Part shown: positions 1 through 64,000 of the stretch, piece by piece
Layout of the letters: every line of letters starts with the position of its first letter
Position numbering within the stretch: position 1 is the stretch's first letter
Source of the DNA: an uncultured bacterium
Lineage (GTDB): Bacteria > Patescibacteriota > Saccharimonadia > Saccharimonadales > Saccharimonadaceae
Reading direction: 5' to 3'
Assembly (NCBI GenBank): GCA_903832635.1
Contig: CAILCF010000005.1
Span: forward strand, 62,001 to 126,000
DNA: 64,000 nt
Notes under the pieces: model-generated
The model's database searches: none
Told to the model about the DNA's origin: nothing
What the model saw: only the letters and a program-made list of their open reading frames with translations
Translations under genes and position numbers: made by a program

Positions 1-466
1 GCTCTTTGATTTTATCTTTATCGTATGTTTCTTTAGTCACAATTAATGTATCTGGTTTAATATTTCGAATTAGTTCCCAGTGTGGGTCTTCGGGTTGTTT
101 TAAGGTAATAATGTCAACCGACCTTAGGTGTGCAAGCATATTTACACGTTCAGACTCTGGAACAACGGGTCTGTCAGGTCCTTTGCGTTGTCGGACTTTT
201 GTATCGCTATCGACTCCGACAATTAATACATCACCATATGATTTAGCTACTTCAAGATACTTTGCATGTCCTACATGGAGTAGGTCGAAGGTACCTGAAG
301 TAAGAACTATTCGTTGTTGTAAAGTTCTGAGCGCCTCGACATATTCACCTAATTTTTCGTGATTTTCAACAAATCGAGCCTCAGGACTTGATCCATTACC
401 TAGAACTCCACGTTCAGATAGTCTATGATGTATTCCCACCTCTGATTCGTCGTTATGTTCAGACAT
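1..466 (-). CDS. RfaE/HldE-like nucleotidyltransferase, 3' part cut off by window edge
   Basis: The frame opens at an ATG at 466 and is still open at base 1, so only about 155 residues are visible. After a hydrophilic stretch of about 52 residues it shows TSGTFDLLHVGHAKYLEV, the HxGH signature of the nucleotidyltransferase superfamily, followed by GPDRPVVPESERVNML. That spacing resembles the cytidylyl/adenylyltransferase half of RfaE/HldE, which activates a sugar phosphate with a nucleotide. It lies 22 bp downstream of rplA on the same strand and may be read from the same transcript. The substrate cannot be deduced. The N-terminal extension before the catalytic domain is unusual, and the C-terminus is not visible. 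Confidence 0.8.
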   Translation of the reverse strand, partial: MSEHNDESEVGIHHRLSERGVLGNGSSPEARFVENHEKLGEYVEALRTLQQRIVLTSGTFDLLHVGHAKYLEVAKSYGDVLIVGVDSDTKVRQRKGPDRPVVPESERVNMLAHLRSVDIITLKQPEDPHWELIRNIKPDTLIVTKETYDKDKIKE

Positions 467-488
467 ATCAACTCCAGATATTAATTGT

Positions 489-1520
489 TTAGTTTACGTT
501 GTTCTCAATCTTTATCCCAGGGCCTTGGGTGGCACTGATTGAAGTGGTTTTAACGTATGTACCTTTCAAACCGGTTGGTTTTTGGGACTTTAGACTGTCA
601 AAGAATGCATTAGCATTTTCCTCGAGTTTCTTAGCTCCAAATGAGACTTTACCGATACTTAGGTGGATTATTCCTTGCTTGTCAACTCGATATTCGACTT
701 TTCCTGCTTTTGCTTCAGTCACGGCCTTGGCAACATTGGACGCTACAGAACCGCTTTTTGGATTTGGCATCAAACCGCGTGGACCAAGTAGTCGGGCATA
801 TTTACCAAGTTTTGGCATATATTGTGGTGTTGCAACCAAAATATCAAAATCAATCTCTTCTTTATCAAGTTTTTGTAAAAAGTCCTCATCACCAACAATA
901 TCGGCACCTGCCTTTTTGGCTGCTGCATGTTCCGTTTCCGGAGCAAATACAGCTACGCGAACTGTCTTGCCTGTTCCATTTGGCAGACTTACGGTAGCAC
1001 GAATATTTTGATCAGCTTGACGGGGATCTACTCCTAACCGAACATGTATTTCCAGGCTTGCATCAAATTTACTCGGATTAGTCTTTACTGCGATTTCTAA
1101 TGCCTCGTACAGCGGATATATGACTGATTTATCGACAAATTCTGCAGCACTTTGGTACTTTTTACCACGACGTTCAATCAATGGTCGCGTAACAGGTTTT
1201 GGACCCTTTTTTATATGAGATGAGGTTTCAGAAGTATGTGGTGCGGATTCACCCTTTTCTTTACGCTCTTCTTTGGCAATTTTTTCTTCAACTTCTTTAA
1301 TTGCCTTTTCGCTACGCTTGCCGGCTTTGGCCAGTTTAGCGTCAGCATCAGGAGTTTCGGCTTTGACCGCAGTTTCCTTTTCGATTTTGGCAACCTTTTC
1401 GGGTTTTAGTTTCGCTTCAGCTGATTTAATTGCAGTCTCAATTTCAGCGATTGTGTTTTTACTAGTTACATCTAATTTAAGCTTTTTCGCTTTTTCTAAA
1501 AGCTCAGGTTTTTTTGCCAT
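489..1520 (-). CDS. rplA: 50S ribosomal protein L1 with long N-terminal extension
   Basis: L1 forms the mobile stalk of the large subunit at the tRNA exit site and often represses its own mRNA. The L1 core runs from about residue 115 to the end and carries the signature LLGPRGLMPNPKSGSV. At 343 residues it is about 110 longer than usual. The extra N-terminus starts with a short helical segment (PELLEKAKKLKLDV) that resembles a SAP/LEM/Rho-N type nucleic-acid-binding fold. A Lys/Glu/Ala-rich, probably disordered linker follows. The start at 1520 is the first in frame, with AAAGG about 11 nt upstream. Presence of L1 argues against the Parcubacteria lineages that lack it. Confidence 0.96.
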   Translation of the reverse strand: MAKKPELLEKAKKLKLDVTSKNTIAEIETAIKSAEAKLKPEKVAKIEKETAVKAETPDADAKLAKAGKRSEKAIKEVEEKIAKEERKEKGESAPHTSETSSHIKKGPKPVTRPLIERRGKKYQSAAEFVDKSVIYPLYEALEIAVKTNPSKFDASLEIHVRLGVDPRQADQNIRATVSLPNGTGKTVRVAVFAPETEHAAAKKAGADIVGDEDFLQKLDKEEIDFDILVATPQYMPKLGKYARLLGPRGLMPNPKSGSVASNVAKAVTEAKAGKVEYRVDKQGIIHLSIGKVSFGAKKLEENANAFFDSLKSQKPTGLKGTYVKTTSISATQGPGIKIENNVN

Positions 1521-1584
1521 TTAGATTAATAATCCTTTCTGTGGTAATATCGATGCTTCAAACATCTCCCAACATTGATTTAAT

Positions 1585-1600
1585 TAACAAAATTATAACA
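1585..1600 (-). promoter_or_regulatory. Extended -10 promoter and leader upstream of rplA
   Basis: On the minus strand TGT-TATAAT (1592-1600) is an extended -10 element located between rplK and rplA, with no good -35 box. A start near 1585 would leave a leader of about 65 nt. That leader contains GATG-TTTGAAG-CATC, a small hairpin, next to TTGGGAG and ACCACAG. It could hold an L1 autoregulatory site, but I have no structural proof. Confidence 0.35.
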
Positions 1601-1617
1601 GATACGTGGTAAAAAAG

Positions 1618-2043
1618 CTAGCCTTCGACTTCAACACCCATCGAGCGAGCTGTGCCGGCAATAACTTTAATTCGGCCTTCTTCGTCAATTGCATTTAATT
1701 GATCTTTTTTAACCTCGGCAATTTCAGCTAGTTGTGCGCGAGTAATTTTGCCCACTTTTTCGCTATGTGGTTTACCGCTACCCTTTTTAAGGCCGGTTTT
1801 TTCCAGGATTAAATCGTCAACCGGTTGTCCTAATGATTTCCATGTAAATGTTCTATCTTCGTAAACTTGAAGGTGTACAATAACATCCTTGCCCATAAGG
1901 CTTTTTGTGGCTTCGTTAAACGGATTAATAAAATCCATCATATTAAGACCCCATTGGCCCAATGTCGAGCCTACCGGAGGGCCAGCCGTTGCACGACCAG
2001 CAGGGATACGTAATTTAAGATTTCCAATAACTTTTTTTGCCAT
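1618..2043 (-). CDS. rplK: 50S ribosomal protein L11
   Basis: L11 lies at the base of the L7/L12 stalk and contacts the GTPase-associated region of 23S rRNA. The 141-residue protein has the N-terminal GPPVGSTLGQWGLNMMDF motif and the C-terminal rRNA-binding domain ending GTARSMGVEVEG, which is normal length. A longer frame reaches 2088, but those residues overlap the end of nusG and are not part of the family. The methionine of MAKKVIGNLKL at 2043 is the expected start and lies 10 bp after the nusG stop. It belongs to the secE-nusG-rplK-rplA unit. Confidence 0.96.
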   Translation of the reverse strand: MAKKVIGNLKLRIPAGRATAGPPVGSTLGQWGLNMMDFINPFNEATKSLMGKDVIVHLQVYEDRTFTWKSLGQPVDDLILEKTGLKKGSGKPHSEKVGKITRAQLAEIAEVKKDQLNAIDEEGRIKVIAGTARSMGVEVEG

Positions 2044-2053
2044 AACTGGGGTA

Positions 2054-2599
2054 TTATACCTTACGTACCTGTAAAGCGTCAAGCTCAACCGAAGTGTCGC
2101 GACCGAACATACTGACCATTACTTTTACTTTGCCCTTTTGGGTGTCAATCTCGGCAATTGAACCGTCAAAGCCCTTGAATGGGCCGTCAGTGATGCTAAT
2201 AACTTCACCAAGTTCGAAATCAATATTATGTTTGGGGTCTTCGACACCCATTCGTCGCTTGATTTTAACAATTTCAGGTTCAGAAACCGGTGTTGGTTCG
2301 GTACCGGTGCCAACGAATCCTGTAACGCCAGGAGTGTTGCGAATAATGTACCAAGTTTCGTCAGTAAGTTTCATTTCTACCAAGGCATAACCTTGGAAAA
2401 TTCGTTTTTCAACAACTTTTCGTTTGCCGTTTTTAATCTCGATTTGCTTTTCCTTTGGTACCATAACGTCAAATATTTTATCAGCCATATCAACAGCGTT
2501 AATGCGCTGTCTAATACTGTCGGCAACCTTTTCTTCGTATCCACTATATGTGTGAATTGCGTACCATTGTCGTGATGAATCGTATCGATTTTTTGCCAT
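2054..2599 (-). CDS. nusG: Transcription elongation/antitermination factor NusG
   Basis: NusG binds the RNA polymerase clamp, aids elongation, and links transcription to translation through its KOW domain. The 181-residue protein has an NGN domain (about 10-105, with WYAIHTYSGYE and RIFQGYALVEM). A KOW domain follows (about 125-178, GEVISITDGPFKGFDG). It sits between secE and rplK in the conserved order, with AAAGGAAATT just before the ATG. Confidence 0.96.
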   Translation of the reverse strand: MAKNRYDSSRQWYAIHTYSGYEEKVADSIRQRINAVDMADKIFDVMVPKEKQIEIKNGKRKVVEKRIFQGYALVEMKLTDETWYIIRNTPGVTGFVGTGTEPTPVSEPEIVKIKRRMGVEDPKHNIDFELGEVISITDGPFKGFDGSIAEIDTQKGKVKVMVSMFGRDTSVELDALQVRKV

Positions 2600-2607
2600 A
2601 ATTTCCT

Positions 2608-2877
2608 TTATTTAATAATTAGTTTAAATAATGTACTGAAAACCCAATCCAAAGAAACGATAATTGCAACAAAAAGTCCAGTGAATATTAAAACTGCAGC
2701 TGTCATTCCCCAGGTAGCCCTACGATTCGGCCATCTTACAAGTCGAAGTTCTTGAAACGAACCTTTAAAGTAGCGACCTATTACAAAAAAAGGCGCCAAA
2801 AGAGGATTGTTTTTCTTTTTTGGTTGTACAACTTTTGTTACTGAAGTTTTCTGCACAATTTTCTTTTTTGTTGGCAC
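2608..2877 (-). CDS. secE: Preprotein translocase subunit SecE
   Basis: SecE is the small clamp subunit of the SecYEG channel in the inner membrane. The 89-residue protein has a Lys-rich cytosolic N-terminus, the conserved amphipathic segment (SFQELRLVRWPNRRATW), and one C-terminal transmembrane helix, the single-helix form. The start is GTG at 2877, supported by AAGGAG eight nucleotides upstream. It is first in the secE-nusG-rplK-rplA unit; its partner secY is at 46269-47684 in this window. Confidence 0.94.
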   Translation of the reverse strand: MPTKKKIVQKTSVTKVVQPKKKNNPLLAPFFVIGRYFKGSFQELRLVRWPNRRATWGMTAAVLIFTGLFVAIIVSLDWVFSTLFKLIIK

Positions 2878-2928
2878 TTTGATAACTCCTTAACCCACCG
2901 GGCAAATAAAATAGCCTGCTTAGCAGAC

Positions 2929-2968
2929 TGTCAACTAATAATATAGATTAAGTTCACTGATAAGTCAA
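2929..2968 (-). promoter_or_regulatory. Promoter of the secE-nusG-rplK-rplA operon
   Basis: Minus strand: TTGACT (2963-2968), a 17-nt spacer, then TATATT (2940-2945), close to the sigma-70 consensus. The start would fall near 2932 and give a 55-nt leader ending in a good Shine-Dalgarno. A second TTGACA at 2929-2934, with a poorer TTTTAT at 2906-2911, may be a tandem promoter. Confidence 0.75.
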
Positions 2969-2975
2969 TATACGA

Positions 2976-4607
2976 TTATTGTTTCTTAGCCGGTAAGGAG
3001 ATGCTAAAGGTAGAACCAAAATTTAATCGACTTTTTAGGATAATTTTTGTTCCAATTTTATGAGCAAGTTTTTGCGCTACATAAAGTCCTAGTCCGGTTC
3101 CGCTGCTTTCGCGAGTTCGGTAATCCTCGCTGCGATAAAATTTTCCAAATACTTTTTGTTGATCAGACTTACTGATTCCTATCCCGGAATCTTTGATAGC
3201 TAAGTTAATAACATCGTTTTTTTGCTTTACAATTATTGTTACACTTCCCTTTTTTGTATATTTTATTGCATTTGTAATTAAGTTTTGTAACAATTCTTCC
3301 AAATATAATCTACTTTCGAAAACATGGTCGATTTTTGCTGACAAATCCAGATTAAGATGAATATTTTTTTGCTTTGCCTCATCGGAATATTTCTTGTGCA
3401 ATTCATGAGCAAGTTCCTTTATATCAATTTCTTCAGCACTGGCCGATACACCGCGTTCAGCTCGTGATAAAGTGCTTAGATCGTTCACCATGCTGGCCAA
3501 AAATTGAATTTGTTCGTGTGCGACACCGACTGCGTCTGTCATCATTTTTTTGGTCGCGTCCGGATGTTTCATCATTACTTGAACATTTGAAATTGTGCCT
3601 TCAGCTATAGTAATTGGAGTCCTTAGTTCATGACTTATAACACTGATAAATTCATCACGTTCTTCTTCTAGGCTTTTGGCTTTGGTAATATCGCGCATAA
3701 TTATGATATATCCATCATGTGTTTCAGATTTTTTCGAGCGACTATAACTACTGCGTATCGGTGAAAAAGTAATTTCCAGGCGCATCTTGTCATCGGAATC
3801 AAATGCGTAATTTAAATCATCACGTTTTACGACAGTTTTGGCGGTTTTTAGTTCCTTAAAAATACTTATATCTTTTCCTTCCTGATCAGTCAAAGGAAGA
3901 ATTTCGTCAAGATGTTTACCGTTCAGACTGACATTTGTATCAAGTAAATTCAAACTAGCAGCATTATATACGCGAATTATACCGTCGGTATCCGTGCTTA
4001 ATACCGCATCAGCCAAGTTATTGACAATAGTTGTTACTCTATCACGTTGCAAAGATTCTTGGGCTTTACTTTCTAATAATTCTGCTTTGTTAATTTCTTG
4101 ATACCTGGAAACTGCGACAAATACAAAACCAGTTATAGTAACAGCAAGTAGTACAATCAAGTAGTAGATTGGGCTCAATCCATAAATTCTATTCCACAAC
4201 AGTGCACTTGACCATACGACAAAAGTAAAAGTCAAAATATTTAAATAGAAACCAATACGTCTGAAATAAATAAACGATGCAACCGTGAGTATAAGCCAAC
4301 AAACGGTAATAGGTGAAAAGATCCCACTGATAAATACTAAATACGAACCGGCAAGCAAGTGGTATGCAATTAATCTGAGAGCAGAATCAAGTTTTGATTG
4401 ACTAGGAAATAAATACTGTAATCCACCTAAAAATAACCACAAAAATGAAAAAACCAAGAATCCAAAATCATCAACCGGATGAGAACTGTATATTACTCCG
4501 GACTGAATTAAAATCCCGTAAATAACTATTAGCGACGGAATCAACAACCCAGCATAGCTGATTATTTTAGCCGAACGAGGTTTATTATTTTTGCCACCCC
4601 CATACAT
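2976..4607 (-). CDS. Membrane sensor histidine kinase with PAS domain
   Basis: An autophosphorylating sensor kinase of a two-component system. Six predicted membrane helices occupy about residues 15-170, followed by a PAS-like segment. Next is HisKA with the H-box VISHELRTP, then HATPase_c with the N-box LITNAIKYT, G1 DSGIGIS, F-box KVFGKFYR and G2 GTGLGLYVA. All catalytic motifs look intact. No response regulator is nearby, so it is an orphan kinase. A GTG at 4625 extends the frame by six codons, but a TATAAT box at 4617-4622 would place the transcript start after it, so I prefer the ATG at 4607. The signal sensed is unknown. Confidence 0.9.
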   Translation of the reverse strand: MYGGGKNNKPRSAKIISYAGLLIPSLIVIYGILIQSGVIYSSHPVDDFGFLVFSFLWLFLGGLQYLFPSQSKLDSALRLIAYHLLAGSYLVFISGIFSPITVCWLILTVASFIYFRRIGFYLNILTFTFVVWSSALLWNRIYGLSPIYYLIVLLAVTITGFVFVAVSRYQEINKAELLESKAQESLQRDRVTTIVNNLADAVLSTDTDGIIRVYNAASLNLLDTNVSLNGKHLDEILPLTDQEGKDISIFKELKTAKTVVKRDDLNYAFDSDDKMRLEITFSPIRSSYSRSKKSETHDGYIIIMRDITKAKSLEEERDEFISVISHELRTPITIAEGTISNVQVMMKHPDATKKMMTDAVGVAHEQIQFLASMVNDLSTLSRAERGVSASAEEIDIKELAHELHKKYSDEAKQKNIHLNLDLSAKIDHVFESRLYLEELLQNLITNAIKYTKKGSVTIIVKQKNDVINLAIKDSGIGISKSDQQKVFGKFYRSEDYRTRESSGTGLGLYVAQKLAHKIGTKIILKSRLNFGSTFSISLPAKKQ

Positions 4608-4640
4608 CTTGTGCTTATTATACACGGCACATCGATATTT

Positions 4641-5336
4641 TTATATAGAAGGCGTGTGCTGTTTTAATTCTCGACGATGTATCTTGTAATCCGGGTCTGC
4701 TGATTCAACTAATAACCAAAATTCCTTACTATGATTCATGTGTCGACAATGCGCTAATTCATGGATGATTATGTAATCAATTAAATCAAAAGGCAATTTC
4801 ATAAGAGCAATATTCAAGCTAACTGTCCCGTTACTGCTATAACTTCCCCATCTGCCACTAGCATGTGAAAAACGTACTTTTTCATAGCTTAGTCCAAATT
4901 TATTCGACAGATATGATAAACGATTAGGAAGATAGCTTTTTGCTTCAATTCTAAGAGCTGTGATTATTGAATCGCGTATTTTTCGGTTGATGTCTGGGTT
5001 ATTAACAAATTTTCCTTCGGGTAATTTTACAATAATTTCCAATTTATGACGTATGACACTGAACTTTCCATCAATTGAGTCCTGAATAACCAAAACATGA
5101 CTTTTACCTACCCTAAGTCCATTGGTGTATTCATAAACAGGTTTTGATTGAGCCAATAGTGCGCGTAGTTCATCCCTAGAGTTTTTTAGTAAGTGTTTTA
5201 CTAAAAACATTGGAGCACGCATCGGCAAAGATGCCCTTAGCGTTCCATCTGGCGCAACCCGAACTCTTATTTGAGTAGCAGCTGCGCTTCGGCGTACTAT
5301 TATTTTGCCAAATTCCTTGTCTTGGATTACAGGCAT
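4641..5336 (-). CDS. YgjP/DUF45-family metallopeptidase-like protein
   Basis: 231 residues with the zinc motif HELAH in IIIHELAHCRHMNHSKEFW near residue 190. This is the WLM/DUF45 arrangement (HExxH, then NHSxxFW) seen in YgjP-like predicted metal-dependent hydrolases. The N-terminal half is the usual beta-rich DUF45 region. It lies 12 bp after the small kinase gene and about 30 bp before the sensor kinase, all leftward, so the three may share a transcript. The substrate of the family is not established. Confidence 0.85.
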   Translation of the reverse strand: MPVIQDKEFGKIIVRRSAAATQIRVRVAPDGTLRASLPMRAPMFLVKHLLKNSRDELRALLAQSKPVYEYTNGLRVGKSHVLVIQDSIDGKFSVIRHKLEIIVKLPEGKFVNNPDINRKIRDSIITALRIEAKSYLPNRLSYLSNKFGLSYEKVRFSHASGRWGSYSSNGTVSLNIALMKLPFDLIDYIIIHELAHCRHMNHSKEFWLLVESADPDYKIHRRELKQHTPSI

Positions 5337-5348
5337 AATAGATCTTTC

Positions 5349-5942
5349 TTATCGAATCAAAAAATTTCGGCTTTTTGGTGTTCTAATCATTGTTTTTGGT
5401 TCACCAACATCGCTACGTGGTTGGATTAAATGCTTTAGAACTATCTTTAGCTGGCTGGCGTATGTATGTTTGCCACTGATAACAACAAATTTTTCATTTT
5501 TATTTGGAGGATTAAACTTTTTGAGTTTTGCAGTAAATTCGTCTGGGGTAATTGCTGGTTTTTCCAAGCTGGCTTTTGTGGCTCGTTTTTGTGATGTAAA
5601 AGTCTCGGTCTGAACCCATATAAATAAAGGTTCATAACCGGCTGTACGAGCACCTTTTGCAATTTCAAAACGGTCTTTAGCGAGGCTGGTTTCACCTTCA
5701 AAAATAACAGTCTTTTTGGTTTTCAAAAATTCCGAAAGTACATAATTTGACACTTTTCGAATAATTTCATCTTCATCGGTGCTAAAGGAAGGATTTGAAA
5801 AGATTTCTTTTCGCATAATATCATAACTAACAATTGGAGCTTTGAATGTTTCGGCGAAATGTTCTGCAAAAAAGCTTTTTCCTGAACTTGGTATCCCGAC
5901 CATAATAATCAAATGTGGTTTTACGGTTTCAGACGGTTTCAT
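5349..5942 (-). CDS. P-loop kinase (AAA/zeta-toxin-like ATP-binding protein)
   Basis: 197 residues opening with a beta strand and the Walker A motif GIPSSGKS. A predicted-kinase pattern follows (SYDIMRKEIF, then KTVIFEGETS as a Walker-B-like strand). The family includes small polynucleotide, chloramphenicol-type and zeta-toxin-like kinases; the acceptor cannot be told. No antitoxin-like partner is adjacent. TATACT (5950-5955) ends seven nucleotides before the ATG, which predicts a leaderless mRNA. Confidence 0.75.
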   Translation of the reverse strand: MKPSETVKPHLIIMVGIPSSGKSFFAEHFAETFKAPIVSYDIMRKEIFSNPSFSTDEDEIIRKVSNYVLSEFLKTKKTVIFEGETSLAKDRFEIAKGARTAGYEPLFIWVQTETFTSQKRATKASLEKPAITPDEFTAKLKKFNPPNKNEKFVVISGKHTYASQLKIVLKHLIQPRSDVGEPKTMIRTPKSRNFLIR

Positions 5943-6052
5943 ATATGACAGTATATCAAATGTGTGGCGAAATAAGTATATGCAAGCCCTATTATTTTAC
6001 ATATTCATATAGTATGCTATCAGTATAAACATAAGCATGTCTAAAGTTCGAA

Positions 6053-7435
6053 ATGACTAAAAAACAAAGTAAATTAGTAAAGTTCTCCCACAAATTTTCA
6101 AGGGCTGAAAGACACGCGAAAAAAAATATAAAAAAAAGAATGCGATTATACAAGCATTTTGGTAGGTTTTTAAATATCCTTGGTCCTGGCATTGTTACAG
6201 GTGCTGCAGATGACGATTGTTCCGGTATAGCAACGTATTCACAGGCGGGGGCAGGCTATGGTTATGGATTCCTTTGGACATTTCCAGTCATGTTGCCATT
6301 GATGACGGCAGTACAAGAATCATGTGCACGTATTGGGGCTGTCACAGGTAAAGGTTTGGCTGCAATTATTAAAAATAATTATAGTAAAAAACTACTTTAC
6401 ATGTCAGTTGTACTGGTATTTGTAGCAAACGCAGTAAATATTGGGGCTGATTTGGGTGCGATGGCTGCTACTACCAGATTGTTCGTACCTATCCCCTATT
6501 CCTTATTAGCTGTCTTTTATTCGATCTTGATAATTTTAATGATGGTTTTTGTTAGTTACAGAAAATATGTAAAGATATTAAAATGGCTAGCTTTGGCACT
6601 ACTGGCATATCCGATTACAGCGTTTTTGGTTGGACTCGACTGGCCGGAACTGATTCACAATACATTTTTTGTAATTCCGACAATAAATGCTGACACAATT
6701 TATATCTTGGTCGGTATCTTGGGTACTACAATCTCCCCCTATTGTTTCTTTTGGGATACTTCAGAAACCGTCGAAGAAGAAATTTCACATCATAGATTAG
6801 GCATAAATGGACAAGATCCAAAACTAAGCAAACGATTTTTAAAAGATGTTCGTCTTGATAACATCTTTGGAATGAGCTTTTCAACGATTATTGCCTGGTT
6901 TATTGTTGTAGTCTGTGCGTCAGTATTATTTAAAAACGGTATTCATAATATAGGTACTGCGGCGGATGCAGCCAAAGCTTTGGAACCTTTAGTCAAAGGA
7001 TTCCCATACGCCGGAACATTAGCGAAAGTAATATTTTCGGTAGGAATTTTGGGTATTGGACTTTTGGCAATCCCTACTCTTGCTGGGTCATCTGCATATG
7101 CAATTTCTGAAACTCTTGGCTGGAAAGAAGGCTTATACAGGAAATTTAGCAAAGCTATAGGTTTTTATGCTGTAATTATTATTGCGACATTAATTGGGCT
7201 TGCGATTAATTTCTTTGGAATCGATCCGATTCAGGCGTTGATATTTACAGCTGTATTTAATGGAATTGCTGCCGTACCACTGATTTGGATGATTGCCAGG
7301 ATTGGAAACGATTCAAATATTATGGGTGAACACAAAAACGGTAAACTAGCAAATATTTTCGTTCGGATTACATTTGTTGTTATGGGAATGGCTGTGTTAG
7401 CACTATTTTATTTCTTGTTTACAGGTAAACTTTAA
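6053..7435 (+). CDS. NRAMP-like divalent metal transporter
   Basis: A 460-residue membrane protein with about eleven hydrophobic helices. The first helix carries GPGIVTGAADDDCSGIATY, the NRAMP position that coordinates the metal (DPGN in classical MntH). Here it reads DDCSG, where related bacterial proteins I know of have DDPSG. The helix-6 MPHN motif of Mn/Fe transporters is not present, so substrate preference is open. TATAAA at 6024-6029 is seven nucleotides before an ATG at 6037 that opens a 7-codon ORF overlapping this start (see finding). Likely imports a divalent cation across the inner membrane. Confidence 0.85.
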   Translation: MTKKQSKLVKFSHKFSRAERHAKKNIKKRMRLYKHFGRFLNILGPGIVTGAADDDCSGIATYSQAGAGYGYGFLWTFPVMLPLMTAVQESCARIGAVTGKGLAAIIKNNYSKKLLYMSVVLVFVANAVNIGADLGAMAATTRLFVPIPYSLLAVFYSILIILMMVFVSYRKYVKILKWLALALLAYPITAFLVGLDWPELIHNTFFVIPTINADTIYILVGILGTTISPYCFFWDTSETVEEEISHHRLGINGQDPKLSKRFLKDVRLDNIFGMSFSTIIAWFIVVVCASVLFKNGIHNIGTAADAAKALEPLVKGFPYAGTLAKVIFSVGILGIGLLAIPTLAGSSAYAISETLGWKEGLYRKFSKAIGFYAVIIIATLIGLAINFFGIDPIQALIFTAVFNGIAAVPLIWMIARIGNDSNIMGEHKNGKLANIFVRITFVVMGMAVLALFYFLFTGKL

Positions 7436-7460
7436 CCTGATAATTAACTTATGTTATAAC

Positions 7461-7489
7461 TTTACACATCAAAAATATTGTGGTATATT
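7461..7489 (+). promoter_or_regulatory. Promoter of the diguanylate cyclase gene
   Basis: TTTACA (7461-7466), a 17-nt spacer, then TATATT (7484-7489). The start would be near 7496, giving a leader of about 100 nt. Confidence 0.65.
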
Positions 7490-7506
7490 ATTGTAAAACG
7501 ATACGG

Positions 7507-7580
7507 TGTTATATGTACTTGGTCGCTTGTATAACACATAGTTAATAGCGAAACCGATGTATCTTACAAGGCAATCGGTT
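7507..7580 (+). promoter_or_regulatory. Two stem-loops in the leader of the diguanylate cyclase mRNA
   Basis: TGTTATA (7507-7513) pairs with TATAACA (7530-7536) across a 16-nt loop, and AACCGAT (7552-7558) pairs with ATCGGTT (7574-7580) across a 15-nt loop. Both arms are perfect 7-bp matches and lie between the promoter and the start codon. It does not match the c-di-GMP-I riboswitch sequence I know; function unknown. Confidence 0.45.
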
Positions 7581-7597
7581 CCAGATAGGATAAAACA

Positions 7598-8776
7598 ATG
7601 GCCGAACCGGGCATAGGTGGGGAAAAATCAGATTCTATTCCTCAAATTACACCTAAAGCGTTTGGTGATCCTATTACGAATGAGATCCGAACAGCTGCAG
7701 AAATGTTTAATAGTCCGGATCAAAAGGAACGAAAACTTGCAGCTGCAGCAATTACAAGAGCGGCTGAGTATGCCACTATTGATCCTATTGCCGGTTCGCG
7801 ATTAGCCAGATTATTAAGGATTAGAGGAGTTGAAGAAGGATTAGACGATGGTATATACTCCGGTTTGCATCGAGCCGATGAAAATGTCAGAAAGTCACTG
7901 GAAAGATACGAGTCTTTGGTCGGTGGTGTCCATGATGTTGTTATGGACGTAGATAAAGAGGGGTTAATTTCATTTATTAATCCTGCGATAGTCGAGCTTG
8001 CCGGATATGAGCCCGAAGAATTACTCGATATTCGATTTGATCAATTGTTATTTAACGATGATACTAAAAAAGCAAAAAAGGCATTCCAAGATACACTAGA
8101 TGGAAAAAATAATCCGAGTGAACTGAGAATAGTTGATTCTAATGGTGGAATAAAATGGGTGCGAACTACGACAACTATTTTAAAAGATAAGGTTGAAATT
8201 TGTGGAGTTACCGTTAGGATGAATGATATTACTGAGCTCAAAGAACTTCAGAATCAACTAAGAAATGAAAGTGAACACGATGCTTTGACGGGTCTATTTA
8301 ATAGACGTCGTGCTGATGATGAACTTGAAATGCTTCGAAAAGAAGGTCGTCGTAAGCGAAAATACCCGGTCAGTATACTTTATATTGACGTTGACGAATT
8401 TAAAGCAATCAATGATAGTCAGGGTCACGAAGCCGGTGATGAAGCTTTGCAAACAATTGCAAAATTAATAAGTTGCGGTAAATCACGACCGGAAGATTTT
8501 ATTGCCAGATATGGAGGCGATGAATTTATATTTATTATGCAACAGGCATCTAATGAGGTAGCCCAAAAAGTTATTGAAAGAGTAAATAATGCATTCCTTG
8601 GTTATAATATTCAGCAAAACAATTATTTATCTGTTTCGATTGGGGTTGCAACAGCAGCCGATAGCCGTTCTATAAACGAAACTCTTCGCGAAGCTGACTT
8701 AGCAATGTACGAAGTCAAGGATGCAAAACGTGCCAAAAAAGAAAATGGTGGGATATTTCCACAACTTGAGGAATAA
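7598..8776 (+). CDS. PAS-GGDEF diguanylate cyclase
   Basis: Makes cyclic di-GMP from two GTP. The 392-residue protein has a helical N-terminus, a PAS domain (about 105-215, ending in the usual VRMNDITELKE), and a GGDEF domain (about 228-385). The active-site motif is an intact GGDEF in IARYGGDEFIF. RPED sits exactly five residues before it, matching the RxxD product-inhibition site. The metal-binding D of YIDVDEFK is present. There are no membrane helices, so it is a soluble, signal-regulated enzyme. AGGA lies 9 nt upstream of the ATG. It converges with the ABC genes at 8778. No c-di-GMP phosphodiesterase or PilZ receptor is visible in the window. Confidence 0.93.
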   Translation: MAEPGIGGEKSDSIPQITPKAFGDPITNEIRTAAEMFNSPDQKERKLAAAAITRAAEYATIDPIAGSRLARLLRIRGVEEGLDDGIYSGLHRADENVRKSLERYESLVGGVHDVVMDVDKEGLISFINPAIVELAGYEPEELLDIRFDQLLFNDDTKKAKKAFQDTLDGKNNPSELRIVDSNGGIKWVRTTTTILKDKVEICGVTVRMNDITELKELQNQLRNESEHDALTGLFNRRRADDELEMLRKEGRRKRKYPVSILYIDVDEFKAINDSQGHEAGDEALQTIAKLISCGKSRPEDFIARYGGDEFIFIMQQASNEVAQKVIERVNNAFLGYNIQQNNYLSVSIGVATAADSRSINETLREADLAMYEVKDAKRAKKENGGIFPQLEE

Positions 8777-8777
8777 A

Positions 8778-9896
8778 CTACTCCCAGCGAAATACTCTAA
8801 AAGCAATAAAGTAAATTACAATAAACCATAAACCAATTAAGCCAATCTGGGGCAATATCTCTGAAAATGTCTTTCCTTCGGTAATAATTAGACGTATACC
8901 GTCAATAACTGGGGTTAGTGGCAAAAATGTTGATATATTTTGTAGCCATTCAGGCATTAAAAACCTTGGGAAAAACGTCCCTGATAAAAACATCATAGGA
9001 AATACGACAATATTTGAAAGCGGAGCTACTTGCCTCTCGTTTTTCGCCCAACCGCCTAATGCCAAGCCAATTCCTAAAATCATCGTCATACTAAAGATTA
9101 GAAATATTATCAACTCATACCAATTGCCCACTACTTTCAAATTGAACACGGTCATAGCAACCGCAAACATAACGGCAATACTTAAAAGACCAATTGCCGC
9201 TTGTCCAATCATTGTCGACAAGAAATACTGCCAAACTCGAAGAGTAGTTGTTGATAGACGTCGCAATATACCCATCTTTTTAAGTTCAGGAAAAACGTTG
9301 ACAGGACCAAAAATTCCCATACCTATAATCGCAAAACCAAGTAAACCGGCAAATGCATAGTCAAATGAAGATAAACTCTTTGTGTTCAATTGTTTTTGCG
9401 TAACGGTAAATGGAGTTTTAATTGTGACAAATTTTGAATTTATACTTTTAAACTGAGAATCCAAAACTGCTGCTAATGCTTGTGCTGATTGTTGATTATT
9501 TTGAGTATATATAATCTCCGCTTGACCGCTTGGATAAAAATTCCCTTTTTGTACTTCACCAAAAGATTTCGGTAAAACAATCGTAGAATCAATTTCGGAA
9601 CGACTCATTTTATCTTCTGCTACCGAAAGAGACTTAATGTCTTTGTTAACTTTTAGTATTTTACTATTATCAACACTTTTAACGAAAGTTTTTGCGAATG
9701 TACTATTCGAATTATTAATAACTGCGACTTTAAATGACAAGTTTGAGTTATTACCATACAGACTTCCGAAAACAAACAAGAAAATTAAAGGAAAACCTAT
9801 GCTGTAGAAAATCGCTGCCCGGTCCCTAAAAAAGCGCTTTGTGCTAATTTTAGCAAAAATCAATACTGTAAAGATTGATTTTTTCATTTTAAGCAT
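8778..9896 (-). CDS. ABC-2 type transporter permease
   Basis: 372 residues: one N-terminal membrane helix after KRFFRDRAAIFYS, a long extracytoplasmic domain, then five C-terminal helices, the ABC2_membrane_3 layout of drug or lipid exporters. It overlaps the upstream ATPase gene by 8 bp and so is translationally coupled. An internal ATG at 9887 is an alternative start. The cargo is unknown. Confidence 0.88.
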   Translation of the reverse strand: MLKMKKSIFTVLIFAKISTKRFFRDRAAIFYSIGFPLIFLFVFGSLYGNNSNLSFKVAVINNSNSTFAKTFVKSVDNSKILKVNKDIKSLSVAEDKMSRSEIDSTIVLPKSFGEVQKGNFYPSGQAEIIYTQNNQQSAQALAAVLDSQFKSINSKFVTIKTPFTVTQKQLNTKSLSSFDYAFAGLLGFAIIGMGIFGPVNVFPELKKMGILRRLSTTTLRVWQYFLSTMIGQAAIGLLSIAVMFAVAMTVFNLKVVGNWYELIIFLIFSMTMILGIGLALGGWAKNERQVAPLSNIVVFPMMFLSGTFFPRFLMPEWLQNISTFLPLTPVIDGIRLIITEGKTFSEILPQIGLIGLWFIVIYFIAFRVFRWE

Positions 9897-10644
9897 TTCT
9901 CAACTCTTTTCCGGTTAAATCAATAAATACATCCTCTAGGTTAGCTTGTTCGACTTTTTCATCCTTTTTAAAACCTCGTGATAGCAGTTGCTTTACCAGG
10001 TTTTTCGGAGTATCAATCGCTATTATCTTGCCGTTATCCATAATTGCTATCCGATCGCATAATACTTCGGCTTCATCCATATAGTGAGTCGTCATTATGA
10101 CACTAATATCGCGCTTACGGACTTTTTCGATTAATCCCCATAGATGGCGCCTGGCTTGCGGGTCTAATCCGGTAGTAGGTTCATCCAAGAAAAACACCTT
10201 CGGACCATGTACAAGCGCTGTGGTGATGCTGAGTCGTTGTTTCTGACCACCGGACAATTCTTCTACATAACTATTGGCTTTTTCTTCCAGCTCGACGTCA
10301 CGTAAAAATTGCATTACGTCAACTTTTTCACCATAAGCGGCAGCGAACATTTCAACAACTTCCGTTAATTTTGTTTTATCTTGGAACGCCGGTGATTGAG
10401 GTTGGACCCCGATTAAACGTTTAACATCACGGGGATGTTCTGCGACGTCAATTCCATTGATTTTTACAGTTCCGCTATCAATCGTGCGTAAAGTCTCCAT
10501 CATTTCTAAGGTGGTTGTTTTACCAGCACCATTTGGCCCTAATATCCCAAATATCTCACCTTTTTTGATACTAAAACTTACTCCGTCAACTGCGAGTTTA
10601 TCGTCATAGCTTTTTTTGAGGTCACGAACTTCAACAATTTTCAT
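9889..10644 (-). CDS. ABC transporter ATP-binding protein
   Basis: Energises the permease at 8778-9896. Walker A GPNGAGKTT, signature LSGGQKQRL, Walker B VFFLDEPTTGLD and the H-loop THYMDEAE are all intact, and the pattern is that of multidrug-type DrrA/CcmA ATPases. The frame opens at 10671, but TATAAT (10654-10659) would initiate at about 10647, so MKIVEVRDLKK at 10644 is the better start and the mRNA would be nearly leaderless. It is transcribed divergently from the exchanger gene at 10726. Confidence 0.9.
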   Translation of the reverse strand: MKIVEVRDLKKSYDDKLAVDGVSFSIKKGEIFGILGPNGAGKTTTLEMMETLRTIDSGTVKINGIDVAEHPRDVKRLIGVQPQSPAFQDKTKLTEVVEMFAAAYGEKVDVMQFLRDVELEEKANSYVEELSGGQKQRLSITTALVHGPKVFFLDEPTTGLDPQARRHLWGLIEKVRKRDISVIMTTHYMDEAEVLCDRIAIMDNGKIIAIDTPKNLVKQLLSRGFKKDEKVEQANLEDVFIDLTGKELRNA

Positions 10645-10725
10645 ACCTTTGATATTATATTTTACTAACATGAAAATTTCATTAATTTTGTATATATACT
10701 GACGACTCTGATATCATTATGATTA

Positions 10726-11760
10726 ATGGAAACTTTGTTAATTCTTGTTGAGTTCATTATCTTTAGTATTATTGTATGGATTGCCGGTATTTGGCTAGTC
10801 CATTCGACCGATGCAATAGATAGTCGATATAAACTAGGAAGTGCATTTGGTGGTTTGTTGATTTTGGGGGTTGTAACCAGTTTGCCCGAAATTGCGGTTG
10901 TTGTCACTGCAGCTGTACAACAACACTACGATATTATCATCGGGACATTACTTGGTGGAATCGCTATCCAAACCGTGGTACTGGCCATATTTGACTATAA
11001 AAGTGGCTCGAAAAGAGCATTGTCATTTTCTGCAGCATCGTTAACATTGGTGCTTGAAGCTAGTTTTGTGGTACTAGTCACTGTAGCATCCTTGATTGCC
11101 ATTAAGACTCCGGTAGTAGTACCAGGTACAGTTATTAGTCTTGCTTCCGTTGGAATTGTAGTTCTTTGGTTAATTGGTCTTTGGATTGTTTTCAAAGCTC
11201 GGAAAGGGCTACCTTGGAAAGCAGAAGCTATTGATGCTGCACCGGGTCGCAAGCATCATGAAAGACGTGCAGTTATTAATCATCCGGCACTTCGATCATT
11301 TAATATGCCAAAAATCTTTAGTGTATTGGCACTTGCATCAATTGCAACGCTAATTGCAGGATATGGTTTAGCGACTACCGGTGCAGAATTGGCAACAGCC
11401 TTTCATATTAATGGTGGTATATTTGCAGCAACCGTAATTGCACTAGTCGGAGCATTACCGAATATTAGTACGGGGTTGGCATCAATTAAACTTGGTGATT
11501 ATAGTTTGGCTATGAGTGATATTTTCGGTGGTAACGCTTTTATGCCCGCGCTATTTGTAATCTGCGATATCATCAGTGGGAATGCAGTTTTAAATAATGC
11601 CACATCAACTGATGTTTGGTTTGCAGCATTGGGCGTTTTACTAACTACAGTATATATAATTAGTCTAATTGTCCGCCCGAAACGTGTTTATTTTCGACTT
11701 GGTATTGATTCGATATTTGTAGTTGCGTTATATATTATTGGAATAACGTTAGTTTTTTAG
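10726..11760 (+). CDS. CaCA-family (sodium/calcium exchanger-like) cation antiporter
   Basis: 344 residues with about ten membrane helices and two inverted alpha repeats. Alpha-1 reads VTSLPEIAVVVTAAVQQHYD with IGTLLGG, and alpha-2 reads VGALPNISTGLASIKLGDYS with IFGGNAFMP. The acidic residue of the GTSLPE motif is kept in alpha-1 but is Asn in alpha-2, so the ion stoichiometry may differ from typical exchangers. It converges on the phosphoesterase gene with a 12-bp overlap. Confidence 0.82.
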   Translation: METLLILVEFIIFSIIVWIAGIWLVHSTDAIDSRYKLGSAFGGLLILGVVTSLPEIAVVVTAAVQQHYDIIIGTLLGGIAIQTVVLAIFDYKSGSKRALSFSAASLTLVLEASFVVLVTVASLIAIKTPVVVPGTVISLASVGIVVLWLIGLWIVFKARKGLPWKAEAIDAAPGRKHHERRAVINHPALRSFNMPKIFSVLALASIATLIAGYGLATTGAELATAFHINGGIFAATVIALVGALPNISTGLASIKLGDYSLAMSDIFGGNAFMPALFVICDIISGNAVLNNATSTDVWFAALGVLLTTVYIISLIVRPKRVYFRLGIDSIFVVALYIIGITLVF

Positions 11761-12678
11761 CATATCATCCATAACAAGGGCGTTATTGTCGTTTGATGTT
11801 AATGGCTTTAGTCCCCAGACGCTCTCTACTGTGTGCAAAACGGAATAGTGATTATATGATTTGTAGGATACATATCCCTGTCTGGATGCTGGACCCAGAA
11901 AAATAGTCAGTACCTTGCTATCATGTTTACTACCTTCGTCCCATGTGATTATTAAAAGTGAGTTTTGTTGTGTAAATGCATATGATGATAAAATTTTAGA
12001 TACATTATTAGACAGCCATTTATCACCTGTTTTTATATCGCAATTATGCATGTCGTTGCACAGGTTTGGACTGATAAAAACATAATTTGGAAGAGCATGT
12101 TTATTTATATCTGACCACATGTCGCTGTATGATACTATCTGATTCTTACACTGTTTTGTATTTCCGCCAATACTGGGATAAAACAAAAATGGGTTGTGTC
12201 TGAAAGTGTACTTTTTTGTGTTACTAAAACTACATGATGAAGGCATACTTTCGGCATACATATCCCATGTACGGCCTGAAGCTTCAATTTCATCTGTAAT
12301 GTTTGCGACTAATGTTTGGCATTTATCAAGTTTCGGGTTACAACTATTTGGAATATGTGTCACTGAACCACTGGTTAAGGCAATATATGGGTTTTTTGAA
12401 ACGGCTGTGTAATTTGCAGCGTAAGAACCTTGTTTTATGATTTGGTTAATATACGGTGCATTAGGGTTATTTTTTAGTGCTGATAGAGGTTTGTTTTCAT
12501 CTACAATTATCACAATGTGGTCAATTGGGTGTTTTAAATCAAACGAATTTAATTGATTAATATCGTTTTGGATTGTAAAGTTTGGGGAATAAATAATAAA
12601 CGATAGTGCGAGGGTTATCAATATGGTAAATATTAGTGAAGTTAAACCAAATTTTATATACTTTTTGGTTTTTGGCAT
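11749..12678 (-). CDS. Membrane-anchored phosphoesterase (PF04185-like)
   Basis: 309 residues. An N-terminal membrane anchor (about 8-32) is followed by an extracytoplasmic domain. HIVIIVDENKPLSAL, the later NLCNDMHNCD, TWDEGS and YNHYSVLHTVE match the acid phosphatase/phospholipase C type phosphoesterase family. The metal-binding aspartates and histidines appear present. Six cysteines suggest disulfides outside the membrane. It starts 6 bp after the VIT-family gene. The natural substrate is not known. Confidence 0.85.
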   Translation of the reverse strand: MPKTKKYIKFGLTSLIFTILITLALSFIIYSPNFTIQNDINQLNSFDLKHPIDHIVIIVDENKPLSALKNNPNAPYINQIIKQGSYAANYTAVSKNPYIALTSGSVTHIPNSCNPKLDKCQTLVANITDEIEASGRTWDMYAESMPSSCSFSNTKKYTFRHNPFLFYPSIGGNTKQCKNQIVSYSDMWSDINKHALPNYVFISPNLCNDMHNCDIKTGDKWLSNNVSKILSSYAFTQQNSLLIITWDEGSKHDSKVLTIFLGPASRQGYVSYKSYNHYSVLHTVESVWGLKPLTSNDNNALVMDDMLKN

Positions 12679-12684
12679 AATAAT

Positions 12685-13383
12685 TTAAACACCAACTACT
12701 TTAAAGATATTGCCAATTATAAACGTTATTGTCATTGCAGCTGCACCAATCAGAACTATTCGTAGGATTGATTTATTAACACTTGAACCACTAATTTTTG
12801 CGCTGATATATCCGGTTATTGTTAGTGCGATAATCACAGCAACAAATGTGAATGGGATTGTATAAATTCCTATAGGTAACATAATTGCAATTAGGGGTAT
12901 CATTGCACCTAATGTGTAGGAAACTGCTGAAGCGCTGACAGCGTTCCAAGGATTCGTAAGCTCGCTTGGGTTAATTTTGAGTTCCATATCAGAATGAGCA
13001 GCTAATGCATCAGTAGCAGTAAGCTCTTTGGCAACCTTTTTCGCTGTCAAATGATCTAGTCCCCTGTTTTGGTACAGGTGTGTTAATTCATCAAGTTCAT
13101 AATTCGGATTTTCTTCAAGTTCTGATTTTTCCTTTTCAATCAATGCTTTTTCGTTGTCTCTCTCGGCGCTTACGGATATATATTCACCGGCAGACATGGA
13201 AATTGCACCAGCCACTATACCGGCTAGACCAGCTGTTAAAATCAATATTTTTGAACTATTTGCACTGGCAACTCCTATAACCAAGCCAGACACAGATAGG
13301 ATACCATCGTTTGAACCCATGACAGCGGCACGTAATCTGTTAGATTTTTTATTCAAGTCTTTTTTTATTTGGACGTGCTTCAT
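12685..13383 (-). CDS. VIT-family (Ccc1-like) Fe/Mn transporter
   Basis: 232 residues. MGSNDGILSVSGLVIGVA and AGAISMSAGEYISVSAERD are the helix 1-2 signatures of the VIT/Ccc1 (DUF125) family. A Glu-rich cytosolic segment follows, as in plant VIT1, where it binds metal, and then three more helices. It likely moves Fe2+ or Mn2+ out of the cytoplasm. Its ATG overlaps the stop of the upstream gene (ATGA). Confidence 0.9.
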   Translation of the reverse strand: MKHVQIKKDLNKKSNRLRAAVMGSNDGILSVSGLVIGVASANSSKILILTAGLAGIVAGAISMSAGEYISVSAERDNEKALIEKEKSELEENPNYELDELTHLYQNRGLDHLTAKKVAKELTATDALAAHSDMELKINPSELTNPWNAVSASAVSYTLGAMIPLIAIMLPIGIYTIPFTFVAVIIALTITGYISAKISGSSVNKSILRIVLIGAAAMTITFIIGNIFKVVGV

Positions 13384-13940
13384 AATGCGTGGTTTTGTAT
13401 TCGTTTTTCATGCTGTTTGTTAGCAAAGAAATAGCCAATTAATATCAAGACAATTGAACTAAACCAACCTAGTAAAACATATACCGTCATTGTTTGAATT
13501 TGCTTTTCAACCTCTTTTAATGATCTACCGGATAACACATAATAATTTTTCGCTGAAACGCTGACAGACGCTATTCTTGTTTTATCCTGAGGTTGCCAAG
13601 TGACAAAACTGTAATCTTTCCCATCTGAATTTTGCAATACCCCATCTGGTATAGTCGGAATCTTATTATTTAAATAGCCATTCCCAGTAATTGCATGGCC
13701 GGATTTGCTATATATAATAATAAAGGGAGATAAACTCTTGACAATATCAACCCTGGAATCTGCAAAACTAACTGGATTTATACCATTATTCAACGATTCG
13801 GCCGCATCTTGGGCTAGTTGTATCTGAGGGTTATTTGCACCTATACGAAGTGATTGTTGCAAAGTGATATAAATCGTTCCAAAAAAAATTGTTATAATTG
13901 CCAATAAAAAAGTTACATATAAAATCTTATGCTTTTTCAT
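13380..13940 (-). CDS. Membrane protein with extracytoplasmic domain, unknown function
   Basis: 186 residues: N-terminal helix (about 8-28), a 120-residue outside domain, and a C-terminal helix (about 155-175), the shape of a dCache/PAS-like periplasmic sensor without an output domain. I do not recognise the family. The frame is open to 14036, but that part crosses a terminator hairpin. TATACT at 13947-13952 ends six nucleotides before the ATG at 13940, which fixes the start and predicts a leaderless mRNA. It is coupled to the VIT gene and the phosphoesterase gene. Confidence 0.75.
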   Translation of the reverse strand: MKKHKILYVTFLLAIITIFFGTIYITLQQSLRIGANNPQIQLAQDAAESLNNGINPVSFADSRVDIVKSLSPFIIIYSKSGHAITGNGYLNNKIPTIPDGVLQNSDGKDYSFVTWQPQDKTRIASVSVSAKNYYVLSGRSLKEVEKQIQTMTVYVLLGWFSSIVLILIGYFFANKQHEKRIQNHAL

Positions 13941-13958
13941 ATTTATAGTATAACAAAA

Positions 13959-13986
13959 AAAAGGACTCATTATTTTGAGTCCTTTT
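13959..13986 (-). terminator. Terminator of the 14002-14313 gene
   Basis: An 11-bp stem (13959-13969 with 13976-13986), a 6-nt loop, then a run of Ts on the minus strand. The T-rich flank on the other side may let it work in both directions. Confidence 0.8.
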
Positions 13987-14001
13987 AATTTTGGACGGGT
14001 T

Positions 14002-14313
14002 TTACTTTTCTTCTTTGACGTTAATCGAAATGCCACCTGATGACATAGAGATCAAATTAAAGATAATAGCATTTACAAAACCTACAACTGCGCCGACAAC
14101 TGTGTAAACTACTGTTACAAAGAATAGTTCCAAGAAACCAGCAGTTAAACCAAATGCTAAACCTTTTAATACACTTTGCGTTTCGGTTCCAAAATGGATT
14201 GTAGCTGACATTGCCCAAAGCGCGCCAATTATAAATCCAACGATTCCGAACCCGACCGCATAAAAGCCGGCCAATGATGATGTTCTCACCTTTTTAATTG
14301 TTAATTCTTTCAT
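14002..14313 (-). CDS. Small membrane protein, DUF3566-like
   Basis: 103 residues with two long hydrophobic segments and the C-terminal pattern GFVNAIIFNLISMSSGGI followed by a charged tail. This resembles the actinobacterial DUF3566 ending (YNL...GG-I/L-E-V). Function unknown. The frame extends to 14382, but AAGG just before the ATG at 14313 supports the shorter start. It stands alone, with its own terminator. Confidence 0.65.
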   Translation of the reverse strand: MKELTIKKVRTSSLAGFYAVGFGIVGFIIGALWAMSATIHFGTETQSVLKGLAFGLTAGFLELFFVTVVYTVVGAVVGFVNAIIFNLISMSSGGISINVKEEK

Positions 14314-14590
14314 ATACCTTATCCCTCTCCCACCACATAATAGTACTAATTTCAATATAGTACTAAACAAATAATAAGGCAAGTCAAATATTATATCTCA
14401 AGATGGATATGCTTGTTCATAAATGCAGTTCAAAGAAATAAAATGTATGCATAAATGTAATAAACCTAACATACAAAACTTTTATAACTGTATATACTCG
14501 AAGCATAACGGCGTATTTAGGGAAAAGAAAGGAGGCGTAGGGATATAAACATTATATTAACCAGTGAAACATAACTGCGAGGGTAAAGGT

Positions 14591-14845
14591 ATGACACGTA
14601 ATGAATATGAAAATCAATATGAATACATAGAAACAACTATTCAACCATTCGATAGTGATATAGGCACACAAATGCCAGCAGAGGTTGAAATAGAGATGGC
14701 TGAAAATATATATGACATGAGACGCGAATTTAAACGACAGAATAAACAATTAAGAAGACACTATTCCAGCAAAGAACCAAGAGAGAAAAGATTTGCTAAA
14801 GTTGCGCGTAGTCATAATATGCCAAATCGACAAGCAATGGCATAG
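14591..14845 (+). CDS. Small charged hypothetical protein
   Basis: 84 residues, strongly charged, with a likely helical middle (MAENIYDMRREFKRQNKQLR) and a basic C-terminus. I do not recognise it. The frame opens with a GTG at 14564, but TAAAGG lies just before the ATG at 14591. A strong AAAGGAGG at 14528-14535 is too far upstream to serve either start. The terminator after it supports a real gene. Confidence 0.55.
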   Translation: MTRNEYENQYEYIETTIQPFDSDIGTQMPAEVEIEMAENIYDMRREFKRQNKQLRRHYSSKEPREKRFAKVARSHNMPNRQAMA

Positions 14846-14881
14846 TTAAGGGTAAAGTTTTAATAATACAAGTTGCAAAAC

Positions 14882-14905
14882 AACCAGCATTTTAGGCTGG
14901 TTTTT
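14882..14905 (+). terminator. Terminator after 14591-14845
   Basis: AACCAGC (14882-14888) pairs with GCTGGTT (14896-14902), followed by Ts. Confidence 0.8.
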
Positions 14906-14917
14906 GATTTATTAATA

Positions 14918-15025
14918 TTATTTATTTAAATAAACTATTACAAAAACAAAAAATATCAATGCTAAATAAAATATTGCTAATAGCGCAAAGATTAACAGCT
15001 TGTCTCTTCCATGCCACCTTTTCAT
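14918..15025 (-). CDS. Possible 35-residue single-helix membrane peptide
   Basis: An ORF of 35 residues with a basic start (MKRWHGRDK) and one membrane helix of about 24 residues. There is no Shine-Dalgarno. TATAGT (15032-15037) ends six nucleotides before the ATG, the same leaderless geometry as for larger genes here. It overlaps the promoter of the divergent gene at 15086. The call rests on composition and promoter position only. Confidence 0.35.
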   Translation of the reverse strand: MKRWHGRDKLLIFALLAIFYLALIFFVFVIVYLNK

Positions 15026-15028
15026 ATT

Positions 15029-15059
15029 TTGACTATAGCATAAATTTTTGTGTTAAAAT
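15029..15059 (+). promoter_or_regulatory. Promoter of the 48-residue membrane peptide gene
   Basis: TTGACT (15029-15034) and an extended -10 TGT-TAAAAT (15051-15059), spacer 19 nt, followed by an ideal AAAAAGGAGG ribosome binding site. Confidence 0.45.
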
Positions 15060-15085
15060 CGAAGCATAATTAAAAAGGAGGCAAC

Positions 15086-15232
15086 ATGGAACCATTAGTT
15101 GAAGTATTAGGATGGGGTTCACCAATTGGAATCGGTGTATTTATCGTATCTATTCCTGCAGGATTATTTTTGCTAGCATCAACAATTCAGACGCTTTCAA
15201 GAGTTGATAAAGAACAAAATTCAAAAAAATAG
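15086..15232 (+). CDS. Small single-helix membrane protein (48 aa)
   Basis: The ORF encodes 48 residues: a short N-terminus (MEPLVEVLGWG), one membrane helix, and a charged C-terminus (RVDKEQNSKK). AAAAAGGAGG, six nucleotides before the ATG, is one of the strongest ribosome binding sites in the window and is why I call this a gene. Function unknown. Confidence 0.65.
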   Translation: MEPLVEVLGWGSPIGIGVFIVSIPAGLFLLASTIQTLSRVDKEQNSKK

Positions 15233-15233
15233 A

Positions 15234-15434
15234 CTAAATATTTACCGAACGGGTTAAGTGCCAATAACCGCATAAATCGCATTTATATACTGAAAGTTCT
15301 AAACTCATTTTCTCTAGAGTCTGATTTTTTGCGGCATCCAGGGCATCCTTTTCATTTTTGTAACGTTTTTTATCACAAAGAAATTTCTCTGTTGGCAGAG
15401 AATGATGTTTAATGGTTTTATTTTTTCTTGGCAT
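15234..15434 (-). CDS. Small zinc-ribbon-like protein
   Basis: 66 basic residues ending in VYKCDLCGYWHLTRS. The CxxC followed by WHLT is a pattern I know from many short phage and Patescibacteria proteins. It could bind zinc with the upstream Cys/His (FLCDKKRY). It overlaps the end of the 15418-15828 gene by 17 bp, so the two are probably coupled. Function unknown. Confidence 0.65.
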   Translation of the reverse strand: MPRKNKTIKHHSLPTEKFLCDKKRYKNEKDALDAAKNQTLEKMSLELSVYKCDLCGYWHLTRSVNI

Positions 15435-15828
15435 AACGATTTGCTACTAACAACCACCCAATCACAATCCAAAATATTGCATACAAAGAAATAATTATGC
15501 CAACATTGAACGGAAAATCGTGTATAACAAAACTCTTTACTACGAAAACTAGCAAACTTATGCCAGAAAATATGGACACAGCACCTAATGCAAACTTTAC
15601 CGTATCCATTATTGTGTTCTTTGTAATCTTTCTTGGATAAAAAATATAGATAATGTATGCAGCAACAATAACCAAAAGAAACCAAGAACTTAAAAGCCAA
15701 ACATTAATAAAATTGAAGTGTATTACTGCTGCAACTATAATAATTGATAAAATTCTTAAAATATAATATGAATCTGAACGATTTTGTTTTCTTATACTAA
15801 CTAATTTAGATAATTTCATCTTCTCCAC
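15418..15828 (-). CDS. Four-helix membrane protein, paralog A
   Basis: 136 residues with four membrane helices and conserved stretches (FNFINVW, IFYPRK, KFALGAV, IFSGISLL, NVGIIISLYA) shared with the gene at 16843-17274. Family unknown. The start is GTG at 15828. TATAAT (15835-15840) ends six nucleotides before it, which predicts a leaderless transcript; an ATG three codons in has GGAG too close to it. Confidence 0.65.
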   Translation of the reverse strand: MEKMKLSKLVSIRKQNRSDSYYILRILSIIIVAAVIHFNFINVWLLSSWFLLVIVAAYIIYIFYPRKITKNTIMDTVKFALGAVSIFSGISLLVFVVKSFVIHDFPFNVGIIISLYAIFWIVIGWLLVANRYAKKK

Positions 15829-15877
15829 GTCGTGATTATATCATAAGGCTTTAACTTATTTTATGCTGATTTTACTT

Positions 15878-16329
15878 TTATATATCTGGATTGGTAAACG
15901 ATTTACCAATGTCATTAAACACTTTTCTTTTTGTTAGGTAGTCAACTACTTCGTCAATTTTTTCCCAGTCCTGATTATTTAATACTGATAATCCAAGCTC
16001 TTGCTGAGCAATCTTCCAATTCTCCGCTTCTGTATCGGTGACATCTTCGGGGTATACAACAACCGAAGACTCAAATAAGCCATCCTTATTTGGGTCGAGG
16101 TTAATTTCGAATTCTTCGAAGCGTCCATCAAAATCTTCACGACAAGCCCACAATGCCCTCGGTATAGGTGTATCGATAGACGGTGCACCAAATTTGCCGC
16201 CTTTTAAGGTCCAGGTTGAACCATCTAAGTCAACCTCGACCCAATCTTGTGCAATATCATCGTACAGACCACGCAATGCTTCAATCCGCTGGTGTTGTGT
16301 ATTTTCGCTAACCGGTTTTTTTCAAACAT
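15878..16329 (-). CDS. Hypothetical acidic protein, probable -1 frameshift near its start
   Basis: The long open frame (15878-16276) begins only at a TTG without any ribosome site. Upstream, TATAAT (16337-16342) ends seven nucleotides before an ATG at 16329, which is in another frame. That ATG opens MFEKN and reaches A-AAA-AAC (16315-16322 region), the classical -1 slippery heptamer. Slipping there joins it in frame to PVSENTQHQRIEALRGLYDD and the rest of the protein, about 150 residues. Either frameshifting or transcript slippage is used, or one A has been lost from the run by mutation or sequencing error. The protein is acidic and Trp-rich, with no family I recognise. Confidence 0.6.
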
Positions 16330-16359
16330 GATACATATTATAATACAATAATATTATTT

Positions 16360-16830
16360 CTAGTCAAGCATTTTTGACTTCTTATAAACACCATACCAAT
16401 AATTAAACATATCAATCTCTGATTTATTTGCTTTCGAAGTTTCTGAATCGATAAATGATCCGTCGGCAGAATAATTCATTCGAGTAATCCATTTGTTATC
16501 AAAGAACCAAAAATCATATTTATAATCATAATCATCTCTATTTGCAATGTGTATTTTTTCACCAGCTACAACACCTAGGTATGATCGTAGCTCGAAGTTT
16601 TCATAATTACTTAAGGGTTCAGATACTAGTCTTAGACGCTCCATAGACTTTCCATCAGAAGCATTTTTCAAAACAAGATTTGCCCAATCATTACCAAAAT
16701 TGTCTGGGATTTTACCGTATTTATTGAAATATATTAATGCATCAATTTCTTCCGCAACACGATATTGAGGCAAACCCTCTAACCGAAAAGCACTTTTCGT
16801 GAACGTCTCAAATGGATTGTTAATATCCAT
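16360..16830 (-). CDS. DUF6879-like protein
   Basis: 156 residues. AFRLEGLPQYRVAEEIDAL near the start, RLRLVSEPLSNYENFELRSY, GEKIHIA, and the late DFWFFDNKWITRMNYSADG follow the layout of DUF6879. I know that family mainly from Actinobacteria, where it often accompanies an HTH regulator. No HTH gene is adjacent here. TATTAT (16837-16842) ends six nucleotides before the ATG (leaderless). Transfer from an actinobacterial host is plausible, as Saccharibacteria live on Actinobacteria. Confidence 0.6.
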   Translation of the reverse strand: MDINNPFETFTKSAFRLEGLPQYRVAEEIDALIYFNKYGKIPDNFGNDWANLVLKNASDGKSMERLRLVSEPLSNYENFELRSYLGVVAGEKIHIANRDDYDYKYDFWFFDNKWITRMNYSADGSFIDSETSKANKSEIDMFNYWYGVYKKSKMLD

Positions 16831-16842
16831 TTTTTAATAATA

Positions 16843-17274
16843 TCAAAATTTGTTAATAAATCGTGAATTTATCTTTGTGTATTGGGATTTTACGACTAAA
16901 TACCAACCAGCAATAACCCAAAATAGGGCATATAATGAAATAATAATCCCAACGTTTAATGGAAAATCATGCATAACTGTACTCTTAAAAACAAACATTA
17001 ATAAACTTATCCCAGAAAATATACAAACAACCCCTAGAGCAAACTTTACAATATCCAATATCTTATTTGTACCTTTACGAGGATAAAAAATAAATATGCC
17101 ATAAATTACTAGACAAACCAATAGAATTAATAAATTTAATGACCAAACATTAATAAAATTTAAATCTAATATTGCCAAAACAAGAATGATTGATGATATT
17201 CTGATAATTAAATAATTTTCAGGGATTGTCCGTATATTACGTTTGACGGATCGTTCTTTTTTTCGTCTCTCCAC
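16843..17274 (-). CDS. Four-helix membrane protein, paralog B
   Basis: 143 residues, clearly homologous along its whole length to 15418-15828 (LNFINVW, IFYPRKG, KFALGVVCIFSGISLL, HDFPLNVGIIISLYALFW). The start is GTG at 17274 with TATACT (17281-17286) six nucleotides before it. The two paralogs and the genes between them look like a local duplication block next to the cassette region. Function unknown. Confidence 0.65.
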   Translation of the reverse strand: MERRKKERSVKRNIRTIPENYLIIRISSIILVLAILDLNFINVWSLNLLILLVCLVIYGIFIFYPRKGTNKILDIVKFALGVVCIFSGISLLMFVFKSTVMHDFPLNVGIIISLYALFWVIAGWYLVVKSQYTKINSRFINKF

Positions 17275-17311
17275 CTGATAAGTATATCATGGGTTTAATA
17301 TGTTTAAGCTT

Positions 17312-17347
17312 ATAAGCCCCTAGCGGATTATTTTAGAACTTTTTATA
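17312..17347 (+). repeat. tRNA-Trp-3'-end-like repeat, copy 1 (leftmost)
   Basis: Degenerate copy of the repeat that recurs to 27.4 kb: AAGCCCCTAGCGGATT followed by ATTTTAGAACTTTTT. It contains the stop codon of the DUF1801 gene, so the repeat supplies the last residues of that protein. Confidence 0.6.
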
Positions 17348-17718
17348 ATATTGCGCCAACCGCCGAGGCGATTATTATCGGCAACTGAGATTAACAAGCA
17401 TCTCAAGGCAGATTTATTGATATCAGCATCTTTATAGATTTGAATTGAACGTGCTGTTAAATTATCTTTTCCCTGATTAATGATATTCTCAGGATCATCA
17501 GCAATCGGATCATAGATAAATAAGTTAATATGGTCCTTTGTAGCTTGCAGAGCACAGACGTTGCCCTTATAGGTAAAATACGGACGATTAGACCTTTTTA
17601 TAGTCTCATCAATTTCTGGGATAGCATCGTGAATGATCTTTCTTAACATTGTACACATCTCACCTTGCCACTTAGGAAGTTTTGAAATATATTCGTCAAT
17701 TCTAGGGTCTTTACTCAT
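17320..17718 (-). CDS. DUF1801 (YdhG-like) protein
   Basis: 132 residues. The N-terminal IDEYISKLPKWQGEM and LRKIIHDAIPEIDETIK, the central CALQATKDHINLFIYD, and the late RCLLISVADNN match the DUF1801 fold, whose function is unknown. The last seven codons lie inside repeat copy 1. A weak -10 lies six or seven nucleotides before the ATG. Confidence 0.75.
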   Translation of the reverse strand: MSKDPRIDEYISKLPKWQGEMCTMLRKIIHDAIPEIDETIKRSNRPYFTYKGNVCALQATKDHINLFIYDPIADDPENIINQGKDNLTARSIQIYKDADINKSALRCLLISVADNNRLGGWRNIIKSSKIIR

Positions 17719-17754
17719 AATTCATATAATAACAAAAAAGCCTCGATTTCTCAT

Positions 17755-17813
17755 ACTGCTTATGCGTGGCGGGGGTACATGGACGATTACCAAACCTATT
17801 GTTGTATAACTGG
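17755..17813 (+). repeat. tRNA-Trp-3'-end-like repeat, copy 2
   Basis: TGGCGGGGGTACATGGACGA (from 17767), preceded by CATACTGCTTATGCG. The left part matches the flank of the real tRNA-Trp gene (CATACTACTTATGCT); by eye about 30 of 36 positions agree across the CCA end, acceptor stem and downstream flank. The Doc gene ends immediately to its right. Confidence 0.7.
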
Positions 17814-18233
17814 TTATTTATAGTCAATTAGGTTCTTTTCAACAAAGTCTTTCACTAACCCATACATGCCATGTCTTAGTTTAGGTGAGCTACCAGCCAC
17901 AACAACAGCTATATCATACATTTCCTCGTTGCTGGCGGACAGCCATTTATCGTTAAGGGATAAAAAGACTAATAACGAAGTAACGGCAATTCGCTTATTT
18001 CCGTTTATAAAAGGGTGGTTTTTGATTAGTAAATAAAATAAGATAGCGGCTTTATCTATTAAAGTTGGATAAAGATCTCGTCTTCCGAAAGTTTGAAAAA
18101 CCGACGCAAGACAACTTTCTAACTTGCCTGGATAACGACTTCCAAATTCCGGTATTGGTTCATCCCAGCTCATTTGTTTTTGAGCTAAGGCATGCGCAAG
18201 TTTTTCAACTTCATCGATTGTTATATTTTTCAT
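17814..18233 (-). CDS. doc: Doc/Fic-family toxin
   Basis: 139 residues with the Fic core HPFINGNKRIAVTSLLVFL near residue 75. HxFxxGNKR is present, with Asn where AMPylating Fic enzymes usually have Asp or Glu. The short all-helical form and the antitoxin gene directly upstream indicate a death-on-curing toxin, whose known E. coli phage P1 member phosphorylates EF-Tu. Its ATG overlaps the antitoxin stop by one base. It ends at the edge of repeat copy 2. Confidence 0.82.
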   Translation of the reverse strand: MKNITIDEVEKLAHALAQKQMSWDEPIPEFGSRYPGKLESCLASVFQTFGRRDLYPTLIDKAAILFYLLIKNHPFINGNKRIAVTSLLVFLSLNDKWLSASNEEMYDIAVVVAGSSPKLRHGMYGLVKDFVEKNLIDYK

Positions 18234-18493
18234 TATTCTTTACCGAGTTTTTTAAGTACTGGGGAGTATTCATCAATAACCCTTTTTACGGCTTTATCCA
18301 CAGCTTTTTCCTCTGTTGGTGTAATCTTAGTAAAGATACCCCCTAATGAGTTTTTATCGACAGCATATGATCGACCTATACGCGAAGCCTTAATTGCCCC
18401 ACTATTAATTAGTCTGACAATATGGATTCTTGAGTAGCCTAGTATATCGGCTGCTTCTTTAACGCTTATTAGATTGTTGTTGTTGTTATGCAT
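18233..18493 (-). CDS. Helix-turn-helix antitoxin of the Doc pair
   Basis: 86 residues: an excisionase/MerR-like HTH (LISVKEAADILGYSRIHIVR, recognition part INSGAIKASRIGR), then a helical tail (KAVKRVIDEYSPVLKKLGKE) of the sort that neutralises Doc. The start is ATG at 18493 with CAGGT upstream. The promoter is overlapped by two near-identical palindromes (18515-18560), so autorepression is likely. Confidence 0.8.
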   Translation of the reverse strand: MHNNNNNLISVKEAADILGYSRIHIVRLINSGAIKASRIGRSYAVDKNSLGGIFTKITPTEEKAVDKAVKRVIDEYSPVLKKLGKE

Positions 18494-18514
18494 TTTGTTA
18501 CCTGATTTTAGTTG

Positions 18515-18560
18515 ATGTTACTATTGTAACATAAGACAATTTGATGTTACAATAGTTACA
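18515..18560 (-). promoter_or_regulatory. Promoter with twin operator palindromes for the toxin-antitoxin operon
   Basis: Two related palindromes: ATGTTACTATTGTAACAT (18515-18532, perfect arms) and TGTTACAATAGTTACA (18545-18560, one mismatch). Their centres are 29 bp apart, close to three helical turns. On the minus strand they contain TTGTAA and TACAAT 18 nt apart, a plausible -35/-10 pair, so a bound repressor would cover both boxes. Confidence 0.7.
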
Positions 18561-18617
18561 GCAATATAAAATTATTGCAAATGTTAATTTTTTGTAATAA
18601 ATATTACATTCGTCAAT

Positions 18618-18766
18618 AGGGGCACATGGAATAGAACTCTTTTTACAGAGTTAGTTTTGACAAAAAAAATTTAATTGAATTACAACCGAAATAATCGAAC
18701 CGATTTAACTCTGTTATTTTCAATCTGTTCTGCTTGGCAGCTCCTAGTGGGCGCACTTCGCAACTT
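18618..18766 (+). repeat. tRNA-Trp-like repeat copies 3 and 4 with conserved non-coding core
   Basis: The left end AGGGGCACATGGAATAGAAC matches the 3' end of tRNA-Trp at 18 of 20 positions, the best match in the array. The right end TGGCAGCTCCTAGTGG (18735-18750) is a degenerate copy. Between them lies a core with inverted arms CAGAGTTA and TAACTCTG, also found in altered form at 23748-23895. No gene is seen here. Confidence 0.65.
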
Positions 18767-18790
18767 AATGTTAATTAGCTGATTCCGGGG

Positions 18791-19240
18791 TTATATAATG
18801 AATAAATAGTGTATTTTTGGCGTTCTACAGAGACCACTTAAGCCCGGATTCATATTGCCTTCTATTAATTGATCGGCATTCTTGACATCATTCAGTGAGC
18901 CACCAAAAATTAAGTCATGCCGTACGGTTTCTATAGATACACCACTGCGCATGATACATCCTTTTGTCTGGAAAGATTCAATTGGAATATACATTGCAGC
19001 TAAAATTATTACTAGGACCGATATTAACCAAATAGTTATCTTTATTTGGCCACCATGTCTTTTTATTGATTTTATAAATTTCACACTATATATACCTAAT
19101 GCAGTAAGACCGATAATAATAGCCCATATTATGTAATTAATTGTGATTAAACCGAAATAATAAAATAAACAAAAAATAACTATAACTACAGAGACAATAA
19201 TAGCGATTAAATATGTGTTTTTAATCTGTTTTGGTTTCAT
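18791..19240 (-). CDS. Membrane protein, unknown function
   Basis: 149 residues: three membrane helices (about 10-30, 35-55, 68-88), then a 60-residue outside tail with two cysteines. No family recognised. TAGAAT (19247-19252) ends six nucleotides before the ATG (leaderless). It ends 24 bp to the right of repeat copy 4 and is the only gene of its cassette. Confidence 0.55.
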   Translation of the reverse strand: MKPKQIKNTYLIAIIVSVVIVIFCLFYYFGLITINYIIWAIIIGLTALGIYSVKFIKSIKRHGGQIKITIWLISVLVIILAAMYIPIESFQTKGCIMRSGVSIETVRHDLIFGGSLNDVKNADQLIEGNMNPGLSGLCRTPKIHYLFII

Positions 19241-19288
19241 AAATTAATTCTATCATATAAACTTAGAAATGCATGATAAGCATAAGCG

Positions 19289-19322
19289 TGGCAGCCCCTA
19301 GTGGATGATTTTAGAACTTTTG
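19289..19322 (+). repeat. tRNA-Trp-3'-end-like repeat, copy 5
   Basis: TGGCAGCCCCTAGTGGATGA then TTTTAGAACTTTTG, preceded by ATAAGCATAAGCG as in other copies. It separates two single-gene units. Confidence 0.65.
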
Positions 19323-19340
19323 TACTCGAATTTGAATATA

Positions 19341-19880
19341 CTAAAGTTTTCTAATACCTTCTTCGCATTTTTGCCCTAATCCTTTTAAATTAGCTGGTGC
19401 GGTAGCCAAAGCAATACCGGACGCAATTGCGCCTGAGATATGTGTAAGTTTTTCATTACCAGTAGTTGCACATATAGCAAAAGCCGCTGTTGCAAGATTG
19501 GTTGCTTTTTGATACCTTTGACCCTTAGTTGCCTCCCCCGTCTCAACTAAATGAAAAGCGTTCATACCTCCGACTGCGGCAGCTCTTGCAGTTAGAATGC
19601 TAACGTAGGGTCTTGCTGCGGGGTACTTTTTAATAACCTCTAGAACAACTCTACCCATAGAAATATGGTCAACGACTCCATCCGCGATTCTCCTGTTTGG
19701 AGTATCCAAGTCAAACTTTCTTAGTACTTCTCCATCCATAATGTCTGCAGCAATAAAGGCAGCCATATCTAAATATATTGGCTTCTCGTTTTTTACGTGT
19801 CGAGCCATAATCTCAGCTATCCCTAATCGAGCAGTCGTAATAGCAATGCCGACGGCCTCACCGCCTTTTATCTTAGTCAT
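19341..19880 (-). CDS. CDP-alcohol phosphatidyltransferase-like protein
   Basis: 179 residues. ADIMDGEVLRKFDLDTPNRR followed by IADGVVDHIS fits the CDP-alcohol phosphotransferase signature DxxDGxxAR...GxxxDxxxD, with Leu for Ala and Arg for Gly. A later TKGQRYQKATNLATAAFAI resembles the second conserved region. All four aspartates are present. The membrane helices are weak compared with true family members, so it may be a diverged or truncated form; lipid synthesis activity is not certain. TATCAT (19887-19892) ends six nucleotides before the ATG. Confidence 0.5.
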   Translation of the reverse strand: MTKIKGGEAVGIAITTARLGIAEIMARHVKNEKPIYLDMAAFIAADIMDGEVLRKFDLDTPNRRIADGVVDHISMGRVVLEVIKKYPAARPYVSILTARAAAVGGMNAFHLVETGEATKGQRYQKATNLATAAFAICATTGNEKLTHISGAIASGIALATAPANLKGLGQKCEEGIRKL

Positions 19881-19926
19881 TCATTTATGATAGTTTTAAA
19901 TACACATCAAGAGCAAGCATAAACAA

Positions 19927-19949
19927 AAAGACTCAGAAACTGAGTCTTT
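19927..19949 (-). terminator. Terminator hairpin beside repeat copy 6
   Basis: AAAGACTCAG pairs with CTGAGTCTTT (10 bp, 3-nt loop) with Ts following on the minus strand. It insulates the 19341-19880 gene from leftward transcription crossing the repeat, like the hairpin just past tRNA-Trp. Confidence 0.7.
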
Positions 19950-19964
19950 GCTTAAATATAAGTG

Positions 19965-20024
19965 TGGCAGGGGCTTGTGGACGATTACAGAACTTTTTGT
20001 GGTATAACTAGTTTTTCTAAGGAG
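19965..20024 (+). repeat. tRNA-Trp-like repeat, copy 6, carrying a promoter
   Basis: TGGCAGGGGCTTGTGGACGA, then ATTACAGAACTTTTTGTGG, TATAACTAG and AAGGAG. The extended -10 (TGG-TATAAC, about 20000) and the ribosome site for the PLD-like gene lie inside the repeated unit. Copy 7 at 21174 is nearly the same. Confidence 0.75.
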
Positions 20025-20031
20025 AAGGGTG

Positions 20032-20502
20032 ATGTTAACAAAGAGGAGTAGACGTTCTCGTGAATTAACGTCGTTAAAACTATATGACCAAAATGGGTTT
20101 TATAAGGCTTTTATTAAGGATTTAAACAAAGCTAAGAGTAGAGTTATCATCGAAAGTCCGTTTTTAACGAAAAAGCGCGTCACTTCCCTGCTCCCAACAC
20201 TAGAAAAAATGGTAAATGGAAACATTAAAGTCATAGTCAATACCAAACCACTTGATGAACATAGTTCAGAATTATACGATCAGGCTTTTTGGTCTATAGC
20301 CAAGCTTCAATGTATCGGCGTTCTAGTGTTATTTACTACCGGTCATCATAGAAAATTAGCGATTATAGACAATGAAATATTGTGGGAAGGAAGTCTTAAT
20401 ATTTTATCTCAAAACAAAAGCTGCGAATTGATGCGCCGTACACAATCTAGGAACTTAGTCAAACAGATGCTTCGGTTTACTGGCCTTATGAAATGGTGTT
20501 AA
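20032..20502 (+). CDS. PLD-like protein A, single HKD motif
   Basis: 156 residues. HHRKLAIIDNEILWEGSLN carries the HxKx4D...GSxN motif of the phospholipase D/nuclease superfamily. One motif per chain means it would act as a dimer, as in Nuc-type nucleases. The N-terminus VIIESPFLTKKRVTSLLP also fits PLDc_2 domains. ATG at 20032 has GGAG seven nucleotides upstream; an adjacent GTG at 20029 is less likely. A close paralog lies at 21241. The substrate (nucleic acid or lipid) is unknown. Confidence 0.75.
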   Translation: MLTKRSRRSRELTSLKLYDQNGFYKAFIKDLNKAKSRVIIESPFLTKKRVTSLLPTLEKMVNGNIKVIVNTKPLDEHSSELYDQAFWSIAKLQCIGVLVLFTTGHHRKLAIIDNEILWEGSLNILSQNKSCELMRRTQSRNLVKQMLRFTGLMKWC

Positions 20503-20593
20503 AGATAAAACAAAACAACACGTAATGCTGAAGTTATTTGAAGTGTTACAGTAAAGTTTTCGTTCGAGTATATATATTTCTTAAATTGTTTGC

Positions 20594-21136
20594 TTAAACA
20601 ATACCGTAACGTATAAGTGCCTCACCTAAAACATCTAGTCCGCTATAGCCTCTTATATCGGCATAAGCTACAGGTCGTAAGGCTTTATCGATTATATTGG
20701 GGACTTTATGGTCCGTCTCACCAATACTAACGTATTTTCCTTCAGCCTCTGTCCCTTCCAGCCGTTGGACTTTTGACTCCCAATTGAGGCTTAAGGATCG
20801 AAGGTCTTCGAGTAGCACAATCCCATCACTTCCAAAGGAAGAATCACGGCGATCTTCGTAATCTTTGAGTACCCAGCCTCTACCAATCAGGTGCTTCTCG
20901 TAACTTCCTCTACTATAACGGCGATCGATAGGGGGTATATAACTGGTATAGATAACATCAACTTGAGGTATTTCGTGATCGCGCATTATTTCTATAAACT
21001 GCGAAGCTCGTTCATCAGATTGCTTTTTTAGAATATCCAATTCGGCTTGTCTTTGTCTTTCTTCCTCTTGTTTTTTTGATTCAACTTCATTTCTAATAGA
21101 CTTTAAAGTGTTTGCGTGACCCAATAAATCTTCCAT
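20594..21136 (-). CDS. Coiled-coil hypothetical protein
   Basis: 180 residues: an N-terminal coiled coil (about 10-55, rich in Glu/Lys/Gln) and an unrecognised C-terminal domain. The frame opens at 21157, but TTGACA (21166-21171) with an AATTAT box six nucleotides before the ATG at 21136 makes the shorter start likelier. The -35 lies against repeat copy 7. It is opposite in direction to the PLD-like gene that shares its cassette. Confidence 0.55.
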   Translation of the reverse strand: MEDLLGHANTLKSIRNEVESKKQEEERQRQAELDILKKQSDERASQFIEIMRDHEIPQVDVIYTSYIPPIDRRYSRGSYEKHLIGRGWVLKDYEDRRDSSFGSDGIVLLEDLRSLSLNWESKVQRLEGTEAEGKYVSIGETDHKVPNIIDKALRPVAYADIRGYSGLDVLGEALIRYGIV

Positions 21137-21173
21137 AGGTATATAATTACATATCATAGTTAATTTGTCAATC

Positions 21174-21233
21174 TGGCAGGGGCTCAGGGACGATTACAGA
21201 ACTTTTTGTGGTATAACTAGCTTTTCTAAGGAG
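21174..21233 (+). repeat. tRNA-Trp-like repeat, copy 7, carrying a promoter
   Basis: TGGCAGGGGCTCAGGGACGA with the same promoter and ribosome-site extension as copy 6, in front of the second PLD-like gene. Confidence 0.75.
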
Positions 21234-21240
21234 AAGAGAG

Positions 21241-21711
21241 ATGTTGCTAAAGAGGAATAAGCACTCTAGTGATCTAGTAACATCTAAACTATATGACCAG
21301 GATGGGTTCTATAAGGCTTTTACTAAAGATTTGAATAAGTCTAGGAGTAGAGTTATCATCGAAAGCCCATTTCTAACAAGAAAACGGGTCACTTCCCTGC
21401 TTCCAACGGTAGAGAAACTGATAAATAATAACGTTAAAGTCATAGTTAATACCAAACCACTTGATGAACAGAGCCCGGAACTATACAACCAAGCTTATTG
21501 GTCTATTGCTAAGCTACAAAGTATGGGTGTACTAGTTCTCTTTACAGCCGGACACCACAGGAAATTGGCAACAATAGATGATGGAATACTATGGGAAGGC
21601 AGTCTTAATATCCTATCTCAAAATGATAGCTACGAAATCATGAGACGGATTGTATCGATTAATGTGGTGGAAGAAATGTTACGATTTACCACTATTAAGA
21701 AATGGTGTTGA
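21241..21711 (+). CDS. PLD-like protein B, single HKD motif
   Basis: 156 residues, roughly 70 percent identical by eye to the protein at 20032, with HHRKLATIDDGILWEGSLN intact. The repeat in front is duplicated with it, so repeat plus gene behaved as one unit. Divergence is spread over the length, so the duplication is not very recent. GGAG lies six nucleotides before the ATG. Confidence 0.75.
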   Translation: MLLKRNKHSSDLVTSKLYDQDGFYKAFTKDLNKSRSRVIIESPFLTRKRVTSLLPTVEKLINNNVKVIVNTKPLDEQSPELYNQAYWSIAKLQSMGVLVLFTAGHHRKLATIDDGILWEGSLNILSQNDSYEIMRRIVSINVVEEMLRFTTIKKWC

Positions 21712-21810
21712 AATGAGATAAACCACATCCGGACTTAACTATTGCGCTTTAATAAGTGCATGATATATAGTTACTCTAGTATTACCGAAAGACAAACAGA
21801 GGGAAATATA

Positions 21811-22956
21811 TTGAAACCATTTTCTGCCCTAAAATTCTTTAAAGAGAACAAACGAAAAGGCTTAATGACCTTTATCGTATTAATTTTGTCAATTTGCGCC
21901 ATTTCACTAATAACCGTCATGATTAATTCAATTCACGAGTCTTTTGATGTGTATACGCAACCTCTCACCAAATATTCGCTTGTTGCGGGCTCCACGAGCG
22001 ATTTATATTTGAACCAATCGGTTGTAGATAAGTTAAAATCTGATACTGATATTGAACGGCTAATCCCCTGTGACACCGACGGGATTAACACCAACTTCTC
22101 AATTGGCGGTAGTGCAGTAGTCGGTACATTTGCAAACGTTTCCAACTTAAAATATTTACTAGGCAAGTTTAATGACGTGGTCAAAGAGGGACGCTTGCCT
22201 AAAAATAATACAGACGAAATCGCCGTGCACCAACGGATAATGTTAAATAAAAATTGGAAGCTCGAACAAATTGTTGGCAATAAAGTTGACTCTAAGGAAT
22301 TTTTGTCGGGTTCGTATAAAATTGTCGGAGTGTTGGACGGTCCTGCTATTACCTTCGTCGGTACTCAATCAAACCGCGAAAAGCAGTACATAAAAAACGG
22401 ACTAGATATAACAAAACCTATAGAATACGCGGTATTTGCAAAACCCGGTAAATTTGATGCGGTGAATAAAACACTTGAATCTATAAATGTAAATGATGCC
22501 ACTGTTTCCGACTTTAATACTATTATTACGCAGAGTAACGACAGTTTCGCGTCCATAAATACTACTTTAATAGGAGTAATTTTGGCTGTAACGATCATAT
22601 TATCGATATCAATCAGCTCGCTAATGTATCTAATATACCTGCAGCGTTCAGACGAATTCGGCATTCTTTTAGCTATGGGATACCGTAAGAGTTTTATTTA
22701 TCGTCTGATTCTTAAAGAAATCCTTTTTCTAAACATCATAAGTTGGGCAATCGGATTTTTGCTGGCATATCTGCTCATATACCTATTAAACTACTTCGTT
22801 TATAACCCGCAAGGCAGCGTTCTTAACTTCTTTAGCGTGAATGTTTTTGAAAATACACTATGCATACCGATAGTCGCAACTATATTTAGCATATTACCAA
22901 TCCTTTCAAAAATGCGAAAGCAAGATCCAATCACTATTATCGAGAGGCGCGACTAA
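21811..22956 (+). CDS. MacB/FtsX-like ABC transporter permease
   Basis: 381 residues: one N-terminal membrane helix, a long outside domain (about 45-260), then three C-terminal helices with the FtsX core (YLIYLQRSDEFGILLAMGYRK), the type VII ABC layout used by MacB and LolCE. The frame is open from 21742, but GAGGG sits seven nucleotides before TTG at 21811, which gives MKPFSALKFF, the usual family start. It is coupled to the ATPase 1 bp downstream. Likely mechanotransmission or peptide/lipoprotein export. Confidence 0.8.
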   Translation: MKPFSALKFFKENKRKGLMTFIVLILSICAISLITVMINSIHESFDVYTQPLTKYSLVAGSTSDLYLNQSVVDKLKSDTDIERLIPCDTDGINTNFSIGGSAVVGTFANVSNLKYLLGKFNDVVKEGRLPKNNTDEIAVHQRIMLNKNWKLEQIVGNKVDSKEFLSGSYKIVGVLDGPAITFVGTQSNREKQYIKNGLDITKPIEYAVFAKPGKFDAVNKTLESINVNDATVSDFNTIITQSNDSFASINTTLIGVILAVTIILSISISSLMYLIYLQRSDEFGILLAMGYRKSFIYRLILKEILFLNIISWAIGFLLAYLLIYLLNYFVYNPQGSVLNFFSVNVFENTLCIPIVATIFSILPILSKMRKQDPITIIERRD

Positions 22957-22957
22957 A

Positions 22958-23653
22958 ATGATTGAATGTAAAAATCTTACACTCAGCTATAAAGACGGCA
23001 ATAGAGAGAATCTCGTCTTAGATAATGTTGACATGCAGATAAATAATAACGAGACAATTGTATTGCTTGGACCATCCGGCAGTGGCAAAAGTTCATTAAT
23101 CTATCTTTTGTCCGGCTTGAAGAATCCTACGTTCGGGCAAATCATGTATGACGGGGTGGATATTGAAAAGTATAATTCAAAACAATTTTCAGATCTGCGT
23201 CGTAAAAAATTTGGTTACATATTCCAACAGCATTTTTTGGTACCATATTTAAAAGTTATCGAAAACGTGCTTGTCGGAGCGCCAAAGATGAGCAATACAT
23301 ACCGAGTTAAAGCGCAACAGCTACTTCATGAACTTGGCATCGATCAATACATGAATAAGAGAATTTTTGAACTTTCGGGTGGTGAACGTCAACGAGTAGC
23401 AATCGCGAGGGCGCTCATATCAGAACCGGACATTATTTTTGCTGATGAGCCTACTGCATCCCTCGACCACAACACGGCCGTAGAAATTTTAAAGTTGATT
23501 AAAAAATATAAAGAATCAACCACACTAATAATCGCTACACACGATACATCAATACTTGACGGCAATGAGTCGATCGTGAGGATCGAACACGGCAAGGTTA
23601 TAAGAGATAATAATGCCGAAAGTCTAAGCACCTTAAAAAACCAGACGAGTTAG
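22958..23653 (+). CDS. MacB/LolD-like ABC ATPase
   Basis: 231 residues with Walker A GPSGSGKSS, Q-loop YIFQQHFLVPY, signature ELSGGERQRVAIARA, Walker B IIFADEPTASLD and H-loop ATHDTS. It partners the permease at 21811-22956. A second, distinct pair of the same class lies at 27451-29339. Confidence 0.9.
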   Translation: MIECKNLTLSYKDGNRENLVLDNVDMQINNNETIVLLGPSGSGKSSLIYLLSGLKNPTFGQIMYDGVDIEKYNSKQFSDLRRKKFGYIFQQHFLVPYLKVIENVLVGAPKMSNTYRVKAQQLLHELGIDQYMNKRIFELSGGERQRVAIARALISEPDIIFADEPTASLDHNTAVEILKLIKKYKESTTLIIATHDTSILDGNESIVRIEHGKVIRDNNAESLSTLKNQTS

Positions 23654-23747
23654 ACTCTTTCAAAGTCCTTCACAACAAAACAAAAATTATTACTTTGCTC
23701 AAACATTCTTATTATCAGTCGTGCAAGTATATTCACAATCAGTCAAG

Positions 23748-23920
23748 AGGGGTACCGGGACAGCCGAACTTATTTAACAGAGAAGGTTTGACAAAATTAA
23801 AACAGATTAGTTCGTATTCGAAATAGTAGAACCAATTCTAATCTATTATTTTCATATTGTCCTGTTTGGCAGGGGCTCGTGGACGACTACAGAACCTATT
23901 GTGGTATAACTAGTTTTTCT
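23748..23920 (+). repeat. tRNA-Trp-like repeat copies 8 and 9 with conserved non-coding core
   Basis: Left end AGGGGTACCGGGACAGCCGA (23748), right end TGGCAGGGGCTCGTGGACGA (23867) followed by CTACAGAACC and TATAACTAG. The intervening core is related to 18640-18734 (shared GTTTGACAAAA and TATTTTCAT...CTGT-TGGCAG, inverted arms AGATTAG and CTAATCT). The copy-9 promoter now points at no rightward gene. Confidence 0.65.
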
Positions 23921-23950
23921 AAAATGATAGAAAATGGTAAATACTAAGCA

Positions 23951-24199
23951 CTAGACATGGACTTTATCAAGATCAATGCCGGCTTTATCCGCCAGTACTT
24001 GAATATATTTCTCTAACCGACTAATTTTGTGATCCATTGCAGCCATTTCTTGGGCGTAGGTGTCAATCTTATTGGCGTAACCGTCAATGATATCCGTCAA
24101 TAAATCGAAACGCTTATCGACTATCAAAAATTTGCCATCGACATCTTGGCGAAACTCTTTCATGTATTTGAATAATTTCGTAAATTGATCTTCACTCAT
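23951..24199 (-). CDS. Small coiled-coil protein
   Basis: 82 residues, almost all helical, with heptad-like spacing (FTKLFKYMKEFRQDVDGKF; MDHKISRLEKYIQVL). It resembles short coiled-coil proteins that are common in Saccharibacteria; function unknown. TATAAT (24206-24211) ends exactly six nucleotides before the ATG. It ends 31 bp to the right of repeat copy 9 and is a one-gene cassette. Confidence 0.6.
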   Translation of the reverse strand: MSEDQFTKLFKYMKEFRQDVDGKFLIVDKRFDLLTDIIDGYANKIDTYAQEMAAMDHKISRLEKYIQVLADKAGIDLDKVHV

Positions 24200-24242
24200 A
24201 CAAATATTATAGCATTAATGACTAAACATAATTAGGGATTTA

Positions 24243-24280
24243 TTGGCAGGGCATCCTAGACGAAGTTAGAACTTTATTGA
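24243..24280 (+). repeat. tRNA-Trp-like repeat, copy 10 (left of 38-bp perfect pair)
   Basis: TTGGCAGGGCATCCTAGACG continuing for 38 bp to 24280; all 38 bases recur at 27383-27420. It is a diverged subtype of the array repeat and bounds the NUDIX-RiPP-phosphorylase block. Confidence 0.85.
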
Positions 24281-24299
24281 TTGTAAGTATCACTAATTG

Positions 24300-24791
24300 C
24301 TAATTAAAGAATTGTCTGCAGCTTGCAATCAATCGATCGCCAACTTTGCCATAATTTATTAAATTGTTTACATCATTTATGCCAACAAGTTTGTGTCCAA
24401 CAACACTTCCGCCTGGATCGTTAGTGAACTCACCAATCTTTTCTAATTTTGCGTATACTCTGAATTGATACGCCACGTCTTTATCGCCTGGCCTCGATAA
24501 TCTTTGGTAGCCAAGTGGTAACCATGAAACAATCTTCATATTTAGTTCTTCTTGTATTTCACGATGCATTGCGTCCTCGAGCGACTCACCTTGCTCGACA
24601 TGACCACCCGGAAGGTTGTTTTCTTTATCATGGTATTTTACTAATGGAACTCGATTTTCAAAGTTCCCTATTACATAAATTTGTTCCCACTGGAGGTCCG
24701 GGATTTCAGATTTATTTTGAACATCATACCATTTAACAGATATTACGTCTCCTTCATAAATAAATTCATCAATCAAATCTGGTTTTGTCAT
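24300..24791 (-). CDS. NUDIX hydrolase A
   Basis: 163 residues with an intact Nudix box: GGHVEQGESLEDAMHREIQE continuing ELNM (GX5EX7REUXEEXGU, with Asn in place of the last Gly). An N-terminal beta sheet and a C-terminal basic tail flank it. It hydrolyses a nucleoside diphosphate linked to an unknown group. TATACT (24798-24803) ends six nucleotides before the ATG (leaderless). Confidence 0.85.
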   Translation of the reverse strand: MTKPDLIDEFIYEGDVISVKWYDVQNKSEIPDLQWEQIYVIGNFENRVPLVKYHDKENNLPGGHVEQGESLEDAMHREIQEELNMKIVSWLPLGYQRLSRPGDKDVAYQFRVYAKLEKIGEFTNDPGGSVVGHKLVGINDVNNLINYGKVGDRLIASCRQFFN

Positions 24792-24843
24792 TAGTTCAGT
24801 ATAACAAAAATGTACGTTCTCTGATTTTTTTGCATTAAAATAT

Positions 24844-24865
24844 CCCGTTACCTCACCGTAACGGG
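24844..24865. terminator. Hairpin between NUDIX and the peptide gene
   Basis: CCCGTTAC pairs with GTAACGGG (8 bp, 6-nt loop). T-rich sequence follows on the minus strand, so it is probably a terminator for the radical-SAM/peptide transcript. Confidence 0.6.
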
Positions 24866-24902
24866 AAGTATTGACTCTTCGATATTACTGGATCATGAGA
24901 TT

Positions 24903-24939
24903 GGCGGCACCCGTCCGCATTGCGCAAACGGGTGCCGCC
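24903..24939 (-). terminator. Strong GC hairpin after the precursor peptide gene
   Basis: GGCGGCACCCGT pairs with ACGGGTGCCGCC (12 bp, 13-nt loop), 15 bp past the peptide stop. It lacks an immediate T-run, so it may protect the mRNA end or act with the second hairpin at 24844. Confidence 0.6.
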
Positions 24940-24953
24940 TCACTCTTCTGGAC

Positions 24954-25115
24954 CTACGCCACGTGGGACTGCTCGCTGAAAGCGGAACCACAGCAGGCGT
25001 TGCCGCCCATGACGATGGCCTTGGTGATCGACTCCCCGGTCGGGAGCGTCTCCTGCCGACTGACGGATGCGCCGATTACGTCATGGGCGCTCGTCATTGT
25101 CTGAAGCACTGTCAT
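24954..25115 (-). CDS. Putative RiPP precursor peptide (53 aa)
   Basis: The ORF starts at ATG 25115, six nucleotides after GAGGGGAGG, an excellent ribosome site, and lies 21 bp downstream of the radical-SAM gene. It encodes MTVLQTMTSAHDVIGASVSR as a hydrophilic leader start and ends in AIVMGGNACCGSAFSEQSHV plus Ala. The GG before NACCG resembles a double-glycine leader cleavage site. The Cys-Cys pair and Ser/Phe residues are candidate crosslink positions. The arrangement (SPASM enzyme then short Cys-containing peptide, then strong hairpins) is typical of ribosomally made, post-translationally modified peptides. The class (sactipeptide, ranthipeptide or other) is not determined. Confidence 0.7.
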   Translation of the reverse strand: MTVLQTMTSAHDVIGASVSRQETLPTGESITKAIVMGGNACCGSAFSEQSHVA

Positions 25116-25136
25116 TCTTGTCACCTCCCCTCAGGG

Positions 25137-26468
25137 CTATGTCGCTGATGGACTAGCGCCAGAAGACTTCGCCTTCTGGTACTTTTGAAGAACATATCCT
25201 GGAATGTCATGAACGACATCAGAACATGTTTTTCTGCCGATGTATCTTGCCATGCGGCATCCGCCCTTACAAAGTGGGAGGATCTTGCACCGCAGGCATT
25301 CGTCGTCGTTGAAGGGGTCGGCAGTCACGAACCTGGCGTACCTGGAGACTTCTGCCTGGGACAGGAAGCCGTCTTTGACGTTGCCGACGGACTCCTCCTT
25401 TCCCATGTTGTGCGAACACATGAACAGGTCACCCTCCTGATTGATCAGGAAAGCGTTATCAAAGTCGCACTCGCAGAAGTTGTATGTCGGGCCCTCGTCG
25501 AACGAGTTGGTGGTGAAACCGGTGCTCTCGGCCAGCTGGTAAAGCGGCGCGAGGTTAGTAAAGGGCGACTGTCCCTTCAACCTCTGGGAGAACTCTTGGC
25601 CCGGACTTCTGCCGTCAGGGTGGGAGTTTACCCACCTAAACAGCAGAATGCACTTCCTTTTCACGCTGGTCGGGACTTTCTCGAGCAAGGCCGGAATGCT
25701 GTCGTAGTTGTTGTCGGTCACGTTGACGCGCAAAATGGACGCCACGTCAGATTGACTGCCTTCGCAGTATCTGGCCATGTTGCCCAAAATCGTGTCAAAC
25801 GTACCGGCGTGCGAACCCTTGACGAACCGGTAACTGTCGTGGATAGCTCTGTCGCCATCGAGCGTTACCTGGACGCTCTTGATATGAAGCGCTTCGGTTT
25901 GCTCGGCGAATTGCTCATCCAGTAGTACACCGTTCGTCACGAGACTTGCGGTGTACTCGAATCCATATTGCCCTTCCAGGCGCAGGATGCCTTCAGTTAA
26001 CCGTGCGATCGTTCCCTTTGACAGCAGCGGCTCCCCACCGAACCACTGCAAGTACAGGGTCTTCGCGCCGACCAACTGCCGTTCCAGCCACGTCAAGTAG
26101 CTGTTCTCGGTCTCTCGACTCATGAACATGCCCGTCTTGCTTTCGAAGCAATACGGGCAGTCCAAGTTGCACGAGAGGTTCGGTAGAACGGTGTGCCGGT
26201 GTATTCCCGACGAGTACAGACTTCGGCTCCAACCGAGCCTGAAGTAAGCCAGCTCGTCCATGTTGTCCTCGACCACAAACATCTGGTCAGAAAGGGACTG
26301 GAGCAAGCTTGACTCCGTTTGGCTCGTGGGATGGAAACCGTTGTTCGACAGGTTCGTGAAAACCGTGTACTCATCAGCTGACATTTCAGCGATGTTCTTG
26401 TACATGGTGTTGTAGAACACTTTGCCGACTGGACCGTCGACGATGATAGTGTAGAATGAAAGCTTCAT
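25137..26468 (-). CDS. Radical SAM/SPASM peptide-modifying enzyme
   Basis: 443 residues. The N-terminal 95 residues look like the peptide-engagement (RRE-like) region of such maturases. The radical SAM motif is CNLDCPYC (CxxxCxxC), followed by LQWFGGEPLLS. The SPASM end has Cys ligands in CECDFDNAF, FMCSHNMG and ECLRCKILPLCKGGCRMAR for extra Fe-S clusters. ATG at 26468 has CGGAGG eight nucleotides upstream; the frame open to 26519 is not used. The gene is much richer in G and C than its neighbours and has different codon use, a sign of acquisition. It probably crosslinks the peptide encoded at 24954-25115. Confidence 0.88.
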   Translation of the reverse strand: MKLSFYTIIVDGPVGKVFYNTMYKNIAEMSADEYTVFTNLSNNGFHPTSQTESSLLQSLSDQMFVVEDNMDELAYFRLGWSRSLYSSGIHRHTVLPNLSCNLDCPYCFESKTGMFMSRETENSYLTWLERQLVGAKTLYLQWFGGEPLLSKGTIARLTEGILRLEGQYGFEYTASLVTNGVLLDEQFAEQTEALHIKSVQVTLDGDRAIHDSYRFVKGSHAGTFDTILGNMARYCEGSQSDVASILRVNVTDNNYDSIPALLEKVPTSVKRKCILLFRWVNSHPDGRSPGQEFSQRLKGQSPFTNLAPLYQLAESTGFTTNSFDEGPTYNFCECDFDNAFLINQEGDLFMCSHNMGKEESVGNVKDGFLSQAEVSRYARFVTADPFNDDECLRCKILPLCKGGCRMARYIGRKTCSDVVHDIPGYVLQKYQKAKSSGASPSAT

Positions 26469-26502
26469 CTTACAGACCTCCGAAATATCGAAAGATGTCA
26501 AT

Positions 26503-26570
26503 GGACAGCAGATAGACACCTCTGTCCAACTACCTGTTATATATTTAACACATAACTATGACATATGTCA
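26503..26570. promoter_or_regulatory. Divergent control region of the radical-SAM and phosphorylase genes
   Basis: It contains a perfect 12-bp palindrome TGACATATGTCA (26559-26570), a possible operator. Leftward TTGACA overlaps it, and rightward TACAAT lies just after it. A hairpin GGACAG...CTGTCC (26503-26527) falls in the leader of the radical-SAM mRNA. Confidence 0.45.
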
Positions 26571-26611
26571 ATTTATGTTACAATTAGCGTTGAATAAACT
26601 GGAGAAAAGAG

Positions 26612-27346
26612 ATGATAACATTCGATTCTGATAAAAACGCCATATTCAATCCGCAAAGTCTTAATTTAGTAGGCAATCCTAAAAAAGCCCTAATGATTTT
26701 TGACGATGAGGTCTGGGAAGATTATGTTGAAAAAAACAAAGCACTAGAGACTTTTCCGGCAAAGAATAACAGCGGTAGAGTCTTTAGCACCTTTCGCATG
26801 TATAAACATGATGACGAAAATATTTTGTTAATCTGCCCAAACGTCGGTGGGGCGGCTTCTGTTGTAGACTTAGAGTTACTAATTGCCAGTGGTATTAAAA
26901 AAATTGTTGCCTTCGGAACATGTGGTGCAATGGATAAAAATGTTGGTAAAAACACCATCATCATCCCGTCAAGCGCAATTCGAGAAGATGGCGTCAGCTA
27001 CCACTATCTACCACCTAGCGACGAAGTTGATCAGAAAAAGACATCAATTAAAGTCATGGAAAAAGTCTTTTCGCGACATAACATGAATTATCAGACGGGA
27101 AATGTTTGGACGACCGATGCGGTATATAGAGAAACATCAAATAAACTGAAAACCATGAAACAAAATGGCTGTCTGGCTGTTGATATGGAAATGGCATCAC
27201 TGATGTCTGTGGCTAAATTTAGGTCTATTGATTTTGCTGGTTTTTTAATTGCTGACGATAATATCGACGGAAAGCCTAAAATTGAATACAAAAGAGACTC
27301 TGCTAAGCTACTTCAGCTAGCCTTAGAAATAGTAACAACCATTTAA
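26612..27346 (+). CDS. Nucleoside phosphorylase family protein
   Basis: 244 residues of the PNP/UDP phosphorylase fold (PF01048). GTCGAMD and REDGVSYHY are the phosphate and base pocket regions, and LAVDMEMASLMSVA holds the MEM ribose-binding motif. It cleaves a nucleoside with phosphate; base specificity is unclear. GGAG lies seven nucleotides before the ATG. It is divergent from the radical-SAM gene and is the last gene before the right 38-bp repeat. Confidence 0.85.
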   Translation: MITFDSDKNAIFNPQSLNLVGNPKKALMIFDDEVWEDYVEKNKALETFPAKNNSGRVFSTFRMYKHDDENILLICPNVGGAASVVDLELLIASGIKKIVAFGTCGAMDKNVGKNTIIIPSSAIREDGVSYHYLPPSDEVDQKKTSIKVMEKVFSRHNMNYQTGNVWTTDAVYRETSNKLKTMKQNGCLAVDMEMASLMSVAKFRSIDFAGFLIADDNIDGKPKIEYKRDSAKLLQLALEIVTTI

Positions 27347-27382
27347 TTATTAACTACTCTTTTATGGTTTATAAGCATAAAC

Positions 27383-27420
27383 TTGGCAGGGCATCCTAGA
27401 CGAAGTTAGAACTTTATTGA
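27383..27420 (+). repeat. tRNA-Trp-like repeat, copy 11 (right of 38-bp perfect pair)
   Basis: Identical over 38 bp to 24243-24280 and in the same orientation. Upstream TTATAAGCATAAAC matches flanks of other copies. The ABC permease gene ends 31 bp to its right. Confidence 0.85.
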
Positions 27421-27450
27421 AGATAGCCGTATGAATACCGGAAACTTTGT

Positions 27451-28668
27451 CTATAGTCCCCAGATTGCGTCCAGAATCTTAATTCTGACGGACTGGAATG
27501 CTGGTACAAGTGATGAAAGTAGTGTAACTGCTGATAGGATTAATGCATTCTGAATCATTGAGCCTTGGTTGATGTATAGAGTTACGTAACCGTAAGGGAA
27601 TTTGAATGGATGCTGCACAACAATTGGGGCTAGAACGTACAGAAATACGAGTGCGCCAATACTGATACCTATCATTGCAAAAAATGCAGATTTTAGTAGA
27701 TAGTTGCCGATAATTGCCTTTGACTGTATACCTATCGCGCGCTCTATACCGATCTGTTTCCTTTTATTAATCAAATCAACGTATGTGACTATAAAGACGG
27801 TTATAGCGGCTACTATAAGTGAAATGATCTTTAGTATTTGATTTATTAGATCGAATGTCTTTAATTGATCTCTTACAGGTCCTGCTAGATCATCTGATGT
27901 TTGATATTTTATTCCGGGTTGTTTCGACACTAGGTTATCACCTAGACTTGTATTACTCTCAGTGTTTTTAGATTTTACATATACCGAAGTCGAGTGATTT
28001 TTCGTTATTGGTAGCAATAAATTGGCATCCTTTTGAGATATATAGGCCTTTTGGTCAGATTGAAGGAAGTTATTATTGAAAATCCCTTTCACTTTAAAGT
28101 CATGTGTCTTGCCATTTATCAAACTGACCGTTACCGTATCACCAGCGTGTACGTTTTTCAATGAAATAGCATATCCTTGCATGTTTGTCTGTCCTGCTCC
28201 CGCAATTTCCACTCCCAATACAATCGAATCCGTATCGTTTTTATCTAAGAACGAACCTTCAATTATGTTACTAGGGGTTGTGAATACTTTTCCAAATGAG
28301 TCAGGCTCGATAGCATCTACTGACCAAACATTTGATATGTTGCCCTTACTGATCTGAGTACCAACCCTTAGGGTAGGAGTAGCATCGACAACTGAAGTGT
28401 TTGATCGTATATTTGTTAATAATTCGTCTGTATTTGTAATATTTGAGCCGCTATTAGAGGAAGACAGGATAACATTGCTAGTTAGAGTTTCAATTAGCTG
28501 CAAGCTTACCTTATGGCTTAGGCCTTCAATTAATGATGGTAAAAATAATAAATTAATATAGATCAAGGCCAGCATACCAATAGTAAGTACGGTTATGCCT
28601 TTGTTGCCGCGCCACAAAGAGCGTATTGCCAAGAATATTGAAACCCTTGCAGAACGTAAATATTTCAT
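27451..28668 (-). CDS. FtsX-like ABC transporter permease
   Basis: 405 residues: N-terminal helix, a 210-residue outside domain, and three C-terminal helices with the FtsX signature (VDLINKRKQIGIERAIGIQS). Same class as 21811-22956 but only distantly similar in sequence. It overlaps the ATPase gene by 4 bp (ATGA-type coupling). It lies between the array and tRNA-Trp, so it may itself be the first cassette. Confidence 0.85.
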   Translation of the reverse strand: MKYLRSARVSIFLAIRSLWRGNKGITVLTIGMLALIYINLLFLPSLIEGLSHKVSLQLIETLTSNVILSSSNSGSNITNTDELLTNIRSNTSVVDATPTLRVGTQISKGNISNVWSVDAIEPDSFGKVFTTPSNIIEGSFLDKNDTDSIVLGVEIAGAGQTNMQGYAISLKNVHAGDTVTVSLINGKTHDFKVKGIFNNNFLQSDQKAYISQKDANLLLPITKNHSTSVYVKSKNTESNTSLGDNLVSKQPGIKYQTSDDLAGPVRDQLKTFDLINQILKIISLIVAAITVFIVTYVDLINKRKQIGIERAIGIQSKAIIGNYLLKSAFFAMIGISIGALVFLYVLAPIVVQHPFKFPYGYVTLYINQGSMIQNALILSAVTLLSSLVPAFQSVRIKILDAIWGL

Positions 28669-29339
28669 ACGTATTCCTCTGTAATTCTTCCATCCTTTAG
28701 AAATATTAGTTGTGTTGCATATTTTTTATCGTCAGGATCATGAGACACAAAGATTATTGTTACACCAGTTTTTTTGTTCAGGTTTTTTAGCGTGTCCATT
28801 ACTGTCTTTGCGGATATGCTATCTAGATTTGCAGTCGGTTCGTCTGCAAAAATAACTTTTGGATTGTTTATCATGGCTCTTGCTATTGCAACACGTTGTT
28901 GTTGTCCACCTGATAGTTCTTTGGGTAAATGGTTAATCTCATTTCCAAGACCAACAGTTTCAAGTAAATTCTTAGCTAGCTTTTTATACTTTTTACTTTT
29001 GACACCAGACATCATGGCGGGGAGATATACGTTTTCAATTGCAGTTAACTCAGGTATAAGAGCATATTCCTGGAACACGTAGCCTAATGTGTTTAAACGA
29101 AGTATTGATCTCTTACCTTCCGGCAAATCAATAACGTCCTTTGCGTCGATTATAATACTACCGCTATTTGGCCTATCTATCAGGCTAAGTTGACGTAGTA
29201 ATGTTGTCTTTCCAGACCCGCTCTTGCCCATCAAACCAACCATCATGCCCTTTTCGATGTCAAAAGAAACATCTGAAAGAGCGGGTACTTCTACTTTACC
29301 CATTTTATAAATCTTGCTTAAATTGTTGACTGTAATCAT
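28665..29339 (-). CDS. LolD/MacB-type ABC ATPase
   Basis: 224 residues with Walker A GKSGSGKTT, Q-loop YVFQEYALIPE, signature LSGGQQQRVAIARA, Walker B VIFADEPTANLD and H-loop SHDPDD. Forms a pair with the FtsX-like permease. AGG lies eight nucleotides before the ATG; a TATATA box at about 29370 would give a short leader. Confidence 0.9.
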   Translation of the reverse strand: MITVNNLSKIYKMGKVEVPALSDVSFDIEKGMMVGLMGKSGSGKTTLLRQLSLIDRPNSGSIIIDAKDVIDLPEGKRSILRLNTLGYVFQEYALIPELTAIENVYLPAMMSGVKSKKYKKLAKNLLETVGLGNEINHLPKELSGGQQQRVAIARAMINNPKVIFADEPTANLDSISAKTVMDTLKNLNKKTGVTIIFVSHDPDDKKYATQLIFLKDGRITEEYV

Positions 29340-29378
29340 TTCGGCCTATTCTTTTAGCTGTTTATATAATCATAACAA

Positions 29379-29404
29379 AATAAACTCCATATAGGGAGTT
29401 TATT
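29379..29404 (-). terminator. Terminator of tRNA-Trp
   Basis: AATAAACTCC (29379-29388) pairs with GGAGTTTATT (29395-29404), and a T-rich tract follows on the minus strand. Confidence 0.8.
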
Positions 29405-29419
29405 CATACTACTTATGCT

Positions 29420-29494
29420 TGGCAGGGGCACGTGGAATCGAACCACGATCTTAGGTTTTGGAGACCCATATACTGACCGTTGTACTATGCCCCT
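29420..29494 (-). tRNA. trnW: tRNA-Trp (CCA anticodon)
   Basis: Cloverleaf: acceptor AGGGGCA/TGCCCCT, D stem GTAC/GTAT, anticodon stem TGGGT/ACCTA with loop CTCCAAA (anticodon CCA), T arm GTGGTTCGATTCCAC, and an encoded CCA end. Promoter TTTAAA (29529-29534) and TACAAT (29506-29511), spacer 17. Its 3' end is the apparent parent of the repeats at 17.3-27.4 kb, all of which lie on its 3' side. Confidence 0.95.
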
Positions 29495-29636
29495 CTGAAC
29501 ATGTAATTGTAACAGATTATTATCTGAATTTAAAGTGTTGTAAAAGCACAAGCTTCGTTTTATAATTGACGCAGAACGGCCTATAATAAAAAAGGAATGT
29601 CTGGTTAACTTTGTTTAACCGAAATCATAAAACAAA

Positions 29637-30860
29637 ATGAAGATACTAATGTTAGGGTGGGAACTTTGGCCAAACAACAGCGGAGGGCTGGGCGTAGCCT
29701 GTTATCATATGTCCAAAGCCCTAGCGATTGCCGGTGCATCAATTGATTTTGTTGTCCCCTACACCGCCGAACACGAAGGTATTGATTATATGGATGTCCA
29801 CTGTGCAACAAAACTTTCGCCCTTGGAGAGAAACGGCCTTGGTGCATACGACACAAAAACTGTAATGAATAAACCTCTCTCTAAAGCCGATATAAACAAC
29901 TTGAAAGATATGCGTGGCGTCCAAAAGCGTTATGTTCAATACGTCAAAAAGTTAGCCAAGATTTCACAACCGGATATAATTCATGCACATGACTGGATGA
30001 CTATGGAAGCGGGCATGGGTGCCAAAGAAGTTTGTGACGCACCACTGATTGTTCATGTACATGCAACCGAATTTGACCGTTCAGGTAGTGATTTAGGTAA
30101 TCCATTGATTCACGAGATTGAATACCAGGGATTAATGATGGCAGACCGAATAGTTGCCGTTAGTAATATAACAAAAAACATAATTGTAGAAAAATACGGT
30201 ATCCCCGCTGATAAGGTTGAGGTAGTTCATAACGCTATTGATATTGTTTACCTAAATGATGGCTATTGTTATGACTTTAGTACTTATAAATATTTAGAGG
30301 GATTGAAGCATGAAGGATATACGATTGTTTTAAACCTTACACGTTTTACTAACCAAAAAGGTCTGGTTAACTTCGTTAAAGCCGCTGCCAAAGCCTGCAC
30401 AAAATATGATAAACTAGTCTTTTTATTGGTTGGTGATGGTGAGCAACGCGATGAACTCATTAGATTGGCGGCTGATTTAGGTATATCCGACAAGATATTC
30501 ATGACTGGATTTATCAGAGGAAAACAATGGCGTGACGCTTATAGCGTGGCTGATGTTTTTGTGATGAGCTCGGTCAGTGAGCCGTTTGGATTGACAGCAC
30601 TAGAGGCTGCACATCATGACAATGCCATAATTTTAACCAAACAATCCGGTGTTGGTGAAGTATTAAATAGTGTTTTCAGATATGATTTTTGGGATGAAGA
30701 TGTACTGGCTGATCAATTAATTGGAATCGCCACTTCCTATGTACTAAAAAAATCACTCCAAGAAGACGTAAAGATGGAATATGCCAGATTATCGTGGCAT
30801 GATGCTGCCAACACCTTAATGCGAATTTATAACGATAAGCAAAGGATGGTAACGGCATGA
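29637..30860 (+). CDS. Glycogen synthase-like glycosyltransferase (GT4/GT5)
   Basis: 407 residues, GT-B fold. The N-terminal KILMLGWELWPNNSGGLGV is the glucosyl-acceptor loop of glycogen/starch synthases. HAHDWMT and HATEFDR follow, with the C-terminal nucleotide-sugar site EPFGLTALEA (EX7E). It likely transfers glucose from a nucleotide sugar to an alpha-glucan. It is first of four genes that build and trim alpha-glucan. TATAAT at 29582-29587 gives a leader with a GGTTAA-TTAACC hairpin. Confidence 0.85.
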   Translation: MKILMLGWELWPNNSGGLGVACYHMSKALAIAGASIDFVVPYTAEHEGIDYMDVHCATKLSPLERNGLGAYDTKTVMNKPLSKADINNLKDMRGVQKRYVQYVKKLAKISQPDIIHAHDWMTMEAGMGAKEVCDAPLIVHVHATEFDRSGSDLGNPLIHEIEYQGLMMADRIVAVSNITKNIIVEKYGIPADKVEVVHNAIDIVYLNDGYCYDFSTYKYLEGLKHEGYTIVLNLTRFTNQKGLVNFVKAAAKACTKYDKLVFLLVGDGEQRDELIRLAADLGISDKIFMTGFIRGKQWRDAYSVADVFVMSSVSEPFGLTALEAAHHDNAIILTKQSGVGEVLNSVFRYDFWDEDVLADQLIGIATSYVLKKSLQEDVKMEYARLSWHDAANTLMRIYNDKQRMVTA

Positions 30861-32113
30861 GTCCCGTTAGCGAGCCTAACGGGATGAGCAAGCGTGGAAT
30901 AGTATTATACCTGCACGCTCATCAACCATTTCGCGTTCGCAAATATAGTGTATTTGATACTGCTGCTAGTCATGATTATTTCAATGACCCCGATTATAAT
31001 AACGGGCGAAACAACGAACAGATTTTCAAAAAAGTTGCAGATAAATCGTATCGTCCTATGAATGGATTACTTGAAAAGTTGCTGGATGCTCATCCGGAAT
31101 TCAAGGTTTCGCTTAGTATTACCGGTGTGTTTATCGAACAGGCAGAAAAATGGGCTCCTGATGTTCTGGAAAGTTTTAAACGTATGATTTCGACCGGAAG
31201 AGTCGAGATTGTAGCAGAAACATATTACCATTCACTCGCCTTTTTCTACAGTATGATTGAATTCGAACATCAGGTTGAAGCCCACCGCAATAAAATTCGC
31301 GAATTGTTCGGTGTTGAAACCAAAGTATTTAGAAATACCGAGCTTTCATATAACGACTCGATGGCAAAATGGGCTGACGAATACGGTTTCAAGGGCATTT
31401 TAGCGGAAGGCTGGGACCCGATACTGCAATGGCGCAGTCCAAACTATGTTTATAAACCTACTGGAACAGACAATATTGCACTATTATTAAAAAATTATCA
31501 CCTTAGTGACGACGTTGCCTTTCGTTTTGGTGATAAAAATTGGGCTGACTGGCCATTGAACGCTGACACTTATTGCGATTGGGTAAATGCCGCCATAACA
31601 GATAAAGAAATTGTTAATTTATTCATGGATTTCGAGACTTTTGGTGAACATCAATGGGCAGATACGGGAATCTTCGATTTTTATGAAGCATTTATCGGTA
31701 AATGGTTGGAAAACCCTGCTAACACCTGCTATACGGTGTCCGAAGCCATTGATGCATTCGAACCTGTTGACGAGATTAGCATGCCCTATACGGTAACTTG
31801 GGCTGATACAGAGCGAGATTTGACTGCTTGGTTGGGTAATTCTATGCAACAAGAAGCCCTTCGCTATATTTATTCCCTGGAAGACGATATTATGCGCACA
31901 AACGACCTGGAACTAATTGCTGACTGGCGAAAATTACAAACATCCGACCATGTCTATTATATGTGTACCAAATGGTTTAATGATGGTGACGTCCACGCTT
32001 ACTTTAGTCCTTATGAATCGCCATATGATGCCTTTTTGTACTTTATCAACGTCGTTCGTGACCTGCGCTGGCGACTTTATATACATCATAAAACCGGGGG
32101 TCTGAATGGCTAG
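30857..32113 (+). CDS. GH57 family alpha-glucan-acting enzyme
   Basis: 418 residues. YLHAHQPFR at the N-terminus and FRNTELSYND (probable nucleophile Glu) are GH57 signatures. LFMDFETFGEHQ (probable acid/base Asp) is another. It could be an alpha-amylase or a glucanotransferase/branching enzyme. Its ATG overlaps the previous stop (ATGA) with AAAGGA upstream. An 8-bp hairpin (30863-30883) directly precedes a second in-frame ATG at 30884, which is an alternative start. Confidence 0.87.
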   Translation: MSPVSEPNGMSKRGIVLYLHAHQPFRVRKYSVFDTAASHDYFNDPDYNNGRNNEQIFKKVADKSYRPMNGLLEKLLDAHPEFKVSLSITGVFIEQAEKWAPDVLESFKRMISTGRVEIVAETYYHSLAFFYSMIEFEHQVEAHRNKIRELFGVETKVFRNTELSYNDSMAKWADEYGFKGILAEGWDPILQWRSPNYVYKPTGTDNIALLLKNYHLSDDVAFRFGDKNWADWPLNADTYCDWVNAAITDKEIVNLFMDFETFGEHQWADTGIFDFYEAFIGKWLENPANTCYTVSEAIDAFEPVDEISMPYTVTWADTERDLTAWLGNSMQQEALRYIYSLEDDIMRTNDLELIADWRKLQTSDHVYYMCTKWFNDGDVHAYFSPYESPYDAFLYFINVVRDLRWRLYIHHKTGGLNG

Positions 32114-34064
32114 ACCAATTGTTCTTAGCAACGGTGAACTTCACGTCGGTTTAAATGGTTTTGGGACTGTCCATGACTTTTATTATTCGTATGTTGGGTT
32201 CAAGAACCACTGTGCCGGTAGCAATATGCGCCACAAGGTCGGTGTCTGGATTAATGGAGACCTAAGTTGGATTGATAACCCAGAGAATCAGCCTGGTGAG
32301 TGGACATTTGAATTTGATTATCCTCACGATGCATTAATTGGTCACACCCGCGCAAAAAATGAGCGAATGGGTATCATATTGGAATTTGATGATTTCATTG
32401 ATTCTCGTTTAAGCGTGTTTATTCGGAATATTCATGTTATTAATACTCGCAATGACAAGCGCGAAGTCCGTCTGTTTATGCACCAAGCCTTTGCAATCAG
32501 TGATTCACGCAGTAATACCGATACAGCTCAGTATTTACCTGATAATAATGCTATTCTTCACTACAGGGGTCGAAGAGCATTTATTATTTGCGGTGATTAT
32601 GATAACAAACCTTTTGATCAATATACGATTGGCTTATTCGGTATCGAGGGCAAAGAAGGCACCTATCGCGATGCCGAAGATGGTGAACTGGGAATGAATA
32701 ATGTCGAACATGGCCGAGTCGATTCGACAATCCGATTTAGGTTAAACATCGATGCAAACAGCTCTGCGAGGGTTCAATACTGGATTGCGGTTGGCACATC
32801 AACCCGCGACGCCTTATATATCCATAACCAAGTTAAAAAAGAAGGTGCTTTGGCATTAATGGAACGAACTGCACAGTGGTGGCACGATTGGTTGTTACCT
32901 GCACTATCTATAAAGGATAAAATCAAAAATGACTATCAAAAAACTTTTCTAGAAAGTATGTTTATTATTAAGTCTCAGATTGATAAACGAGGTGCAATCA
33001 TCGCCAGTACTGATACTTCAATGCTACATTACTCTCGCGATGCCTATAGTTATTGCTGGCCGCGTGATGGGGCATATGCATTATGGCCACTTATTCGGAT
33101 TGGATATAAGGATGAAGCATACAGATTTTTTGAATTTATAAAACGCGGACTTCACCCTGATGGTTATATGATGCATAAATATCGTGCTGATGGAGCGCTG
33201 GGAAGTAGTTGGCATCCATATTTGCATGATGGAATTGTTGCACCACCCATCCAAGAAGATGAAACTGCATTGCCACTTTTCATATTCGCACAATTCTATC
33301 AAATGTATCCCGAAGAAAAATTATTAATTGAATTTTATAAATCTATGATTGTTCCCATGGCTAATTTTATGACGGATTATATCGATGAAACAACTGGTTT
33401 GCCAAAAGCAAGCTATGATTTGTGGGAACAGACATTTATCACCAGCACATATACTACTGCTGTCACTTATGCCGCACTTATAGCCGCTTCAGATTTAGCA
33501 TCTGCTGCCAAAGACTCTAATAACGCCGTTAAGTGGCGTAGTGCAGCAAACGACATACAACTTGCTGCGCATAAACATCTTTATAACGAGTCTAGGAAAT
33601 GTTTTTACAGGGGCGTTAACGTTAAAGACAAGCAAGTTACATATGATGAAGTTATCGATTGCTCGAGTGTATTTGGACCATATATATTTGGTTTATTTGC
33701 TGCTAATAGTGATGAAATTATATCTTCAATTGGTACTATCGAGCAATTGTTTGGAATCAACGACGGAGCGATAGGTTTGCCTCGCTTTGAAAACGACCCT
33801 TATCGGCGTTCTAGCCAAGGTATTACTGGTAACCTTTGGTTTGTTACGTCTTTTTGGATGGCTCAGTATTATATCGACAACAATCAGACGGATAAAGCTG
33901 TTAAAATACTTGATTGGGCAAAAGATAACGCTTTGAGCACCGGTGTTATGGGAGAGCAACTTGACCCGGTTACCAATGAGATAATTTCCCCTGCCCCACT
34001 TACTTGGTCGCACGCCGAATATATATCGACTATTTTGGATTTAATGGCCAAAGAAAAGAAATAA
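32106..34064 (+). CDS. GH15 glucoamylase/glucodextranase-like glycosidase
   Basis: 652 residues: an N-terminal beta-sandwich (about 1-260) and an (alpha/alpha)6 catalytic barrel. SYCWPRDGAYALW binds substrate, APPIQEDETALP has the general acid Glu, and GVMGEQLDP has the general base Glu. It releases glucose from the ends of alpha-glucans. No signal peptide, so it is cytosolic and likely acts on stored glucan. It overlaps the GH57 gene by 8 bp. Confidence 0.92.
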   Translation: MARPIVLSNGELHVGLNGFGTVHDFYYSYVGFKNHCAGSNMRHKVGVWINGDLSWIDNPENQPGEWTFEFDYPHDALIGHTRAKNERMGIILEFDDFIDSRLSVFIRNIHVINTRNDKREVRLFMHQAFAISDSRSNTDTAQYLPDNNAILHYRGRRAFIICGDYDNKPFDQYTIGLFGIEGKEGTYRDAEDGELGMNNVEHGRVDSTIRFRLNIDANSSARVQYWIAVGTSTRDALYIHNQVKKEGALALMERTAQWWHDWLLPALSIKDKIKNDYQKTFLESMFIIKSQIDKRGAIIASTDTSMLHYSRDAYSYCWPRDGAYALWPLIRIGYKDEAYRFFEFIKRGLHPDGYMMHKYRADGALGSSWHPYLHDGIVAPPIQEDETALPLFIFAQFYQMYPEEKLLIEFYKSMIVPMANFMTDYIDETTGLPKASYDLWEQTFITSTYTTAVTYAALIAASDLASAAKDSNNAVKWRSAANDIQLAAHKHLYNESRKCFYRGVNVKDKQVTYDEVIDCSSVFGPYIFGLFAANSDEIISSIGTIEQLFGINDGAIGLPRFENDPYRRSSQGITGNLWFVTSFWMAQYYIDNNQTDKAVKILDWAKDNALSTGVMGEQLDPVTNEIISPAPLTWSHAEYISTILDLMAKEKK

Positions 34065-34080
34065 ATTACAAGGTGTTTGA

Positions 34081-34761
34081 ATGGCAATTAAAAAATATTC
34101 AAAAATTTTATCGCATCGTATAAAGAATAGAGCTAACACCCGAGTTTTTTCAAATTTTGCTAAAAGAGTTGGTATTGTATATTTCGGATTTGTTAATCAG
34201 CTCAGTGATGAACATAAATTAGTTCGCGGGCTAACAGTATCTTCCACGATTAACGATAACAACTATTGCATTGGCACTGTTGATGGTTATAATTTGTCGG
34301 TGGTTGACAGAAGTGACTATTCGATTGAACCGGATGGCTCAGAACATGTAAATAACTGGATAATCTTTGCGTTTGAACTGCATTCAGAAACAGCAATCCC
34401 GCATTTTTTTATCGGTTCAAAAAATCATTCTTTGCAACCATATCATTCACTATTTTCAACATTCCCAAATATGATTGAGATAAAATTGGGTGTTTTCGAA
34501 GAATATAGTGCAGATTTTACCAATCGTTTTACGATTTATGCCAGGCCGGCCAAGTCAACAGACATTCAATCTTTAGTATCGGCAAAGATTTCTGCAGTTT
34601 TAGCCGCACACTTTTGGCCTATGTGTATGGAATTGCATGATAATGTCTTGTATTTATATTCAACTGATGAACGTGTCAGCATAACTTTGTTGGAAAACAT
34701 GTTAAAAAATGGCCTGTGGTTAGCAGGCCAATTGGATGAACAAAACGAAACTGAGAATTAA
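34081..34761 (+). CDS. Hypothetical protein, end of the glucan operon
   Basis: 226 residues, soluble, mixed alpha/beta, with no motif I recognise. AAGGTG lies five nucleotides before the ATG, and the gap to the GH15 gene is 16 bp, so it is in the operon. It converges on rpmG with a 4-bp overlap. Confidence 0.65.
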   Translation: MAIKKYSKILSHRIKNRANTRVFSNFAKRVGIVYFGFVNQLSDEHKLVRGLTVSSTINDNNYCIGTVDGYNLSVVDRSDYSIEPDGSEHVNNWIIFAFELHSETAIPHFFIGSKNHSLQPYHSLFSTFPNMIEIKLGVFEEYSADFTNRFTIYARPAKSTDIQSLVSAKISAVLAAHFWPMCMELHDNVLYLYSTDERVSITLLENMLKNGLWLAGQLDEQNETEN

Positions 34762-34964
34762 TGTTTTTTCTGTTTTACTTCGTTACGACCAAGGCTTTTT
34801 TTAGTTTCTGTATATAAAGCATGAGCCCGAATAGTTGGGTCATATTTTTTCAGTGAAATTTTTTCAGTAGTGTTTTGACTATTTTTGGTCGTGTAATAAG
34901 TGCGATGTCCGCTTGCCTCGCTCACTAAACCAACTAATTTTCTCTTCGTATTGCTCTTTGCCAT
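34758..34964 (-). CDS. rpmG: 50S ribosomal protein L33
   Basis: 68 residues. VGLVSEASGHRTYYTTKNSQ and LKKYDPTIRAHALYTETK are L33 signatures. It lacks the zinc cysteines (the C-minus form). AAAGGAAAATT before ATG 34964 fixes the start; the frame from 34979 includes the ribosome site. A GCCGTACGGT-type hairpin lies directly upstream. Confidence 0.92.
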   Translation of the reverse strand: MAKSNTKRKLVGLVSEASGHRTYYTTKNSQNTTEKISLKKYDPTIRAHALYTETKKSLGRNEVKQKKH

Positions 34965-34974
34965 AATTTTCCTT

Positions 34975-34990
34975 TCCACCGTACGGCGGA
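34975..34990 (-). promoter_or_regulatory. Hairpin abutting the rpmG ribosome binding site
   Basis: TCCGCC-GTAC-GGTGGA on the minus strand, ending where the AAAGG begins. One of seven similar hairpins in the window. Confidence 0.6.
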
Positions 34991-35068
34991 TTGATTCGCT
35001 AGGGGTAGATTATAGCAAAAAAAGTCGCTAACTTCAAGTCCTTCGACAGACTCAGGACATTCTGTAGT

Positions 35069-35563
35069 TTATCGATAATTGGTGAATGAAATTGGAAAAT
35101 CAAGGTCATAGTCACGAACAAGTTTCATTGCGTTTTGCAAATCATCCTTACTGTTGCTGACAACGCGAACCGATTCGCCTTGAATTTGTGGTTTAATCTT
35201 AGGTAATTCTTCTCTTATTAGTTTGGTAATTTGCTTTGCTTTTTCTTGATCCAATCCGGCAATAAATGGTATTTCTTTGGTGGCCTTCATATTACTGGTG
35301 GCGACTGCTTTTGATAAATCCAATACCTTACTGCTGATATCACGCTGTGCTAATTTTTTTCGAATAATATCTACAATGCTGTCGATTTGCCATTCATTTG
35401 AACCAATAACCTTGAAACCGATTTTGTCACCTAACCAATCCACTTCGGCTGGAGTGCCTTTGAAATCATATCGGTTACTAATTTCTTTTTGCGTTAAAGC
35501 GAATACATTATTCATTTCCGCTTTGTCATATTCCGAAACAATATCAAAACTAAATGTTGCCAT
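35069..35563 (-). CDS. YajQ family nucleotide-binding protein
   Basis: 164 residues. ATFSFDIVSEYDKAEMNNVF at the start, NRYDFKGT, and AKQITKLIREELPKIKPQIQ near the end are hallmarks of the YajQ/UPF0234 family. Some members bind RNA or c-di-GMP, which is notable given the diguanylate cyclase at 7598. TATAAT (35570-35575) ends six nucleotides before the ATG. Confidence 0.93.
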   Translation of the reverse strand: MATFSFDIVSEYDKAEMNNVFALTQKEISNRYDFKGTPAEVDWLGDKIGFKVIGSNEWQIDSIVDIIRKKLAQRDISSKVLDLSKAVATSNMKATKEIPFIAGLDQEKAKQITKLIREELPKIKPQIQGESVRVVSNSKDDLQNAMKLVRDYDLDFPISFTNYR

Positions 35564-35611
35564 GTGATAATTATAACAAAAATAATTGATTCGAAATTAT
35601 ATAATAGGTAT

Positions 35612-36172
35612 ATGGATACAATAAATAACGCGTTAAATATGATTAATCGTGCAGATTTTATTCCTGAGGGACAAACAGAACGCGCAGAGATGAATATTCC
35701 GCTGCCTATAGGTCACGGGCAGACGATTAGTCAACCCTATACCGTTAAAAGAATGCTGGAATGGTTGGATGCACATGATGGGGATATAGTATTAGATGTT
35801 GGTTCCGGTTCCGGTTGGACGACAGCTTTGCTTTCACACATCGTTGGACCTACTGGTAAGGTATATGCCGTCGAGAGAATTCCGGAATTGTTAAAAGTTG
35901 GGGAGGAAAATTGTAGAAAATATCAGGTAAACAATGCACATTTTTACCAAAGTGATGACGATGTTTACGGATTGCCTGAAAAATCACCATATAATCGAAT
36001 TCTAGTCAGTGCATCATCCGACAAATTACCAGAAGAGTTAATCGATCAATTAACAACGAATGCCAAAATGGTTATCCCTGTAAAAAATGATATATGGGAG
36101 ATTACAAAAAAAAGTGATGGTAAATATGAAGCGAATATACATCCGGGATTTATATTTGTACCGTTGGTTTAA
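35612..36172 (+). CDS. Protein-L-isoaspartate methyltransferase-like protein
   Basis: 186 residues. LPIGHGQTISQPYTVKRMLE precedes the SAM-binding VLDVGSGSGWTTALL, as in PCMT, which repairs isoaspartyl residues. The frame is open from 35564, but TATAAT (35600-35605) ends six nucleotides before ATG 35612. Its leaderless promoter is back to back with that of the YajQ gene, the two -10 boxes only 24 bp apart. Confidence 0.85.
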   Translation: MDTINNALNMINRADFIPEGQTERAEMNIPLPIGHGQTISQPYTVKRMLEWLDAHDGDIVLDVGSGSGWTTALLSHIVGPTGKVYAVERIPELLKVGEENCRKYQVNNAHFYQSDDDVYGLPEKSPYNRILVSASSDKLPEELIDQLTTNAKMVIPVKNDIWEITKKSDGKYEANIHPGFIFVPLV

Positions 36173-36179
36173 ATCAAAA

Positions 36180-36255
36180 TGGAGCCACGATCGGGAGTCG
36201 AACCCGAGACCTCAAGCTTACCATGCGTGCGCTCTACCAACTGAGCTATCGCGGC
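36180..36255 (-). tRNA. trnT: tRNA-Thr (GGT anticodon)
   Basis: Acceptor GCCGCGA/TCGTGGC, D arm GCTCAGTTGGTAGAGC, anticodon loop ATGGTAA (anticodon GGT), T arm TCGGGTTCGACTCCCGA, encoded CCA. One mismatch in the anticodon stem. A TATAAT box at 36267-36272 lies within the end of the ORF that runs into this gene. Confidence 0.92.
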
Positions 36256-36829
36256 ACATCCCAACAATTATATCGCGTAATTTGTAATTATGGAAATAAA
36301 CTATCAAAACGCCATATTTATTCTTCTTTCTGTAAGTTCCAATAGAACCAGAAGTTGTTACCGTAACTTTACTAAATCTTGAAGCATCTGTATTCAACTC
36401 TTTAATCCAGTAATCCAATGCCTCTTTTTGATCGATATCACTAAATATTTGTAGACTGTATTTTAATTTGTTTTCATCAATTCCACATATTTCTACGAGA
36501 AATTTAATAAATATTTTGATTACTCCAGGGTCAGTATTACCAAGTTTTACCGAGTGTCTGTTTAATTTGTTTCCTTCGCCCCAATATAATCCAATTCCTG
36601 TGCCTAATAGTTCGGCATCAATGATTGTTTTGATTTCTTTCATCTTGAAAGGGTCGCCGTTTGGATTACATCTCTGATAAATTGCATCACTAACCGATCT
36701 ACGTTCAATATTATGCTTTGTCATCCAATATCTAACCTGGTGACTAGTGCAACCGAGCTGTCCTGAAATCTCGTTCATTGAGAAACCCCTATTTACATAA
36801 AGATCAAATAACATCGTTTTATTTATCAT
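36218..36829 (-). CDS. HTH plus LAGLIDADG-like protein running into tRNA-Thr
   Basis: 203 residues: an N-terminal HTH (MNEISGQLGCTSHQVRYWMT), then LLGTGIGLYWGEGNKLNRHS, which resembles a LAGLIDADG helix, with VKLGNTDPGVIKIFIKFL as the following conserved part. I associate this layout with homing-endonuclease-like proteins of Patescibacteria and Archaea. The last 13 codons (CRDSSVGRAHAW and stop) are read from the 5' half of tRNA-Thr, so the C-terminus is borrowed from the tRNA. GAGGT is next to the ATG at 36829. Confidence 0.65.
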   Translation of the reverse strand: MINKTMLFDLYVNRGFSMNEISGQLGCTSHQVRYWMTKHNIERRSVSDAIYQRCNPNGDPFKMKEIKTIIDAELLGTGIGLYWGEGNKLNRHSVKLGNTDPGVIKIFIKFLVEICGIDENKLKYSLQIFSDIDQKEALDYWIKELNTDASRFSKVTVTTSGSIGTYRKKNKYGVLIVYFHNYKLRDIIVGMCRDSSVGRAHAW

Positions 36830-36891
36830 ACCTCATCCAGTATAACATAAAGCTTTTCAGTTAAATCAATTTTTATCAAGGTCCTATGGTC

Positions 36892-36920
36892 TTGAAAATG
36901 TTATGTTTATCAGATAAGAT
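36892..36920 (+). promoter_or_regulatory. Promoter of the tRNA-Thr/tRNA-Tyr pair
   Basis: TTGAAA (36892-36897), 17-nt spacer, TAAGAT (36915-36920); start near 36927, 14 nt before the first tRNA. Confidence 0.65.
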
Positions 36921-36940
36921 AGTCTTGTACTTTACTGCAT

Positions 36941-37017
36941 GCCGCCTTAGCTCAGTTGGCTAGAGCAACTGTTTTGTAAACAGTAGGTCCCCGGTTCGAA
37001 TCCGGGAGGCGGCTCCA
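36941..37017 (+). tRNA. trnT: tRNA-Thr (TGT anticodon)
   Basis: Acceptor GCCGCCT/AGGCGGC, anticodon stem ACTGT/ACAGT with loop TTTGTAA (anticodon TGT), T arm CCCGGTTCGAATCCGGG, encoded CCA. Confidence 0.95.
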
Positions 37018-37021
37018 AAAT

Positions 37022-37107
37022 GCTGGGGTAGTGAAGCGGTCAAACACAAGAGACTGTAAATCTCTCGGCTTATGCCTTCGCAAGTTCGAATCTTGCCCCC
37101 AGTACCA
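37022..37107 (+). tRNA. trnY: tRNA-Tyr (GTA anticodon)
   Basis: Class II tRNA with long variable arm. Acceptor GCTGGGG/CCCCAGT, anticodon stem AGAGA/TCTCT with loop CTGTAAA (anticodon GTA), T arm GCAAGTTCGAATCTTGC, encoded CCA. Four bases after tRNA-Thr, so co-transcribed. Confidence 0.95.
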
Positions 37108-37120
37108 AAATGTCCATTAT

Positions 37121-37152
37121 AAAAGCGCCCCACCGGTAAGTGAGGCGCTTTT
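37121..37152. terminator. Terminator between tRNA-Tyr and the NUDIX gene
   Basis: AAAAGCGCC (37121-37129) pairs with GGCGCTTTT (37144-37152), extended by CAC/GTG inside. A-T flanks on both sides, so probably bidirectional for the two convergent units. Confidence 0.85.
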
Positions 37153-37169
37153 AATGACCTATTGGTCTA

Positions 37170-37598
37170 TTATTCTAGGGTTTTTAAATATTCCAAAATA
37201 GTTGGATGAATCGAAGTAGTAAAATAATTACCTACCTCGGACGGAGTAACCCATTTAAACTCTTTTAAATTACCTTCTGTTGATTCTGTTTGATTTGGTG
37301 AAGTTAGTTCGCAGTGATAATAAATCGACAAAAATTCACGTTTTTCAGGATAAGTCTTTGCAAAAACAATGTGTTTAACTTCTACATCAAGACCTGTATT
37401 CTCTTTGATTTCGAATTTTAAATTGACATCCATGTCGCTTTTATAATCCGGACGCCCACCGGGGAAAACCCAGGTAAGTTCTTTTAGGTGAGGATCGTTT
37501 TCCCGTCTGCCAATCAAGATTTTTTTAGTTTCGGGATTATAAATAATACCAAGCAAGTTGACTAAAAATACGCCTTTTTTGAAAATCGTCCAATCCAT
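37170..37598 (-). CDS. NUDIX family protein B with degenerate Nudix box
   Basis: 142 residues. WVFPGGRPDYKSDMDVNLKF and EIKENTGLDV occupy the Nudix box, but the Arg of REUXEE is Phe and the second metal-binding Glu is Asn. Activity is therefore doubtful or altered. AAAGGT lies about 14 nt before the ATG; TATAAT at 37625-37630 gives a short leader. Confidence 0.75.
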   Translation of the reverse strand: MDWTIFKKGVFLVNLLGIIYNPETKKILIGRRENDPHLKELTWVFPGGRPDYKSDMDVNLKFEIKENTGLDVEVKHIVFAKTYPEKREFLSIYYHCELTSPNQTESTEGNLKEFKWVTPSEVGNYFTTSIHPTILEYLKTLE

Positions 37599-37654
37599 GA
37601 TTATTTTCTTACCTTTCCATTACTATTATACTACAGATTGCTTCAAGGGTCATA

Positions 37655-37677
37655 CCCTGGAAGTCAGATTTCCAGGG
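37655..37677 (-). terminator. Hairpin after the GC-rich orphan gene
   Basis: CCCTGGAA (37655-37662) pairs with TTCCAGGG (37670-37677). No T-run, so termination is uncertain. Confidence 0.4.
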
Positions 37678-37703
37678 GTTGACCGTACTGCGGGGGTGTG
37701 TGA

Positions 37704-38030
37704 TCAGATGTACACGGTCAGTGGCTGTTGGCCATGTGTGGCAAGCTTGACGCCTACCGGAAGCTGTGTGTGTGCGATGTTATCGGACTGGCCGGTCCAC
37801 TTGATGAAGTTGCCTTTGAAGTCCCTGCCCTTGAGGGTGAACTTGTACAGGCCGACTTCTGCCCGGACGAGGCTGAGAGTGCATGCTGTGACGTTGAATT
37901 CGTCACCCTTCTCTTCATCACCCAGACAAGCCCACACGCTCTTGCGAGCCCTGAGGCTGATCTGCCGTGCAACTCTTTGGAGTTCCTGAAGGGCACCATC
38001 GTTATTGACCACATCATGTACGGTCGACAT
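37704..38030 (-). CDS. GC-rich orphan gene, 108 aa
   Basis: 108 residues, unrecognised. A helical N-terminus (GALQELQRVARQISLRARK) is followed by a beta-rich part ending HTQLPVGVKLATHGQQPLTV. GGGAG sits five nucleotides before the ATG, which picks this frame over four overlapping open frames. G+C and codon choice (GTC, GTG, CTG, GGC) differ sharply from the neighbours and resemble the islands at 25-26.5 and 59.6-60.2 kb. The promoter is AT-rich and host-like, with a leader of about 110 nt holding two hairpins. Confidence 0.6.
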   Translation of the reverse strand: MSTVHDVVNNDGALQELQRVARQISLRARKSVWACLGDEEKGDEFNVTACTLSLVRAEVGLYKFTLKGRDFKGNFIKWTGQSDNIAHTQLPVGVKLATHGQQPLTVYI

Positions 38031-38069
38031 ATTTCTCCCACCTTTGTCTTTGCGAGCTTAGATCTATTC

Positions 38070-38174
38070 GAGTCATCTGACGACTCGTTCTTCGAACTAA
38101 CCGACACAACCTTTCTGTGTCACCCGGTTGGATTAATATCTTAACATTATCTAATATTTACTTTTATTTAGCAA
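38070..38174 (-). promoter_or_regulatory. Promoter and structured leader of the GC-rich orphan gene
   Basis: TTGCTA (38169-38174), 17-nt spacer, GATAAT (38146-38151); start near 38139. The leader has CGAGTC/GACTCG (38070-38088) and a second hairpin, AACCG...CGGTT with inner ACACA/TGTGT (about 38098-38129). Confidence 0.6.
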
Positions 38175-38184
38175 GCTCAAGCGT

Positions 38185-38844
38185 TTACATTACTACTCGA
38201 CGTGGTTGTCTGACTCGCTTTGGCTGACCCTGCGGAATAATCATCTTTGCAGCCTTTTCTCGAAGATTAGTTGCTAGTTCTATCTGATCCGTTCGTTCAT
38301 AGGCATCTGCTAGGATGTTTAATGTTTGCGGAATCGGGTCTAATTCGACGGCTTTTTCCAAGGCTTCTATCATTTTTTTGTCATTCCCAAGCTTTTCTTG
38401 TACTTTAGCATAGGCAATATGTCGGGAAGCTAGTTTATTATCAATCGCCAAAGCTTGTTCGAAGGCCAATGCGGCTTTATCATAATTTTGCGTTTCCAAA
38501 TAAATAAGCCCAACATTATGCAAACTGCTGGCACTTGGTTCAAGTGACTGTGCAATCTCAAAACACTCAATAGCATCATTTAATGAATGCTGTTTTGCAT
38601 ATAAAATACCGAGTCTGTTATAGGCACTGGCATTACGTTCATCAATCCGCAAAATAGTAAGAAGAGCCTTTTCGGCTCTGAGATACTTGTTTGACTGAAT
38701 AGACTCCTGGGCAATAGTCCAAAGCTGATTTAATTTGTCAGAGATTCGAATAGGTAAATCAGCGGTAACCTCACGAACTGTTTGCGGTTGGTAAATAACC
38801 CAAGCACCCAAAAGCAATATTATTAAAAGTCCTAACATATACAA
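38185..38844 (-). CDS. TPR repeat protein with N-terminal membrane anchor
   Basis: 219 residues: one N-terminal helix (LGLLIILLLGAWVIY), then about four tetratricopeptide repeats (ASAYNRLGILYAKQHSLNDA, SSLHNVGLIYLETQNYDKA, ASRHIAYAKVQEKLGND, PQTLNILADAYERTDQIE) facing the cytoplasm. Partner unknown. The TTG at 38844 follows TATAAT by five nucleotides and may be a leaderless start; the ATG at 38838 is the alternative. Confidence 0.8.
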   Translation of the reverse strand: MYMLGLLIILLLGAWVIYQPQTVREVTADLPIRISDKLNQLWTIAQESIQSNKYLRAEKALLTILRIDERNASAYNRLGILYAKQHSLNDAIECFEIAQSLEPSASSLHNVGLIYLETQNYDKAALAFEQALAIDNKLASRHIAYAKVQEKLGNDKKMIEALEKAVELDPIPQTLNILADAYERTDQIELATNLREKAAKMIIPQGQPKRVRQPRRVVM

Positions 38845-38874
38845 AGTCTATTATACCAGAAGTTGTAAAGACCC

Positions 38875-39705
38875 TTAAATAGTCATCGAGGCTAAACAGA
38901 GGCGAATATTGCCGTTTGCCTCAATACGCTCATAGGCATTTAGAAGTTTATCTGCATACGCAATTGATTCCATTTGCGGTTTTGAAACAATGGTTTTTTT
39001 TAAAATGTTCGAGGCATCCGTTAAAAGTTGGAGAGCAATAACTCTGTCGTCTTTATATTTTTGTGCGATTTTAAGTTTTTGATAAGCATTACCACCTAGA
39101 AGTTCGCGAGCATCTCGCATCATGTCACTGCGTTTTTCAAAGTAATCAATATTTTGTGCTAGAACAATCATTTCGGCGGGTAAACCAGCTGCTATAAATA
39201 AGATTTGCGAACGTTTAATTTTGTCCTTTACCCCTATGTTATCAAGAAGCGTTTCTGACTGCTCGTCAGATATTTGTTTAATGTCAAGGTTTTCAGTCCT
39301 AGAAATAATTGTTGGCAAAAGTTTTGCTGTGTTATTCGTTACTACTATGAAAAATATTCCATCGCCCGGTTCTTCCAGTAGTTTTAAAAAGGCATTTTGA
39401 GCTTGGGTCGTCATCCTTTCAGCGTAATCTATGATAATAATGCGTTCGTCGGCAGTTTTTGTTCGGGTTTCATCGTACAAACGACGCATTATATCGACAC
39501 TTATGATACCCTTTTCGATGTCAACTTTTTCCTCTTTTTCAGGCAAAATTACAATTGGGATTATATTCCGAAGACTAGAAATATATTTGGCAATTGTTGT
39601 AAGTCCAACTCTTTTATCACCAGTTAAAAGCATTGATTGAGGCATGTTTTTAACCGTTAAATGCAACAATTTTTCACTTGATTGATGTATTACCGGCTTA
39701 TCCAT
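38875..39705 (-). CDS. holB: DNA polymerase III delta' subunit-like clamp loader protein
   Basis: 276 residues. SMLLTGDKRVGLTTIAKYIS is a degenerate P-loop, as in delta'. ERIIIIDYAERMTTQAQNAF and LLKLLEEPGDGIFFIVVTNN are the sensor/Walker-B-like and LEEP motifs of clamp loaders. It is shorter than E. coli HolB. It follows the pseudouridine synthase gene in the same operon direction (5 bp gap). Confidence 0.82.
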   Translation of the reverse strand: MDKPVIHQSSEKLLHLTVKNMPQSMLLTGDKRVGLTTIAKYISSLRNIIPIVILPEKEEKVDIEKGIISVDIMRRLYDETRTKTADERIIIIDYAERMTTQAQNAFLKLLEEPGDGIFFIVVTNNTAKLLPTIISRTENLDIKQISDEQSETLLDNIGVKDKIKRSQILFIAAGLPAEMIVLAQNIDYFEKRSDMMRDARELLGGNAYQKLKIAQKYKDDRVIALQLLTDASNILKKTIVSKPQMESIAYADKLLNAYERIEANGNIRLCLASMTI

Positions 39706-39710
39706 GATAA

Positions 39711-40877
39711 CTATATTTTAACACCTGGGAAAAGTTTACATAATTCATCTGGCAATGGAGTAGAAAACGTACGTCTGACACCGTTGGGAATTGTAACCTC
39801 AAGACTGAATGCATGTAAATACATCCTGTCAGCAGCTTTTCCGTATAATTTATCGCCCAAAATTGGTGTTCCTATGTATTTCATGTGGACGCGTAATTGA
39901 TGAGTTCTGCCGGTTTTCGGTTGTAATTTTACAAGTGAGTATCTGTGATTTGAATCGATTACTGTATATTTAGTTATAGCCGTTTTACCATTGACATCAA
40001 CTCGAAACATACTTGGTTTTTTGGGATTTCTGCCAATCGGGAGGTCAATATTAGCTGAATCAAGTTTAGGCTTACCATCTAGGACTGCATAATAAACTTT
40101 TTTTGTTTTTCTGTCTGCAAATTGCTTTTGTAATGATATTGCAGTTTCATCATTCCGTGCACCAATCATTACTCCACTGGTGTCACGATCAAGACGATGG
40201 ACTATTCCGGGTCGATTAGTATCAATATGATAGGTTGTATAACGTCGGAAAAAATCAGCAACAGTAAACTCATCATTCAATTCACCCTTAGAATGGGTCA
40301 AAACTCCGGCAGGTTTATTAATAACGATTACATTGTCGTCGATATATACTATTTGTAATTTTTCGTCTTTAAAGTCGGGTGTTTCTGGATTTTCAATCGA
40401 AATTTTGTCATTTTCAGTGATTTCATGTTTTGATGAAGTTATTACATTGCCATTTACTTTGATATTACCGGCATTAATGTGTTTTTGCCAGGTACTACGT
40501 GATGTTTCGGGATAGCGTTTTGCCAGTTCGCTATCCAAACGTTTTTTATCAGAGATAACTTCAAAAAGATATACTTCTTTTCCCTTGAACGGCATGACAT
40601 ATGTTGTACTGGTATCGCGAGGATTTTTTAAAAATTCACCTTTTACATTAGAGTCTTTAGTCTTGATTTGGTTCAGCGCATAAGAAATGTCGTCTTCTAC
40701 AGTGTCATCAAGTAGTAAATATAAATGGTTACCTGAATAACGAAAAGAAGCCAGAGTGTTTATTGGGTTAGGATGCGTAATCTTTACATTTTCAACATTA
40801 CGTGGCACATTATCATCCCCTGCCAGTTCATAACGGCGTAAGACGTCAAGGATATCACGACTGGATACTTTTACCAC
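39711..40877 (-). CDS. RluD-type pseudouridine synthase with N-terminal extension
   Basis: 388 residues. An extra N-terminal domain of about 105 residues precedes an S4 RNA-binding domain (TWQKHINAGNIKVNG). The catalytic domain carries HRLDRDTSG (catalytic Asp), KPAGVLTHSKG and KTGRTHQLRVH. It converts uridines in rRNA. The extension has no family I recognise. It is coupled to trpS (2 bp gap). Confidence 0.9.
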   Translation of the reverse strand: MVKVSSRDILDVLRRYELAGDDNVPRNVENVKITHPNPINTLASFRYSGNHLYLLLDDTVEDDISYALNQIKTKDSNVKGEFLKNPRDTSTTYVMPFKGKEVYLFEVISDKKRLDSELAKRYPETSRSTWQKHINAGNIKVNGNVITSSKHEITENDKISIENPETPDFKDEKLQIVYIDDNVIVINKPAGVLTHSKGELNDEFTVADFFRRYTTYHIDTNRPGIVHRLDRDTSGVMIGARNDETAISLQKQFADRKTKKVYYAVLDGKPKLDSANIDLPIGRNPKKPSMFRVDVNGKTAITKYTVIDSNHRYSLVKLQPKTGRTHQLRVHMKYIGTPILGDKLYGKAADRMYLHAFSLEVTIPNGVRRTFSTPLPDELCKLFPGVKI

Positions 40878-40879
40878 CT

Positions 40880-41914
40880 TTAGTCCTTCGGTCGCAATCC
40901 GACGGCCTGTTGAGCTCGTAGGAGTGTTTCATTGGCAACTGGTGTCATATCACGTTCAGATTGTTCGAGTTTTGCAATAACTGCATTCTCATCGATATTT
41001 CCCAATTTTTGTTGGAAGTCTGTAAGGAATTTTTCGACTTCGTTTGCTATGACAGACTTAAAGTCACCGTATCTTGTGTGTCCCTTGAATTCTTTAATGA
41101 CATCATCCAGACGAACACCACGTAAAAGCGCCAGGATTTCCAGTAGATTACTGATTCCCGGTTGATTATCACGGTCAAAGTTGATTTCAGCTTTGTCGTC
41201 TGTTGTGGCGCCCATAACTTTTTTTGCAGCAACGGCTGGCTCGTCGTTGAGGAAAATTACCCCACGACCGGAATCATCGCTTTTACTCATCTTTTTAGTC
41301 GGATCTATTAAATCTTTGATACGTAGCCCTTGATCGTTGCCAAAGAATTCATGTTGTTTAGAGACTGATTCAGGAATAACGAATATATAACCAAATTTTT
41401 TGTTCATTCGCTGGGCAATATCACGCGTAAATTCCAGATGTTGTGTCTGGTCATCGCCAACTGGAACGTATTTAGCATTGTAAAGTAGGATGTCTGAGGC
41501 CATTAACACCGGGTAATTGAATAGCCCGACTGAAACCATGTCATTATTTGAATTCGATTTCTCTTTGAATTGGGTCATACGACCCATTTCGCCATATCCT
41601 GTAAAACTATCCAGAATAACGGTTAGTTCACTATGGGCTGGGATGTAGCTTTGACGATACATGTAAATATTCGGGTTATCTAGTGGCAAACCGGCAGCTG
41701 CAAATAGTTTGGCATTATCAAAAATTTGTTTATTTAACTTGGAGTGGTCAATCGGTGTGGTAAAACTATGCAAATCAGGGATAAAAAGGTTGATTTGGTA
41801 TTCGTCAGAATGGTTTTTCGCCGTATCAATCATTGGCAAAATCGCACCGAAATAATTCCCAATCGTTAAATCCTGGTTTGCACGAATTCCCGTTAAAATA
41901 ACATCTTTTGCCAT
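40880..41914 (-). CDS. trpS: Tryptophanyl-tRNA synthetase
   Basis: 344 residues, class I fold. The HIGH-region equivalent is LTIGNYFGA, and KKMSKSDDS is the KMSKS loop; YNAKYVPVGDDQTQHLEFTR is the conserved tRNA/Trp-pocket region. Charges the tRNA-Trp at 29420. AAGGTC lies before the ATG, with TATAAT nine nucleotides upstream of it. Heads the trpS-rlu-holB unit. Confidence 0.96.
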   Translation of the reverse strand: MAKDVILTGIRANQDLTIGNYFGAILPMIDTAKNHSDEYQINLFIPDLHSFTTPIDHSKLNKQIFDNAKLFAAAGLPLDNPNIYMYRQSYIPAHSELTVILDSFTGYGEMGRMTQFKEKSNSNNDMVSVGLFNYPVLMASDILLYNAKYVPVGDDQTQHLEFTRDIAQRMNKKFGYIFVIPESVSKQHEFFGNDQGLRIKDLIDPTKKMSKSDDSGRGVIFLNDEPAVAAKKVMGATTDDKAEINFDRDNQPGISNLLEILALLRGVRLDDVIKEFKGHTRYGDFKSVIANEVEKFLTDFQQKLGNIDENAVIAKLEQSERDMTPVANETLLRAQQAVGLRPKD

Positions 41915-41932
41915 AATGACCTTATTATAGCA

Positions 41933-42075
41933 TTGGTAGGTGGTAGTTAGTAGGTGGTATGTGGTAGGTTACAATTCCAATATAAATACCCCGAAAATTA
42001 TTCGGAGTAATTATCTTATTTAATAAAGTATCGGTATTTTTACCACCTACCATATACCATTTACTATCTACCAAC
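41933..42075. repeat. Imperfect long palindrome with GGTAGGTGGTA-type ends (MITE-like)
   Basis: The left end (TTGGTAGGTGGTAGTTAG then TAGGTGGTATG) is repeated in inverted form on the right (CATATACCATTTACTATC then TACCAACC), about 35 bp each with mismatches. In the middle CCCCGAA/TTCGGAG forms a terminator-like hairpin for the rpsI transcript. An ORF across it is composed of the repeat and is not a gene. Confidence 0.5.
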
Positions 42076-42471
42076 CTAGCGTTTGCTAAATTGTTCACGT
42101 TTACGAGCACTGCGCAAACCGTATTTTTTACGTTCTTTTTCGCGAGAGTCGCGTATTAAGAAGTCGGACTTTTTAAGTACAGTTCGTAGGTCTGAAAAAC
42201 CGACTGTAATTGCCTTTGCAATTGCCAATTTGATTGCATCAACCTGTCCCGATACGCCTCCACCTTTAACAATAACGGTGATATCGAAATCTTTTTGCTT
42301 GTTAACTAGTGCCAATGGGTCGGTAATTTCAGCAAGATGAGATTTATTATTTAAATATTCATCAGCCGGCTTGTTATTTATAGTGATTTTGCCTTTGCCT
42401 TTATAAAGACGTGCACGCGCTGTTGCACTTTTACGTCGTCCTAAACCATAAAGATATTTTAATTCAGCCAT
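42076..42471 (-). CDS. rpsI: 30S ribosomal protein S9
   Basis: 131 residues, ending in the conserved KKYGLRSARKREQFSKR tail that reaches the P-site tRNA; GRRKSATARARL at the start is the S9 signature. Last gene of the leftward ribosomal cluster, 2 bp after rplM. Confidence 0.97.
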   Translation of the reverse strand: MAELKYLYGLGRRKSATARARLYKGKGKITINNKPADEYLNNKSHLAEITDPLALVNKQKDFDITVIVKGGGVSGQVDAIKLAIAKAITVGFSDLRTVLKKSDFLIRDSREKERKKYGLRSARKREQFSKR

Positions 42472-42473
42472 TT

Positions 42474-42914
42474 TTACATAACCTCGACTTTCGTTGGTGT
42501 TTGAGCGCTGTGATCGTGATTTTCATCTGCAAAGATTCGAAGGCGCTTTAGGCGCTGTGCTGCAAGTTTATTTCGTGGGATCATACCTTTGACGGCCTCT
42601 TCGATAATTCTTTCAGGGAATTTTTCACGCATTTGTCCTAAGTTTCGTTCCGTAATTCCACCGGGATATCCAGAGTGACGATAGTATTTTTTGTCAGTTT
42701 CTTTTTCGCCTGTTACAACAACATTTTTGGCGTTAATTACTACGACATAGTCGCCATTATCAATGTGTGGAGTGTAGGTAGGTTTATATTTACCTATCAG
42801 ATATTTAGCGATTACAACCGCTACTCGACCAAGTGGTGCAGATGAGGCGTCAATTAAAATCCATTTCGGACTGACATCACCTTGTTTTTGCGAATAAGTT
42901 TTAGCATTAACCAT
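42474..42914 (-). CDS. rplM: 50S ribosomal protein L13
   Basis: 146 residues, KWILIDASSAPLGRVAVVIA and the signature GMIPRNKLAAQRLKRLRIFA. One of the first proteins to bind 23S rRNA in assembly. Its ATG overlaps the rplQ stop by one base. Confidence 0.97.
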   Translation of the reverse strand: MVNAKTYSQKQGDVSPKWILIDASSAPLGRVAVVIAKYLIGKYKPTYTPHIDNGDYVVVINAKNVVVTGEKETDKKYYRHSGYPGGITERNLGQMREKFPERIIEEAVKGMIPRNKLAAQRLKRLRIFADENHDHSAQTPTKVEVM

Positions 42915-43348
42915 TACTTTTTCTCCTTAACTGTCGCTTTGGGTGTAGCTTTTGGAATTTCAGCCGGTTTTTCAACAGAAACATCTTTTATTTCATCAAC
43001 AAATGCGATTGAAGCCATTTGTGTTCCATCACCAACACGAATTGCAGTGCGTTTAACTCGGACATGGCCGCTTTTACGCGAAGTCAATTGTGGCGCAATA
43101 ACATCAAACAAACGAAAGGCTGCTTCCTGCGTAGATAATGCAGCAATTACTCGGCGTCTGTTATCCAGACCACCTTTTTTAGCCTTTGTTATGATTTTTT
43201 CAATATAGCGCACTAATTCTTTGGCTTTTGGAAGTGTTGTCTCGATTTTGCCATGCATTACCAGACTGGTTGCCAAACCCTTCATAAGAGCGCGTCTTTC
43301 ATCGCGTTTGCGTCCAAATTTACGACCAATATATCCGTGTCGATGCAT
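42914..43348 (-). CDS. rplQ: 50S ribosomal protein L17
   Basis: 144 residues: GRKRDERRALMKGLATSLVM and TLPKAKELVRYIEKIITKAK are L17 signatures. A 20-residue Lys/Pro/Ala-rich tail is extra. Follows rpoA as in most bacteria. Confidence 0.96.
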   Translation of the reverse strand: MHRHGYIGRKFGRKRDERRALMKGLATSLVMHGKIETTLPKAKELVRYIEKIITKAKKGGLDNRRRVIAALSTQEAAFRLFDVIAPQLTSRKSGHVRVKRTAIRVGDGTQMASIAFVDEIKDVSVEKPAEIPKATPKATVKEKK

Positions 43349-43351
43349 AAA

Positions 43352-44275
43352 TTAAAGTTCCAATTCCGCCAATTTTTCGTTAACTTCGTCTAAGGCTTTT
43401 GATCCGAAACCTTTTAGTTCGCGTAAATCTTGTTCACTTAATGTAACCAAATCATGAACCGTGCGGATTTCGTTATTAATCAAGGCATTAGCCGTTCGGG
43501 CTGTCAGATTTAACTCTTCAACAGGAGTATTTAATTCATTCTTTTCGCCTTCTTTGTCCTGGCCGGGAGCAGGAGCAAAGTCAACTACGGTTGAACCGGC
43601 AAGGGCTGTATATTGATTTACCAAAATAGCTGCAGCTTCTTCGAAGGCTTGGCTTGGCGTTAATGAACCGTCTGTCTCAATATTAATTAACAGTTTATCA
43701 AGGTTTGAATCCTGCCCCACGCGTGTGTTTTCAACTTTATACCTAACACGAAGAACAGGACTAAAGATTGCATCAACAGCAATCATATCACTGTGGACCC
43801 GTTTAGAGCTTGAGTCTTCAATTGTTTGATAGCCGCGACCTGATTCAACAACAAAATCAATCAATACTGATTTTTTTGGATCATCAATATTACAAATAAT
43901 TTGATTGGGATTGATTACCTCGACATCTGAATTGGATTTAATATCACCGGCAGTGACAGGTCCTGCACCTTTTTTCTCTAATCGTAATTCAACAGGTTCA
44001 TCGCTGAAGGACTTAAGGCGGATATTTTTAATATTTAGCATAATATCAATAACATCTTCTTTGACACCGGGAATTGTTGTAAACTCGTGGCTGGCCCCTT
44101 CGATGCGGAATGCAACAACAGCAGCACCTTCGATGCTAGATAATAGTACACGTCGCAGGCTGTTACCTAGAGTGTTACCGTATCCGGCATGTAGCGGTTC
44201 AATATCAAATCTTGCGCTGGTTGAGCTGTATTCCTCGATATTTGCTAGTGCTGGGTTATAAATAACTTTTGTCAT
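43352..44275 (-). CDS. rpoA: RNA polymerase alpha subunit
   Basis: 307 residues: N-terminal dimerisation domain (YGNTLGNSLRRVLLSSIEGA), a charged linker, and the C-terminal domain (LRELKGFGSKALDEVNEKL) that contacts UP elements and activators. The ribosome site AAAGGAG directly follows a GCCGTACGGC hairpin (44289-44304). Confidence 0.97.
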   Translation of the reverse strand: MTKVIYNPALANIEEYSSTSARFDIEPLHAGYGNTLGNSLRRVLLSSIEGAAVVAFRIEGASHEFTTIPGVKEDVIDIMLNIKNIRLKSFSDEPVELRLEKKGAGPVTAGDIKSNSDVEVINPNQIICNIDDPKKSVLIDFVVESGRGYQTIEDSSSKRVHSDMIAVDAIFSPVLRVRYKVENTRVGQDSNLDKLLINIETDGSLTPSQAFEEAAAILVNQYTALAGSTVVDFAPAPGQDKEGEKNELNTPVEELNLTARTANALINNEIRTVHDLVTLSEQDLRELKGFGSKALDEVNEKLAELEL

Positions 44276-44288
44276 AATTTAGGCTCCT

Positions 44289-44304
44289 TTCGCCGTACGG
44301 CGAA
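44289..44304 (-). promoter_or_regulatory. Hairpin abutting the rpoA ribosome binding site
   Basis: TTCGCC-GTAC-GGCGAA, perfect 6-bp arms; the minus strand continues AGGAG and the rpoA ATG. Confidence 0.65.
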
Positions 44305-44306
44305 CT

Positions 44307-44936
44307 TTAACGTGAGTAATACTCAACGATTAACTGTTCTTTAATATCTGGTTCGGCTTCCTCACGGGTTGGTAAGCCGGTTATTGAAATGGTTAGTTTT
44401 TTTGGGTCACCCTTGATCCAACCAAGAGGTCCCTGATAAGTGTTTTTAATTATCTCATCCATTTGGCTGAAGTAACCTGATTTTGCACTTTTTGGACGGA
44501 CAGTCAGTTCGTCACCAGCCTTTAAACGGATAGAAGGTATATCTACTCGATGACCATTTAACAGAAAATGACCGTGACCGACTAATTGTCTGGCACTGCG
44601 TCGACTAGTAGCGAATCCGGCGCGGTATACGGCATTATCTAGGCGAAGTTCTAGAAGTTGTAATAAATATTCGCCTGGAAGTAATCCACCACGATTCTGT
44701 GAGCGATCGGCTTCATCCATCAGTTTTGCGAATTGCTTTTCAAGCAGTCCATAAGTGCGACGAACTTTTTGCTTTTCACGAAGCTGAGTAGAATACAGAC
44801 TTTGTTTGCCTTGACGACCATGTGCATGCATTCCGGGAATACCGGTCTTTTTGGCCATAACCTTGGCTGCCTTGGGGTGCATCATATAACCCTCGCGGCG
44901 ACTTTGTTTAACAATTGGTGAAGTATCTCGTGCCAT
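44307..44936 (-). CDS. rpsD: 30S ribosomal protein S4
   Basis: 209 residues; the S4 RNA-binding domain spans LELRLDNAVYRAGFATSRR to HFLLNGHRVDIPS. No cysteine, so the zinc-free form. Primary 16S binder and, in many bacteria, repressor of the alpha operon. Confidence 0.97.
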   Translation of the reverse strand: MARDTSPIVKQSRREGYMMHPKAAKVMAKKTGIPGMHAHGRQGKQSLYSTQLREKQKVRRTYGLLEKQFAKLMDEADRSQNRGGLLPGEYLLQLLELRLDNAVYRAGFATSRRSARQLVGHGHFLLNGHRVDIPSIRLKAGDELTVRPKSAKSGYFSQMDEIIKNTYQGPLGWIKGDPKKLTISITGLPTREEAEPDIKEQLIVEYYSR

Positions 44937-44939
44937 ATG

Positions 44940-45329
44940 TTATGCCCTTCTCGCTTTACGCGGTCGTGCTCCACCATGTGGAACACCTGTTACGTCGCGA
45001 ATACTATCGACTGAAATTTCATAACTACTGAGTGCTCGAATAGCTGCTTCACGACCAAGGCCTACACCTTTGACAAAAACGTCAGCGGTTTTTACACCAA
45101 ATTGGGTTTTAGCTTTTTCTGCAACTTGTTCGGCTGCTACCTGAGCTGCATAAGCAGTGCCCTTTTTACTACCACGAAAACCGGTTGCACCGGCACTGGA
45201 AGCGGCCAAAGCATTGCCTGATTTATCAGAAAAAGTAACTATCGTGTTATTAAATGTAGCTTGTATGTGGAATTGACCAGCTGGAACTGATCGACGTTGC
45301 TTTTTTTTAGATGATTTTGCTTCTGCCAT
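44940..45329 (-). CDS. rpsK: 30S ribosomal protein S11
   Basis: 129 residues: HIQATFNNTIVTFSDKSGN, and the C-terminal DVTGVPHGGARPRKARR. Basic Lys-rich N-terminus (KSSKKKQRR). Alpha operon, between rpsM and rpsD. Confidence 0.97.
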   Translation of the reverse strand: MAEAKSSKKKQRRSVPAGQFHIQATFNNTIVTFSDKSGNALAASSAGATGFRGSKKGTAYAAQVAAEQVAEKAKTQFGVKTADVFVKGVGLGREAAIRALSSYEISVDSIRDVTGVPHGGARPRKARRA

Positions 45330-45343
45330 AAGTCAATTCCTTT

Positions 45344-45730
45344 CTACGTCTTTGACGCTGCTTTCTTTTGAGTTCCACCAACAGCAATTCCTTTACCCTT
45401 ACGGGTTCGAGCATTTGTTCGAGTTCGTTGTCCATGTACCGGAAGGCCGCTTTTATGTCGAAGTCCACGGTATGAATTAATGTCTTTTAAGCGTTTAATG
45501 TTATTCGTTACCATCCGCTGCAAATCACCTTCTACGGTGTAATTTGTGTCGATGACTTCGCGTAGACGCTGCTGCTCAGCCTCGGTTAAATCTTTTACCC
45601 GAGTAGTCGGCTCTACTTTTGCCGCAACAAGGATTGACTTGGCAAATTTTGGACCAATGCCGTAAATATACGTCAATGCGGTTTCAACCTGCTTTTCAGA
45701 TGGGATTGTAATCCCAGCTATTCGAGCCAT
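45344..45730 (-). CDS. rpsM: 30S ribosomal protein S13
   Basis: 128 residues: [20 protein letters not shown] at the start and [20 protein letters not shown] near the end, the tail that contacts P-site tRNA. Starts 2 bp after rpmJ. Confidence 0.97.
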
Positions 45731-45732
45731 AC

Positions 45733-45849
45733 TTAACCCTGCCTTTGCTTGTTCTTAGGTTTTTTCTTGTTGATGATTCTTAGTATGCCCTTACGGCGAA
45801 CTAATTTGTCATCCGGACTGATTTTTTTGACGCTTGCACGAACTTTCAT
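45733..45849 (-). CDS. rpmJ: 50S ribosomal protein L36, cysteine-free form
   Basis: 38 residues: [20 protein letters not shown] then [18 protein letters not shown]. The usual three Cys and one His of the zinc knuckle are replaced (SPDD, IN), so it cannot bind zinc. Found in its conserved place between infA and rpsM. Start ATG at 45849, with AAAGGAGC upstream next to a hairpin. Confidence 0.93.
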
Positions 45850-45866
45850 GCGCTTTCAGTGCTCCT

Positions 45867-45882
45867 TTCGCCGTATGGCGAA
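45867..45882 (-). promoter_or_regulatory. Hairpin abutting the rpmJ ribosome binding site
   Basis: TTCGCC-ATAC-GGCGAA on the minus strand, followed directly by AGGAG. Confidence 0.6.
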
Positions 45883-45889
45883 CCGTAAT

Positions 45890-46114
45890 TTAATCTTTTA
45901 AGCGGAAGGTGATTCTTCCCTTACTAAGATCGTAAGGGGTCAACTCAACTTCGACTTTATCGCCTGGTACAAGACGGATATAATGTTTGCGCATCTTACC
46001 CGAAATATGTGCGATTATACTATGACCGTTTTCAAGTTCTACCTTAAATTGAGTGTTAGGCAGTGATTCCACCACCTTCCCTTGCAATTTGATTACTTCC
46101 TTTTGACTTGTCAT
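45890..46114 (-). CDS. infA: Translation initiation factor IF-1
   Basis: 74 residues, single S1-like OB fold: [40 protein letters not shown]. Heads the alpha-type unit infA-rpmJ-rpsM-rpsK-rpsD-rpoA-rplQ-rplM-rpsI with its own promoter at 46219-46247. Confidence 0.96.
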
Positions 46115-46218
46115 AAGTTACAGTTGGTAATTATACACCAAAAACAATCTAACGTAAAGAGTTAATATTAAAAAAGTATTGCTCGTGTACTGTGTACCCG
46201 CGCATCAAGCGTTATTTC

Positions 46219-46247
46219 ATTATATTTGAGGTTTTATTGTATGTCAA
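46219..46247 (-). promoter_or_regulatory. Consensus promoter of the infA-rpmJ-...-rpsI unit
   Basis: TTGACA (46242-46247), 17-nt spacer, TATAAT (46219-46224): a perfect sigma-70 consensus. The start would be near 46212, with a leader of nearly 100 nt. Confidence 0.85.
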
Positions 46248-46269
46248 TCTAGCTATCTATAGCTAGATT
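46246..46269 (-). terminator. Perfect 24-bp palindrome after secY, overlapping the infA -35 box
   Basis: AATCTAGCTAT and ATAGCTAGATT (11-bp arms, 2-nt centre) directly follow the secY stop. There is no T-run after it. It is either a secY mRNA end structure or an operator for the infA promoter, as its left arm shares bases with the -35 box. Confidence 0.5.
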
Positions 46270-47684
46270 TACTTGTAGTCGTCGTATGTAACCATGAGTG
46301 CACGTGAGTTGATTTGACGCAAAGACTCTAATGCGACAGAGACTACGATAAGCAATCCCGTTCCACCAATTGACAGATTACTGCCAGTAACCCCGGCCAG
46401 AGCATACATCAAATATTGTCCAAAGAAAGGCAAAACAGCAATTGTTCCAAGCGCTAATGAACCAAATAATGTTAGTCTGTTCACCGTTCGGGTTAGATAA
46501 TCTTCAGTCTGTTGACCCGGACGAATTCCCTCTATAAACCCACCTTGTTTTTGTAGATTTTCGGCAATTTCATTGGAGTTAAAGACAATACCGGTATAAA
46601 AATAGGTAAATAGTATAACTAGAAGGAAGTACACTGTTGGATAAATTAAGGCTTGCAGGGTAGAACCTGTAAATGTCCCCGGACTTGGGGCTTGGAACCA
46701 GGCTATAAGATTTGTAGCAAGTCCTGCAAATGCCGGGTTTCCGGTCGCCTTTAGTATTTGACCTAAAAAGGCAGGTAGCGAAAGAAACGATACAGCAAAG
46801 ATAATTGGAATAACATTCGCTGAAATCAACTTGACTGGTAAAATACTTTTTATCCCACCGTAACTCGTATTCCCCTGGACTCTTTTAGCATAATTAATAG
46901 TAATAACCCGCTGGGCTTCGTTAATTTTGACCAGCAGATATAGAACGATTAATGAGGCTACAACTAGCCCTATTGCCACCCAGAACGACACAGGATTAAC
47001 CGGAATAGTAAACCAGTTAAATACATGTAAAACACCTTTTGAAGTGTTGAATAACGAACTACCAATAGTTGCCAAAGTTTTTGGTAACTGACTGACAATA
47101 CCTGCAAAAATAATCAAGCTGATGCCGTTACCAATCCCCTGTTCAGTAATAAGTTCACCCAGCCACATCAATAGAACTGAGCCTGCCGTCATAGCGGTCA
47201 CTGCAATAACCCAATCCATCGGAGAAGAGTTATTTAGTACCGTCGTATTACCGGCTAGAACTGTTTGACGAAGAATGAATACAAATGCAACAGACTGTAT
47301 GATTGCTAGTGGAACAGTTATCATACGTGTCCACTGGTTAATCTTACGACGTCCGGATTCACCATCTTTGTGTAGCTCCTCAAGTTTTGGAATAGCCTTT
47401 GTAAGCAATTGTGTGATAATCGATGCCGTAATAAACGGACTCATACCTACCAAAATAATCGAAAAACTTGTGAGCGCTCCACCGGTCAGCAGGTTCAAAA
47501 ACCCTCCGAAATCGGATTTACTTAGCAGACTGTTAATTACCTCTTTCAGTTGGGTCGGTTCTGCCAGTGGTACAGGAATATGAGCCAGTAATCGATAAGC
47601 AACGATAATGCCCAGCACGATAAGGACGCGCTTTAGCATGTCGCGGTTTTTCAGTGATCTTAGAATCGTTTTCCAATTCATCAT
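46269..47684 (-). CDS. secY: Preprotein translocase subunit SecY
   Basis: 471 residues, ten membrane helices forming the export channel. RVLIVLGIIVAYRLLAHIPV (helix 1), the plug region GGALTSFSIILVGMSPFITA, and GFIEGIRPGQQTEDYL (cytosolic loop that meets SecA and the ribosome). Last gene of the rplC-secY unit. A tandem ATG at 47681 is equally possible. Confidence 0.97.
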   Translation of the reverse strand: MMNWKTILRSLKNRDMLKRVLIVLGIIVAYRLLAHIPVPLAEPTQLKEVINSLLSKSDFGGFLNLLTGGALTSFSIILVGMSPFITASIITQLLTKAIPKLEELHKDGESGRRKINQWTRMITVPLAIIQSVAFVFILRQTVLAGNTTVLNNSSPMDWVIAVTAMTAGSVLLMWLGELITEQGIGNGISLIIFAGIVSQLPKTLATIGSSLFNTSKGVLHVFNWFTIPVNPVSFWVAIGLVVASLIVLYLLVKINEAQRVITINYAKRVQGNTSYGGIKSILPVKLISANVIPIIFAVSFLSLPAFLGQILKATGNPAFAGLATNLIAWFQAPSPGTFTGSTLQALIYPTVYFLLVILFTYFYTGIVFNSNEIAENLQKQGGFIEGIRPGQQTEDYLTRTVNRLTLFGSLALGTIAVLPFFGQYLMYALAGVTGSNLSIGGTGLLIVVSVALESLRQINSRALMVTYDDYK

Positions 47685-47708
47685 TTAGTGTTACCCCTAA
47701 CGGTTATC

Positions 47709-48203
47709 TTATTTACTGGACTTTTCAGCTTTCGCCGAATGGCTATTTGTACTTTCCTTTAATGGTACAGCAGTTTTTATATAACTACCACCAGCACTTA
47801 TAACTGCATCCCGAACACTTTTACTTGCTCCTGAAACTTCAAGAGTGATTTTTTCTGTTAGTTCACCACGTTTAATCACTTTTACTGCCTGGTGGGGCGA
47901 AGAGATATAACCAGCATCAAAAAGTGTCTTGTTGTTAACAACTTTTCCCTTGAAAGCGTTTAAATGGTCTAGATACACAACTTGAGCCGGAGTTCGCAGC
48001 GATTTGAAGCCTCGGGCTTTTGGAATTGCCGTTACAAGCGTACGTGATCCACCGGCAAAGTTTGGTCCTTGTTTTTTCCCGGTTCGAGAGTTTTGACCTT
48101 TGGTCCCACGACCAGCTGTCATACCTTGACCGGCAGAAATTCCGCGTCCAACGCGTTTCGGACCTTTATTAGCATTAACCTTGAGTTCGTTATACTTTGT
48201 CAT
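47709..48203 (-). CDS. rplO: 50S ribosomal protein L15
   Basis: 164 residues: KRVGRGISAGQGMTAGRGTK and GQNSRTGKKQGPNFAGG at the Gly-rich N-terminus. Overlaps rpsE by 14 bp. rpmD (L30), which normally lies between rpsE and rplO, is absent. Confidence 0.97.
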   Translation of the reverse strand: MTKYNELKVNANKGPKRVGRGISAGQGMTAGRGTKGQNSRTGKKQGPNFAGGSRTLVTAIPKARGFKSLRTPAQVVYLDHLNAFKGKVVNNKTLFDAGYISSPHQAVKVIKRGELTEKITLEVSGASKSVRDAVISAGGSYIKTAVPLKESTNSHSAKAEKSSK

Positions 48204-48828
48204 TTGTTTCTTTCTCCTTCGCTGTAGGCTTCGAAGGGCTTGCCTTTACAGCAGCTTTTTTTGCAGAAGGTGTTGGCATAATGGTTTTTACCGGTTTGGC
48301 ATCCAACCATTCACTTTTCGGAACTTGACTTTTCAGTGCCTCAATCGTGGCATAGGCGATATTCACTTTGTTGGTTGATCCAAGTGATTTTGTTAGTACG
48401 TCACGAATGCCTGTCACGCCAATTATTGAACGAACAACACCACCGGCAATAATTCCCGTACCCGGAGAAGCCGGTTTCATCATAACCCTAGCTCCCGAAT
48501 ATTGAATTTCACAGTCATGTGGAATCGTATCTTTATCGATTGCAATATTTATAATGTGCTTTTTTGCAACATCTGTAGCTTTGGCGATGGCAGCTTGGAC
48601 ATCAGCACCTTTTGCTACGCCAATTCCAACTTTGTTTTTATCATTTCCGACCACAACAAGTGCTTTGAACCTAAAGCGTCGTCCACCTTTTACAACCCTG
48701 GCAACGCGATCAATGTTTATTACCAATTCCTGGTATTCTTTAACTTCGGTTGGAGCATCTCTGCGTCCGCTATTTTGTCTGGGACCTCTTGAACCGGCCT
48801 GTGGTAATCTTGCGACTGTTTCAGCCAT
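48190..48828 (-). CDS. rpsE: 30S ribosomal protein S5
   Basis: 212 residues. Double-stranded RNA-binding part NIDRVARVVKGGRRFRFKA, then KPASPGTGIIAGGVVRSIIG. Extensions of about 30 residues at each end, both charged. Confidence 0.97.
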   Translation of the reverse strand: MAETVARLPQAGSRGPRQNSGRRDAPTEVKEYQELVINIDRVARVVKGGRRFRFKALVVVGNDKNKVGIGVAKGADVQAAIAKATDVAKKHIINIAIDKDTIPHDCEIQYSGARVMMKPASPGTGIIAGGVVRSIIGVTGIRDVLTKSLGSTNKVNIAYATIEALKSQVPKSEWLDAKPVKTIMPTPSAKKAAVKASPSKPTAKEKETNDKV

Positions 48829-48830
48829 AA

Positions 48831-49184
48831 TTAAAACCTTAATCCTTCCTTGCGTGCTGCATCTGCTAGTGCACGTAATCTTTTAGCGTATTTATGGCCA
48901 TTTCTATCAAAGACAACGTTTTCAACCCCGACTTTTTTAGACTTTTTTGCAATTTCGGTACCGATTTGAGCAGCTTTATCTGTCGTTGTACCAGTTAATT
49001 TACTACCAACAGTTGTAGCAGAAGCCAGTGTATGTTGTTTAATATCGTCAATTAGCTGTACAGTTATGTGCATATTACTAATCGAGACAGTCAATCGTGG
49101 TCTCTGCGCCGTACCGTTAATTTTTGATCGAACTCGGCCTTTTCGAAGACCTTTATTTAATGCTTTCTTTCCCAGATTACTCAT
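48831..49184 (-). CDS. rplR: 50S ribosomal protein L18
   Basis: 117 residues: RPRLTVSISNMHITVQLIDD, and VVFDRNGHKYAKRLRALADA near the end. Binds 5S rRNA with L5. Its ATG overlaps the rplF stop. Confidence 0.97.
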   Translation of the reverse strand: MSNLGKKALNKGLRKGRVRSKINGTAQRPRLTVSISNMHITVQLIDDIKQHTLASATTVGSKLTGTTTDKAAQIGTEIAKKSKKVGVENVVFDRNGHKYAKRLRALADAARKEGLRF

Positions 49185-49717
49185 TATTTTCCAGCCTTTC
49201 CAGCCTTACGTCGTACGACTTCATCACTATATTTAATACCTTTGCCTTTATATGGTTCAGGTTTTTTAATTTTTCTAATTTCAGCAGCGGCTTGGCCGAC
49301 GGCTTGTTTGCTGTTTCCGGAAACTATGATGTTCATCTTTTCAACGGTCAGTAATATGCCTTCGGGTGCCTTGTATTTCACCGGATGAGAAAATCCTAAA
49401 AGCAATTCAATTTCGTTACCGCCACCACTGACGCGAAAACCAACTCCGTTGACTTCAAGTCGTTTTTCATATCCTTTGGTTACACCAATCACTGCATTAT
49501 TTAACAGTGCTCGTTGCAAACCATGTTGAGCTTTGGCAATCCTTTGGTCATCTTTGCGCGTTACAGTTGCTTGATTTCCTTCAAGCGCTACGGTCACGTC
49601 GCTCAGATGCGGTACAGTCAATTCGCCTTTTGGCCCTTTTACTGAAACAATATCTGAGTCAACCGTGATTGTCACACCGGCTGGGATGTCTATTGGTAGT
49701 TTTCCGATTCGACTCAT
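49184..49717 (-). CDS. rplF: 50S ribosomal protein L6
   Basis: 177 residues, two repeated L6 folds: SRIGKLPIDIPAGVTITVDS, and the C-terminal signature PEPYKGKGIKYSDEVVRRKA. AAAGGAG lies upstream, next to a hairpin. Confidence 0.97.
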   Translation of the reverse strand: MSRIGKLPIDIPAGVTITVDSDIVSVKGPKGELTVPHLSDVTVALEGNQATVTRKDDQRIAKAQHGLQRALLNNAVIGVTKGYEKRLEVNGVGFRVSGGGNEIELLLGFSHPVKYKAPEGILLTVEKMNIIVSGNSKQAVGQAAAEIRKIKKPEPYKGKGIKYSDEVVRRKAGKAGK

Positions 49718-49731
49718 CTCATTCTCCTTTA

Positions 49732-49747
49732 TTCGCCGTATGGCGAA
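49732..49747 (-). promoter_or_regulatory. Hairpin upstream of the rplF ribosome binding site
   Basis: TTCGCC-ATAC-GGCGAA on the minus strand, then TAAAGGAG. It touches the rpsH stop codon. Confidence 0.6.
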
Positions 49748-50149
49748 TTAATAAATCTTTAGTAATAATTCGCCACCTAGGCGTTGTTTAACTGCGTCGT
49801 TACCCGGCATAACACCTTTGCTGGTGCTGACTAGAACCATACCACGTCCGTTTTTAACGCGCGGAATATCACTAGCACTGGCATAAACACGTCGGCCTGG
49901 TTTTGAAAGCCTTGTAAGTTCAGTAATTGTTGGGTTTTCGCCTGGTTGATTAATAGTAATAACCAATGTATCACGCGGTTTCGAGCTTTCAACCTTTACT
50001 TCACTTAAATATTTTGCTTTTTTAAGTTCCTTTGCAACAGTTACCTTAAGTTTACTGGAAGGAACGCTAATTTCGTTTTTGCCTACCATAACCGCATTTC
50101 GGATGCGAGTTAGTAGGTCAGCGATTGGGTCAGTTGATTGTAATGACAT
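49748..50149 (-). CDS. rpsH: 30S ribosomal protein S8
   Basis: 133 residues: DPIADLLTRIRNAVMVGKNE, and STSKGVMPGNDAVKQRLGGE at the end. Binds 16S helix 21; in E. coli it represses the spc operon. Confidence 0.97.
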   Translation of the reverse strand: MSLQSTDPIADLLTRIRNAVMVGKNEISVPSSKLKVTVAKELKKAKYLSEVKVESSKPRDTLVITINQPGENPTITELTRLSKPGRRVYASASDIPRVKNGRGMVLVSTSKGVMPGNDAVKQRLGGELLLKIY

Positions 50150-50163
50150 ATTTTTATCCTTTC

Positions 50164-50433
50164 CTACCAGCTACTCTTTGTTATACCGGGGATTTCGCCT
50201 TTTGAAGCTTTTTCCCGAAAGTTAATTCGATTTAATCCGAACCTTCGCATATACGCGCGCGGTCGTCCCTCGAGGACATCACGGTTTTTCCAGCGTGTCG
50301 GTGAACTGTTTAATGGCAATTTTGCTAAGCCTTCTTGATCACCTAATTCTTTTAGTTCTGCACGTATTCCGGCATACTTAAGAATCATTTTTTTGCGTTT
50401 TTCGTCGCGTGCAACAGCAGATTTTTTAGCCAT
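50164..50433 (-). CDS. rpsN: 30S ribosomal protein S14, long zinc-free form
   Basis: 89 residues: [20 protein letters not shown] and [15 protein letters not shown]. No cysteines; the long type, not the short zinc type. Its ATG overlaps the rplE stop. Confidence 0.96.
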
Positions 50434-51017
50434 TAGATTTTGCCTCCTTGTTTTTCAAACGGTAAACCAAATTTTTCCATTAATGCCCGGCTGAGTTTAG
50501 GATCACCACCGGAAATCACAAAAGTAATTTGTAAACCATGTGAAAGTTGAGTTTCTTCGAATGTTAATTCAGGAAAGATGGATTGTTCAACAACACCCAT
50601 ATTGAAATTCCCCGATTTATCGAAGGCTTTGTTACTAACACCGTGAAAATCACGAGTTCGAGGCAAAGATACATTTATAAATCTATCTAGAAATTCATAC
50701 ATTCTTGCGCCACGCAGGACAACAGAAATTCCGACTCGGTTTAATCCGGCTCGTATTTTAAAGGTTGCAATTGACTTTTTAGCCATTCTATCAACCGGAT
50801 GCTGACCGGTAATTTTTGTAATCGTATTATTTACGACTTCATAATAATGTTTGTCGTCTTTGTTTTTGCCAGTTCCAACGCTTACTACAATTTTTTCAAG
50901 TTTTGGTACTTGATGAACGTTTTTTAAATTTAGTTCGGCTTGTAGTTCCTTGACGATTGTATCTTTGTACAAGGCTTTCAGGCGAGGAGCTGTTGAAGTT
51001 TGGATTGCATTAACCAT
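50433..51017 (-). CDS. rplE: 50S ribosomal protein L5
   Basis: 194 residues: [20 protein letters not shown] and [20 protein letters not shown], then [19 protein letters not shown]. Binds 5S rRNA. One-base overlap with rplX. Confidence 0.97.
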
Positions 51018-51346
51018 TACTTAATCTCCTTGTTATTATATTGACGGGCTACACGAGTTTTAACACCATCCGCGCTCTTTGATAAACCGACACGACTGGT
51101 TTTAGCAGTTTTTTCATCGATAACCAAAGCAACTTTATGGATTGGTGTCGGAACATGAATATCCTTGTGACCACCACGAGGGTTTTGCTGAGTTGGCTTG
51201 ACCTTGCGATGAATCGTACCGATTCCCTCAACCAAAACGGCATTTTTCTTTGTCAGTACGGATAAAACTTTTCCGGTAGTACCTTTGTTAGAACCACTGA
51301 TGATTTTTACCGTATCGCCTTTGATAATTCGCTTTATTGTAGCCAT
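51017..51346 (-). CDS. rplX: 50S ribosomal protein L24
   Basis: 109 residues: KRIIKGDTVKIISGSNKGTT is the KOW motif, followed by NPRGGHKDIHVPTPIHKVAL. The frame is open to 51457, but that part overlaps rplN; ATG at 51346, right after rplN, is the family start. Confidence 0.96.
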   Translation of the reverse strand: MATIKRIIKGDTVKIISGSNKGTTGKVLSVLTKKNAVLVEGIGTIHRKVKPTQQNPRGGHKDIHVPTPIHKVALVIDEKTAKTSRVGLSKSADGVKTRVARQYNNKEIK

Positions 51347-51347
51347 G

Positions 51348-51716
51348 TTAAAGTACCTCCGGTGCAAGACTAATAATCTTTGCATATCCAAGGTCGCGTA
51401 ATTCGCGGGGAACAGGTCCGAAAACTCGGGTACCCTTTGGGTTCTTGTCGTCACCAATAATTACAGCCGCATTATCATCAAAAGCTATAGTTGAACCGTC
51501 TTTACGCTGAATTTGATCGCGTGTTCGGACAATGACAGCTTTGACAACTGATTTTCGTTTGACGATACCAATTGCCGATGCAACTTTGACCGTAGCTACG
51601 ATTACATCGCCAACACGAGCATAACGACGTTTGGTACCACCAAGAACACGGATACAAAGTATTTCTTTTGCACCTGAGTTATCTGTGACTTTAAGTCGAG
51701 TTTCTTGTTGAATCAT
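51348..51716 (-). CDS. rplN: 50S ribosomal protein L14
   Basis: 122 residues: [20 protein letters not shown] and [40 protein letters not shown]. Normal length. Confidence 0.97.
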
Positions 51717-51717
51717 A

Positions 51718-51996
51718 TTAAACCTCTGCCTCGTCCTCTTTCAGCTGAATAGTGCCGTGAGTTTTTTCAATTACTTCCACCAGATTAAAAGCTTTTCGCT
51801 TTGAAAGTGGTCGTACCTCGGAAATGATAACTTTATCACCTTTTTTTGCGGTATTATTTTCATCGTGAGCCATATATTTTCGATTGACCGAATATAACTT
51901 GCCGTATATTGGATGTGTCTGTCGGCTTGTAACTGTGACTGTAATTGTTTTATCGGCTTTGTCGGATGTAACTACACCTGTAAGTGTTTTTGCCAT
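51718..51996 (-). CDS. rpsQ: 30S ribosomal protein S17
   Basis: 92 residues, OB fold: [40 protein letters not shown] and [19 protein letters not shown] at 51996 directly follows rpmC; the frame open to 52059 is not family sequence. Confidence 0.96.
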
Positions 51997-51997
51997 A

Positions 51998-52234
51998 TTA
52001 TTTGTCCTCCTTGTTATCGGTCTTTTCGGTTGCTGCGATTGCTGTGTGCAACCTGGCAATGTCTTTTCGGGTAGTCGTGATAACTCGCGGGTTAGTTAGT
52101 TCACCTAGTTTGTGCCCACGCCTAGCTTCAACTAATTCGTTTTGCTTTGTCAATAAATCATCACGAAGTTGTTTCAAGGTTTTTTCTTCTACGATCAGTT
52201 TTTTAACTTTTATGGTTTTCTTTGCAGTAGCCAT
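51998..52234 (-). CDS. rpmC: 50S ribosomal protein L29
   Basis: 78 residues. [20 protein letters not shown] and [20 protein letters not shown] are L29 signatures. About 12 residues longer at the N-terminus than E. coli L29. Confidence 0.94.
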
Positions 52235-52650
52235 TAGATTTGCTCCCTTTCTACAAACCTGGTTTTAACAGGTAGTTTATGAGATGCCAACCGCATAGCT
52301 TCACGAGCCATTGATTCCTCAACACCCTTCATTTCAAACAAAATTGTTCCGGCTTTGACTTTGGCTACAAAAAATTCAGGATTTCCTTTTCCGCTACCCA
52401 TCTTGACGTCAAGTGGCTTTTTAGTGACAGGTGTATGAGGAAAGACTCGAATCCAAATCTTGCCACCACGAGCAATATGACGTGTCATTGCTTGCCTGGC
52501 TGCTTCGATTTGGCGGCTAGTTATGCGTTCATTAGACTGTGACTGCAAACCATAATCACCAAAGGCGACATACTGACCGCGTGTTGCAACGCCGTTATTT
52601 TTACCTTTTCGGACTTTTCGGTGTTTAGTCTTTTTTGGAAGAAGTACCAT
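52234..52650 (-). CDS. rplP: 50S ribosomal protein L16
   Basis: 138 residues: [40 protein letters not shown] and [20 protein letters not shown]. Normal length; contacts A-site tRNA. Confidence 0.97.
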
Positions 52651-52652
52651 AT

Positions 52653-53282
52653 CTAGACCCTTTCACCTTTGTAAATCCATACCTTGACACCTAAAATTCC
52701 GACAGGAGTTTTAGCGCGGGCATAGTGATAATCAATATCAGCACGAAGAGTGTGAAGCGGTACAGACCCTTCAATCATTTTCTCGGTTCTAGCCATTTCA
52801 GCATTATTTAACCGGCCTGAAACCTGAAGTCGCACGCCTTTGGCACCGGCTGCCATGGTATTTTGAGCAGTCATCTTCATGACACGCCGAAAATTTGCAC
52901 GACGCTCCAATTGTCTGGCAATGTTTTCAGCAACTAGTTTGGCAGCAAGTTCCGGTCGTTTGACCTCTTCGATATTTAACCGAGCAGGCAAACTGGCAAT
53001 TTTTTCTATCAAATCTTTTAATTCGGTAACACCAACGCCACCACGTCCGATTACAACACCGGCTTTGGCGGTATGAATAGTAATGGTAATCAAATTTGCT
53101 GAACGTTCGATTTCAATCCTGCTAATTGTTGGGCGACTTTCAAAACGCTTTTCGATAAGTTCTCGTATTTGGAGATCTTCGTGTAACCACTTTGCAAAGT
53201 CTTTTTTAGATGAGAACCAACGGGATTCCCAATTTTTGTGGACTTGAAGTCGGAAACTAATTGGGTTAACTTTATTACCCAT
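52653..53282 (-). CDS. rpsC: 30S ribosomal protein S3
   Basis: 209 residues: [22 protein letters not shown] domain with [11 protein letters not shown], and C-terminal [20 protein letters not shown]. Normal length; lines the mRNA entry. Confidence 0.97.
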
Positions 53283-53695
53283 TATTTTTTCTCCTTTAAT
53301 TCTGTAGATTCAGCGCTGTCAGCCTTTTTTACAGTTTTCTTTAGTGGTTTAATGTCACCGGTGACTTCAACAAGAATATTGGCGGTTTTTTTCTGGAAAC
53401 GTCGTGGTCGACCCATAGCCGCAGGTTTAAATCGTTTTAAACGTACGCTTGAAGTAACAGACAATGTAGAAATCTGAAGGGTTTTGCCATCGAGGCCGTG
53501 ATTGTTGATTGCGTTTGCTTTGGCACTTTCGATAGTCTTTTTAACTGTCAGAGCTGCACGTTTTGGGGTATGCGACAAGATAACCAAGGCATCGTCAACA
53601 CTACGACCACGCACCAAACTCGCTACCAAAGAGATTTTCCTTGGAGTTTGAGCAACGCTTTCGGCGTATGCACGGACAGTCTGCAAATTTGCCAT
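53282..53695 (-). CDS. rplV: 50S ribosomal protein L22
   Basis: 137 residues: AQTPRKISLVASLVRGRSVD and the tunnel-lining hairpin region LKRFKPAAMGRPRRFQKKTA. A charged C-terminal tail of about 25 residues is extra. Confidence 0.96.
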   Translation of the reverse strand: MANLQTVRAYAESVAQTPRKISLVASLVRGRSVDDALVILSHTPKRAALTVKKTIESAKANAINNHGLDGKTLQISTLSVTSSVRLKRFKPAAMGRPRRFQKKTANILVEVTGDIKPLKKTVKKADSAESTELKEKK

Positions 53696-53697
53696 TT

Positions 53698-53964
53698 CTA
53701 TTTCCTGTCCTTTCCACCATGTTTGCGGAATTTTCGTGTCGGACTGAACTCACCAAGTTTGTGTCCTACCATATTTTCTGAAACTAACACCGGTACATGC
53801 ACTTTTCCGTTATGTACGGCAATCGTACGTCCGACCATTTCCGGACTTATTGTACTGGCACGTGCCCAAGTTTTTATAACAGTACGGTCATCAGCACCTA
53901 GTGCTGCAACCTTTTTTGCCAGTTTAAAATCTACAAATGGTCCTTTTTTAAGTGAACGACTCAT
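53698..53964 (-). CDS. rpsS: 30S ribosomal protein S19
   Basis: 88 residues: [20 protein letters not shown] and [34 protein letters not shown]. Normal length. Confidence 0.97.
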
Positions 53965-53967
53965 GGT

Positions 53968-54807
53968 TTATTTCTTCCTCTTCGCTTCATGGCGACTTTT
54001 AACAATCAACTTACTAACATCTTTTCGACGACGGGTTCTATAACCAAGGGTTAATTGACCCCATGGTGTTTGAGGTGGTTTACCTGTACCATGCCTACCA
54101 CCATCTCCACCACCGTGAGGATGATCAGCAGCATTCATAACGACACCACGAACGGTTGGTCGTATTCCCTTACGACGTTTGCGACCAGCTGAACCGACTT
54201 TGATATTCTGATGCTGAACGTTACCAACAACACCGATAGCAGCAGTAGCTTCCATTCTGAAACGACGGACTTCACCGCTAGGCATACGGACTTGAGCATA
54301 TTCACCTTCTTTGGCCATAAGTTGGGCTTTAACGCCCGCAGAACGAACCATTTGAGCACCCTTGCCTGGATAAATCTCGATTGCATAAATTTGAGTACCA
54401 ACCGGTATCCGTGATAGTGGCATGCGGTTACTAGACTCGATTGGGGCTTTTGAGCCGCTTTTTATGACTTTGCCCTTTTCCATTGATGTATCGGCTAAAA
54501 TGTAATGCGAAAGACCAAATTGATCCTTAACACGGGCGATACGAGCACTTCGATTTGGATCGTATTCGATTTCTTGGACGGTGACCTTTAGACCGTCAGC
54601 AAGGTTGTGATTAAGCAGTCGATAATGTCGTTTTACGCCGCCACCGCGATGTCGGACGGTTATACGTCCGGTATTGTTGCGACCGGCGTTTTGCTTTTTA
54701 CTCTTTAACAGACTCTTAAATGGTTTTCGTGAAGTAATTTCGCTGGTGTCTTGGGATGTCATTCCACGCCTAGCAGGAGTTGTAGGATTGTACTGTTTGA
54801 TCGGCAT
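53968..54807 (-). CDS. rplB: 50S ribosomal protein L2
   Basis: 279 residues: GRNNTGRITVRHRGGGVKRH and PHGGGDGGRHGTGKPPQTPW near the peptidyl-transferase centre. His in the DHPHGGG loop is kept. Normal length. Confidence 0.97.
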   Translation of the reverse strand: MPIKQYNPTTPARRGMTSQDTSEITSRKPFKSLLKSKKQNAGRNNTGRITVRHRGGGVKRHYRLLNHNLADGLKVTVQEIEYDPNRSARIARVKDQFGLSHYILADTSMEKGKVIKSGSKAPIESSNRMPLSRIPVGTQIYAIEIYPGKGAQMVRSAGVKAQLMAKEGEYAQVRMPSGEVRRFRMEATAAIGVVGNVQHQNIKVGSAGRKRRKGIRPTVRGVVMNAADHPHGGGDGGRHGTGKPPQTPWGQLTLGYRTRRRKDVSKLIVKSRHEAKRKK

Positions 54808-55145
54808 TACTTTTTCTCCTTTTTCGCGGATTTATCATCTGAATCGGTCGCTTCATCAAATACCTTGATGCTATGACCTTCAGCTAGTGTTACGTAAGCT
54901 TTTTTACTGTCTTTACGCATTGAAATACCAGGTTGAGATCGTTTACCACGATTTGCACGAATTGCTTTGCCTGATTGGACAAGGGTTTTAATTCCTACAA
55001 TGGATACCTGAAACTGAGCACTGATTGCATCGATAATTTGCTGCTTGTTAGCAGTTACCGGTACATCAAATACATAGACGTTGTTTTTCGCCTGTCCATA
55101 AGCCTTTTCAGTAGCACGTGGATATACCGGAATCAAACTATTCAT
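54807..55145 (-). CDS. rplW: 50S ribosomal protein L23
   Basis: 112 residues: YPRATEKAYGQAKNNVYVFD and NKQQIIDAISAQFQVSIVGI, at the tunnel exit. The frame is open to 55169, but ATG at 55145 overlaps the rplD stop (TAATG) and has AAGGAAAG upstream. Confidence 0.95.
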   Translation of the reverse strand: MNSLIPVYPRATEKAYGQAKNNVYVFDVPVTANKQQIIDAISAQFQVSIVGIKTLVQSGKAIRANRGKRSQPGISMRKDSKKAYVTLAEGHSIKVFDEATDSDDKSAKKEKK

Positions 55146-55777
55146 TATTTGCTTTCCTTTGTCAGCCATGACTTGATAATATCAACGGATTTTGTCGAAA
55201 GGACTATTTTATCAGCATTCAAGATGTGATATACGCTTAAATAATTTGCTCGAATTAACAGAATATTCTGAATATTATTTGTTGCACGAAGTATCTGAGG
55301 TGTTTTTTCATCGACAACCATTAAAACTTTTCGTTCCAACTTATTAGTTTTCAGGAATTTGGCTGCATCGCTGGTTTTGCCAGTAGTCTTAAAATCTAAA
55401 ACGACAATTTTCTTGGCTTTATTAGCCAGAGTCAAAGCTTGACGTATAGCAACTCGTTTACTGGTTGTAGATAATTTTTTAGTGTGATTTTCGGTCCCAT
55501 TTGGTCCGAATGCGATCCCACCACCGCGCCAAATTGGGTTTCTAGATGATCCAAATCGTGCACGTCCAGTGCCTTTTTGTTTCCAAGGTTTAATACCGCC
55601 ACCACTGACTTCGCCTCGTTTTTTAGTATTGGCGTGAGCCGAACGGGAGTTTGCAAGAAAACTGTCATATGCCAATTTGAGAAGTTCGTGATTATTGACT
55701 TCAACATCAAAAATGTTCTTTGGAAGCTTTCCGCTGGACAGCGGATTATCAACTGGAGTTTTTACTGTTTCAGACAT
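55145..55777 (-). CDS. rplD: 50S ribosomal protein L4
   Basis: 210 residues: the tunnel loop GGGIKPWKQKGTGRARFGSS and WRGGGIAFGPNGTENHTKKL. In E. coli L4 also represses the S10 operon by binding its leader. Confidence 0.97.
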   Translation of the reverse strand: MSETVKTPVDNPLSSGKLPKNIFDVEVNNHELLKLAYDSFLANSRSAHANTKKRGEVSGGGIKPWKQKGTGRARFGSSRNPIWRGGGIAFGPNGTENHTKKLSTTSKRVAIRQALTLANKAKKIVVLDFKTTGKTSDAAKFLKTNKLERKVLMVVDEKTPQILRATNNIQNILLIRANYLSVYHILNADKIVLSTKSVDIIKSWLTKESK

Positions 55778-56391
55778 TATGATTTTCCTCCGATAATTAT
55801 CAGACCTTTTTTAGGTCCGGGTACGGCACCACGAAGGCCAATTAGGTTTTTATCGGCATCGATATAGGATACAACCAAATTTTTTACGGTTACACGGTCA
55901 TGTCCCATACGTCCGGCCATTCTTTTGCCTTTAAAAACATGCTGAGGGTACATAGACCCAATTGAACCGACTTTACGAACATCACCTTGGCCACCGTGTG
56001 TATGGCGGCTGGTCATGAAATTATGACGTTTAACAGTCCCGGCGAAACCTTTGCCTTTGCTGGTGCCGGTTGCGTCAACGATATCACCTAATGAAAAAGC
56101 TGTGACATCGAGAGTATTCCCAACTGATAATCCATCGGGCAATTCAGATACTCGAATTTCACGAATATGCTGTGGGGTTACATTTGCCGATTTTGTGTGG
56201 CCGATTAAGGCTTTGGAAAGGTTTTTACCCTTACCGACACCGACTTGAACAGCACTATAGCCATCGTTGTCAACAGTTTTTAGCTGGGTAACAGTCATAG
56301 GACCGGCCTGAATCAACGTCACAGGTACTGCAACGCCGTCATCGCTGATGATTTGGGTCATTCCGATTTTGGTGCCTAGAAGTGCCTTCAT
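55777..56391 (-). CDS. rplC: 50S ribosomal protein L3
   Basis: 204 residues: ALLGTKIGMTQIISDDGVAV and the loop HNFMTSRHTHGGQGDVRKVG, GSIGSMYPQHVFKGKRMAGR. First gene of the rplC-secY unit here, because rpsJ is detached. Has its own promoter and structured leader. Confidence 0.97.
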   Translation of the reverse strand: MKALLGTKIGMTQIISDDGVAVPVTLIQAGPMTVTQLKTVDNDGYSAVQVGVGKGKNLSKALIGHTKSANVTPQHIREIRVSELPDGLSVGNTLDVTAFSLGDIVDATGTSKGKGFAGTVKRHNFMTSRHTHGGQGDVRKVGSIGSMYPQHVFKGKRMAGRMGHDRVTVKNLVVSYIDADKNLIGLRGAVPGPKKGLIIIGGKS

Positions 56392-56492
56392 AGCCCTTTT
56401 GCTCCCACTTAAAATTCTTGGTGGAAGGCAGTATCTTTATCTGTTAGACTTACCAATTCACCAAGAATCGTTAATATATTCGTATAAGTTAC
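56392..56492 (-). promoter_or_regulatory. Structured leader of the rplC operon
   Basis: ATTCTTGGTG pairs with CACCAAGAAT (56459-56468 with 56414-56423, a perfect 10-bp stem) around a 35-nt loop. AGTGGGAG follows. It is placed where an L4-type autoregulatory leader would be expected. No sequence match to a known leader was made. Confidence 0.45.
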
Positions 56493-56498
56493 CGTCTA

Positions 56499-56527
56499 AC
56501 TTTATCACACCATCTGTTATCGGTCAA
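56499..56527 (-). promoter_or_regulatory. Promoter of the rplC-secY operon
   Basis: TTGACC (56522-56527), 17-nt spacer, TAAAGT (56499-56504); start near 56492. Confidence 0.7.
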
Positions 56528-56552
56528 TATTTATGATGCTAATTATGTTACT

Positions 56553-57428
56553 ATGAATAATAATATGAGCAAAAGAGTTTCCGTCCGTAAAAATAATCTA
56601 TCCAAATTTTTTATTTTTATCGTATTAACTGTAATTGTCGGAGTTATTACTTTTGGGTTTTGCGGATATCTAAACAATTTACAGATTTTAAAAGACAAAG
56701 ATGCTAAGGCGCAGCAACAAAAACAAATAAATATACTACTTGCTGCAAAGCGTAAAAGTCCAGTATTTATTACTTTACCAGGGGCAAAGCCTATTAAGGC
56801 GTTAGTTGATGACTATTCAAAAGCTGACAGTATTTGGACAATTGTCAGTAAAACCCACCCTATTTCAATTGATTATGCGCCAACCGACCTTAAAATCCCT
56901 GATGTTGCAACCAGAACTGATAAGAGTAAAGATGAGCAATCAGTCCGCTCTGTGGTTCTAACACCACTAAAAAATATGTTTGACGCAGCCGCATCCAATG
57001 GACATAATCTTATGATTGGCAGCGGATACAGGTCGGCAGCTATGCAAAAAGTCTATTACGATAATTTAGTATCTTCTGTTGGCGAAGAAACTGCGAATCA
57101 AGCTATTGCAAAACCAGGACAAAGCGAACATCAAACAGGATTAGCGGTTGATATCAGCACGTTAAGTCGAAATTGCTATTTGGATCAATGTTTTGCAACA
57201 ACTGCAGATGGTTTGTGGTTGGCCAATAACTCTTATAAATTCGGTTTTATTTTACGTTATCCAAGTGGTTCAGAAGCAGTAACCGGATATCAATATGAAC
57301 CTTGGCATTTTAGATATGTTGGGTTGGATTTGGCAACCGCATTGCACGAAAGTAATTTAACACTAGATCAAGCATGGCCATACTTACTAAAGGCAGACGC
57401 GACCCTGCGAAATAATGGTGCTATTTAA
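56553..57428 (+). CDS. VanY-like D-alanyl-D-alanine carboxypeptidase
   Basis: 291 residues: an N-terminal membrane anchor (about 18-40) then a peptidase_M15B domain. SGYRSAAMQ, SEHQTGLAVDIS (zinc His and Asp) and YEPWHFRYV (second zinc His) are intact. It trims the last D-Ala from peptidoglycan stem peptides outside the membrane. It lies between rplC and the CapA-like gene, on the opposite strand to the ribosomal genes, and overlaps the latter tail to tail by 8 bp. Confidence 0.88.
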   Translation: MNNNMSKRVSVRKNNLSKFFIFIVLTVIVGVITFGFCGYLNNLQILKDKDAKAQQQKQINILLAAKRKSPVFITLPGAKPIKALVDDYSKADSIWTIVSKTHPISIDYAPTDLKIPDVATRTDKSKDEQSVRSVVLTPLKNMFDAAASNGHNLMIGSGYRSAAMQKVYYDNLVSSVGEETANQAIAKPGQSEHQTGLAVDISTLSRNCYLDQCFATTADGLWLANNSYKFGFILRYPSGSEAVTGYQYEPWHFRYVGLDLATALHESNLTLDQAWPYLLKADATLRNNGAI

Positions 57429-58623
57429 CTGCGACTTCAGAGCCAAGCGTATCAATTACATATTGTTTTTGTTCTTGAACAGTTGTATTAAATAGTGATT
57501 TGGACAGAGCTATTGATGCATTTTTTAAAAGATAAATCATTGCATTTTTACGAGCAAGCAAATCATTATTTGCCGCTTGGGTCTGTGTCCAATCGTAATG
57601 CATATACGTCGGTGTGAAAGATAATTTTCCGATTGTAATTTTACCACCCGTTTTTGTAATATCAAATGTTGCAATCCCGCCAATTAATTCTTTAATAAGT
57701 AGCTGAGACGACAACATGTTGCCTAATGAATACCATACTATTGTTTTTCCACCATCTTTTCTTGGAATTACCGAAACCTTTTGAAGAACGTGAGGCCCTG
57801 TTCCTATTATCACGTCAGCACCCAGTGAACTAAGTAAATTTGTTTCGTTTTGTTGATCAGAACTGACTGCATTAGAATCTTCGATACCCCAATGCATCGA
57901 AACGATGACTACGTCGGCATTTCCCCGCAAACCTGAAACCAACTTGCGGACCAAAGCTTCATCATGGTAGTTATTGACACTGTAAGCCGGCGTTGAATTG
58001 TTATTATTAAAATCAGCGAACGAAACAAATCCAACCTTAATCCCGTTAACAGTAAATATTCTTAATTTACTCTGTTCAGTTGCGTTTTTATTTGCTCCAC
58101 TAAATGCAAGTGGCTTTAGTTTAGACCAGACATCTATCGTTGCATCTGTGGCGGAAACTCCTTTGTCTCCAATATGATTATTGGCCAAATTGATTAAATT
58201 GCAACCAGCGCCGTTTCGTAAATCGTTTGAAAATTGTGTCGGTGCATTAAATGCTGGATATCCACTAATTCCATACTGTTCTCCCGAACTCAAACCCTCT
58301 TGATTACAAAAGATAATATCCGAACCCTTATAACTTGATTCTATATTTGTAAAATATTTAGAAAAATCATATCCGTCTGGTGTTTTTGCATTATCAATAA
58401 TCGTATCGTGCGCCAACATATCGCCCATTGCTGCAAAATGTATGGTTGGATTGGTAGATTTTGTCTGAACTTGTGTATTTGAAGCGCTGTGATGCATTGA
58501 ATTACTTGGATGTTTATTTTGTATATTGAAGTAAATGAAAATCGCTAGGCATAACAATATTATAAAAATGGAAAGTATTAAAATTCCTAACCGTTTTCTA
58601 TTCAGATTTTTATTTATTTTCAT
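57421..58623 (-). CDS. CapA/PgsA-family protein
   Basis: 400 residues: an N-terminal anchor (about 14-32), then a calcineurin-like PGA_cap domain with AAMGDMLAHDTII, FCNQEGLSSG, LANNHIGDKG and VSMHWGIE, TGPHVLQ, the metal-binding motifs of CapA proteins. The family is linked to poly-gamma-glutamate capsules, but most members have other or unknown roles. The frame extends to 58806, but MKINKNLNRKRLG at 58623, with TATACT eight nucleotides before it, is the likely start. Confidence 0.87.
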   Translation of the reverse strand: MKINKNLNRKRLGILILSIFIILLCLAIFIYFNIQNKHPSNSMHHSASNTQVQTKSTNPTIHFAAMGDMLAHDTIIDNAKTPDGYDFSKYFTNIESSYKGSDIIFCNQEGLSSGEQYGISGYPAFNAPTQFSNDLRNGAGCNLINLANNHIGDKGVSATDATIDVWSKLKPLAFSGANKNATEQSKLRIFTVNGIKVGFVSFADFNNNNSTPAYSVNNYHDEALVRKLVSGLRGNADVVIVSMHWGIEDSNAVSSDQQNETNLLSSLGADVIIGTGPHVLQKVSVIPRKDGGKTIVWYSLGNMLSSQLLIKELIGGIATFDITKTGGKITIGKLSFTPTYMHYDWTQTQAANNDLLARKNAMIYLLKNASIALSKSLFNTTVQEQKQYVIDTLGSEVAVK

Positions 58624-58675
58624 CTTCTGCAAGTATACCAAATGATGAATAAAATTATCATAATGAGCAAAACGC

Positions 58676-58704
58676 TTGAGTTTATCTACAAAATAAGTCA
58701 TACT
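58676..58704 (+). promoter_or_regulatory. Promoter of the 58767 gene
   Basis: TTGAGT (58676-58681), 17-nt spacer, CATACT (58699-58704). Confidence 0.5.
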
Positions 58705-58727
58705 GTTTTCATAAAGCATATGCGTAA

Positions 58728-58743
58728 TTCGCCGTACGGCGAA
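58728..58743 (+). promoter_or_regulatory. Hairpin upstream of the 58767 ribosome binding site
   Basis: TTCGCC-GTAC-GGCGAA followed by GCGATAAAGGAG, on the plus strand. It is the only one of the seven that is not before a ribosomal or rpoA gene. Confidence 0.6.
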
Positions 58744-58766
58744 GCGATAAAGGAGAAAGTACAATA

Positions 58767-59000
58767 ATGGCAACTGCAAAAAAAGCAACAAAAAAGAAAG
58801 TGACACATCGCAAAGTTAAAAAGACCGCAGCGGTAAAGTCATTTAAAATCAGCAAAGAACCAACGCCATTTGTATCTTTTCGAGTAACTGATCAGACGGT
58901 ATACTGGTCAATTCTGTTGATTTTGATTCTTATTTTGGCTCTATGGGTTTTGCAAATCCAAATTAATATTTCAGATGTTCTGAATCAAATTAACCCGTAA
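58767..59000 (+). CDS. Small Lys-rich single-helix membrane protein
   Basis: 77 residues: a very basic, histone-like N-terminus (TAKKATKKKVTHRKVKK), a short conserved-looking middle (PTPFVSFRVTDQTVYWS), one membrane helix, and a short outside tail. AAAGGAG lies about 11 nt before the ATG. The basic part could bind nucleic acid or ribosomes at the membrane; unproved. Family not recognised. Confidence 0.7.
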   Translation: MATAKKATKKKVTHRKVKKTAAVKSFKISKEPTPFVSFRVTDQTVYWSILLILILILALWVLQIQINISDVLNQINP

Positions 59001-59018
59001 CATTGGCAAGGTAATTTT

Positions 59019-59045
59019 AATAACCCCGTAAAATTCGGGGTTATT
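59019..59045. terminator. Bidirectional terminator between the 58767 gene and rpsJ
   Basis: AATAACCCCG (59019-59028) pairs with CGGGGTTATT (59036-59045), AT-rich on both sides, between two convergent genes. Confidence 0.85.
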
Positions 59046-59064
59046 AAATATTTAAAACATTTTC

Positions 59065-59391
59065 TTACATTCGAATTTCAGCATCAACTCCAGCTGGGAG
59101 GCTAAGGTTTTGCAGACTATCAATTGTTTTTGGAGTAGCGTTTGTTATATCAATTAAACGTTTATGAACGCGCATTTCAAATGCTTCACCACCCTTTTTA
59201 TATACGTGCGGTGATTTTACAACCGTAAAAACACTTCGACGAGTTGGCAATGGGACGGGTCCGGAAACACTGGCACCTGTACGAATTGCCGTGTCAATAA
59301 TCTGTTTTGCTGATTGGTCGATTACCTTGTAATCGTACGCTTTTAAGCCTATTCGAATACGCGGGGCTTGTTCTTTTGCTTTTTCTACCAT
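59065..59391 (-). CDS. rpsJ: 30S ribosomal protein S10
   Basis: 108 residues: [20 protein letters not shown] and [38 protein letters not shown]. It is separated from rplC by about 2.7 kb of unrelated genes and ends at a terminator, so it is transcribed alone. ATG at 59391 with AAAGGA before it; two GCCGTACGGC-type hairpins lie in its leader. Confidence 0.96.
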
Positions 59392-59401
59392 TTTTTTCCT
59401 T

Positions 59402-59417
59402 TCCACCGTGCGGCGGA
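59402..59417 (-). promoter_or_regulatory. Hairpin abutting the rpsJ ribosome binding site
   Basis: TCCGCC-GCAC-GGTGGA on the minus strand, then AAGGA. Confidence 0.6.
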
Positions 59418-59447
59418 TGTTATATCGTAACCTCTTTTATTGACCAG

Positions 59448-59516
59448 TTAGCCGTACGGCGAATTTTCTGCAACAATCGAGTTCTCGATATCATTAATAA
59501 TATGTTTCAAATTATA
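59448..59516 (-). promoter_or_regulatory. Extended -10 promoter and leader hairpins of rpsJ
   Basis: TGT-TATAAT (-10 at 59511-59516); start near 59504. The leader has ATCGAG-AA-CTCGAT (about 59477-59490) and a second GCCGTACGGC hairpin (59448-59463, one arm mismatch). Confidence 0.5.
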
Positions 59517-59540
59517 ACATCAAATTTACAACAAAGAAAG

Positions 59541-59562
59541 TGGGCATTTTATCGAGTGCCCA
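59541..59562 (-). terminator. Hairpin after the GC-rich island
   Basis: TGGGCA (59541-59546) pairs with TGCCCA (59557-59562); a weak T-rich tract follows on the minus strand. Confidence 0.35.
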
Positions 59563-59583
59563 GCTCGTGTTGCCGAAGTCAGC

Positions 59584-59850
59584 TTACGCTGTCTGGGGGA
59601 TTCGGTCTCTCAACCTGCAGGCATTGTAGGGGCAGATTCTGCCGTATTGGCAGTTGACGCAATTTCTGCTCTTTTTTATCCTGCAGTGGCTCATGAAGAA
59701 TGCGTGAAACTCCCGATGGCAATCAATGTGCGAGGGCACCTTCTTGTTCGCCCGTCGGGTTCTTTTAAACTTCTTGCGAGGGAACCAAAGATGGTGTTTG
59801 TTTCCTGTTTCAGGCTCCAGGTAACCATGACAGAATGCACACTGCGCCAC
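59584..59850 (-). CDS. HNH-like zinc-binding protein in GC-rich island
   Basis: 88 residues. CAFCHGYLEPETGNKHHLWF and SHIDCHREFHAFF give the CxxC...HH...CHxxFH pattern of small HNH-like proteins. CVNCQYGRICPYNAC adds another cysteine cluster. Start GTG at 59850, with AAGGAG five nucleotides upstream. G+C-rich, unlike its flanks. Nuclease activity is only a possibility. Confidence 0.6.
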   Translation of the reverse strand: MAQCAFCHGYLEPETGNKHHLWFPRKKFKRTRRANKKVPSHIDCHREFHAFFMSHCRIKKSRNCVNCQYGRICPYNACRLRDRIPQTA

Positions 59851-59859
59851 ATTGGCTCC

Positions 59860-60111
59860 TTAATGGATTTTGCTGTGTTTTCCATTTCGATATGCCCATG
59901 TGAACTTGCCGATGACGATGGTATCGTCGGTCCTGGTGACACTGCAAGTGTCGCCAAATACAATCTGACCGATTTCGAAAAAGGCGGGTACCATGTCATC
60001 CATGATCTCGTCGTCCGAAATACATTCTTGGTCTGTGAGGACACAGACTGTCTCATAGTGCTTGTCATCCCAACCCTCGCACATGATCTCGTCTACGAGA
60101 GTTTTCTTCAT
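59860..60111 (-). CDS. Acidic hypothetical protein in GC-rich island
   Basis: 83 residues, acidic (LTDQECISDDEIMDDM), beta-rich end (TDDTIVIGKFTWAYRNG). Not recognised. Its ATG at 60111 overlaps the stop of a 16-codon leader ORF (ATGA) and has no ribosome site of its own, so it is translated by coupling. It is followed after 9 bp by the HNH-like gene. Confidence 0.55.
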   Translation of the reverse strand: MKKTLVDEIMCEGWDDKHYETVCVLTDQECISDDEIMDDMVPAFFEIGQIVFGDTCSVTRTDDTIVIGKFTWAYRNGKHSKIH

Positions 60112-60158
60112 GACACGACTGCCCGGTGCTGATCTGGTGCGTTTTCGCGCAAAACCAT
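60108..60158 (-). CDS. 16-codon leader ORF of the GC-rich island
   Basis: Encodes MVLRENAPDQHRAVVS. GGAGG lies seven nucleotides before the ATG at 60158, and the stop overlaps the next ATG. It probably delivers ribosomes to the downstream gene; the peptide itself may have no role. Confidence 0.5.
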   Translation of the reverse strand: MVLRENAPDQHRAVVS

Positions 60159-60214
60159 TTCTGGGCCTCCGTTGTTGAGTTTTTAAAAAACCTTTACCCT
60201 CATTGCTTCTAGGC

Positions 60215-60250
60215 AAAGATAAGGTTCATAGAACTATGGACTTTATCTTT
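60215..60250 (-). terminator. 36-nt near-perfect hairpin in the leader of the GC-rich island
   Basis: 60215-60231 pairs with 60234-60250 (17-bp arms, two G-U pairs on one strand, 2-nt loop). It follows the 60284 gene, so it may terminate it. It also lies downstream of a promoter inside that gene, so it could attenuate the island. Confidence 0.6.
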
Positions 60251-60267
60251 AGCCATAAACTAGTTTC

Positions 60268-60296
60268 AGTATATTGGTTGTCATTATTTATTGCAA
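60268..60296 (-). promoter_or_regulatory. Promoter of the GC-rich island
   Basis: TTGCAA (60291-60296), 17-nt spacer, TATACT (60268-60273); it overlaps the last codons of the 60284 gene. Confidence 0.55.
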
Positions 60297-61081
60297 CCGA
60301 TTGACAATCCGATACCCGTTGCCGCGTTTCTATCACCCCTAGACCAACCCAAACCAATTTGTCCGGTTGCGCTAGTATGTACAATCGCCAGTGCTGAACC
60401 ACCCATAATTTTTTTTCGTCCAAGATCTGGAATTATCATAATTCCCAATGGGGTTTCAACCTTTTCTCCCTTGATTCGTCGTTGTAGTGTTAACATTGCA
60501 TAACTGGCAACATCAATAGAAAACATATCAAAGCCCTGATTTTCCATTTCAAACTGATTTTGACTGACCTTAAAAGCATCTGTTTGGGTTTCTTTATCTT
60601 TTTCACTGTCGTCTTCCTTCGTATTTTGCTTGTCAAAAGGCATATTTACAAAGTGTACGAATGGGAACATGGCATTTTCCCCATCCGATAATGCCAGCCG
60701 CGATTGACCGGATAAATCACTTATATCCGTGACGATTTTTTGGCGCCGTCCCATGCCCATTAGTGTATGACTAATATCCTTAGCCCCATGTGTCCAATGG
60801 GTTTTGTGCCAAACTGAGAAACTGGGATATTTTTGTCCATTAAATATTTGGCTATCCATTATATCCAGCAATTTTCTAAGTTGATAATCATTTTCAAGTG
60901 GTAAATGGACGAATGGTTCGCCAGGATGAGGTTGGCTTTCAATCAGTTGCGTATAGTCATTTTTCAATACTTCGGAAAGAATTTCTTTGTCTTTGGCAAT
61001 TTCCAAACTAAGTATTGATAGTGCTTCGACTGAAACAGCAACAGATTCAGGGATATTTACCTCTTTAAAATTTTCATACAT
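60284..61081 (-). CDS. Hypothetical protein between tuf and rpsJ
   Basis: 265 residues, soluble. A late segment (PLGIMIIPDLGRKKIMGGSA, then GQIGLGWSRGDRNAATGIGL) looks like a beta-rich domain with Gly turns. An acidic loop rich in Asp/Glu/Lys lies near residue 150. No family recognised. AGGT lies six nucleotides before the ATG. It is separated from tuf by the tuf terminator. Confidence 0.7.
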   Translation of the reverse strand: MYENFKEVNIPESVAVSVEALSILSLEIAKDKEILSEVLKNDYTQLIESQPHPGEPFVHLPLENDYQLRKLLDIMDSQIFNGQKYPSFSVWHKTHWTHGAKDISHTLMGMGRRQKIVTDISDLSGQSRLALSDGENAMFPFVHFVNMPFDKQNTKEDDSEKDKETQTDAFKVSQNQFEMENQGFDMFSIDVASYAMLTLQRRIKGEKVETPLGIMIIPDLGRKKIMGGSALAIVHTSATGQIGLGWSRGDRNAATGIGLSIGCNK

Positions 61082-61132
61082 TCGTTGACCTATTTTACAT
61101 GATTAAATATTTATGTCAAAATAATCTTATAC

Positions 61133-61164
61133 AAAAATACCTCCGATTTTCAGGAGGTATTTTT
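61133..61164 (-). terminator. Terminator of tuf
   Basis: AAAAATACCTCC (61133-61144) pairs with GGAGGTATTTTT (61153-61164), 12 bp, T-run on the minus strand; symmetrical, so possibly bidirectional. Confidence 0.9.
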
Positions 61165-61180
61165 GTATCAAAAACAAATT

Positions 61181-62362
61181 TTATTTGATAACTTTGGTTA
61201 CAACACCGGCACCGACGGTTTTACCACCTTCACGAATAGCAAAGGTCAAACCTTTTTCCATTGCGATCGGCGCAAGTAACTTTACAGTGAAAGTGACTGT
61301 GTCTCCAGGGATGACAAGTTCTTTGTCGGCTGGAAGTTCAACTTCACCTGTTACGTCGGTTGTTCGGAAGTAGAATTGAGGTTTGTAGCCTTTTGAAAAT
61401 GGAGTGTGTCGTCCACCCTCTTCTTTTTTAAGGATATAAACTTCTGCATCGAATTCGGTATGTGGTGTTAGGCTGCCTGGTTTGACAACAACTTGACCGC
61501 GTTCAATCTGTTCACGTTCAATACCACGAAGCAAAACACCGGCATTATCGCCTGCTTGGCCTTGGTCAAGATTCTTTTTGAAAGCTTCGATTCCGGTAAC
61601 TACAGAGTTTTGAGTTGGTCGGATACCAACAATTTCAACTGGATCGTTAAGTTTAATAACGCCTTGTTCAATACGACCGGTTGCAACTGTTCCGCGTCCC
61701 TTGATTGAGAAAACGTCCTCAATCGGCATTAGGAATGGTTTGTCTAGGTCACGAACTGGGTCAGGAATGTAATCATCCATAGCCTTGACAAGCTCCATAA
61801 TCGAATCTTCGTCCTTTTCACTGCCTTCTAGGGCTTTAGTTGCAGAACCTTTGATTATTGGAGCGTTTTCGTCAAATCCGTTTTTAGCCAATAGTTCACG
61901 AATATCCATTTCAACAAGTTCGACTAGTTCTGGGTCAGCTAGGTCCATCTTGTTTAGATAAACAATGATTTTTGGTACACCGACTTGGTGAGCCAACAGA
62001 ACATGTTCGCGTGTTTGAGGTAATGGTCCGTCATTAGCTGCAACTACTAAAATTGCACCATCAATTTGGGCAGCACCGGTAATCATGTTTTTAATGTAGT
62101 CAGCGTGTCCTGGCATATCAACATGGGCATAGTGACGCTTTTCAGATTCGTATTCTTGATGTGAAGTAGCAATCGTAATTCCACGAGCTTTTTCCTCTGG
62201 TGCGTTATCAATTTGGTCGAAAGCGACTTCTTTGTTAACTGGGCTTGGTAGCCTTTTAGCCAAAACTTTTGTGATAGCTGCAGTTAAAGTTGTTTTACCG
62301 TGGTCAACGTGACCCATTGTGCCAACATTAACATGAGGCTTGGTTCGATCAAAATCTGCCAT
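61181..62362 (-). CDS. tuf: Elongation factor Tu
   Basis: 393 residues. GTPase motifs GHVDHGKTT (G1), DMPGH (G3), NKMD (G4) and GSATKALEG (G5 region), then domains 2 and 3 ending [15 protein letters not shown]. It delivers aminoacyl-tRNA to the ribosome. Doc-type toxins target EF-Tu in other bacteria. Start ATG at 62362 with AAAGGAG upstream and a GTTCG...CGAAC hairpin next to it. Confidence 0.98.
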
Positions 62363-62442
62363 TATTTTTTCTCCTTTCGCGTTCGCCTTTTACGAACAGC
62401 GGAATTAAATTTTTCTTGACGAGAGTAATATTACTTCACGAC

Positions 62443-62482
62443 GTATATCTGTCATTATACAGATATTTGTACACTTCGTAAA
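62443..62482 (-). promoter_or_regulatory. Promoter of tuf, overlapping a hairpin after fusA
   Basis: TTTACG (62477-62482), 17-nt spacer, TATAAT (62454-62459). The -10 sits in the loop of ATATCTGT/ACAGATAT (about 62445-62466), which may be the fusA terminator. Confidence 0.7.
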
Positions 62483-62495
62483 GCTATTTTTTAAA

Positions 62496-64000
62496 TTACT
62501 TACTGGATCGTTTTTCGACGATTTCTTTGGCAACATTTGGTGGAACTTCCTCATACTTTGCAAGCTCCATTGTACTGGCTGCACGTCCTTGGCTCATTGA
62601 TCGGATATCGTTGGTGTATCCAAACATATTTGCCAGTGGGACAAGAGCTTTGATTAACTTTGCACCACCAGCCAGGTCGTCCATAGATTCGATTCGTCCT
62701 CTTCTGGAGTTTAAATCACCGATAACATCACCCATAAATTCCTCTGGGGTTGTGACTTCAACCTGCATAATTGGCTCGAGTAAGATTGGTTTGGCTTGTT
62801 TAATACCATCGCGTGTAGCTGTACTACCTGCTAATTTAAAGGCTAGCTCAGACGAGTCCACATCGTGATAACTGCCGTCGTGAAGCGTTGCTTTGACATC
62901 AACAACCGGATATCCGGCAATGACACCTCCATCTAGGGTTTCACGAACGCCGGCTTCAACCGGTTTGCGATATTCTTGAGGTACAACTCCACCTTTAATT
63001 TCATCAATAAAGACAAAGCCTTTGCCCGGTTCGTTTGGCTCGAATTTAATCCATACATCACCGTATTGACCTCGACCACCGGATTGTTTGATGTGTTTTC
63101 CTTGTACATCTGATGTACCCTTGATTGATTCACGAAAAGCAACTTGAGGTTCACCAATGTTTGCTTCAACTTTGAATTCGCGTTTCATCCTATCAATTAA
63201 AATATCAAGATGAAGTTCACCCATTCCCGACATAATTGTTTGACCTGTTTCGTCATCAGTATGAATTCGGAAAGTTGGGTCTTCTTCGGCTAGACGCTGC
63301 AAGGCAATACCCATTTTTTCTTGATCTGATTTGGTCTTTGGTTCGACTGCAATTGAAACTGGAGGTTCCGGGAAAGTAATTGATTCTAAAATAATTGGAT
63401 GAGAAACGTCGGACAATGTTGCACCTGTATATGTATCCTTCAAGCCAACCACGGCAGCAATATCTCCGGCACCAATTGATTCAATATCAATACGTTTGTC
63501 AGCGTGCATACGTACAATTCGTCCGACACGTTCTTTGTTACCGGTTGTCGTATTCAATACATACGAACCGGCGGTCATAACACCACTGTAAACTCGTACA
63601 AAAATTAATTTTCCTATAAATGGGTCGGTAGCAACCTTGAAAGCAATACTTGATAGTGGTTCTTTTTCATCCGGTTTACGCTGGATTTCATCACCGGTTT
63701 TAGGATTTTGACCCCAAATAGCTTCGACATCAAGTGGTGAAGGCAGATAGTCAACCCCCAAATCCAATACTTTTTCAACAATTACACCACGTCCATCACC
63801 ACCTGTTACCAAATAGAAGTCACCGGCAAGGACACGTTTTCGCAAAGCGACAATCAGTTCTGGTATAGTGATTGAATCTTCACCTTTTTCAAGAAATCGC
63901 TCGAATAGTTCGTCATCGGCTTCGACAGCCGCTTCAACTAATAAACTACGGGCATGTTTAGCTTTTTCCAACATATCAGCTGGAATTTCACCTACGGTTA
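62496..64000 (-). CDS. fusA: Elongation factor G, N-terminus beyond window
   Basis: About 501 residues are visible, the C-terminal two thirds. They cover the end of the G domain (TVGEIPADMLEKAKHARSLL), domain II, domain III (ALQRLAEEDPTFRIHTDDET), IV (GGRGQYGDVWIKFEPNEPGK), and V (PLANMFGYTNDIRSMSQGRA). It moves tRNAs during translocation. The frame continues past 64000; the GTPase P-loop is not in view. Confidence 0.97.
   Translation of the reverse strand, partial: TVGEIPADMLEKAKHARSLLVEAAVEADDELFERFLEKGEDSITIPELIVALRKRVLAGDFYLVTGGDGRGVIVEKVLDLGVDYLPSPLDVEAIWGQNPKTGDEIQRKPDEKEPLSSIAFKVATDPFIGKLIFVRVYSGVMTAGSYVLNTTTGNKERVGRIVRMHADKRIDIESIGAGDIAAVVGLKDTYTGATLSDVSHPIILESITFPEPPVSIAVEPKTKSDQEKMGIALQRLAEEDPTFRIHTDDETGQTIMSGMGELHLDILIDRMKREFKVEANIGEPQVAFRESIKGTSDVQGKHIKQSGGRGQYGDVWIKFEPNEPGKGFVFIDEIKGGVVPQEYRKPVEAGVRETLDGGVIAGYPVVDVKATLHDGSYHDVDSSELAFKLAGSTATRDGIKQAKPILLEPIMQVEVTTPEEFMGDVIGDLNSRRGRIESMDDLAGGAKLIKALVPLANMFGYTNDIRSMSQGRAASTMELAKYEEVPPNVAKEIVEKRSSK

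Follow-up and report, generated by a model that had tools for sequence, protein, structure and literature searches.

Immediately 3' of an intact tRNA-Trp gene in an uncultured Saccharibacteria genome, a series of small genes is interspersed with short, similarly oriented repeats (Table 1). The locus lies within the window, the whole 64,000-nucleotide stretch of DNA that was analysed. ARAGORN confirmed the tRNA gene at the position given in the initial annotation, on the minus strand, and an Rfam search at the locus returned tRNA only. Nine of the eleven repeats listed at the outset were recovered by a profile built from the sites, all on the plus strand with E values of 6e-3 to 3e-10. The other two are present as decayed copies that have lost the TGGCAG core and are missed by the profile. 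Both decayed copies resemble the T-arm side of the tRNA, and the match of 18 out of 20 positions reported for the copy at 18618 was reproduced. Each lies approximately 120 bp from an intact copy, and these two pairs have flanks in common. The window contained three consensus matches compared with none in 100 shuffles, and near copies within this genome were restricted to the region. Cargo genes are predominantly leftward (11 leftward, 5 rightward), as first described.

Table 1 Features of the tRNA-Trp array, from the tRNA gene outward (positions within the window)
Position	Strand	Feature	Evidence
29420-29494	-	tRNA-Trp, anchor; CCA-end hexamer TGGCAG (+ strand) at 29420-29425	ARAGORN; Rfam tRNA
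27451-29339	-	Cassette 1, adjoins tRNA: ABC transporter permease (MacB/FtsX) and ATPase	Pfam
27384-27416	+	Site, GGGCATCC-class arm	Profile
24300-27346	mixed	Cassette 2: NUDIX (-), RiPP precursor and radical SAM/SPASM maturase (-), phosphorylase (+)	
24244-24276	+	Site, GGGCATCC-class arm	Profile
23951-24199	-	Cassette gene, 82-aa coiled-coil-like protein	
23867-23899	+	Site, GGGG-class arm (TGGCAGGGGCTCGTGGACGACTACAGAACC)	Profile
23744-23770 (approximate)	+	Decayed site, core lost	Sequence; missed by profile
21241-23653	+	Cassette: PLD-like gene, FtsX-like permease, ABC ATPase; orientation opposes array	
21174-21206	+	Site, GGGG class, immediately 5' of PLD-like gene	Profile
20594-21157	-	Cassette gene, 187 aa, without family	
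20029-20502	+	PLD-like gene, second copy, beside its own GGGG-class site; 82% DNA repeat	
19965-19997	+	Site, GGGG class	Profile
19341-19880	-	Cassette gene, CDP-alcohol phosphatidyltransferase-like	Weak, E 1.7e-6
19289-19321	+	Site, CCCC class, best canonical copy in the window	Profile, E 3e-10
18791-19240	-	Cassette gene, 149-aa membrane protein	
18735-18767	+	Site, CCCC class variant	Profile
18614-18640	+	Decayed site, tRNA-spaced, core lost	Sequence; missed by profile
17814-18493	-	Cassette: Fic/Doc toxin-like gene and HTH/excisionase-like gene (antitoxin position)	
17767-17799	+	Site, GGGG class	Profile
17320-17718	-	Cassette gene, DUF1801; 3' end overlaps site at 17311	
17311-17343	+	Most distal site, CCCC class, core decayed to TATAAG	Profile

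Cassette 2 is a high-GC insert. An MscS-like open reading frame upstream of tRNA-Trp (F10), considered as a recombinase, proved to be a mechanosensitive channel.

Site structure and distribution

The site is 33 bp long and comprises a 6-bp core (TGGCAG) and a 27-bp arm (CCCCTMGTGGACGANCTTCGAACTTTT); in the direction of the tRNA the arm reads AAAAGTTCGAANTCGTCCACKAGGGG-like, CCCCTMGTGGACGANCTTCGAACTTTT being the opposite strand. The core is identical to the terminal six bases of the anchor tRNA gene, a stretch that includes the CCA. The repeats were originally regarded as derived from tRNA-Trp, which is accurate for these six bases; the remainder is a separate conserved arm and no worn tRNA end. 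A test for CIME-type repeats gave the same picture, with tRNA identity confined to the core and a differing arm.

The same arm is also found behind tRNA-Gln and tRNA-Asn genes, where the core is switched to the 3' end of that tRNA (TGGCAG for Trp, TGGCTA or TGGCTG for Gln, and TGGCTC for Asn), and specificity for tRNA-Trp was rejected on these grounds. That the arm is constant across Trp, Gln and Asn loci while the core changes with the tRNA is the decisive result of the analysis. A core equals the terminal hexamer of the facing tRNA in 20 of 23 loci, a count that none of 20,000 label shuffles attained, the highest giving 19. The three loci lacking an exact match carry TGGATT (L224) or a slightly altered core (L226 and L227), and a few sites have a foreign core, such as TGGCAG inside a Gln array (L219). 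In each of G250 and G143, arrays at two kinds of anchor tRNA carry the core belonging to that anchor.

About 20 other Saccharibacteria genomes carry the site as well, with as many as 15 cassettes in an array. Array searches were positive for 19 and 22 of 393 genomes of the class, and a reversed-pattern control gave 0 matches. Among 84,980 species genomes the exact pattern was found in Saccharibacteria records only, one of which is titled just 'bacterium UBA6025'; it matched no viral contig in IMG/VR, and viral carriers were not found. In the main arrays (15 loci), 122 of 122 sites share the same orientation and 92 of 116 adjoining open reading frames end at a site, with a median of 39 nt between stop codon and core. 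Site spacing at these loci has a median of 688 bp, mostly with one gene per site. The main arrays sit 3' of a tRNA gene; some arrays are located away from any tRNA gene. The gene-then-site order proposed for the window is borne out there and across the 15 loci, and the cassette-array reading extends well beyond the window in this order, in its single orientation and in its anchoring at tRNA 3' ends.

Probable cassette exchange and competing explanations

A 363-bp stretch containing one cassette is shared by G018 and G022 at 98.3% identity, and its neighbours on either side are unrelated. Comparison of relatives, recommended in the initial annotation, points to exchange of a single cassette across species with the junction at the site. 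The ABC cassette adjoins the tRNA in G000; its counterpart in G024 is 93% identical and is followed instead by a site and more cassettes. Common flanks stop at TGGCAG and then continue with GGGG (tRNA), CCCC, GGAGAT or GGGCATCC. An overlap at the centre of the site, in the form of an 11-7-11 tyrosine recombinase core (TTGGCAGCCCC-TMGTGGA-CGAGCTTCGAA), was rejected as the breakpoints lie to the left of it, at TGGCAG. By genome comparison the cassettes appear to be mobile singly.

We consider it likely that the array in the window belongs to a family of tRNA-anchored, integron-like gene-cassette arrays in Saccharibacteria whose units are exchanged across the 6-bp core. Read toward the tRNA, a cassette would consist of a terminator, usually one gene, and the recombination site. 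Cassettes would be gained, lost and reordered through the core, docking either at a site already present or at the 3' end of the tRNA, so that the tRNA would remain intact. Apparent exchange at the core is shown by comparison in three respects, namely the differing cassette contexts, the breakpoints at the core, and the core following the tRNA.

Alternatively, a transposase- or integrase-like enzyme could insert a linear cassette at the tRNA 3' end with a 6-bp target duplication each time, so that the core would be a duplication scar and the array would grow like a CRISPR or casposon locus. This would explain why the tRNA's own hexamer is found at both junctions and why the core follows the tRNA, and the arm, with a similarity of 0.787 within arrays versus 0.714 between them (0 of 500 permutations), would act like an element end. 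However, the two cassette ends form no inverted repeats of the kind that bound a DDE transposon, the far end having only a loose GCTTATGC motif at about one third of sites; Cas1, and with it a casposase, is missing from all 16 array genomes searched while controls were positive; and precise exchange of single cassettes within arrays better suits recombination. We regard insertion with target duplication as unlikely. A Y1 HUH transposase of the IS200/IS605 type, acting on single-stranded DNA, was also rejected, being present in only 6 of the 16 array genomes and absent from the array-rich G204 and G162.

Large serine recombinases (LSRs) of passing integrative elements target tRNA 3' ends in this clade, those of the array anchors among them, and might move the cassettes. 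Their genes run into the 3' ends of tRNA-Trp (G017, G026, G204) and of Gln, Asn, Glu, Gly, Leu and other tRNAs, and in G204 and G143 the tRNA is separated from the array by LSR-Rep elements. However, the exchange region of serine recombinases spans 2 bp, compared with a core of 6 bp here, and their att sequences have approximately 26 bp in common with the tRNA, unlike the cassette arm. Furthermore, G010 (99% complete) has an array but no PF00239 protein, and the lone LSRs of G000 and G018 are situated at tRNA-Glu and tRNA-Asn, with none at tRNA-Trp, which makes their involvement quite improbable. Integrated elements are generally flanked by direct repeats of the tRNA 3' end, and several copies in the window are decayed, as would be expected of a passive graveyard of attL/attR scars left by many independent island integrations. 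Such tandem accretion is very unlikely given a 27-bp arm that is not tRNA sequence and yet is common to Trp, Gln and Asn loci, single-gene units with fixed gene-to-site spacing and no integrase, and near-identical cassettes in differing contexts. The notion that the site is an RNA or regulatory element dispersed with genes (a 3' UTR or tRNA-like processing signal) agrees with its invariable position on a single strand, flanked by a stop codon on one side and a terminator-like sequence on the other, but Rfam gives tRNA only, there is no conserved fold, and both the identity of core and anchor tRNA and the cassette exchange are left unexplained, so that it is hardly credible.

Candidate recombinase and relation to known systems

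Exchange across the core would call for an enzyme acting in trans; a tyrosine recombinase dependent on identical sequence within a 6-bp overlap would be compatible. The suggestion that the recombinase is encoded elsewhere stands insofar as the array in the window has no PF00589 gene, the only one in the genome being Xer-like; the candidate enzyme is an ordinary-looking Xer, and neither an excised circle nor a dedicated integrase was observed. The scanned array cargo likewise contained no tyrosine recombinase, a single Xer lying elsewhere in the genome. Xer is the sole PF00589 protein in array genomes G034, G141, G142, G152, G342 and G285 (92-99% complete), as well as in G010 and G014, and the chromosomal Xer is the one recombinase common to all array genomes tested. 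Its catalytic residues are invariant in 36 sequences. Its presence does not discriminate, because nearly all Saccharibacteria tested have Xer, with arrays or with none. A generic pattern, skew in G162 and shared k-mers yielded no candidate dif site. There is no copy of the 27-bp arm at the target tRNA, an unusual arrangement for a tyrosine recombinase site. By elimination, we tentatively put forward the chromosomal Xer as the enzyme.

To our knowledge, integrons are the textbook and almost the sole example of ordered arrays built by capturing single genes. Like chromosomal integrons, superintegrons and CALINs, the arrays are anchored at one end and consist of promiscuous cassettes, mostly of one gene, that share an orientation and place the gene before the site; also in common, sites resemble one another more closely within an array than across arrays, and the recombination point is at the site edge. 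In contrast to integrons, they have no IntI gene (the Xer-like protein scores 144 bits against TIGR02249, for which the cut-off is 265), they are anchored at a tRNA 3' end instead of attI, and their sites are unfolded and without R/L boxes, with a crossover core that varies with the tRNA. Folding of the attC kind was rejected: across 78 sites the folding z averaged +0.8 and +0.5 with no value below -2, and candidate pairs showed no covariation. The clusters do not qualify as CALINs because the sites are not attC. Terminators stand at the cassette starts, so transcription does not run from one shared Pc promoter. A divergent layout like that of intI and attI is seen for the PLD-like gene and its GGGG-class site; this pair was rejected as their analogue, and the gene is taken as cargo because just five of the examined genomes have it.

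Docking at tRNA 3' ends, repeated attachment sites and tandem growth are also features of tRNA-anchored islands, CIMEs, tandem accretion and tycheposons, but the units here are single genes of 0.5-1 kb without integrase, only 6 bp are tRNA-derived, and one arm serves several tRNAs. A tycheposon in particular has an element-borne tyrosine recombinase, which the scanned array cargo lacks. IMEX, which use host XerCD at dif, would resemble the arrays in relying on a host recombinase in trans and on exchange across a 6-bp core; their target is dif instead of a tRNA, and no dif-like arms were recognised here. Casposons and CRISPR arrays resemble the arrays in polar growth at the leader or tRNA end and in a repeat between units, but here Cas1 is lacking from the 16 array genomes searched, the units are genes, and the repeat is only partly target-derived.

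A literature search, with preprints outside its coverage, found no description of such arrays. Saccharibacteria have genomes of 0.7-1.2 Mb and live on other bacteria, and their routes of gene gain are poorly known. On balance we lean toward a second integron-like capture system, in which docking at tRNA 3' ends with a core rewritten to the tRNA, by the housekeeping Xer or another enzyme, would endow several tRNA loci of these genome-reduced episymbionts with libraries of exchangeable genes. If true, the integron-like architecture would have been reached independently, by way of another site and another anchor and without a dedicated integrase. The rule that the core tracks the tRNA offers a direct test of mechanism and a sequence-based way to find cassettes and arrays. 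Cargo across the arrays includes toxin-like (Doc), Kiwa KwaB-like, NUDIX, deaminase, ABC and RiPP genes, and the arrays may therefore be defence or competition libraries.

Repeats beside tRNA-Trp and their counterparts in Saccharibacteria

The relatives of the window in the named genome collection are Candidatus Saccharibacteria, and its source genome (G000) is 793 kb in size and 94% complete. The initial annotation described eleven repeats, derived from the 3' end of tRNA-Trp and bounding gene cassettes. A profile built from the repeats recovered nine of the eleven, all on the plus strand; the other two have decayed and lack the core. Consensus matches in the window exceeded the chance level, and near copies in the window's own genome were confined to the array region, so the repeats are not intergenic elements scattered genome-wide, the alternative that had been raised with them. 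Two related small membrane-protein genes are repeated just past the distal end of the array (Table).

The window array is one of many. When one repeat copy was used to query relatives, as had been proposed, matches were obtained in several genera, and the loci behind them hold arrays of the same site. Of the 393 genomes in the taxonomic class, 19 contain the pattern for the commonest type of site, TGGCAGCCCCTMGTGGACGANNTTNGAACTTTT, and none contains its reversed form. Every exact match among 84,980 species genomes falls in a Saccharibacteria MAG record, one of which bears only the title 'bacterium UBA6025', and no exact match was found in 2.9 million viral contigs. The largest arrays contain 13-15 sites (G018, G204 and G015).

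Across 15 array loci, site orientation was uniform (122/122), and 92 of the 116 ORFs adjoining a site terminated there. The stop codon lay a median of 39 nt from the core, and the median distance from site to site was 688 bp. The array lies on the 3' side of the tRNA in every examined case with the anchor on the contig, and in the tRNA direction the tRNA is followed by repeated units of terminator-like hairpin, gene and site, in that order. Sequence logos revealed a sharp 33-bp site composed of the core TGGCAG and the arm CCCCTMGTGGACGANCTTCGAACTTTT. Two further arm classes, GGGGCTCGTGGACGATTACCGAAC and GGGCATCCTAGACGAAGTTAGAAC, retain ACGA at positions 17-20 and GAAC at positions 26-29, and the GGGG class accompanies a divergent PLD-like gene. 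Arm likeness was 0.787 within arrays versus 0.714 between them (0/500 permutations). Often GCTTATGC or its inverse GCATAAGC abuts the core at the cassette start, in the left flank of most array sites. The cassette sites do not fold and no Rfam family matched them, which distinguishes them from both attC sites and known RNA elements. As the initial annotation had supposed, a literature search, with preprints outside its scope, returned no description of such an array system; an earlier one may exist elsewhere.

Identity of the core with the anchor tRNA

Arrays are anchored at tRNA genes of several specificities, and in most loci a core is identical to the end of the tRNA that it faces. With the three bases after TGG left free in the search, the same arm was found behind other tRNA genes. 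A tRNA-Gln with the 3' end TGGCTA (reverse complement) faces cores TGGCTA and the variants TGGTTA or CGGCTA; at a second tRNA-Gln (TGGCTG) one distal core is TGGCTG, whereas decay has turned the proximal one into TGGTTA; at tRNA-Asn (TGGCTC) the cores are TGGCTC. Two genomes carry two arrays, each with its own core: Trp and Asn arrays in G250, and two Gln arrays of differing hexamer in G143. At least one core was identical to the terminal hexamer of the facing tRNA in 20 of the 23 loci with a facing tRNA, compared with 12.3 on average and never more than 19 in 20,000 trials with shuffled tRNA labels, a count that is not a strict probability as the loci are partly related by descent. Arrays of all three anchor types (Trp, Gln and Asn) include members of one small-membrane-protein cassette family, always with the cores and arms of the array concerned; in the Asn array the adjoining core is decayed. 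The proposed derivation from tRNA-Trp therefore holds for the TGGCAG core, which is identical to the tRNA-Trp end, but not for the arm; since this is common to three tRNA specificities, the array does not consist of worn tRNA-Trp att scars.

Cassette exchange between genomes

Comparison of loci, also suggested in the initial annotation, placed single cassettes in different contexts, with the change at the site. G018 and G022 share a 363-bp stretch with one cassette at 98.3% identity; the neighbours differ on both sides, and similarity ends at the sites. G024 has a 93% identical counterpart of the ABC cassette that adjoins tRNA-Trp in G000, but there a cassette site and more cassettes, not the tRNA, come after it. 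Where one flank is common the switch falls at TGGCAG, so the exchange point lies at the tRNA-identical core. The flank of the G009 tRNA-Trp is also found before a GGAGAT arm in G017, and that of the G018 tRNA-Trp before CCCC arms elsewhere in G018. In no case is the tRNA acceptor stem (GGGG) overwritten. This evidence for mobility and crossover, a comparison between genomes rather than an observed reaction, is consistent with active excision and insertion, which would involve a circular intermediate.

A conserved 180-190-bp element (GGGGCACGTGGAATATCTAAAGATAGC...) with a tRNA-Trp-like end adjoins tRNA-Trp in three genomes and lies within the array in G014. Copies of the tRNA-Trp 3' end (TTGGCAGGGGC[AT]CGTGGAATCGAACT) also occur where no tRNA gene is nearby. 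On the core side they adjoin cassettes or a large serine recombinase (LSR) gene, and such a copy alone may thus suffice as a dock. The neighbour of the isolated copy in G018 and G022 is a Kiwa KwaB-like gene.

Candidate enzymes and cargo

The recombinase had been proposed to be encoded elsewhere. One tyrosine recombinase was found in the window's genome, on a different contig and adjoining a gene read as ndk; it is Xer-like, scoring as XerD/XerC/XerA and far under the integron-integrase cut-off. It is likewise the sole tyrosine recombinase in array genomes 92-99% complete (G010, G014, G034, G141, G142, G152, G342 and G285), and the catalytic R, K, H, R, H, Y are invariant across 36 Xer sequences. 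Xer-type exchange needs a core of 6 identical base pairs, as in the central region of dif; for serine recombinases the requirement is 2 bp. The 6-bp core and the sole tyrosine recombinase thus point, by elimination among the tyrosine recombinases, serine recombinases, Y1 transposases and Cas1 proteins searched, to Xer as the first candidate; against it, no arms are visible at the tRNA targets, and dif, looked for as a comparison, was not found. Serine recombinases are variable and absent from G010; of 16 array genomes, 6 have Y1 transposases and none has Cas1.

At their 3' ends, LSR genes of the clade extend into tRNA genes (Trp, Asn, Gly, Glu, Pro, Leu and Gln), so that the tRNA, as read from these junctions, encodes the C-terminus of the enzyme after integration. 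At two loci, an element with a serine recombinase and a HUH replication protein separates the array from its anchor tRNA (Trp, Gln).

The cargo would be of some benefit. One cassette contains a high-GC island (about 55% versus 37%) encoding a radical SAM/SPASM maturase and, immediately downstream of it, a small peptide; this RiPP cluster was probably acquired recently as cargo.

Features of the window and of compared loci (L numbers, each with its own coordinates)
Feature	Location	Strand	Remark
tRNA-Trp	window 29420-29494	minus	
Small membrane-protein genes	window 15418-15828, 16843-17274		
High-GC island	window 24750-26520		
Small peptide ORF	window about 24957-25115	minus	...VMGGNACCGSAFSEQSHVA
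180-190-bp element	L032 7282, L033 11930, L034 7896, L128 9946		
Isolated tRNA-Trp 3'-end copies	L028 16081, L136 8325, L149 6044		
Serine recombinase and HUH elements	L119 4110-6513, L219 11469-14203		
LSR genes running into tRNA genes	L137, L138, L119, L139, L140, L142, L143, L146-L148, L150, L151

Follow-up and report, generated by a model that had tools for sequence, protein, structure and literature searches.

A probable RiPP-type precursor and radical SAM/SPASM maturase pair, accompanied by a nucleosidase-like gene, in ultrasmall Patescibacteria

Gene content of the locus

We analysed a stretch of DNA of 64,000 nucleotides (the window) from a genome of 793 kb. The region described here is a unit bounded by two repeats, in which a radical SAM/SPASM maturase gene is followed on the same strand by the gene of a putative precursor peptide and by two hairpins, and a nucleosidase-like gene of the PNP_UDP_1 family (hereafter the PNP-like gene) is encoded divergently on the other side of the maturase (Table 1). 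The Nudix hydrolase gene that shares this unit probably lies outside the peptide pathway; no Nudix gene was seen beside the maturase in the loci of its relatives. An Rfam search of the region from 17 to 30 kb returned a tRNA and one sub-threshold chance match, and nothing more.

Table 1. Genes and sequence features at the locus, with positions in the window and the evidence for each
Feature	Position	Strand	Evidence
Putative RiPP precursor peptide, 53 aa: MTVLQTMTSAHDVIGASVSRQETLPTGESITKAIVMGGNACCGSAFSEQSHVA	24954..25115	-	ATG at 25115, stop ending at 24954; directly 3' of maturase in 4/4 relatives; ten invariant residues
Core CCGSAFSE (residues 41-48), probable modification site	24972..24995	-	CCG and E48 invariant, F/Y at 46
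Precursor ribosome binding site (GGGGAGGTG)	25122..25131	-	Sequence; GGAGGTGAT in 3/4 relatives
Radical SAM/SPASM peptide maturase, 443 aa	25137..26468	-	ATG at 26468; PF04055, TIGR04085 and TIGR04334 matches; cysteine motifs
PNP_UDP_1 (PF01048) nucleosidase-like enzyme, 244 aa, conserved partner	26612..27346	+	PF01048 E=1.1e-31
Hairpin 1 after precursor, 16-bp stem	24903..24939	-	Fold z = -5.8 (whole hairpin region)
Hairpin 2 after precursor, terminator-like, then TATTTTAAT	24843..24866	-	Folding and sequence
38-nt repeat, left edge of unit	24243..24280	+	Identical to 27383-27420
38-nt repeat, right edge of unit	27383..27420	+	36 nt past PNP-like stop; like placement in L043
Nudix hydrolase, within repeat-bounded unit of cluster	24300..24791	-	PF00293 E=8.2e-12
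ABC/FtsX pair 1	21742-23653
ABC/FtsX pair 2	27451-29339

The maturase

The initial annotation had read this locus as a radical SAM/SPASM enzyme followed by a 53-aa precursor ORF with a good ribosome site, a vicinal cysteine pair and two hairpins downstream, and each of these features was borne out. The enzyme matches PF04055 (E=1.2e-8), passes the SPASM model TIGR04085 with 52.2 bits (cut-off 27), and contains the motif CNLDCPYCF together with the SPASM cysteines; CxxxCxxC and the SPASM cysteines are invariant across five relatives. Its best profile match was the Clo7bot maturase TIGR04334, with 209 bits over residues 23-424 and thus far under the cut-off of 600. It was followed by TIGR04463 (202 bits, cut-off 525), the geopeptide maturase (178 bits), CefB (175 bits) and the PapB model NF047865 (112 bits, cut-off 340), all of them likewise below cut-off. 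Judged from its sequence, the maturase is a separate new subfamily within the broad Clo7bot/TIGR04463/geopeptide/PapB group, since it reaches the cut-off of no curated maturase family and has only distant matches elsewhere. An AlphaFold model of the maturase, built from an alignment of five sequences, was poor (pLDDT 54). PADLOC returned only a weak viperin match, over the radical SAM core, and we rejected the maturase as a defence system.

The comparison with known systems brings out both likenesses and differences. The Clo7bot system of Clostridia, with the maturase CtpM (TIGR04334), shares the architecture of the window maturase, and there too short peptide genes adjoin the maturase gene. 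However, the window enzyme is only 28% identical to that of Paraclostridium, where the maturase gene comes after many Cys-rich peptide genes and ahead of ABC transporters, whereas the window has one two-cysteine peptide after the maturase and no conserved transporter. The TIGR04463, CefB and geopeptide maturases belong to the same broad SPASM group (175-202 bits, with cut-offs of 400-600), but the locus is without a repeat-rich precursor of the CefA type. PapB, a ranthipeptide maturase, is a distant relative whose match spans the radical SAM and SPASM regions.

The precursor peptide

Directly after the maturase, a homologous peptide of 48-61 aa is found in all four close relatives, and this conservation beside every close maturase relative supports a RiPP-type pair. 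The peptides of the four relatives scored 141, 87, 150 and 113 against that of the window (BLOSUM62), compared with 32-41 for the runner-up ORF at each relative locus and with a top score of 40 over 40 shuffled loci. The initial annotation had called for a search for homologous peptide/enzyme pairs and had named an unconserved ORF as one outcome that would speak against its reading; this outcome did not occur. The 56-aa version of the precursor in the ORF list corresponds to a start at an upstream GTG.

Ten positions are invariant across the five peptides (M1, Q5, T8, E22, P25, G27, C41, C42, G43 and E48). They fall into a leader with the pattern M..(L/I)Q..T ... E.(L/M)P.G and a core that reads CCG-x-(A/S)-(F/Y)-x-E, of which CCG is the strongest conserved block. 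Strong ribosome sites precede the peptide in most loci. In the window, the two stems after the precursor fold with z = -5.8 relative to shuffles, the second one being terminator-like, and a G+C-rich stem, read by eye, follows the peptide in every relative.

Small ORFs arise randomly, and this peptide has no match in curated families; a search of plasmid records with the peptide as query gave one weak match (E=1, in an unannotated stretch of a haloarchaeon), which was discarded. One might hence take the short ORF for a chance frame or a spacer, with the maturase acting on some other substrate. The homologous ORF with its ribosome site in all four relatives, the ten invariant residues and the scores far above those of the shuffled loci refute this reading, to which we give almost no credence. 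The locus very probably encodes a RiPP-type pair of precursor and maturase, as judged from sequence conservation.

The conservation is less kind to the idea of a secreted peptide. The initial annotation had placed a GG-type cleavage point before the core, a position that varies among the five peptides (MGG, MGK, VKP, MGG and MSG) and is unconserved. It had also reported that a dedicated peptidase or exporter was absent, and indeed none is conserved across the loci. The two ABC/FtsX systems to which it drew attention do lie nearby, but as exporters they fare poorly: they sit in separate repeat-delimited units, and the transporter types differ among loci. Permeases of the window and of the locus L004 are 21-25% identical, L006 has an ABC-2 type transporter, and inspection of the 11 kb locus L007 revealed no transporter ORF. 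Since the MGG site, exporter and peptidase are all unconserved and the ABC genes belong to separate units, a secreted peptide acting on the host is unsupported. Two further features of the locus had gone unmentioned in the initial annotation, namely the G+C-rich block and the conserved PNP-like neighbour.

A conserved nucleosidase-like neighbour

The PNP-like gene scores 110.5 bits against PF01048 (gathering score 25.1). A gene of this family accompanies the maturase and the peptide in all five loci; it is divergent and adjacent to the maturase in four of them, and downstream and inverted in L005. The outer neighbours vary: the window and L006 show repeat-bounded arrays with different genes, L004 has ABC and DNA methyltransferase genes, L005 an IS481 transposase, and L007 ribosomal protein genes. 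The five loci may share one ancestral cluster, so their association with the PNP-like gene does not amount to five independent events.

Whether this neighbour takes part in peptide modification is a question on which the evidence pulls both ways. It is possible that the RiPP pair is real but travels in mobile gene units with a PNP-like gene that is an unrelated passenger from purine salvage. PNP-like relatives stand without the maturase in G013, G039, G317, G038, G164, G582 and others. In G013, a Nudix gene 49% identical to that of the window also lies near the PNP-like gene, at about 3 kb. The gene also has its own strand and a host-like G+C content (38%, against 54-62% for the pair). Against a passenger stand its presence beside the maturase in 5/5 loci while the outer contexts vary, its persistence nearby even in the rearranged locus L005, its status as the sole PF01048 gene of the genome, and the agreement between the maturase and PNP-like trees for the five loci. 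A functional link is also favoured by the rarity of PF01048 genes, which occur in 30/384 genomes of the class, and by a PNP-like copy in G610 that shares 98% identity with the one in L005 and has an unrelated PqqD-radical SAM operon at a distance of about 1.7 kb. Close relatives of the window gene occur in about 8/392 genomes of the class. We regard the passenger reading as a serious contender that falls somewhat short of probable, and consider the chances of a functional link between the PNP-like enzyme and the peptide pair to be evenly poised.

The sequence of the PNP-like protein provided insights into the reaction that it may catalyse. The catalytic Asp and the Met-Glu are kept. In E. coli DeoD, a phosphate-dependent phosphorylase, we take Arg24, Arg43 and Arg87 to be the phosphate-binding residues, the Asp to protonate the purine and the Met-Glu to bind the ribose. 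In the PNP-like protein, the position of Arg87 is occupied by Ala100 and that of Arg24 by Trp35, and no conserved Arg is found at the position of Arg43; the phosphate-binding arginines that mark DeoD are lacking. The replacement of these residues by Ala and Trp suggests that the enzyme hydrolyses its substrate rather than phosphorolysing it. The MTA/SAH nucleosidase MtnN/Pfs belongs to the same superfamily and is likened to the PNP-like protein by the kept Asp and Met-Glu and the lost phosphate-binding Arg, but the PNP-like protein reaches only 28 bits with the MtnN model PRK05584 (cut-off 169), and the AMP nucleosidase (69 bits) and DeoD (56-57 bits) models score higher, all of them below cut-off. 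The motif FDDE(V/A)W could supply the N-terminal water-activating Glu of MtnN, with an uncertain alignment at this point. The AlphaFold model of the protein from a five-sequence alignment was poor (pLDDT 51).

Proposed modification of the peptide

Based on these findings, we propose that the maturase binds the leader of the precursor, makes a 5'-deoxyadenosyl radical, removes a hydrogen from one residue of the core and links this residue to a cysteine. The likeliest product would be a thioether from C41 or C42 to E48 (C-X6-E or C-X5-E), with a loss of 2 Da and one cysteine left free; the core holds only one conserved acidic residue for its two cysteines. The PNP-like enzyme would cleave the inhibitory by-product 5'-deoxyadenosine. 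Since no dedicated peptidase or exporter lies alongside the genes, the peptide would be trimmed or moved by general cell machinery, or would act within the cell. We hold this explanation as a whole, from the modified peptide and its maturase to the cross-link and the disposal by the nucleosidase, to be on balance probable.

The peptide core could also be modified in another way. A cyclophane might be formed by joining an aromatic carbon to Glu within F/Y-x-E, or the maturase might make another C-C bond or an epimer, and the cysteines would then serve as a disulfide or a metal site. Known cyclophane motifs have a three-residue spacing, as in F/Y-x-E, and F/Y46-x-E48 is kept in all five peptides; moreover, the cyclophane-forming maturases YhhB (61 bits) and FxsB (39 bits) are among the weaker profile matches of the window enzyme. 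The top profiles, however, are those of maturases whose names refer to Cys-rich peptides or thioethers (Clo7bot, TIGR04463, CefB and PapB), and CCG is the most strongly conserved block. We consider a cyclophane or related product unlikely, and slightly favour a cysteine thioether of some kind. The thioethers made by PapB link Cys with Asp or Glu, and the enzyme tolerates Cys-Xn-Asp spacings of 0-6 (PMC9413430). This chemistry is compatible with the core of the window peptide, in which the Cys-X5/X6-Glu spacing is at the edge of the tolerance of PapB. A Cys-Glu thioether in particular is put forward tentatively.

The by-product 5'-deoxyadenosine, released at every turnover, inhibits radical SAM enzymes and needs to be removed (PMC8102628). 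Its cleavage is suggested as the simplest task that would tie the PNP-like enzyme to a radical SAM enzyme, and we name 5'-deoxyadenosine as a possible substrate with some reserve. If the link with the nucleosidase is true, this radical SAM RiPP cluster would bring along its own disposal enzyme for an inhibitory by-product.

Distribution and mobility of the cluster

Four close maturase relatives, with 55-74% identity, were detected among 84,980 species genomes of bacteria and archaea; they fall in two classes of Patescibacteria. Two of the four are from Candidatus Saccharibacteria and the other two from one metagenome project. By coordinates, their genomes G057, G258, G490 and G618 correspond to the loci L007, L006, L004 and L005. 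Searches within the class (392 genomes) and the phylum (379 genomes) found close relatives in the already known genomes only; further searches of two lineages added no close relative, and no close maturase copy turned up in the 27 other genomes assigned to the genus of the window. Viral contigs yielded distant, partial maturase matches only (27-33% identity), and phage and plasmid records relatives of less than 60% identity, with the best listed at 23-31%. The sporadic distribution across two classes suggests that the cluster has spread by horizontal transfer. Among the few matches obtained from the open-access literature, none appears to describe this cluster, and Clo7bot, geopeptide and TIGR04463 were not mentioned.

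Base composition differs within the unit. The G+C content is 54% for the maturase and 62% for the peptide, in surroundings of about 38%. The maturase and peptide also exceed the PNP-like gene in G+C in L004, L005 and L006, less clearly in L007.

Between 17298 and 27420 of the window, a 40-60 nt repeat (TGGCAGGGGCT..TGGACGATTACAGAACTTT) occurs about eight times, always in a single orientation, and the cluster sits between two identical 38-nt members of this set. Between the repeats lie Fic and HTH, CDP-alcohol transferase, PLD, ABC and Nudix genes. In L006/L043, from a second Saccharibacteria family, repeats of a related set (L043 2826, 7169, 7776 and 8468) flank the cluster, and in L043 a repeat lies close behind the PNP-like stop, as in the window. 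The array looks integron-like. No attC-like partner half-sites of the array repeats were found, and the one tyrosine recombinase detected in the genome, a single 323-aa frame, is on another contig, with no IntI beside the array; a classical integron was rejected on these two grounds.

We infer that the maturase, the peptide and the nucleosidase-like gene form a small mobile set that passes between ultrasmall bacteria. In spite of very small genomes, devoid of most biosynthetic pathways, a few Patescibacteria would keep and exchange a complete peptide-modification system. The conserved nucleosidase-like partner and the carriage in small mobile units add to the interest of the cluster, and repeat-bounded arrays point to one possible route by which these bacteria trade accessory genes. 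A bolder scenario would be a mobile three-gene set, with a nucleosidase dedicated to 5'-deoxyadenosine, that is passed around among ultrasmall bacteria with an obligately epibiotic life, in some cases within an undescribed integron-like, repeat-delimited array, and whose peptide serves in interactions with hosts or rivals. We deem this scenario improbable.

Other modification genes in related genomes

More distant maturase relatives, about 27% identical, occur in other Patescibacteria (G328 and G564/G584). Those of L044 (G328:C25, 5731-7035) and L065/L066 (G564, G584) are distinct SPASM maturases within the broad group of the window enzyme, and in G564/G584 a gene with a HELIH motif (metallopeptidase-like) adjoins the SPASM maturase.

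Near the PNP-like gene of G610, the locus L063 (G610:C4, 2906-4942) encodes a PqqD-like protein (weak ScmD match), a radical SAM protein and a small protein; this operon in an ultrasmall genome looks RiPP-like. In the genome of the window, a further region (G000:C2:75000-91000; L071 3198-11775) contains two radical SAM genes, one of which matches the window maturase at 22%. This region also holds two methyltransferase-like genes and a prenyltransferase-like membrane protein, and is possibly a further modification cluster. Meanwhile, L037 (G013:C1, 8033-11501) displayed a phosphopantetheinyl transferase-like gene, a NodU-like carbamoyltransferase and the start of an adenylation-domain-like protein. 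Together they make up an NRPS-like cluster, and the genome, of about 0.7 Mb, belongs to the genus of the window.
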